Shown: positions 1-24,431 of the stretch, one piece after another
Numbering within the stretch: position 1 is the first letter of the stretch
Layout of the letters: each line of letters opens with the position of its first letter
Origin: a virus
DNA length: 24,431 nucleotides
IMG/VR virus record: IMGVR_UViG_3300042558_001321
Location: 1-24,431 of that record
Reading direction: 5' to 3' (one strand)
Translations under genes and position numbers: made by a program
The notes under the pieces: generated by a model
The model's database searches: none
Told to the model about the DNA's origin: nothing
What the model saw: only the letters and a program-made list of their open reading frames with translations

Positions 1-51
1 TAGTTTTCTTTAGAATTCTAATATAATTATAAACATAAAAAATTTATGTAA

Positions 52-61
52 ATATTTATCT
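52..61 (+). promoter_or_regulatory. AT-rich upstream element (ATATTTATCT)
   Basis: This lies in the 82-base leader of the giant fibre gene and matches 8 of 10 positions of the element ATATTTATAT found before other transcription-unit starts here. A TATAAACA box (28-35), one base from the T4 late-promoter box TATAAATA, lies just upstream. Such boxes also follow the elements before 8050 and 12853. Either could be a phage late promoter. No other feature is visible in the leader. Confidence 0.35.
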
Positions 62-82
62 TAGATTAATCAAAACAATATA

Positions 83-3000
83 ATGGCTAGAATTAAAAAA
101 TACTCACCTGAACTAAGTACACATTTAAGATATTTTGAAACATATTTGGTAGATACCATATCAAATTCTCAATATTTCAAAGTTACTGAATTCAAGGATG
201 TATTTACAGGTGGTAAGAATGGATTTTTAATAGAAGGTTCGGAGCACCTTATGGAATCTACTGAAATTAAGATTGAAATTCTTGATGTAGATGGTAACCC
301 TATATACTATGAACCGGGTAATGGTGTTCCTGAGTATTATGAAGGATTATCTAAAGTAATAGCTGTTTATGTTTATGAAGATACTCCAATTGGCGAAGCT
401 AGTATCACAATATTAGGAGAATTAAAAACTTACATTGATGAAAGTGGTAATAAGCAAGATATACCAGCTGAATGGAAAGGTATCTACAATGTAAAATGGG
501 AAAAGACATTCAAAGTAAATAAATTATTAGCAAATGAAGATAAAGTTAGATTTTATCGTAGACCGTCTGTATCTATTAATGAAATAGTTAAACCTATCTT
601 TTCAAATGTTGTAACTCCAATTATTCAAAAAGGTAAAGTTGATGGATTTGCACAAGTTCCAACATCTGGTACAAAATTAGCGGGATATACATTACCAACA
701 TCATATCTTTTACAAATAAACGATGGTAACAGCGCTTGGACTGGTTCTGTGGCGGGCACTAATATAGAACTTACTGATTTAGGTGTAAGTTTAACAGCAG
801 ATGATATTATAAATAATAGAGATTTAACTGTATCAACTCCATATACATTAAATGGTATTGTGCAGGATTTTACAAATCAAAGATATACTGCTTCTTTTAA
901 TTATTTAGAAGGATTGGATAATCTTAAAACAGCATTAACTGGTTCTTTTGCAAAAATAACATTAGCTGATTTAACTACATTTATTGGTGATGTTGCTAGA
1001 GTAAAAGTATTTAGAAAATCATCATCAGATTTAGCTGATTATCAATTTATACAAGAAGTTCAATTAGAATCAAATGAATTATTAGTTGATATCGAATCAA
1101 AGTTAAAGAATCAAGAAAACTATGGATTGTTTGATGTATTTAATTATAACAATATTGAGTATTGGCTAACTTCATCAAATAATTTAGATACTAGTTTTAA
1201 TCAAACGTATTTGTTTAATTCTGTTAGATTGGATAATACTACTGGTATAAATTCATATTTTACATCAAAATCATTACAACTTACAGAGGGGGCAGAGTAT
1301 AGTTTTACATTTAATACAAGACTTGCACAAAATATACCATCTAACAATTATCTAAAAGTATATTTAAGTGGTTCAAGAGAAACAACAGTAAATAATGTAC
1401 CTGTAAAGATTGGAGTACAACAAAATATTGTAACTGTAACACCTGATAGTAGTATTTTAGAAAAATCTCAAATAACTTCTAATTTCAAAGCGGAAAATAT
1501 AAAAAATGCAAGATTACATTTTGAAGTTAGTGGTACTGGGTGGTATATATCGGATGTTAGTTTAAGAGCATCACAAGAGACATCTTTTTCTCCTGATGAA
1601 ATAACTTTTATACAACCAATACCAAGAACATTACCTAAGCAAACTTTTGATTTTCTATTTCAATTTTATGATATTAATAACAATTATATTCCTGTTGTAG
1701 TTGAAGAAAGTAAAACATTTGATGGTGGTAACTTAGTATCAATAGCTAAGAATTTAGAATTAATACCATCTTCTCTTTATTTCCAAATAGATTCAGGTTC
1801 ACAACCATTACCACCAACAACTATATTCATTGATGTTGTTAAAAGCTTTTTAACTGGGTCTGTAACATTTACATCACGTTCATTTGATTTCTTTAATAAT
1901 GAATTATCGGCATCACAATATGCAATTCCCGGAGGACAATATCCTGGTAGATTAGACGATATCGATAAAGATACCGTTAGGATGACTGTAGAAAATTTCA
2001 CTGGTTCTAGAGAAGATATTAAAGTACAATTTGTAGAATTAACAGGTGCATGTGAAGGAGTTAGTGATACTATTGTAATAACACGTGTTCAAGATGGTTT
2101 TGGTGGAGTTAATTTTGAAATAAGACCTTACAATGGTATAGTAATACGAAATTCAGACCCATCATCTTCGTTAGAGGTGCAAGCAATTAGAATAGATGGT
2201 GTTAATGAAATTCCATTAAGAGAAAATTTACCATTTGGTAGAAGTGATGTACAATTATTCGTACAATCTGGTTCTACATATATTACTTTACAAGAAGCTA
2301 GTGATAGAGGATTTGTTAGAGGTTTGAGTGCTGGTACAACTGGCTCTGGTGAATTAAATTACAATGCTGTATTAAATAGAGATTCAATAGATGGACAGAG
2401 AACATTATATATGATTCCATCATCATCTTTTGATTTATCATCATCTATTTTAACATCTTTAACATTAACTGATTTACAAGATGGTTTGGATGCTGGTATA
2501 GTATTATTTGATGTGGATGCGTTTACAATAAATCCGAGATTAGAAAGTATATTTACACCCACATACGCATCAGCAACCGCATCATTCTATCGTAGAGGAA
2601 CATTTGATGCACCTATAAGTTGTTCATTTGAAGTATATCCATCAATGTCAATTAATATTGATTACGTTCCTGAATATTGGATGCAATATGTAACTCATAG
2701 TTGTAATCCTGATATTAGTGTAGTTGCATATGATGAAGTGGGTAATCTTATACCAGCAAGAGCAAATGCAGCAACATATCCATTGGGTGATGCACTTCAG
2801 CAATCTAAACAAATATTGTTGAGTTTTGTTTACACAGAACCTTGGACATCCTCATCAGTATCGGTGGATAAATTATTCACAATTGTTCCCGAAGGTAAGC
2901 CAGGTGATGAAAGTATAGTATTTGAAATAACACCAAAAGATGTTGTATTAGCAGCAAATTCAAGAGGAAGTGTAAATGATTATAAACCATCTATAACCGA

Positions 3001-6000
3001 TATTAAATTAAAGCAAGGTTCTAGATACTTATCATTTACTGCTAGTAGAGAACCTGGTACATTCCACATAGCACAAAATTCCATAATTGATACAAACGTA
3101 ACAGTAGGTAATGTGTATTTTGATGTGAATTATACATCATCACTAATTGTAAGTCAATCTAATTTCTTTGTTGATTTGAGTGGAAGTATTGAATACCCAT
3201 TGGAAATTCAACCATACTATACATCATCAGTTTATACTGCTAGTGTTATTCAGAATTACACAAAAGTATTAGATGGGCCTCCTCCAATTGAAATTATTAT
3301 AAGCCCATTATCAGCTAATATATCGGCTAATGAAGTTGGTTATGTAATACCATCTAATTATAATGCAGCTAATACTACTATAAAGGTAAAAGAAGGCGAT
3401 GATAGATTAACATTTACAACACAATCAAACGATCCTGGTACATTTAGAATACTATCGGTTAGTGGAAGTAGTATAAGAACTGGTTCATTATCAAGTTCAT
3501 CTTTTGATACTGGTACTATAAATTATAATAGATTTGATTATCCATTTGTATCAGCTAGTTCTTTATATACAATTGAAGTATATCCATACGCATTAGGTCC
3601 GGGTCATAGATATACATCATCAATCTATCAACGTACTCAAACTTTTACAAAAAATGTATCTGTACCAAATGCACGTTCTTTGAGTGCTGAAGCATCATCT
3701 GCTACGGTAAACTATGATAGAGATGGAAATGACCCACAACCATCCGATGTAAAGATAACAGCCAATGCATTTAATACAACAGGTTCTATATTTTATTATT
3801 ATTACATATTAGAACCAGATGGAAGTGAAACTTTATATGAAAACACATATACAAGCAATAATGGCGAAGTATATGCTTGGAGTGAGCAAAATTATATTGA
3901 TATTGATGCATCTAACTCAACTGCTCCCGGTGAAATTAGAACTTGGAAAGTAAAAATTAAAGATGGTAGTGATAGACCTGCTCCATTAACTCCAACCGAT
4001 TCCCATCCGTTTAGAGCTGAAGCTTCGGTTACTATTGCTGGTATAAAAGCTGGAGCAGATGCATACAAATACTCTGCAACAAATTTGAATACATCAATTA
4101 CAGCAGATTTATGGTCAACTCAATTTACGGGAAGTGGAATTCAAATATCAGCATATAAAGGTACTACTGAATTAGCACATACATCATCATATGTTGTATC
4201 GCAAGAGGTTAATGACTTTTTGGGTAACTTTATAGGAAATTTAGGATACTTTTCGGCATCAGTTCATTCTAAATCACCTTGGATTACTTTAGCTCAGAAT
4301 CCAACTAAATTCCCACCATCCAATCCAGCTGTATTAACCGATATTACAGCATGGAACGCACCTGCGGTTAATACATCTGGCGAAGTAATTTATAAAATAG
4401 ATTATGAAAAAAATAGACAAATTGATTATGTAACTCAATCGATATCTGTTCAATATACATCACCTGCTCCATATGATGTTAAGATGCAAAATGATAGTTC
4501 TGGTGTAGTTTATAGAGTATCTGGTGAGTTTGAATTAAATAATACTGGTAATATTATACGAGCATATAGAGGTGATACTGAATTAACAAACATATCTAAT
4601 TTTGCATACGCAACGGCGCAGCCAGATGCATATGGTGCTATGAAATACAAAGATAAATGTAGAATAAGTATATTAAGTATATCGGGTCATATAACATTAC
4701 AAGGCATAACTAATCCAGCAGGAGCATTTGTAAGTTCCAGTGTAAATGCACCAAAAGGGGGTGAACTACTTGGAATATCTACATGGACTAATCCTGAAGT
4801 AAATCAAACAGCAGAAATTGTATATCAAATAGATTGTGAAGATAGAGCAACATTTTTCAAAACACAATCTTTATCAGTTCAATTTGAAGGAAACACTGGG
4901 CCTGGTATTGTGATGAGAGGTATTTGGAAAAATAATATTGATTATATTGGTTCTGTTGAAACCACAAATAAACGTAGAGATTCTGTAATTTGGCCTGACC
5001 CGGCAACTTATAATAATGAAACTCATTATTGGGCTGCTGCAAGTGGAAGTGGACCTGGTACTTCGGCTGGATTTCGACAACCAGATAATGGTGGTTCTGC
5101 TGCACCTTGGGTTGATAGTCCATATTGGCAATATTTGGGACAGGAGGAATTCTTTGTAGCAGCACAAATTGCAATATTTCAAGAATCATATGTTAAAAAT
5201 ACAATCAACGTTGGTACTAAAGATGGCACTAGCGGATTTGCGAATATAATATTAGCTGGTGGTAGACCAGACCCATACATTGCAATTGGTCAAACCGGCA
5301 CACAAGGAACAGCAGGTACATCTGGTACATCGTTACCACCTGCTGGTATTATTGGATATGATAGACCTGGTGTTTTCTTAGGAATATACGAAAACGGAAC
5401 AGCTGGAACTACGGGTAGATTCTCAATAAAAACAACCGGAACTTCTGGAAAGGGAATGTCTTGGGATGGTGATACACTAACAATTGTTGGTGCAATTAGA
5501 CAAGTTGAACCTGGTGTTAGTGAAGGTTCTTTGAGGGGAGGATGGACTAGTGGATTTACTTATTACACAAATGATATAGTTTCATACGCAGGACAGAGTT
5601 GGAGATGTACATCAGCGCAAGCACAAAGTTATCAACACATTGCAACTAACGATACAGCTGCATTAACAGGATATCCGGGTTCGGGTCCTTGGGCTATAGC
5701 TGCAGCAGCTGGTACATCCGGAACTGCTGGTAGTGGTGGTACTGCTGGTGTAAATGGGGCAGCTGGAGCGGCTGGACCTGGTGTTGTTTATAGAGGGCCT
5801 TGGACTGGTAGTTTGCAATATTTCAAAACAACCGATAGAACGGATGTTGTTAGGGGAAGTGATAATCAATATTACATAGCAAAAGTAACACACACTCCAA
5901 ATGTAGTAAATGCACCAATAGGTACTGCTACTAGACCAATTGATGGTGCATCTTATTCAACATATTGGCAATCTTTTGGAGCAACATTTAGTTCAGTAGC

Positions 6001-8017
6001 AACTGGATTATTACTTGCTGAAAATGCAACGGTAACAAAAGGACTTGTAATAGGACAGGAAGGTAGTGATGTAGGGTTTATTCGTTCTGCTGGTGCACAA
6101 AGTATTGGTGGTGGTAATGGATTTTATATGGATGCTCTTGGTAATATGAGATTTGGGGCAGATACATCTACTGAAGGTAACTACGTTTATTGGAATAATA
6201 CTTTAGGAACATTAGATATAAATGGAACAATAACAGCAGATTCTGGTGAGATTGGTGGATTTACTATTGCCAATAATAAGCTAATCGCATCGGGGGCTTT
6301 ATTAAGATTTGATACACAAGCACCATCGATAGAATTTTACACAAACGCAACTGGTTCTGCTAAAGTAGTATTAAATCCAAAAGCAACATTAACTGACCCA
6401 AGCGGACAAATTATATATATAAGTGGTTCACAATACGATGGTACGGATGGTAACAGAACATCAACATCTGGAACTACTAATACTACTAACGTAATTACTG
6501 AAGTATATAGTGGTTCGTTTGGTATATCAGCAAACAGTACATATTCAGGTGCAACTCTAGCCTTTAGTGAAGCTGGTAATACCAATTTTATTGTGTATAT
6601 TCCAGAAACATCTTTAACTATATCAACGACTTCACCAAGTGCAGCTTCGGATTACCCACCCGACCCACCACAATATGGATACGAAACATATCAATCGGAA
6701 TATGCCGCTCCGGGTAATGCATCTGCCCAATGGTATGTACAAATGTACAATTCAACTGGAACAACGTTTATATCTGAAGTTGCAATAAATGGAGCATCTA
6801 CATATAGAAGTGGTACTTCAAGTAATTCCTATTATACTGCAGTAGTATCATATAGCGGATTCCCTTATTATACCGAATCATACTATTGGAATTATTCATC
6901 ATACTCATCAACAGCATATTATCAGGGAAATATTCCATTTGGGTCTAAAGCAGGTCAACTGATAATACCAGCACCGGGTATATATCAATTTAGATTAGTA
7001 CTAAAAGTTACAGCTGTATCGGCAGCTATATATAATTATGTTGGTGGTGGAAATACATATTATACTACAACCGGAACTTCTAATCATACAACAACTGGTG
7101 ATATTACTTTTCAATTTTCTCCAAACGTAAATAAAACGGAAATAACGAATGGTGGTATTCAAGTATTATCAAATCAAAATGCTTATGTTCGTTTTAATAG
7201 AATCGAACCAAGTGCATATGGTGGGGGTTCTGCAGTTGCAGAATTTGTTGGTGGTGCGATTAATGTATCTGCATTTGGTGGATATCCAACAAGTTTGAGT
7301 AATACTGGTATCTATATGAATGGTGGATTGGTTTCAAATGGCAAAACTAATTATTTAGGTGATTATTACTTTGATGGAACTGGTACACAAGAATCAGCCA
7401 GATTGGGTGGAAGAAACACAGCAACAGCTGCAGACCAAACGTATATAACTTCATATTCTAATTTTTTACCAGGAAGTGATAACTACTGGACGATAGGAAA
7501 ATCTGGACAAAAATGGAAACAAATATGGTCAAATACCGGAACTATACAAACATCCGATGCAACCCAAAAATTAGAAATAGAACAATCGCAATTAGGATTG
7601 GATTTTATAAATAGATTACAACCAGTTTCATATAAATTTATTTCTGGAAGTGCTATTACTGAAAAAATTGAGGATTATATAAAAACAGTTAAAGAACCGG
7701 CTATCATAACTCCCGATGGAACTATAATAAAAGAAGAAGTTATTGAATATATAAAAAATGAACAAATACCAAACGTAACTTGGACTCCTGGTATAAGAAA
7801 ACATCATGGGTTGGTTGCACAGCATGTAAAAACAATTTTGGATGACATGGGACTTTCAACAAATGATTTTGCTGGATATATTGAGGGTGATTTAGAAAAT
7901 CATTCTGATTTGGGGTTACGTTATGAAGAATTTATGGCTCCTATGATTAAAGCAATACAGGAATTAGCATCTAAAGTTGATAGATTAGAGGCACATATAA
8001 GTGGTTCGTTTTCTTAA
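83..8017 (+). CDS. Giant tail fibre / receptor-binding protein with S74 chaperone
   Basis: A 2644-residue structural protein, very rich in Ser, Thr, Gly and Asn, most likely a host-recognising tail fibre. Residues 1-190 are non-repetitive and may attach to the tail. Beta-rich duplicated modules fill about 940-1190 and 1327-1605. Three Trp/Tyr-rich carbohydrate-binding-like modules (about 1606-1690, 1818-1873, 1900-1967) are joined by collagen-like Gly-x-y linkers. Residues 2040-2070 look like the short beta-repeat typical of fibre shafts. The C-terminus from Ser2491 is an S74 intramolecular chaperone: the TSD motif has Lys2496 five residues after the Ser, as expected for the Ser-Lys self-cleavage pair of the endosialidase family, followed by LQPVSYKF, HHGLVAQHV and a terminal heptad-like helix. 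Self-cleavage before Ser2491 would release about 154 residues after trimerisation. The fibre role is confident; the receptor is unknown. The start is the first ATG in an A/T-rich leader. Confidence 0.88.
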   Translation: MARIKKYSPELSTHLRYFETYLVDTISNSQYFKVTEFKDVFTGGKNGFLIEGSEHLMESTEIKIEILDVDGNPIYYEPGNGVPEYYEGLSKVIAVYVYEDTPIGEASITILGELKTYIDESGNKQDIPAEWKGIYNVKWEKTFKVNKLLANEDKVRFYRRPSVSINEIVKPIFSNVVTPIIQKGKVDGFAQVPTSGTKLAGYTLPTSYLLQINDGNSAWTGSVAGTNIELTDLGVSLTADDIINNRDLTVSTPYTLNGIVQDFTNQRYTASFNYLEGLDNLKTALTGSFAKITLADLTTFIGDVARVKVFRKSSSDLADYQFIQEVQLESNELLVDIESKLKNQENYGLFDVFNYNNIEYWLTSSNNLDTSFNQTYLFNSVRLDNTTGINSYFTSKSLQLTEGAEYSFTFNTRLAQNIPSNNYLKVYLSGSRETTVNNVPVKIGVQQNIVTVTPDSSILEKSQITSNFKAENIKNARLHFEVSGTGWYISDVSLRASQETSFSPDEITFIQPIPRTLPKQTFDFLFQFYDINNNYIPVVVEESKTFDGGNLVSIAKNLELIPSSLYFQIDSGSQPLPPTTIFIDVVKSFLTGSVTFTSRSFDFFNNELSASQYAIPGGQYPGRLDDIDKDTVRMTVENFTGSREDIKVQFVELTGACEGVSDTIVITRVQDGFGGVNFEIRPYNGIVIRNSDPSSSLEVQAIRIDGVNEIPLRENLPFGRSDVQLFVQSGSTYITLQEASDRGFVRGLSAGTTGSGELNYNAVLNRDSIDGQRTLYMIPSSSFDLSSSILTSLTLTDLQDGLDAGIVLFDVDAFTINPRLESIFTPTYASATASFYRRGTFDAPISCSFEVYPSMSINIDYVPEYWMQYVTHSCNPDISVVAYDEVGNLIPARANAATYPLGDALQQSKQILLSFVYTEPWTSSSVSVDKLFTIVPEGKPGDESIVFEITPKDVVLAANSRGSVNDYKPSITDIKLKQGSRYLSFTASREPGTFHIAQNSIIDTNVTVGNVYFDVNYTSSLIVSQSNFFVDLSGSIEYPLEIQPYYTSSVYTASVIQNYTKVLDGPPPIEIIISPLSANISANEVGYVIPSNYNAANTTIKVKEGDDRLTFTTQSNDPGTFRILSVSGSSIRTGSLSSSSFDTGTINYNRFDYPFVSASSLYTIEVYPYALGPGHRYTSSIYQRTQTFTKNVSVPNARSLSAEASSATVNYDRDGNDPQPSDVKITANAFNTTGSIFYYYYILEPDGSETLYENTYTSNNGEVYAWSEQNYIDIDASNSTAPGEIRTWKVKIKDGSDRPAPLTPTDSHPFRAEASVTIAGIKAGADAYKYSATNLNTSITADLWSTQFTGSGIQISAYKGTTELAHTSSYVVSQEVNDFLGNFIGNLGYFSASVHSKSPWITLAQNPTKFPPSNPAVLTDITAWNAPAVNTSGEVIYKIDYEKNRQIDYVTQSISVQYTSPAPYDVKMQNDSSGVVYRVSGEFELNNTGNIIRAYRGDTELTNISNFAYATAQPDAYGAMKYKDKCRISILSISGHITLQGITNPAGAFVSSSVNAPKGGELLGISTWTNPEVNQTAEIVYQIDCEDRATFFKTQSLSVQFEGNTGPGIVMRGIWKNNIDYIGSVETTNKRRDSVIWPDPATYNNETHYWAAASGSGPGTSAGFRQPDNGGSAAPWVDSPYWQYLGQEEFFVAAQIAIFQESYVKNTINVGTKDGTSGFANIILAGGRPDPYIAIGQTGTQGTAGTSGTSLPPAGIIGYDRPGVFLGIYENGTAGTTGRFSIKTTGTSGKGMSWDGDTLTIVGAIRQVEPGVSEGSLRGGWTSGFTYYTNDIVSYAGQSWRCTSAQAQSYQHIATNDTAALTGYPGSGPWAIAAAAGTSGTAGSGGTAGVNGAAGAAGPGVVYRGPWTGSLQYFKTTDRTDVVRGSDNQYYIAKVTHTPNVVNAPIGTATRPIDGASYSTYWQSFGATFSSVATGLLLAENATVTKGLVIGQEGSDVGFIRSAGAQSIGGGNGFYMDALGNMRFGADTSTEGNYVYWNNTLGTLDINGTITADSGEIGGFTIANNKLIASGALLRFDTQAPSIEFYTNATGSAKVVLNPKATLTDPSGQIIYISGSQYDGTDGNRTSTSGTTNTTNVITEVYSGSFGISANSTYSGATLAFSEAGNTNFIVYIPETSLTISTTSPSAASDYPPDPPQYGYETYQSEYAAPGNASAQWYVQMYNSTGTTFISEVAINGASTYRSGTSSNSYYTAVVSYSGFPYYTESYYWNYSSYSSTAYYQGNIPFGSKAGQLIIPAPGIYQFRLVLKVTAVSAAIYNYVGGGNTYYTTTGTSNHTTTGDITFQFSPNVNKTEITNGGIQVLSNQNAYVRFNRIEPSAYGGGSAVAEFVGGAINVSAFGGYPTSLSNTGIYMNGGLVSNGKTNYLGDYYFDGTGTQESARLGGRNTATAADQTYITSYSNFLPGSDNYWTIGKSGQKWKQIWSNTGTIQTSDATQKLEIEQSQLGLDFINRLQPVSYKFISGSAITEKIEDYIKTVKEPAIITPDGTIIKEEVIEYIKNEQIPNVTWTPGIRKHHGLVAQHVKTILDDMGLSTNDFAGYIEGDLENHSDLGLRYEEFMAPMIKAIQELASKVDRLEAHISGSFS
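2902..3660 (+). repeat. Two tandem beta-rich modules in the giant fibre
   Basis: Two successive modules of about 126 residues align. The first carries FEITPKDVVLAAN and, later, EPGTFHI; the second carries IIISPLSANISAN and DPGTFRI. Both end in a Tyr/Ser-rich strand containing YTSS. They resemble immunoglobulin-like stacking domains of fibres and probably arose by internal duplication. The DNA copies have diverged, so the duplication is old. A more distant relative may start near residue 675 (FEIRPYNGIVI). Boundaries are approximate. Confidence 0.6.
4060..4895 (+). repeat. Second duplicated module pair in the giant fibre
   Basis: Two modules of about 135 residues follow each other. Shared landmarks in order are a Tyr-initiated strand, AYKGTTEL versus AYRGDTEL, SPWITLAQ versus SGHITLQG, ITAWNAPAVN versus ISTWTNPEVN, EVIYKIDYE versus EIVYQIDCE, and QSISVQY versus QSLSVQF. 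This is a different family from the pair near 2902-3660. Boundaries are approximate. Confidence 0.7.
4896..5990 (+). repeat. Three carbohydrate-binding-like modules with collagen-like linkers
   Basis: Three segments share the layout G(I/P/G)W, a Tyr-rich stretch, a polar -DxV- strand, a Trp/Tyr strand and a closing W. They start near MRGIWKNNIDY, GGWTSGFTYYTNDIVSYAG and YRGPWTGSLQY. The second closely resembles the CBM5/12-like chitin-binding layout. Gly-Thr-Ser/Ala triplet linkers, collagen-like, lie at about 5288-5345 and 5700-5785. Binding to glycans is inferred from the pattern only. Confidence 0.5.
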
Positions 8018-8022
8018 AAAAT

Positions 8023-8037
8023 ATATACTTATATATA
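8023..8037 (+). promoter_or_regulatory. AT-rich upstream element, 15-base exact repeat (copy A)
   Basis: ATATACTTATATATA sits 12 bases before the first coiled-coil gene, in the 32-base gap after the fibre stop. The same 15 bases recur exactly at 16322-16336 and with one change at 12816-12830. It is followed by TATAAACA at 8034-8041. It is a candidate phage late promoter, and its position at gene-unit starts is the evidence. Confidence 0.45.
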
Positions 8038-8049
8038 AACAATTATATT

Positions 8050-8328
8050 ATGGCAGAATTAAAAGAAGCATTATCATCTGATGTATTGGAAACATTAAGA
8101 AACAACCAAAATGAATTAAATACACTTATTATGGATATTGGTCAAGTAAGTCTTAGAAATAGAGAACTAAGAACTGAATTATCGAAATTAGACCAATTAA
8201 AGAATTCTATGGAGATTAGATTCGATGAAATTAATAATGAAATAAATACTACATTAGCTGAATTGGAAAAAACATATCCAAAAGGTGAAGTTGATTTAAG
8301 AGAAGGTACTATAACTTTCGAAAAATAA
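8050..8328 (+). CDS. Small coiled-coil protein, paralogue of the 12853 gene
   Basis: A 92-residue acidic, helical protein of unknown function. Residues 5-75 are almost entirely heptad-like and predict a long coiled coil. The C-terminus is a short turn and strand (YPKGEVDLREGTITF). It aligns along most of its length with the 127-residue protein at 12853: both begin MAEL and share LI.D.G, R..EL..EL..LD, EIN.TL..L...YP.G and GTI. The two genes flank the sugar cassette and share the same upstream element. It lies directly behind the giant fibre, so a fibre-associated or tail-assembly role is possible but not shown. The ATG is in an A/T-rich leader without a Shine-Dalgarno site. Confidence 0.75.
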   Translation: MAELKEALSSDVLETLRNNQNELNTLIMDIGQVSLRNRELRTELSKLDQLKNSMEIRFDEINNEINTTLAELEKTYPKGEVDLREGTITFEK

Positions 8329-8353
8329 ATTAGGAATACTCGAATAAATTTCG

Positions 8354-8361
8354 TATCTTTG
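8354..8361 (+). promoter_or_regulatory. Bacteroidota-type -7 promoter box (TATCTTTG)
   Basis: TATCTTTG is a perfect match to the Bacteroidota housekeeping -7 consensus TAnnTTTG and lies 18 bases before the start of the glycosyltransferase fusion. No convincing -33 TTTG was found at the usual 19-21 base spacing, so this is a partial match. A small inverted repeat, CGAA-TAAAT-TTCG (8341-8353), abuts it upstream and could be an operator or chance. No other inter-gene gap in the window shows this box. Confidence 0.5.
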
Positions 8362-8379
8362 TTACATTAATTAGTCTAA

Positions 8380-10542
8380 ATGAAAAATACACGCAAAAAG
8401 TTACTTTATATATGTCCGCACCTCTCAACCGGCGGACAACCTCAATATACTTATAAGCAAATAAAACACTTTATCAAAGATTTTGATATTGAGGTGGTGG
8501 AATTGAATAATAGTGGGGGTGATGCATTTGTTGTTCAAAAAAATAGAATAAAATCCTTAGCATTAGTACATACATTAAGTGATGACAAATCAAAGGTATT
8601 GGATGTAATAAAAGAATTCAAACCTGATATTATACACTTTCAAGAAATTCCACAATTTGATTTACCATCAAATATATTAGACCAAATCTTTACAAAAGAT
8701 AGAGAATACTTTATCATTGCAACTACACATGGTTCATTTACAAATCCATCTGAAATAGTATATCACCCAGACAAATATGTTTTAGTATCTGAATGGAGTA
8801 AGCAGAGATTTGAAGATACTGGTGTTGAACTTGATTTATGGGAATATCCAATTGAAGAATATGAATTTGATAAAGATGCTGCAAAACAAAAGTTAGGATT
8901 GGACCCAACTTGGAAACATGTTCTTAATGTTGGGTTATTTTCACCTGGCAAAAATCAAGCTGAAATATTTGCAATAGCAAGACAATTAGAAAAGTATAAA
9001 ATTAAATTTCATTTTGTAGGAAATCAAGCTATGAATTATGAAAGTTATTGGTTACCTTTAATGAAACATAAACCTGAGAATTGTGTTGTATGGGGTGAGA
9101 GAGATGATGTGGATACGTTTTACGCAGCATGTGACCTTTTCTATTTTTCATCAGTTTTAGAATTAAATCCATTATCAGTTAAAGAAGCATTATCTTTTAA
9201 GATGCCTTGTTTATTCAGAAAGTTAGCAACTTATTTGGATACATATGATAGTAATTCATTAGTACAATATATCAACGATGATGTAAAACTAACCAAACGA
9301 TATATTTTAGAAAAACTTCAACCCGATTTCAATGAAATACCAGGTTGGTTTGCATATGAAGAATTATATGATAAAATGGTAGAGGTTGCAAATGATAATT
9401 GTGTATTCGTTGAGGTTGGTGCTTGGTTTGGTAAATCTACAAATCATTTGGCAAAAAAGATTAGAGAATCTAAAAAAAATATACACTTTACAACGGTAGA
9501 TACTTGGAAAGGTACTGATGATGAGGATATACATCAAACAATAGTTGGTTCATTTTCTGGCGATATATTTTATGAATTTATAGATAATACAATCTATTCT
9601 AATAATTACGGACAAATTGAAACTATAAAAGATACATCAAGAAACGCAGCTAATAACTTTGCAAATAATAGTATTGATTATATAATGTTAGATGCAGGAC
9701 ATAGTTATGATGCATTAAAAGATGATTTGAATGTTTGGTATAATAAAGTAAAACCTGGTGGAATTGTTAGTGGTGATGATTATGGAGTATTCTATGGTGT
9801 AACACAAGCAGCAGATGAATTTTTCTATGGACAGTTTGAAAAAGGATTTCGTTCATTTATTAGAAAAAAACCACGTATTCAAGTAAGACATTTATTAACT
9901 AAGCCAGATGATGTTAGAGAAAGAGTTAGTATGGCATCTATAAAGCAATTGGCTAAATATGGTATTGATTATTTCCCAATGGTTAATACTCCATACGATA
10001 AATTGCCACCTGCGGAATTTTGTAAAAGACCGGAACATATATCAGATAAGCCTGGCAATTTTGGAAATGGATTAGGTCCATTAACAGGTAGGCATTATGG
10101 TTGTTTTGAGGCTCATAGAAAAGCATTAGAAACGATGAGTGATGAGTATGATTACACTTTAATATTTGAGGCAGATGCATTCATCTACACTGGTTTGGAA
10201 GAATTTGTTGAGTTGGTAAATAGAGCATGTTTTATAACCGAAAGAGATGATGTGTATTATATTGGATTAGCAAACAATGGTTCTAGAAATAAAGAGCATG
10301 TTGATGATTTATTTTCAAAAACAGCTGCTAACCAAGACTTAGCACATGCATACCTAATACCAAATCGTACAAAGCAATGGTGGGTTGATAGATTCAATGA
10401 TACCCCTTGGGAAGGGTTTGATATTTGGTTGACTGATGTATTTTATAAAGAACCAAAATTAAGATATACAACAAATAAAATATACTGTAAACAATCGGAG
10501 GGATTCTCTCTAATAGACCAAACTATTAAAACTTGGAGTTAA
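8380..10542 (+). CDS. GT4-like / methyltransferase / GT25-like fusion protein
   Basis: A 720-residue protein with three apparent enzymatic domains. Residues 5 to about 310 look like a GT-B glycosyltransferase of family 4: an N-terminal GGQPQYTYK loop and the EX7E motif with Glu261 and Glu269 in a SSVLELNPLSVKEAL context. Residues 335-500 look like a class I SAM-dependent methyltransferase (Methyltransf_24-like): FVEVGAWFGKST with Glu345, Gly347 and Gly351, then MLDAGHSYD with Asp438 and His441, then KPGGIVSGDD. Residues 515-720 resemble GT25 enzymes: YGCFEAHRKALE (Cys575, His579) and LIFEADAF (Glu597, Asp599) in place of the usual acidic EDDA-like motif. It has no signal peptide or membrane segment, so it should be cytosolic. 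It leads the sugar cassette and its stop overlaps the next start (TAATG). Sugar donors and the acceptor cannot be told from sequence. Confidence 0.75.
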   Translation: MKNTRKKLLYICPHLSTGGQPQYTYKQIKHFIKDFDIEVVELNNSGGDAFVVQKNRIKSLALVHTLSDDKSKVLDVIKEFKPDIIHFQEIPQFDLPSNILDQIFTKDREYFIIATTHGSFTNPSEIVYHPDKYVLVSEWSKQRFEDTGVELDLWEYPIEEYEFDKDAAKQKLGLDPTWKHVLNVGLFSPGKNQAEIFAIARQLEKYKIKFHFVGNQAMNYESYWLPLMKHKPENCVVWGERDDVDTFYAACDLFYFSSVLELNPLSVKEALSFKMPCLFRKLATYLDTYDSNSLVQYINDDVKLTKRYILEKLQPDFNEIPGWFAYEELYDKMVEVANDNCVFVEVGAWFGKSTNHLAKKIRESKKNIHFTTVDTWKGTDDEDIHQTIVGSFSGDIFYEFIDNTIYSNNYGQIETIKDTSRNAANNFANNSIDYIMLDAGHSYDALKDDLNVWYNKVKPGGIVSGDDYGVFYGVTQAADEFFYGQFEKGFRSFIRKKPRIQVRHLLTKPDDVRERVSMASIKQLAKYGIDYFPMVNTPYDKLPPAEFCKRPEHISDKPGNFGNGLGPLTGRHYGCFEAHRKALETMSDEYDYTLIFEADAFIYTGLEEFVELVNRACFITERDDVYYIGLANNGSRNKEHVDDLFSKTAANQDLAHAYLIPNRTKQWWVDRFNDTPWEGFDIWLTDVFYKEPKLRYTTNKIYCKQSEGFSLIDQTIKTWS

Positions 10543-11690
10543 TGATATACGATAATTTAATTAAAAATACTAATACTATAAGAGAAGTACAAAATAAAGT
10601 ACATTTTCATTTTGTTAAAGGACCTTTTGTTGAAATAAAAGGAAGTAAATCCGCTGACTATAAAATACAATTTATAGACAATAAAACAGGTAAAATACAT
10701 TTTACATCTAACATAAAAAATAATTGTTGGTGTAGATGTAGTATTGAATATTTTGTTGAATGGAAAATTGTAATTTATGAAAACGATAAATTATGGTATG
10801 AAAGCATATATAATGCATCCGATAAAAGGGTATATATAGCATTTGATTCTCGAGCATTAGGTGATTCATTAGCATGGTTTCCTTATGTTGATGAGTTTCG
10901 TAAAAAACATAATTGTAAAGTAATAACTTCTACTTTTATGAATGATATGTTTATAGGGCAGTATCCTGATATTGAATTTGTAACTCCTGGTTCGAGTGTA
11001 ACTGATTTATATGCTATGTATTCGGTTGGTTTATTTTATAATGAAGATAGTACTATCAATGGATTGAAGAACCCAAATAATTTTAGAGAGCAAACTATGC
11101 AGAAAATGTGTTCTGATATTTTGGGCATAGAATATACAGAAATAAAACCAAAAGTTAAGCAACGAAATGTTAATATTGATAATGACTTAAAGCAAGTTTG
11201 TATTGGAGTATTTGGAACTGCTCAATCTAAATTTTGGAATAATCCTACTGGTTGGCAAGATGTAGTTGATTGGTTAAATAATAGAGGATATACCGTAAAA
11301 TTGTTATCAAAAGAAAATGATGATTATATGGGTAATCGATATCCAAACGGAATAGTTAAACATCCAAATGGACCAATTGAATTGGTTATGGATGAAATGA
11401 AAAAATCAAAAGCATTTATTGGTATTGGAAGTGGGTTAAGTTGGTTAAGTTGGGCATTGGATGTCCCCACAGTATTGATTAGTGGATTTTCATATGATTG
11501 GGCTGAAATGCAAGAATGTTATAGAGTAACATCACCCAAAGGAAAATGTGAAGGGTGCTTTAATAGATTAAGATTAAATGCAGGTGATTGGAATTGGTGT
11601 CCTGACCATAAAGGTACTGAAAGACAATTTGAGTGTACTAAAAGTATTACATCCGAAATGGTAATCAACGAATTGGAAAAGTTTTTATAA
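10542..11690 (+). CDS. Protein O-heptosyltransferase, TibC/autotransporter type
   Basis: A 382-residue relative of the 'autotransporter strand-loop-strand' O-heptosyltransferases (TibC, AAH, BAHT), which move heptose from ADP-heptose to Ser residues of beta-solenoid surface proteins. Visible hallmarks are HFVKGPFVEI near the N-terminus, FDSRALGDSLAWFPYVDEF, NNPTGWQDVVDWL, FIGIGSGLSWLSWALDVPTVLISGF (residues around 287-311, including the GSGLSW donor loop), and four cysteines at 336, 339, 353 and 365 matching the family's metal (iron) finger. The length is close to TibC, about 400 residues. A TTG nine bases upstream would extend it, but the ATG overlapping the preceding stop is preferred. It is followed, again through TAATG overlap, by two ADP-heptose-synthesis-like genes, which supports the donor assignment. 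The acceptor is unknown. Confidence 0.82.
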   Translation: MIYDNLIKNTNTIREVQNKVHFHFVKGPFVEIKGSKSADYKIQFIDNKTGKIHFTSNIKNNCWCRCSIEYFVEWKIVIYENDKLWYESIYNASDKRVYIAFDSRALGDSLAWFPYVDEFRKKHNCKVITSTFMNDMFIGQYPDIEFVTPGSSVTDLYAMYSVGLFYNEDSTINGLKNPNNFREQTMQKMCSDILGIEYTEIKPKVKQRNVNIDNDLKQVCIGVFGTAQSKFWNNPTGWQDVVDWLNNRGYTVKLLSKENDDYMGNRYPNGIVKHPNGPIELVMDEMKKSKAFIGIGSGLSWLSWALDVPTVLISGFSYDWAEMQECYRVTSPKGKCEGCFNRLRLNAGDWNWCPDHKGTERQFECTKSITSEMVINELEKFL

Positions 11691-12076
11691 TGAAAAAGGT
11701 TTGGATTAATGGCTGCTTTGATGTTTTACATTATGGCCATTTTAAGTTGATAGATTACGCAAAATCTTTTGGAGATTTAGTAATAGGTATTGATTCGGAT
11801 GAACGAATTAAAGAGATGAAAGGTGATGGTAGACCTTTTCATACCGAAGGACAGAGAGTATTTAATTTAATGCAAATACGGGATGTTGATAAAATTGTAG
11901 TGTTTGATAGTGATGATTCATTGAGAAATCATTTGAAAACATACCAACCAGATATATTTGTAATTGGAGATGAGTATATGTACAAACCGATAATTGGTGG
12001 GGAATCTGCAAAGGAAATAAAATTCTTTGGTAAATTGGATGGATTTAGCACCACAAAACTTTTAGATGATGAGTAA
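11690..12076 (+). CDS. HldE C-terminal-like nucleotidyltransferase (ADP-heptose synthesis)
   Basis: A 128-residue cytidylyltransferase-like enzyme that probably joins heptose 1-phosphate to ATP, giving ADP-heptose. GCFDVLHYGH holds the HxGH nucleotide-binding motif (His14, His17). IDSDERIKEMKGDGRPFHTEGQR matches the VNSD..TK.LKGD.RP...EQR stretch of HldE domain II, and GFSTTKLL (118-125) matches its C-terminal GCSTTNII. It is the size of a single domain, so the usual HldE fusion is split here. TagD or other CTP-dependent members share the fold, but the KGDxRP and STT motifs and the neighbours favour heptose. It overlaps the heptosyltransferase by one base and the kinase by 11. Confidence 0.8.
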   Translation: MKKVWINGCFDVLHYGHFKLIDYAKSFGDLVIGIDSDERIKEMKGDGRPFHTEGQRVFNLMQIRDVDKIVVFDSDDSLRNHLKTYQPDIFVIGDEYMYKPIIGGESAKEIKFFGKLDGFSTTKLLDDE

Positions 12077-12809
12077 AGTATTAGTTATAGGAGAAAGTTG
12101 TACTGATATTTTTGTGTATGGTACATCAAAACGCAAATCACCAGAAGGTAATGGACCTGTTTTTGTTCCAATTAGTGAAACCTATGGGTTGGGTATGGCC
12201 GGAAATACTGCTAATAATTTAATGGCTATGGGTTTAGATGTTGATACATATTTTGATGATGGTATGATTACCAAAACAAGGTATGTGAATCAAAACACAA
12301 ACGAATTGTATTTGAGAGTAGATGAAAATGATACAACTAATAAAATAGATGTATCTGATTTACCTGATTTAGTAAAATACGATGCGGTGGTTATATCGGA
12401 TTATTGCAAAGGATTTCTAACAGAAGAAGATATTAGTACAATAGCATCTATGGCTAAGTTTACAATATTAGATACTAAAAAAAGATTGGGTGATTGGTGT
12501 ATGGATATTAATTTTATAAAATTAAATAGACAGGAATTTCAAAATAACTTTGGAGTTGTAAAAGAAAATGATTGGTTATTTGATAAAATTATATGTACAT
12601 TAGATAGAGGTGGGGCTATGTATAAAACTAAAACATTCAAAGTTGAATCGGTAGATTCTGCGGATGTTAGTGGAGCTGGTGATACCTTTACAGCTGGGTT
12701 TACCAAAAAGTATTTAGAAACCAATAGTATCGAACAATCAATAGAGTATGGAAATTATTGCGCTGGAGTGGTTGTAAAAGAAAAAGGGGTTTCTGTGTTC
12801 AAAAATTAA
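12066..12809 (+). CDS. HldE N-terminal-like sugar kinase (PfkB family)
   Basis: A 247-residue PfkB/ribokinase-family kinase most like HldE domain I, which phosphorylates D-glycero-D-manno-heptose 7-phosphate at O1. Evidence: VLVIGESCTDIFVYG at the start, GLGMAGNTANNLMAMG (the sugar-binding glycine stretch), VVISDYCKGFLT matching HldE's LSDYGKG, LDTKK, and the PfkB signature DVSGAGDTFTAGF with catalytic Asp206. It is about 70 residues shorter than the usual 315-320-residue domain, mainly between the glycine stretch and ISDY, so a minimal phage version or altered specificity is possible. Two adjacent ATGs (12066, 12069) are equally plausible starts. The order is nucleotidyltransferase then kinase, the reverse of the fused cellular HldE. 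GmhA and GmhB, needed for the complete pathway, are not in the window. Confidence 0.8.
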   Translation: MMSKVLVIGESCTDIFVYGTSKRKSPEGNGPVFVPISETYGLGMAGNTANNLMAMGLDVDTYFDDGMITKTRYVNQNTNELYLRVDENDTTNKIDVSDLPDLVKYDAVVISDYCKGFLTEEDISTIASMAKFTILDTKKRLGDWCMDINFIKLNRQEFQNNFGVVKENDWLFDKIICTLDRGGAMYKTKTFKVESVDSADVSGAGDTFTAGFTKKYLETNSIEQSIEYGNYCAGVVVKEKGVSVFKN

Positions 12810-12815
12810 AAAACA

Positions 12816-12830
12816 ATATAGTTATATATA
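12816..12830 (+). promoter_or_regulatory. AT-rich upstream element (copy B, one change)
   Basis: ATATAGTTATATATA differs from copies A and C by one base (C to G at position 6) and is again followed by TATAAAC. It lies 22 bases before the second coiled-coil gene. With copy A it makes the upstream regions of the two paralogues look like one duplicated promoter-gene unit. Confidence 0.45.
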
Positions 12831-12852
12831 TAAACAATAAAAACAAAAATTT

Positions 12853-13236
12853 ATGGCAGAGTTAGATAAAATTCCACAAAAACAATCAATTGAAATTGAA
12901 ATCGCTAAAGTGGATGAAACAATTTATGAAAGATTAAAAGAACTTAATCAAAAATCAAATCTTTTAATAGGGGATTTTGGTAATATACACATCAGAAAGA
13001 AAGAATTAGCTGATGAGCTTGTAAGATTGGATGAAATTTTAGAAAAAGCAGAAGCTGAATTCAAAGTGACCAATTCTGAAATTAATGAAACTCTTGATAA
13101 ATTGGATGAACAATATCCTCAAGGTAGAATTAATATGCAAGATGGTACTATTCAATACCAACCAGGTGCACCTACTAGAAAACAATTAGCTGAACAACAA
13201 AAGCAACAAGCTTTAGAAGCTAATAAGAGTAAATAA
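12853..13236 (+). CDS. Small coiled-coil protein, paralogue of the 8050 gene
   Basis: A 127-residue charged helical protein of unknown function. Residues 30-90 form a coiled-coil-like stretch, followed by YPQGRINMQDGTIQY, the counterpart of the YPKGEVDLREGTITF tail of the 92-residue paralogue. It differs by an extra N-terminal segment of about 20 residues and a Gln/Lys-rich C-terminal extension (residues 107-127, with EQQKQQALE). Its location after the sugar cassette mirrors the position of its relative before it. It is probably a structural or assembly protein; nothing in the sequence points to an enzyme. Confidence 0.75.
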   Translation: MAELDKIPQKQSIEIEIAKVDETIYERLKELNQKSNLLIGDFGNIHIRKKELADELVRLDEILEKAEAEFKVTNSEINETLDKLDEQYPQGRINMQDGTIQYQPGAPTRKQLAEQQKQQALEANKSK

Positions 13237-13258
13237 TTTACTAAAAGATTAATCGCCA

Positions 13259-13268
13259 ATATTTATAT
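13259..13268 (+). promoter_or_regulatory. AT-rich upstream element (ATATTTATAT)
   Basis: ATATTTATATG (including the following base) occurs three bases before the ATG of the 1010-residue gene and recurs exactly at 20937-20947. It fits the shared core ATAnTTAT. Being this close to the start it could not serve as a -10 box unless transcription started inside the gene or another start is used, so its role here is uncertain. Confidence 0.3.
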
Positions 13269-13271
13269 GAT

Positions 13272-16200
13272 ATGAAGGGATTGGCAAAATTTTTAGTGGA
13301 ATCAATATTGGAAGAAGCGGCAGGGATAGACAAAGTAGTTGTTGTCTATTCAGGCCGCTTTCAACCATTTCATAAGGGCCACTACGCAACTTATGAAAAT
13401 TTAGTACGAAAATTCGGTAAGGATAACGTATATATCGGAACTTCTAATGTTACCGATTCAAAGAAATCTCCATTTAATTTTAAGGAAAAAAAAGCAATAA
13501 TGATGCAGATGTTTGGGATACCATCATCTAAAATTGTTAATGTCAAAAATCCATATGCACCTGAAGAAATATTAAAGAAATATGATTCAGATACAACTGG
13601 TGTAATTGTTGTAGTGGGTGAAAAAGACCAAAATCGTTTAGGTGGTAAATATTTTACACCGTATAAAGGTAAAGTTGATAAAGGGTATTTAGATAAAGGA
13701 TATGTTTATGCCTCCCCATCACAATCAAATCCTATAAGTGGAACGGATGTTCGTTATTGGTTAAGCGCTGGTAGTGAATCTGAAAGGAAAAATAATTTTA
13801 CAAAAGCCTATCCAAAGTTTGACAATCAGATTTTCAAATTAATTACTCTTAAGTTAAAAAGCTTAAAAGAATGTATTAATGAGGAAATCAAATTAAACGT
13901 AAAAGTTGGTGATACTCTATTGATGGGTAAATTCAAAAACAAAAAAGTAGTTGTTAAATCAATAGGTGAAGATGAGTGGGGAATGCCAACAATCAATGGT
14001 AAGAAAGCAGTAACATTCAGAATTCCTAAAAAAGAAAATTTGAAAGAAGTTAATCTTGGTGGATATGGTGCTGATCCTGGTGAACCTGATACTGGATATG
14101 TTCCTGATGGTAAAGCTAGAGTATTAAATACTACAAAACCAGAACCTTGGTTTAATCAAGGAGGATATACTCAAATGGATACTCCAAAAGCAGACGCTAT
14201 GAGAGGTAGAGGTAAATCAAAAGATACTGAAACTCAATTTAGAAAAGCATATTATAAGGTTAAAAACGTAAATCAAAGTACATTAAATCCGGCAGATGAC
14301 CCACATAAGGTTGAAGATTGGGAAGAAACTAATAGAGATACTCCATTAGAAAAACCTAAAAGATTTTGGGAATTGCCTGATAATCAAAAAGATACAATAA
14401 TTTCAAAAGAAGATATTAAAGAAATAGTTGAAGATTTTGATTCTATGTTGGATGAGATGGGACTTGGTGGTGGAGCTGGTGTAGGTTTGAGTTTATCTGG
14501 CGGATATATCAATGGTGCACCCGATAGTGATGATGTTAAGAGGGTTAGTAAAAAACTTAACAACAAAGGTATGAGTGGATATGAGGAAATTGATGAAGAT
14601 GTTAATTCTGATACAATAGAATGTTCAAAATGTGGTTGGGAATGGAAAAAATCCGAAGGTGGTGAACATCCATATACCTGCCACAAATGCGGCAATGATA
14701 ATGAACCAAAAATAACGGAAGGATTAAAAGAGTTAGAGAATCAATTAGTATCATTATATAATAAGGCTTTTAAGATGATGCCAATGTCTCCTGCACAAAT
14801 GAAAGTTAGAGCTGAGATAGACAAACTTAAAAAACAAATAGATTCATTAAAGAAAGAATCAGTAAACGAAGCAACTGCATCGGAAATCGTAAAAGATTTG
14901 GATAAGGTAAGACATGATTTGATTAAAAAAGTAGATGTTCTAATAGCTAAAAAGAAAAAACTTTATTCTAATGTTGATATCGAATCTCCAATGAGCGCAG
15001 ATGAAAAGCAGTTGGATAAAGATATACAATCTATATTTTCGAAAATTCAACAAATAATCCAGCAAAAAAGAAAAATAAAAGAATCAATAAACGAATCTTT
15101 ATTATTGGAAGGTGGGGCTTATGGACATATGGCACATCCATTTGATATTGAGATGAACCTTACATTTGGTGACCTTAAAACAATTGTAACCAAAGCACTA
15201 AATGGTGATTTGGAATTAGCAAGAGAAAAGACTGATGGACAGGCATTGGCAGTTAGTTGGGTAAATGGTAGATTAGTTGCAGCTCGTAACAAATCACACC
15301 TAAAGAACAAAGGAGCTGGTGCTATGACAATAGGACAGGTAGCAGATAAGTTTGCTGGTAGAGGTGGATTAACCGATGCTTACAATTTCGCTATGCAGGA
15401 TTTATCTAAAGCAATTGCAGCTCTATCTGAACCTCAACGTAAGAAGATATTTAAGGATGGTAGTTCGTTTATGAACTTGGAAGTAATATACCCAACCTCT
15501 GTAAACGTAATCCCTTACAATCAACCCCTATTGGTATTTCATGGTACATTTGATTATGATATCGATGGTACTATTGTAGGTGAGAACCAACAAGCGGCAT
15601 CTATATTGGGTGGAATGATTAAGCAGGTAAATGCACATGTTCAATCGAAGTACACAATACAAGGACCACCAATGAATAAGTTACCTAAATCAGAAGACCT
15701 TTCTAAATTAAAAGGAAAGTATATTTCAATGATTGGAAAACTTCAATCTGAATTTGGACTATCTGATAATGATGGTGTGGCTGATTATCATCAAGCATGG
15801 TGGACTAAATTTGTAGAAAAGGGTGGAAAGAAGTTAGATGCTCAAGAAAAAATAGGATTGGTTAAGAGATGGGCTTTTAACGATAAAGCATTCCGTATTA
15901 ATACAATACAAGACCCAAAACTAAAAGCATGGGCTGAGCAAATAGATAAACAAGACCAACAAAAGATATCAAAACAAAATCTAATGAGATTTGAGGAGAT
16001 ATTCTTAGGAGTTGGTGCGGATGTACTATCCTTTATGAGTTCGGTACTTACAGCAAACCCTGATAGTGCCAAAAGACAAATGGTAGCCCGTTTGGAATCT
16101 ACTATCCAACAAGTAAAAGCAAGTGGTGACCCTAAGAAGATTGCAAAATTGAAATTAGAGTTAGAACGATTAAACGCTTTAGGTGGATTTGATAAAATTG

Positions 16201-16304
16201 TACCAAACGAAGGTATTGTATTTGTGTATAACGGCAACACATATAAACTAACAGGAGCATTCGCTCCGCTAAATCAAATTTTAGGTATTTTCTTCGATAG
16301 TTAA
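13272..16304 (+). CDS. NMNAT-like / zinc-ribbon / ligase-like multidomain virion protein
   Basis: A 1010-residue mosaic. After a short amphipathic N-terminus (FLVESILEE then Ala16), residues 21-195 form an HxGH nucleotidyltransferase with GRFQPFHKGH (28-37) and ISGTDVR (155-161), the layout of archaeal-type NMN adenylyltransferases. Residues 206-253 are a small beta domain (VGDTLLMGKFKNKKVVVKS). C451, C454, C470 and C473 form a zinc ribbon. Residues 480-605 are helical and lysine-rich. From about 614 (GGAYGHMAHPFD) runs a ligase-like covalent nucleotidyltransferase domain: KTDGQ with Lys653, FMNLEVIYP, EGIVF near 980 and YKLTGAFAP near 988, matching motifs I, III, IV and V. Motifs I and IV are about 325 residues apart, so a helical insertion lies between. 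Junctions carry [IVL]xE sites (E204, E533, E613) like T4 prohead-protease cuts. It is likely a head-packaged polyprotein; substrates are unproven. Confidence 0.72.
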   Translation: MKGLAKFLVESILEEAAGIDKVVVVYSGRFQPFHKGHYATYENLVRKFGKDNVYIGTSNVTDSKKSPFNFKEKKAIMMQMFGIPSSKIVNVKNPYAPEEILKKYDSDTTGVIVVVGEKDQNRLGGKYFTPYKGKVDKGYLDKGYVYASPSQSNPISGTDVRYWLSAGSESERKNNFTKAYPKFDNQIFKLITLKLKSLKECINEEIKLNVKVGDTLLMGKFKNKKVVVKSIGEDEWGMPTINGKKAVTFRIPKKENLKEVNLGGYGADPGEPDTGYVPDGKARVLNTTKPEPWFNQGGYTQMDTPKADAMRGRGKSKDTETQFRKAYYKVKNVNQSTLNPADDPHKVEDWEETNRDTPLEKPKRFWELPDNQKDTIISKEDIKEIVEDFDSMLDEMGLGGGAGVGLSLSGGYINGAPDSDDVKRVSKKLNNKGMSGYEEIDEDVNSDTIECSKCGWEWKKSEGGEHPYTCHKCGNDNEPKITEGLKELENQLVSLYNKAFKMMPMSPAQMKVRAEIDKLKKQIDSLKKESVNEATASEIVKDLDKVRHDLIKKVDVLIAKKKKLYSNVDIESPMSADEKQLDKDIQSIFSKIQQIIQQKRKIKESINESLLLEGGAYGHMAHPFDIEMNLTFGDLKTIVTKALNGDLELAREKTDGQALAVSWVNGRLVAARNKSHLKNKGAGAMTIGQVADKFAGRGGLTDAYNFAMQDLSKAIAALSEPQRKKIFKDGSSFMNLEVIYPTSVNVIPYNQPLLVFHGTFDYDIDGTIVGENQQAASILGGMIKQVNAHVQSKYTIQGPPMNKLPKSEDLSKLKGKYISMIGKLQSEFGLSDNDGVADYHQAWWTKFVEKGGKKLDAQEKIGLVKRWAFNDKAFRINTIQDPKLKAWAEQIDKQDQQKISKQNLMRFEEIFLGVGADVLSFMSSVLTANPDSAKRQMVARLESTIQQVKASGDPKKIAKLKLELERLNALGGFDKIVPNEGIVFVYNGNTYKLTGAFAPLNQILGIFFDS

Positions 16305-16321
16305 TCGTTTTCTGAATTTTG

Positions 16322-16336
16322 ATATACTTATATATA
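16322..16336 (+). promoter_or_regulatory. AT-rich upstream element, 15-base exact repeat (copy C)
   Basis: This is identical over 15 bases to 8023-8037, in the 51-base gap before the packaging genes and 19 bases from the next ATG. Two exact copies 8.3 kb apart, both at the head of a gene unit, argue against chance even in AT-rich DNA. It is a candidate phage late promoter for the terminase unit. Confidence 0.45.
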
Positions 16337-16355
16337 CAAATATATCGTAAGTAAT

Positions 16356-17039
16356 ATGGCAAAGGAATTTAATAAAAAGTTTATGCATCCAACGCGTAGA
16401 AAGTTGGTGGATATGGTATTGACCGGTGGTGATTATCAAAAAGAAGCATTTGTATCATTTGCTGGAGCTGATAAAGAGATAATAAAACGTAAGGTTGGTG
16501 AAAAATGGACAGATGAAAATGGTAGGTCTTGGGAACAAACCGAAGGTGGTAGAATAGAATTTTCGGAATTGGGTGATATAATGGCCGAAACAAGAGCTTA
16601 TTTAGATAAGTTGAATCGATGCAAATCGGATAATTGCAAAACAATCAAAATAGGTAGAGTTGATAAAAAATTAATATCTAAAACTGGATATTGTTTACAT
16701 TGTCTTACATTAAGAGAAGCTCAAATTAAAGTAGATGGGTTATGGGAATCGTATGAAGATTATAAAATATATTCTAATATGATTGCTCATGGTAATGATA
16801 TAGTAGCTCAGTTCAAACAAGCATACAACGATGCTAAACAAACATACGAAGTAATTCAAGAAGATGGTAAGATTGAAACTTGGAGTATGGAGAGAGATGT
16901 AGAAGAACTTAAAGCAGAAATCCTTTTGGAGATTGTTAAGTTTGAAGGTGAGATTGAACAAGCTACTAAATTAAGAAATGAGGCTTACGATAAATTAAAA
17001 GATAAAAATTACGATTTAGTAAGACCCCTTAACGATTAA
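16356..17039 (+). CDS. Zinc-ribbon protein before terminase (candidate small terminase)
   Basis: A 227-residue protein of unknown family. Residues 50-65 contain a WTDENGRSWEQTEGG loop. Cys89, Cys94, Cys113 and Cys116 (C-x4-C then C-x2-C) form a probable zinc ribbon. Residues 120-220 are helical and charged, with a likely coiled coil at 175-215. Only one base separates its stop from the terminase ATG, so the two are surely co-transcribed and probably translationally linked. In T4-type genomes the small terminase subunit (gp16) sits here, and a DNA-binding or regulatory partner of terminase is the simplest guess. No helix-turn-helix was recognised and typical gp16 has no zinc ribbon, so the role is unproven. 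Confidence 0.55.
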   Translation: MAKEFNKKFMHPTRRKLVDMVLTGGDYQKEAFVSFAGADKEIIKRKVGEKWTDENGRSWEQTEGGRIEFSELGDIMAETRAYLDKLNRCKSDNCKTIKIGRVDKKLISKTGYCLHCLTLREAQIKVDGLWESYEDYKIYSNMIAHGNDIVAQFKQAYNDAKQTYEVIQEDGKIETWSMERDVEELKAEILLEIVKFEGEIEQATKLRNEAYDKLKDKNYDLVRPLND

Positions 17040-17040
17040 T

Positions 17041-18636
17041 ATGAGTACTGGTATAACACAAAAGAAATCCCTAAAGGATATTATTGCAGAAGAATACAAA
17101 AAGTGTGCGGTAGACCCGATTCACTTTATGAAAAAGTATTGTATGATTCAGCATCCGGTTAGAGGTAAAATACCTTTCCACCTATTCCCATTTCAGGAAA
17201 AGACCCTAACACAATTCGCAGGTAATAGATTTAATATAGTATTAAAATCACGTCAAACTGGTATCTCAACCTTATCGGCTGGATATGCACTTTGGAAAAT
17301 GATATTCAATTCGGATTTTAACGTATTGGTTATTGCAACAAAGCAAGATGTTGCAAAGAACTTAGTAACAAAGGTAAGAGTGATGCATGAATTGCTTCCT
17401 AGCTGGCTTAAGAACGGGTCTATGGAAGATAACAAACTTTCCCTTCGTTTAACAAATGGTTCTCAAATTAAGGCTATTGCTTCCTCTCCTGATGCAGGAC
17501 GTTCTGAAGCCCTATCACTTCTAATATTTGATGAGGCCGCTTTCATTGATGATATCGATGATATATGGGTAGCTGCACAATCAACACTATCTACGGGTGG
17601 TAGTTGTATTGCATTATCTACTCCAAATGGTGTGGGTAATTGGTTTCATCAAACTTGGTTAGGAGCTGAGGAAAGTAGAAACCCATTCAACACAATCAGA
17701 TTACATTGGACAGTTCATCCTGAAAGAGACCAAACATGGAGAGACCAGCAACAAGAATTGTTGGGTGCAAAAAAAGCAGCTCAAGAATGTGATTGTGATT
17801 TTGTATCTTCAGGTGAAACGGTTGTTGATCCTGAACTTCTTATGTTTTATAAAGAAACATATTGCCAAGAACCATTAGAAAAGACTGGATTCGATGGTAA
17901 CCTTTGGAGATGGGAATATCCTAATGCAAATAGTTCATATATGGTTGTGGCGGACGTTGCTAGAGGTGATGGTGCCGATTACTCAACGGCTCAAATAATA
18001 GATATACAAACAGCTACACAAGTTGCAGAATATAAAGGAAAAATTGATACTAAAGATTTTGGTAATTTTTTAGTAAATCTATCAACTGAATATAATGAAG
18101 CATTACTTGTTATTGAAAACGCAAATATTGGCTGGGCTGCAATTCAACAATGTATAGATAGACAATATAAAAATCTATTTTATATGAGTAAAGATTTGAA
18201 ATATGTAGATGTTGAACAGCAATTACGAAATAAATACAGAGCTGAAGAAAGGGGTATGGTAGCTGGATTCTCAACTACATCAAAGACTAGACCACTAATT
18301 ATATCTAAATTAGATGAATATTTTAGAGAAAAAGCAATTATAATTCGTTCTAATCGTTTGATAGATGAACTATTTACATTTATTTATATGAATGGTAGAG
18401 CCGAAGCTATGAAGGGTTATAATGATGACTTGGTTATGTCGTTATCAATAGCTTTATGGGTTAGAGACACGGCACTTCGTTTAAGACAAGAGGGTATTGA
18501 TTTAACAAAACGAACTTTGGGAGGTATATCATCTAATATGCAACATGTTGGTATATATGGTGGAAGTAATTCAGAGGACAACCCTTGGAAGATGAGAGTA
18601 GGTGATGGATTTGAAGATTTATCTCAATGGTTATAG
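17041..18636 (+). CDS. Terminase large subunit (gp17-like)
   Basis: A 531-residue packaging motor: an ATPase that drives DNA through the portal, and a nuclease that cuts concatemers. The ATPase domain shows a Walker A-type loop KSRQTGIST (69-77), Walker B LLIFDEAA (160-167, Glu165 catalytic) and the coupling motif STPNG (193-197). The RNase H-like nuclease shows VVADVARGDGADYS (Asp305), LLVIENANIGW (Glu359) and GYNDDLVMS (Asp462/Asp463). Layout and length match T4 gp17-type enzymes, though T4 gp17 itself is longer, about 610 residues. The P-loop lacks the Lys normally before the final Thr; Lys69 at its start may take that role, as described for lambda-type terminases. The ATG follows the previous stop by one base. 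Confidence 0.95.
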   Translation: MSTGITQKKSLKDIIAEEYKKCAVDPIHFMKKYCMIQHPVRGKIPFHLFPFQEKTLTQFAGNRFNIVLKSRQTGISTLSAGYALWKMIFNSDFNVLVIATKQDVAKNLVTKVRVMHELLPSWLKNGSMEDNKLSLRLTNGSQIKAIASSPDAGRSEALSLLIFDEAAFIDDIDDIWVAAQSTLSTGGSCIALSTPNGVGNWFHQTWLGAEESRNPFNTIRLHWTVHPERDQTWRDQQQELLGAKKAAQECDCDFVSSGETVVDPELLMFYKETYCQEPLEKTGFDGNLWRWEYPNANSSYMVVADVARGDGADYSTAQIIDIQTATQVAEYKGKIDTKDFGNFLVNLSTEYNEALLVIENANIGWAAIQQCIDRQYKNLFYMSKDLKYVDVEQQLRNKYRAEERGMVAGFSTTSKTRPLIISKLDEYFREKAIIIRSNRLIDELFTFIYMNGRAEAMKGYNDDLVMSLSIALWVRDTALRLRQEGIDLTKRTLGGISSNMQHVGIYGGSNSEDNPWKMRVGDGFEDLSQWL

Positions 18637-18653
18637 TGTTTTGATATTTTACC

Positions 18654-18663
18654 ATATTTATGT
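18654..18663 (+). promoter_or_regulatory. AT-rich upstream element (ATATTTATGT)
   Basis: This 8-of-10 match to ATATTTATAT lies in the 52-base gap after terminase, 25 bases before the next start. Together with the other copies it marks the beginning of a probable portal unit. It is a weak call on its own. Confidence 0.3.
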
Positions 18664-18688
18664 TATATAATGTCAAAATAGAAATTCT

Positions 18689-19126
18689 ATGATTAAACTT
18701 AAATCAATCCTTAATGAAGATGAATATGTAGATAATGCATACTCTAAAGGTGATACCCCAACTGATAATCCAATTGATGATTATGATGAATTGGATGTGG
18801 AGCAAGAAGATATGGATGATTTCATAAACTTCTTAAAAGGATATTCGACTCAATTAGAAGAAGCAAACTGTAATTGTGTTTATGAAGCAGAATATCAGGG
18901 TAGAGAAGTGAAGTTGGGTAAACCAATGCAAGGTGATGTTAAGAAGTTTAAGGTATATGTAAAGAATCCTAAGACTGGTAAAATCATTAAAGTAAACTTC
19001 GGACAGAAAGGAATGAAAATCAGAAAATCAAATCCTGCAGCTAGAAAATCATTTAGAGCAAGAATGAATTGTGATAATCCTGGTCCAAGAACAAAGGCAA
19101 ACTATTGGAGTTGCCGCAAATGGTAA
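18689..19126 (+). CDS. Small head-region protein with basic conserved C-terminus
   Basis: A 145-residue protein with two halves. Residues 1-50 are acidic and start MIKLKSILNEDEY, which resembles the T4 capsid-targeting peptide with a protease site after Glu10 (ILNE). Residues 68-145 are basic: VKLGKPMQGDVKKFKVYVKNP, VNFGQKGMKIRK, SFRARMNCDNPGP and a closing YWSCRKW. I recall this C-terminal pattern from small uncharacterised proteins of T4-like marine phages, but give no family name. Cys and His spacing (CNC near residue 61, then C at about 129 and 142) could bind a metal. It sits between terminase and portal, eight bases before the portal gene, so a head or portal-vertex role is likely. Confidence 0.65.
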   Translation: MIKLKSILNEDEYVDNAYSKGDTPTDNPIDDYDELDVEQEDMDDFINFLKGYSTQLEEANCNCVYEAEYQGREVKLGKPMQGDVKKFKVYVKNPKTGKIIKVNFGQKGMKIRKSNPAARKSFRARMNCDNPGPRTKANYWSCRKW

Positions 19127-19134
19127 AATAAATT

Positions 19135-20919
19135 ATGGCAGAAGAACAAAAATTAGATGACAGAAATTTCTTTGGTAGACTTAAAAAGCTATTCTCAACC
19201 AATGCAATTGTAACGGTTGATAAAGATGGTAAGAGAAAAGTTGTAGATACTGAAGACAGACAATATAGTACTAATTTTGTAAATCTTAGAGATAGATATT
19301 CTAAATTACAAAGGTCTTATTATGAGAACCAACAAGGAGCTCAATCAATGGCATATCATCAAGTTCGTAGAGAACTTTTTAGAGATTACGATGCTATGGA
19401 CCAAGACCCTATTATCGCATCGGCATTAGATATATACGCTGATGAAAGTACAACTAAAAATGAATATGGTGATGTACTTCAAATTAAATCTACAAACGAA
19501 AATGTAAGAGAACTACTTCATAATCTTTTTTATGATGTAATGAATGTTGAGTTTAATTTATGGCCTTGGGTTAGAAACTTAGTAAAATACGGAGATGCGT
19601 TTTTAGCATTAGAAATAGCAGAAGGAAAGGGTGTTATAAATATAATGCCACATTCTGTTTATAATACTGAAAGACTTGAAGGTACTGACCCTAATAATTT
19701 CAACTATGTAAAATATAAAGTTGAAATGGATAGATTGGGTAAAAAAGAATATGAAGCATATGAAATGGCTCACTTCCGTTTACTTTCAGATACAAATTTT
19801 CTTCCGTATGGTAAGGCAATGATTGAAAATGCTAGGAGAATATGGAAACAATTAACTCTTATGGAAGATGCGATGTTAATTCATCGTATTATGAGAGCTC
19901 CTGAAAAAAGAATATTCAAAATTGATATTGGTAATATACCACCTCAAGAAGTAGATAATTACATGCAAAAGATTATTAACAAAATGAAGAAAACTCCATT
20001 TGTTAATAAAGAAACTGGTGATTATAACTTAAAATACAACATACAAAACCTTACTGAAGATTTCTTCTTACCTGTACGTGGTAGTGATAGTGGTACTAAC
20101 ATAGAGAACCTACAAGGTTTAGAATATGCAGCAATTGAAGATATCGATTACTTAAAAAATAAATTATTTGCAGCACTTAGAGTTCCAAAGGCTTACTTAT
20201 CATACGATGAGAACGTTAATGGTAAAGCTACTCTAGCCGCCGAAGATGTTCGTTTTGCAAGAACTATCGAAAGAATTCAAAGAACTGTTGTTAGTGAATT
20301 AACTAAAATAGCGATTGTACACTTAGCAGCTCAGGGTATAAATGATTCGGAATTAACGAATTTTGAATTAACTCTTACAAACGCATCTACAATCTATGAG
20401 CAAGAAAAGGTAAACCTATGGAGTGAGAAGGTAAGATTAGCATCTGACCTTAAGGCACTTAATATGTTATCTACTGATTGGGCGTATCATAATGTATTCG
20501 GAATGTCACAAGATGAAGTGGATATCGAAAGAGCTAAATTAATATTAGATATTAAAGACCGTTTCCGCTACAACTCAATAGAGCAGCAAGGAGAAGACCC
20601 AGCAAATCCACCCCAACAACAAAATGTTGAGGAGGAAATAGATAAAATGAAGCAAGAGATAGTTGATGGTAAAGTTGGTAGGCCTAGAGAGGGTAATACT
20701 TATGGAAAAGATAAACATCCATATGGTAGAGACCCATTAGGAAACAAAGAAAATGAATCGGAGAGAAAGAGAGATAATAGGATTGGGACTAGTAGTCATA
20801 AAAAATTAGCAAGAGAATATATAAACGGAATATCGGCAAAAAAGAAAATTCTAAGTGAAAAAACACAGAAAATGGACCTTTTGGATGAAAATAATCTATT
20901 AGATGACATTAAAATTTAA
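19135..20919 (+). CDS. Portal protein (gp20-like)
   Basis: A 594-residue dodecameric portal subunit: the vertex channel through which terminase pumps DNA and where prohead assembly starts. T4 gp20-family features are YRELF-like VRRELFRDYDAMDQDPIIASALDIYADE near residues 80-110, WPWVRNLVKYGDAF, RIMRAPEKRIFKIDIGNIPPQEVDNYMQKI near 258-285, FFLPVRGSDSGTNIENLQG near 315, then DIDYLKNKLFAALRVPKAYL. Length is near the 520-560 residues usual for the family, with an extra charged C-terminal tail from about residue 500 that is rich in Lys, Arg, Glu and Asn. It is followed by an intergenic tandem repeat and the small head genes, the T4 order gp20 - small core proteins - protease. Confidence 0.95.
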   Translation: MAEEQKLDDRNFFGRLKKLFSTNAIVTVDKDGKRKVVDTEDRQYSTNFVNLRDRYSKLQRSYYENQQGAQSMAYHQVRRELFRDYDAMDQDPIIASALDIYADESTTKNEYGDVLQIKSTNENVRELLHNLFYDVMNVEFNLWPWVRNLVKYGDAFLALEIAEGKGVINIMPHSVYNTERLEGTDPNNFNYVKYKVEMDRLGKKEYEAYEMAHFRLLSDTNFLPYGKAMIENARRIWKQLTLMEDAMLIHRIMRAPEKRIFKIDIGNIPPQEVDNYMQKIINKMKKTPFVNKETGDYNLKYNIQNLTEDFFLPVRGSDSGTNIENLQGLEYAAIEDIDYLKNKLFAALRVPKAYLSYDENVNGKATLAAEDVRFARTIERIQRTVVSELTKIAIVHLAAQGINDSELTNFELTLTNASTIYEQEKVNLWSEKVRLASDLKALNMLSTDWAYHNVFGMSQDEVDIERAKLILDIKDRFRYNSIEQQGEDPANPPQQQNVEEEIDKMKQEIVDGKVGRPREGNTYGKDKHPYGRDPLGNKENESERKRDNRIGTSSHKKLAREYINGISAKKKILSEKTQKMDLLDENNLLDDIKI

Positions 20920-20936
20920 TAAAGATTAAAATGTTT

Positions 20937-20946
20937 ATATTTATAT
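20937..20946 (+). promoter_or_regulatory. AT-rich upstream element (ATATTTATAT)
   Basis: This is identical to the element at 13259-13268, including the following G. It lies in the 65-base gap after the portal gene, 38 bases before the next start, and is followed by a perfect 15-base tandem repeat. It is a candidate promoter for the prohead-core and protease unit. Confidence 0.4.
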
Positions 20947-20955
20947 GTGTTAGTT

Positions 20956-20985
20956 TATAGGGTAATTAAATATAGGGTAATTAAA
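20956..20985 (+). repeat. Perfect 15-base tandem repeat abutting a start codon
   Basis: TATAGGGTAATTAAA occurs twice head to tail. The final A of the second copy is the A of the ATG of the next gene. The duplication doubles the leader and its GGG-containing stretch, the only purine cluster near a start in the window. It could be a slippage product or a translation-initiation or operator element. Confidence 0.85.
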
Positions 20986-21854
20986 TGAAAAAAATTAAAC
21001 ATTCCAAGTTTAAGAACACTGGAGTGTTATTTGAGCTTTTAGTAAGACAAATAACGTTGGAAGTTCTTAATGGCGATAAAAAAGAAACCGCTAAAAACAT
21101 TGTAAAAGAGTTCTTTGCTCCTAATACAGAGTTAAATAAAGAGTTACGTCTTTATGATATATTATTAAAGGAGAAGTATAGTTCCGAAACAAAAGCGGAT
21201 AGATTGGTAGAAACAGTGTGTGATGCACATACTAAATTAAACCAATCAGTATTATCAAAGGAGAAATTTAACCTTATAAAAGAGGTTTCTGCTAAGTTTG
21301 ATATAGAACAATTCTTATCATCACCTATAACTAATTATAAAGTTTTAGCTTCTATATATAAAGTATTTGAATCTAAAAGAGAATCAAATTATGATGTTAA
21401 AGATATTTTTAATTCTAAAGTTACTTTAATTGAGAATATTACATCTAAGCCCTCACAAAAACTTCAACCAACTGAAGATAAAAAGTTGATTGAAACCTAT
21501 AAACAACAAGACAAAGACCTTAGATTACTTACCTATAAAATCCTTGTAGAAACTTTTAATAAAAAATATACAAATTTGAATGATTCTCAAAAGAATTTAT
21601 TAAAAGAGTATATTAATAATATTACTAATACTACTAAATTCAAAGATTATGTTGGAATTGAACTTCCAAAGATTGTATCTGAATTAAAATCAATTAAAAC
21701 AAAAGTACAAGACAAAGTTACTACTATTAAATTATCTGAAACTATTTCTGTTTTAGAAAAAATGAAAATGGGTAAAACTGTATCCGATTCGCAAGTTTCA
21801 TCAATTATGCTTTCATATGAGCTAATTAAAGAACTTAAATCTAAATTAAATTAA
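20985..21854 (+). CDS. Head-region protein of unknown function (helical, 289 aa)
   Basis: A 289-residue, lysine-rich, mostly helical protein. The start MKKIKHSKFKNTGVLFELLVRQITLEVL recalls a conserved opening (HKFKNTG-LFELLVRQ) that I know from uncharacterised proteins beside the portal of T4-like phages; I cannot name a family. No enzymatic motif, signal or membrane segment is visible. Its stop overlaps the next start as TAATG, and it begins the run of small genes between portal and protease, where T4 keeps gp67 and gp68. A prohead-core or head-shape role is inferred from position only. Confidence 0.65.
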   Translation: MKKIKHSKFKNTGVLFELLVRQITLEVLNGDKKETAKNIVKEFFAPNTELNKELRLYDILLKEKYSSETKADRLVETVCDAHTKLNQSVLSKEKFNLIKEVSAKFDIEQFLSSPITNYKVLASIYKVFESKRESNYDVKDIFNSKVTLIENITSKPSQKLQPTEDKKLIETYKQQDKDLRLLTYKILVETFNKKYTNLNDSQKNLLKEYINNITNTTKFKDYVGIELPKIVSELKSIKTKVQDKVTTIKLSETISVLEKMKMGKTVSDSQVSSIMLSYELIKELKSKLN

Positions 21855-22441
21855 TGGAAGCTAGATTAAAAGAAATAATCAGAGGTATAGTTAAAGAAAT
21901 CCAATCCGAAAAGGAATTGGAAGAAATGACTGGAACTGGTGCGGTTGCTGGATATGATACTCCCGCAGCATTTTCTAAACCCGGTCAAACTGCAAAGAAA
22001 AATAAAAGATTAGCTAACGTAACTGGTGGTGAAGTTGTTGATGATTTGGAAGAAGGAAAGGATTGGTTGAAAAACGATGTTCCTGCCGATTCTAAAAAAC
22101 CATTAGCAATAAAACCAACATCAATTAGCTCAGCTGATGCTGGTGGTATTGCTGATAAAAGTGGTATGATATTAGCTAAAGTTGATGATGATGCTAGCCT
22201 AAATGAAAATCGTTGGTTAGCAATTAAAAATGAAGATGGTTCTCCTAAAGCTAAAATGAGTAAAGGTATATCATCTATCAAACAACAATTGGGTGAAGTA
22301 GAGAAATTTGTTAACTGGTATTCTAAGATAAAGAATGAGAATGGAGTTAAGAGGGGAGATTACTATAAAAGAACAAATAAGAGTTTACATAAGATAAAAG
22401 AAAGGCTAATGAATCTTTCAGAAAAAATTAGAACACTATAA
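21854..22441 (+). CDS. Head-region protein with MTGTGAVAGYDTP motif
   Basis: A 195-residue protein. An amphipathic N-terminal helix (RLKEIIRGIVKEIQSE) is followed by EEMTGTGAVAGYDTPAAF at about residues 23-40, a motif I recall from virion-associated proteins of T4-like phages. The centre is low-complexity and Ser/Ala/Asp-rich. The C-terminus (130-195) is helical and basic, with WYSKIKNENGVKRGDYYKRTN. Cleavage-like sites after QSE or EIQ are plausible for the neighbouring prohead protease. It overlaps the preceding gene by one base and sits one base before the next. The probable role is prohead core or internal head protein. Confidence 0.62.
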   Translation: MEARLKEIIRGIVKEIQSEKELEEMTGTGAVAGYDTPAAFSKPGQTAKKNKRLANVTGGEVVDDLEEGKDWLKNDVPADSKKPLAIKPTSISSADAGGIADKSGMILAKVDDDASLNENRWLAIKNEDGSPKAKMSKGISSIKQQLGEVEKFVNWYSKIKNENGVKRGDYYKRTNKSLHKIKERLMNLSEKIRTL

Positions 22442-22442
22442 T

Positions 22443-22937
22443 ATGAACACATCAATTACAAAATCAAGACTAAAAGAATTAGTTAAAGAAGTAATGGTAG
22501 AAGAAAATGAATACCAAGAATTCTTTCAAAAAGCTTTAGATAAAGCAGGTAAAGATATAAATGCAATGTCAGATGAAGAAAAGAAAGCTTTCTTTAATAA
22601 AATTGATTCTGCATGGAATGGTAAAGGTGAAAAGAGTGAAGGTAATGCTTTTGGCGCCGCTGTTTCTAACGCAAAGCAAGAAGGTGACGATACATTTGAA
22701 GTTGACGGAGAGAAATACAAAACCGAAGATGTATCAACAGAATTACCAAAAGCTTCAATTCCATCAGCAGTTAAACAAAAATTGGGAATGGCTATTGATA
22801 AAATTAAAGATGCTAAACTTAGTAATACTCAAAAATTACAATTAGTAGCACAAGTGGTTGATGCATTAGGTGTAGATAAAACACAATTAGGTACAATAGC
22901 TACTAGAATCCGTAATAAAATGGAATCTAAAAAATAA
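22443..22937 (+). CDS. Small head-region protein (164 aa)
   Basis: A 164-residue acidic and basic alternating protein. The N-terminus SRLKELVKEVMVEENEYQEFF resembles that of its left neighbour: an amphipathic helix ending in Glu-rich sequence. Then DEEKKAFFNKIDSAWNGKGE (about 44-63), a low-complexity middle, and a helical C-terminus with LSNTQKLQLVAQVVDALGVDKTQLGTI. No known enzyme motif. The position immediately before the protease suggests a prohead core component, possibly digested during head maturation. This is an inference. Confidence 0.6.
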   Translation: MNTSITKSRLKELVKEVMVEENEYQEFFQKALDKAGKDINAMSDEEKKAFFNKIDSAWNGKGEKSEGNAFGAAVSNAKQEGDDTFEVDGEKYKTEDVSTELPKASIPSAVKQKLGMAIDKIKDAKLSNTQKLQLVAQVVDALGVDKTQLGTIATRIRNKMESKK

Positions 22938-22946
22938 GAATATAGA

Positions 22947-23543
22947 ATGAAATCACTCTTAATAGAAACAAACCTATTTGAAGGTAAGGTAAAAGAAGAT
23001 GAAGGTGGGAGAACCTTAGTAAAAGGAGTTCTACAAAGAGCATCTGCTGAAAACCAAAATGGTAGAGTATATCCTAGAGAAATCTTAATGAGAGAAGCTA
23101 AGAAATACGAAGTACTAATTAAAGAACGTAGAGCATTAGGTGAATTAGACCACCCTGACTCCACTGTAATTAATTTGAAGAACGTATCTCATAACGTAAG
23201 AGAAATCCATTGGGAAGGGGATGATTTGTGTGGTACAGTAGAAATTCTACCAACTCCATCTGGTAACATCTTAAAAGAATTATTAAAAGCTGGAATCCTA
23301 TTAGGTATCTCATCAAGAGGTATGGGTTCGGTAACTAATATTGGAGAAGGTAAAGTAAAGGTACAGGATGACTTTGAATTGATTGGTTGGGATTTTGTAT
23401 CCAACCCATCTACACATGGTGCATTTATGGTGCCTGTAAACGAATCTGTTAATAGAGGTTTACAACAAATAGGAACTGATGTTTGTGGTGAGTACTGCAA
23501 AGCACAGGATTTAATGAGAGAAATAATAACTGAAATAGCATAA
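22947..23543 (+). CDS. Prohead core protease (T4 gp21-like)
   Basis: A 198-residue serine protease of the T4 gp21 type, which sits inside the prohead, cuts scaffold, capsid and internal proteins, then itself. Recognisable elements are NGRVYPREIL (38-47), ALGELDHP with the probable catalytic His69, ILLGISSRGMGSV with the probable catalytic Ser122 or Ser123, and DFVSNPSTHGAF near the C-terminus. The size fits the family (T4 gp21 is 212). The N-terminus, MKSLLIETNLFEG, may be a self-cleavage site (after Glu12). It is nine bases after the preceding gene and two before the next, at the place gp21 holds in T4. Confidence 0.9.
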   Translation: MKSLLIETNLFEGKVKEDEGGRTLVKGVLQRASAENQNGRVYPREILMREAKKYEVLIKERRALGELDHPDSTVINLKNVSHNVREIHWEGDDLCGTVEILPTPSGNILKELLKAGILLGISSRGMGSVTNIGEGKVKVQDDFELIGWDFVSNPSTHGAFMVPVNESVNRGLQQIGTDVCGEYCKAQDLMREIITEIA

Positions 23544-23545
23544 TA

Positions 23546-24094
23546 ATGGCAAAGAATTTCGATATATACGATTATGTACACAACAATAAGATAACCTTAA
23601 AAGTTGATGGCAATAAAGGAACAACTGTAGCGAAAGCATACAATGATATCCGTAAAACTAATTTGAAAGAAGTAAAGATAGTTAACGGTAAGTTCAGCTT
23701 AGCTGAAAACTTAGAAGATAGAAAGTTATCTACTGAAGTTAAAAAACACTTCTTAGAAATCATTTCTACTTACAACACTTTCCAAGACCAAATGAAAAGA
23801 CAATCTGATATGACAGAGGTTGCAAATACATTAGGTGCTATTGTTGAGGCTGCAAAAGAAATGACCCTAAGAGAGAGTGGTGATTGGTTCGATAATGTAA
23901 CTGTAAAAAGAAATATGCAGGAATTGGATAAGATGGGTAAATCATTCGATAAATTCGCTATGGAAGCAAAAGCAATGGATGAGAGATTGCATTCTTTATA
24001 TGAAGATATGGGTCACATCTTAAATCGTTACTATGAGATTGCAGATATCAGTACTGATACAATGCATGAAAGATTGGGAAATAAAAAGAAATAA
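23546..24094 (+). CDS. Coiled-coil head protein (candidate scaffold)
   Basis: A 182-residue, mostly helical protein. FDIYDYVHNNKITLK opens it. Residues 95-165 contain a long heptad-like helix with ESGDWFDNVTVKRNMQELDKMGKSF, which I recall from uncharacterised structural proteins of T4-like phages, then LYEDMGHILNRYYEI. In T4 the next gene after the protease is the scaffold gp22, and this protein's place and helical nature fit a scaffold or core role, but it is shorter than gp22 (269 residues) and clear similarity was not seen. No enzymatic motif. Confidence 0.6.
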   Translation: MAKNFDIYDYVHNNKITLKVDGNKGTTVAKAYNDIRKTNLKEVKIVNGKFSLAENLEDRKLSTEVKKHFLEIISTYNTFQDQMKRQSDMTEVANTLGAIVEAAKEMTLRESGDWFDNVTVKRNMQELDKMGKSFDKFAMEAKAMDERLHSLYEDMGHILNRYYEIADISTDTMHERLGNKKK

Positions 24095-24096
24095 TT

Positions 24097-24431
24097 ATGA
24101 TTCGTTTAGGAGGATTAGTATCTCAAAAAGCATTTGGTAAATTTGAAATGGGTAAAGTAATTTCTAATCCATTTGCAAACGCATTTGTTAATGAAGCAGA
24201 AGGTTCTGAAGACCACGAAGTTTCTATGGGACAAAATCAATTAGATACTATCATTAAGATGGCAACTGAATTGAAAGCTAAAATGGGTGAGAATGAAAAA
24301 GAAATACCGGCTTGGATTCAAGACCATATTTCTAAAGCAGAAAACTACATTTCTCAAGCAGCTGGAAATTATCACGAATATGGAACAAATGAAGCATCAG
24401 TTCCAACCGGAGAAAGAATACAAAATCTTAA
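24097..24431 (+). CDS. Structural protein, 5' part (runs off the window)
   Basis: An open frame of 111 codons without a stop, cut by the window edge. The start MIRLGGLVSQKAFGKF is two bases after the previous stop. FVNEAEGSE (30-38) looks like a prohead-protease site, comparable with FLTE/A of T4 gp23. Residues 45-95 include MGQNQLDTIIKMATELKAKMG and EIPAWIQDHISKAENYISQAAGNY, a helical 'PAW(V/I)QD-I-KAE-YI' motif I recall from virion proteins of marine T4-like phages. Its function is unknown; the position suggests scaffold or head protein just before the capsid gene. Confidence 0.7.
   Translation, partial: MIRLGGLVSQKAFGKFEMGKVISNPFANAFVNEAEGSEDHEVSMGQNQLDTIIKMATELKAKMGENEKEIPAWIQDHISKAENYISQAAGNYHEYGTNEASVPTGERIQNL

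Follow-up and report, generated by a model that had tools for sequence, protein, structure and literature searches.

What does a phage do with a protein O-heptosyltransferase encoded close to a tail-fibre gene, and on which protein would it act? We addressed this in a window that comprises an entire 24,431-base IMG/VR fragment, which, judged by its genes, comes from a T4-like myovirus, a freshwater virus infecting bacteria. Six genes run in a row on the + strand, from the fibre (83) to the kinase (12809), and terminase, portal and protease genes lie further along the window:

83..8017, + strand: giant tail-fibre-like protein, 2644 aa, with an S74 chaperone domain (PF13884), syntenic in relatives; nearby candidate acceptor
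5288..5332, + strand: collagen-like array in the fibre, residues 1736-1750, GQTGTQGTAGTSGTS
5711..5782, + strand: collagen-like array in the fibre, residues 1877-1900, GTSGTAGSGGTAGVNGAAGAAGPG
8050..8328, + strand: small variable coiled-coil-like protein, 92 aa, between the fibre and the glycosylation genes (weak DUF7491 match below cut-off; synteny)
8380..10542, + strand: three-domain protein with a GT4 glycosyltransferase, Methyltransf_24 and a weak GT25-like C terminus (Pfam PF00534, PF13578; PF01755 at E 0.013; synteny)
10542..11690, + strand: TibC/Aah-type O-heptosyltransferase, 382 aa, with an N-terminal beta-barrel, a GT-B core and a four-Cys iron-finger (TIGR04414, PDB 4rap, predicted fold)
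11690..12076, + strand: HldE C-domain-like nucleotidyltransferase, 128 aa, accessory (TIGR02199; phrog_7878)
12066..12809, + strand: HldE N-domain-like pfkB sugar kinase, 247 aa, compact, accessory (TIGR02198; phrog_8133; fold)
17041-18636: large terminase
19135-20919: gp20-like portal
22947-23543: prohead protease

The gene at 8380-10542 is part of the transferase cassette; wherever both are present among 81 IMG/VR relatives (window included), the GT4 and methyltransferase gene directly precedes the transferase with a short overlap. A GT25 identity for its C terminus was kept as weak, the PF01755 match reaching only the E value given above. Across the whole group, the cassette is adjoined by a 1010-aa gene (13272-16304) with an N-terminal NadR-like nucleotidyltransferase domain and, later in its product, an EKTDG motif resembling the active site of nucleic-acid ligases.

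A transferase of the TibC type

The first-pass annotation had read three overlapping genes as a TibC-like O-heptosyltransferase and both halves of HldE. The genes are there as described (10542-11690, 11690-12076 and 12066-12809), their matches to TIGR04414, TIGR02199 and TIGR02198 lie far beyond chance, and every motif it named was recovered: GSGLSW and the four Cys in the transferase, HYGH, KGDGRP and STT in the nucleotidyltransferase and DVSGAGDTF in the kinase. The transferase runs from ATG 10542, which overlaps the preceding gene's stop codon (TAATG), to 11690. It scores 286.6 bits against TIGR04414 (E 2.7e-85; curated cut-off 200 bits), and its sole PDB sequence match is TibC (4rap, E 6.8e-55). 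Structure prediction, proposed at first pass as a check on this likeness, bore it out: the predicted structure (pLDDT 79.6) aligns with TibC at TM 0.82 over 373 alignment columns, N-terminal domain included, compared with TM 0.40-0.53 for WaaC and other GT9 enzymes.

In TibC, D110 is the catalytic base, T226, K230 and W305 bind the sugar and R286 contacts adenine (PMC4358343). The window enzyme has D108, T226, K230 and W301 at the matching sites, together with C336, C339, C353 and C365 (numbered from ATG 10542), to which we assign an iron-finger with predicted iron binding. These four catalytic residues and the four Cys are invariant across 84 phage homologues, and in a set of 43 sequences that takes in bacterial homologues the sole variable position is T226, which can be Ser. 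The exception to the TibC likeness is Arg286, which is needed for TibC (PMC4358343): its counterpart is V282 in the window, Val throughout the window's group and Val, Ile, Leu, Thr or Ala in most homologues, being variable in the array-linked branch described below. Pro300, the stereoselectivity residue of TibC and Ser in AAH (PMC4358343), is replaced by G296.

The curated model, the PDB match, the predicted fold and the conserved residues make the identity as a TibC-type protein O-heptosyltransferase well supported. On these comparisons of sequence the enzyme class is firm and the exact donor less so; because Arg286 has been lost, the nucleotide or the sugar may differ. Since this arginine and an autotransporter partner were both lacking, while the model, fold, catalytic residues and iron-finger all agreed, we file the enzyme as a variant branch working like TibC and not as a canonical autotransporter heptosyltransferase.

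The first-pass annotation had also suggested an altered host surface, which now looks less likely. A role in modifying host lipopolysaccharide or capsule, thereby blocking superinfection, has been proposed for phage glycosyltransferases and the rfaE genes of pelagimyophages (PMC7029224), and would suit both the GT4 domain upstream of the transferase and the LPS-related annotation of cyanophage heptose genes (PMC7378029). Against such a role, the transferase shares its N-terminal domain and iron-finger with protein heptosyltransferases, its gene sits beside a fibre gene and the best LPS heptosyltransferase model reaches only 27 bits on it, so that we consider host-surface modification the least probable of the readings weighed here.

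Accessory genes and the donor sugar

The HldE assignments stood in part. The two HldE domains are, by a wide margin, the best NCBIfam models for both small genes, though the nucleotidyltransferase (93.8 bits against TIGR02199, E 8e-27) and the kinase (99.6 bits against TIGR02198, E 1.8e-28) fall far below the curated cut-offs of 181.5 and 345, respectively. Because these cut-offs are not reached, both genes are labelled HldE-like only. The predicted fold of the kinase is pfkB, near HldA and other pfkB kinases, and leaves its substrate undecided.

The two genes are accessory. Among 81 group members (window included), 24 carry both, 13 carry the nucleotidyltransferase alone (one being truncated at its contig end) and 44 carry neither (one cut just past the transferase), giving the nucleotidyltransferase in 37/81 and the kinase in 24/81. 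Their slot is constant in these 81 members, between the transferase and a 127-aa gene. The claim that the phage makes its own activated heptose is thus supported only in part: the window encodes at most two of the four steps to activated heptose, and the host donor must suffice in many relatives. A complete heptose pathway in the group gained no support, as a GmhA search of four of its large contigs, themselves perhaps incomplete, gave no match. The HldE-type nucleotidyltransferase was rejected as a marker for transferase phages, TIGR02199 being matched in 4/14 array contigs against 3/14, with no enrichment. Separately, the 636-kb jumbo phage LR756504.1 encodes a GmhA above cut-off at 430182-430640, around 27 kb from its transferase.

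These observations bear on the possibility that the enzyme and the kind of protein acceptor are as proposed and that another nucleotide-sugar is made and used. The residues found in place of Arg286, the sub-threshold scores of both supply genes, the cytidylyltransferases that are the nearest PDB sequences to the nucleotidyltransferase and the archaeal nucleoside kinase that Foldseek ranks beside HldA for the kinase would all fit a different donor. However, HldE domains remain the best models for both genes, KGDGRP and STT resemble the HldE C-domain, and the GmhA of LR756504 also speaks for heptose; we therefore regard a different donor as unlikely, if the strongest of the alternatives.

Gly-Thr-Ser arrays as candidate acceptors

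An autotransporter acceptor with strand-loop-strand repeats was sought in the window and rejected: neither the fibre nor six other window proteins matched the NCBIfam autotransporter target repeat (E up to 1). The fibre instead bears two short collagen-like arrays, and the one at 5711..5782 comprises 8 Gly-X-Y triplets, compared with a longest run of 6 among 2000 shuffles. The first-pass annotation had named the Ser/Thr-rich fibre next door as the first candidate acceptor. A phage fibre appears right in kind; the signal, however, lies in collagen-like arrays and not in general Ser/Thr richness.

In the window's group, array ORFs are present in four large contigs. A 136-kb contig has arrays of at least 4 triplets in two ORFs only (4539 and 4717 aa), 30-60 kb downstream of the transferase, and in contigs of 57.7 kb and 49.8 kb the array ORFs lie around 20 kb downstream. 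Long arrays in the large relatives thus occur in fibre-like ORFs other than the neighbouring fibre, 20-60 kb downstream, and the fibres of some relatives have no short arrays. In a 266-kb relative, an array-bearing fibre, the GT4/methyltransferase gene, the transferase, the nucleotidyltransferase and the kinase follow one another directly, and an insertion precedes the terminase. In the nearest cultured phage, Microcystis phage Mel-JY01, the transferase is fused behind GT4/methyltransferase domains and the genome has 70 array matches. Its transferase-bearing protein is annotated 'methyltransferase FkbM' (the regions concerned in Mel-JY01 are 4750-8430 and 1-3052), and two CDS annotations that overlap its 1016-aa + strand array ORF from the opposite strand may be mistaken.

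The pairing was first spotted in bacteria. In 7/8 bacterial loci, a gene 8-172 bp from the transferase homologue encodes an array protein with GTS, GSS and GTT triplets; these loci belong to Methylobacter (two), Methylococcaceae (two), a Polaromonas metagenome-assembled genome (MAG), an Arenicellales MAG and a gammaproteobacterial MAG. Judged by eye, the N termini of the seven array proteins resemble an export signal or lipobox, and Collagen PF01391 was found in both of the two proteins scanned with Pfam. Five of these genomes match the array DNA pattern nowhere but near the transferase gene (positions compared by hand). A survey of 369 genomes found array-pattern matches in 23 and the transferase in 2, the DNA pattern also matching repeats that do not code for Gly-Thr-Ser. 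Transferase homologues fused or arranged as in phages occur in MAG contigs labelled Rickettsiaceae, Bacteroidetes, Thermoplasmatales and 'bacterium', which are possibly phage contigs binned into MAGs.

Because the pairing had been seen in these same bacterial loci, which makes the bacterial part post hoc, we ran an independent test on viral contigs selected solely by the array DNA pattern and scored the transferase as a TIGR04414 match. It was present in 14/22 (10/14 contigs of at least 80 kb and 4/8 of 56-73 kb), with 13 of the 14 matches above the cut-off. Fourteen large contigs picked by a random 15-base pattern had the transferase in 0/14 and arrays in 0/14 (Fisher, 14/22 versus 0/14: 8e-5, with contigs counted as independent and without lineage correction). 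A proline-collagen control gave 1/16, the same contig also bearing Gly-Thr-Ser arrays; this control is weak, its DNA pattern being palindromic and often matching GC-rich sequence by chance. The transferases of the array contigs have a median pairwise identity of 38% and therefore do not represent one recent clone. The complete phages immuto and S-SM2 have neither transferase nor arrays. Conversely, 8/22 array contigs have no transferase, some of them perhaps being fragments, and the jumbo phage LR756504 has a divergent transferase homologue and no match to the array pattern. Five viral fragments of 43-55 kb without arrays were excluded from the counts against the association because they end around 10 kb or less downstream of the transferase or terminase (judged by contig ranges), before the region that holds the arrays in the larger relatives. 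In one contig, an array ORF is adjoined by a large glycosylation island, which holds two transferases, part of a third and several further genes.

The association, seen across unrelated viruses and bacteria, points to the arrays as the likely sugar target. The acceptor could instead be the neighbouring fibre or the 92-aa protein, modified on loops of a folded domain as TibC modifies TibA, with Gly-Thr-Ser arrays merely common in large phages. The fibre, the 92-aa gene, the GT4/methyltransferase gene and the transferase are syntenic across the group, and Ser and Thr make up 20% of the fibre versus 9-13% of other proteins, as such an acceptor would lead one to expect. Yet Ser/Thr richness is common among fibres, the strand-loop-strand target repeat was not found, and in bacteria, outside phages, arrays adjoin the transferase gene as well; a folded acceptor accordingly seems improbable to us.

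A virion cassette acting on collagen-like arrays is the most economical account, and we put the probability that the cassette decorates a virion fibre by O-heptosylation of Ser/Thr in such arrays at about 0.62. The 10542-11690 enzyme would take heptose from a donor, most likely ADP-heptose, and attach it to the Ser/Thr hydroxyls of Gly-Thr/Ser-Ser arrays within fibres that the phage produces in the infected cell; the upstream GT4/methyltransferase/GT25-like protein would then probably extend or methylate the glycan. In phages that have them, the HldE-like kinase and nucleotidyltransferase may top up the donor from host heptose phosphate, and relatives without them would depend on the host for it. 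The sugar may make the arrays stiffer, more soluble or better protected, or alter what the fibre binds. Counting against this account are the loss of Arg286, the absence of arrays from LR756504 and of the transferase from some array contigs and array-pattern genomes, the beta-helix nature of the known TibC acceptor and the array-less fibres of some relatives. With somewhat less confidence, at a little better than even odds, we extend the account to the whole TibC-type branch in phages and bacteria as a collagen-glycosylation system, which would O-glycosylate Thr/Ser of Gly-Thr-Ser arrays in tail fibres and secreted bacterial proteins, with some phages bringing donor enzymes.

Known systems and implications

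The window enzyme resembles TibC/Aah (BAHT, TIGR04414; PDB 4rap and 4rb4) over its full length in sequence and fold, in the catalytic Asp, Thr, Lys and Trp and in the four iron-finger Cys. It differs in having Val for Arg286 and Gly for Pro300, in being phage-borne and often fused to GT4/methyltransferase domains, and in its partner, collagen-like array proteins instead of an autotransporter with strand-loop-strand repeats. The closest families to the supply genes are HldE (RfaE) and its relatives in the cyanophages S-SM2, P-SSM2 and S-CAM1, in which kinase and nucleotidyltransferase are likewise split. Unlike HldE, the window genes score far below the curated cut-offs, and SPEGxGPV replaces the HldE-type PEAPVPV. 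In cyanophages, by contrast, heptose genes lie among other sugar genes, the kinase and nucleotidyltransferase being accompanied by an annotated isomerase and epimerase (PMC7378029), and S-SM2 has no TibC-type transferase. The annotated phosphoheptose isomerase of S-SM2 (11981-12292) is around 103 aa long and has no TIGR00441 match, which makes that annotation doubtful.

Sugar on collagen-like Gly-X-Y proteins of surface structures has precedents in BclA of Bacillus spores and mimivirus collagen (PMC8968730), for which no report of a TibC-type transferase was found in the literature searched. Mycobacteriophages also carry sugars on virion proteins (Freeman 2023, cited in PMC12619734); as described in that citing account, the modified sites are the C termini of capsid and tail-tube subunits, unlike the arrays proposed here. 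Phage virion glycosylation, phage heptose genes, phage collagen-like repeats and glycosylated bacterial collagens were each known already (PMC12619734, PMC7378029, PMC7029224 and PMC8968730). The literature searched gave no relevant link between heptosyltransferases and collagen-like repeats and no mention of GTSGTSG in phages; papers beyond that scope may contain such a link. The combination of a heptosyltransferase with collagen-like arrays appears to be new.

Protein heptosyltransferases of this family are known from autotransporter adhesins; the present findings put forward a concrete candidate acceptor for them and suggest what the Gly-Thr-Ser arrays of large phages may be for. Mel-JY01, a cultured phage, has both the transferase and the arrays, and the claim is therefore testable now. 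If it is true, the transferase would be a tool to glycosylate recombinant collagens, and, if the reading of the whole branch holds, many phage glycosyltransferases currently taken to modify LPS or DNA would instead act on the virion. Sugar-coated collagen-like fibres would then be a widespread virion trait of freshwater phages, with a bearing on host recognition and particle stability.
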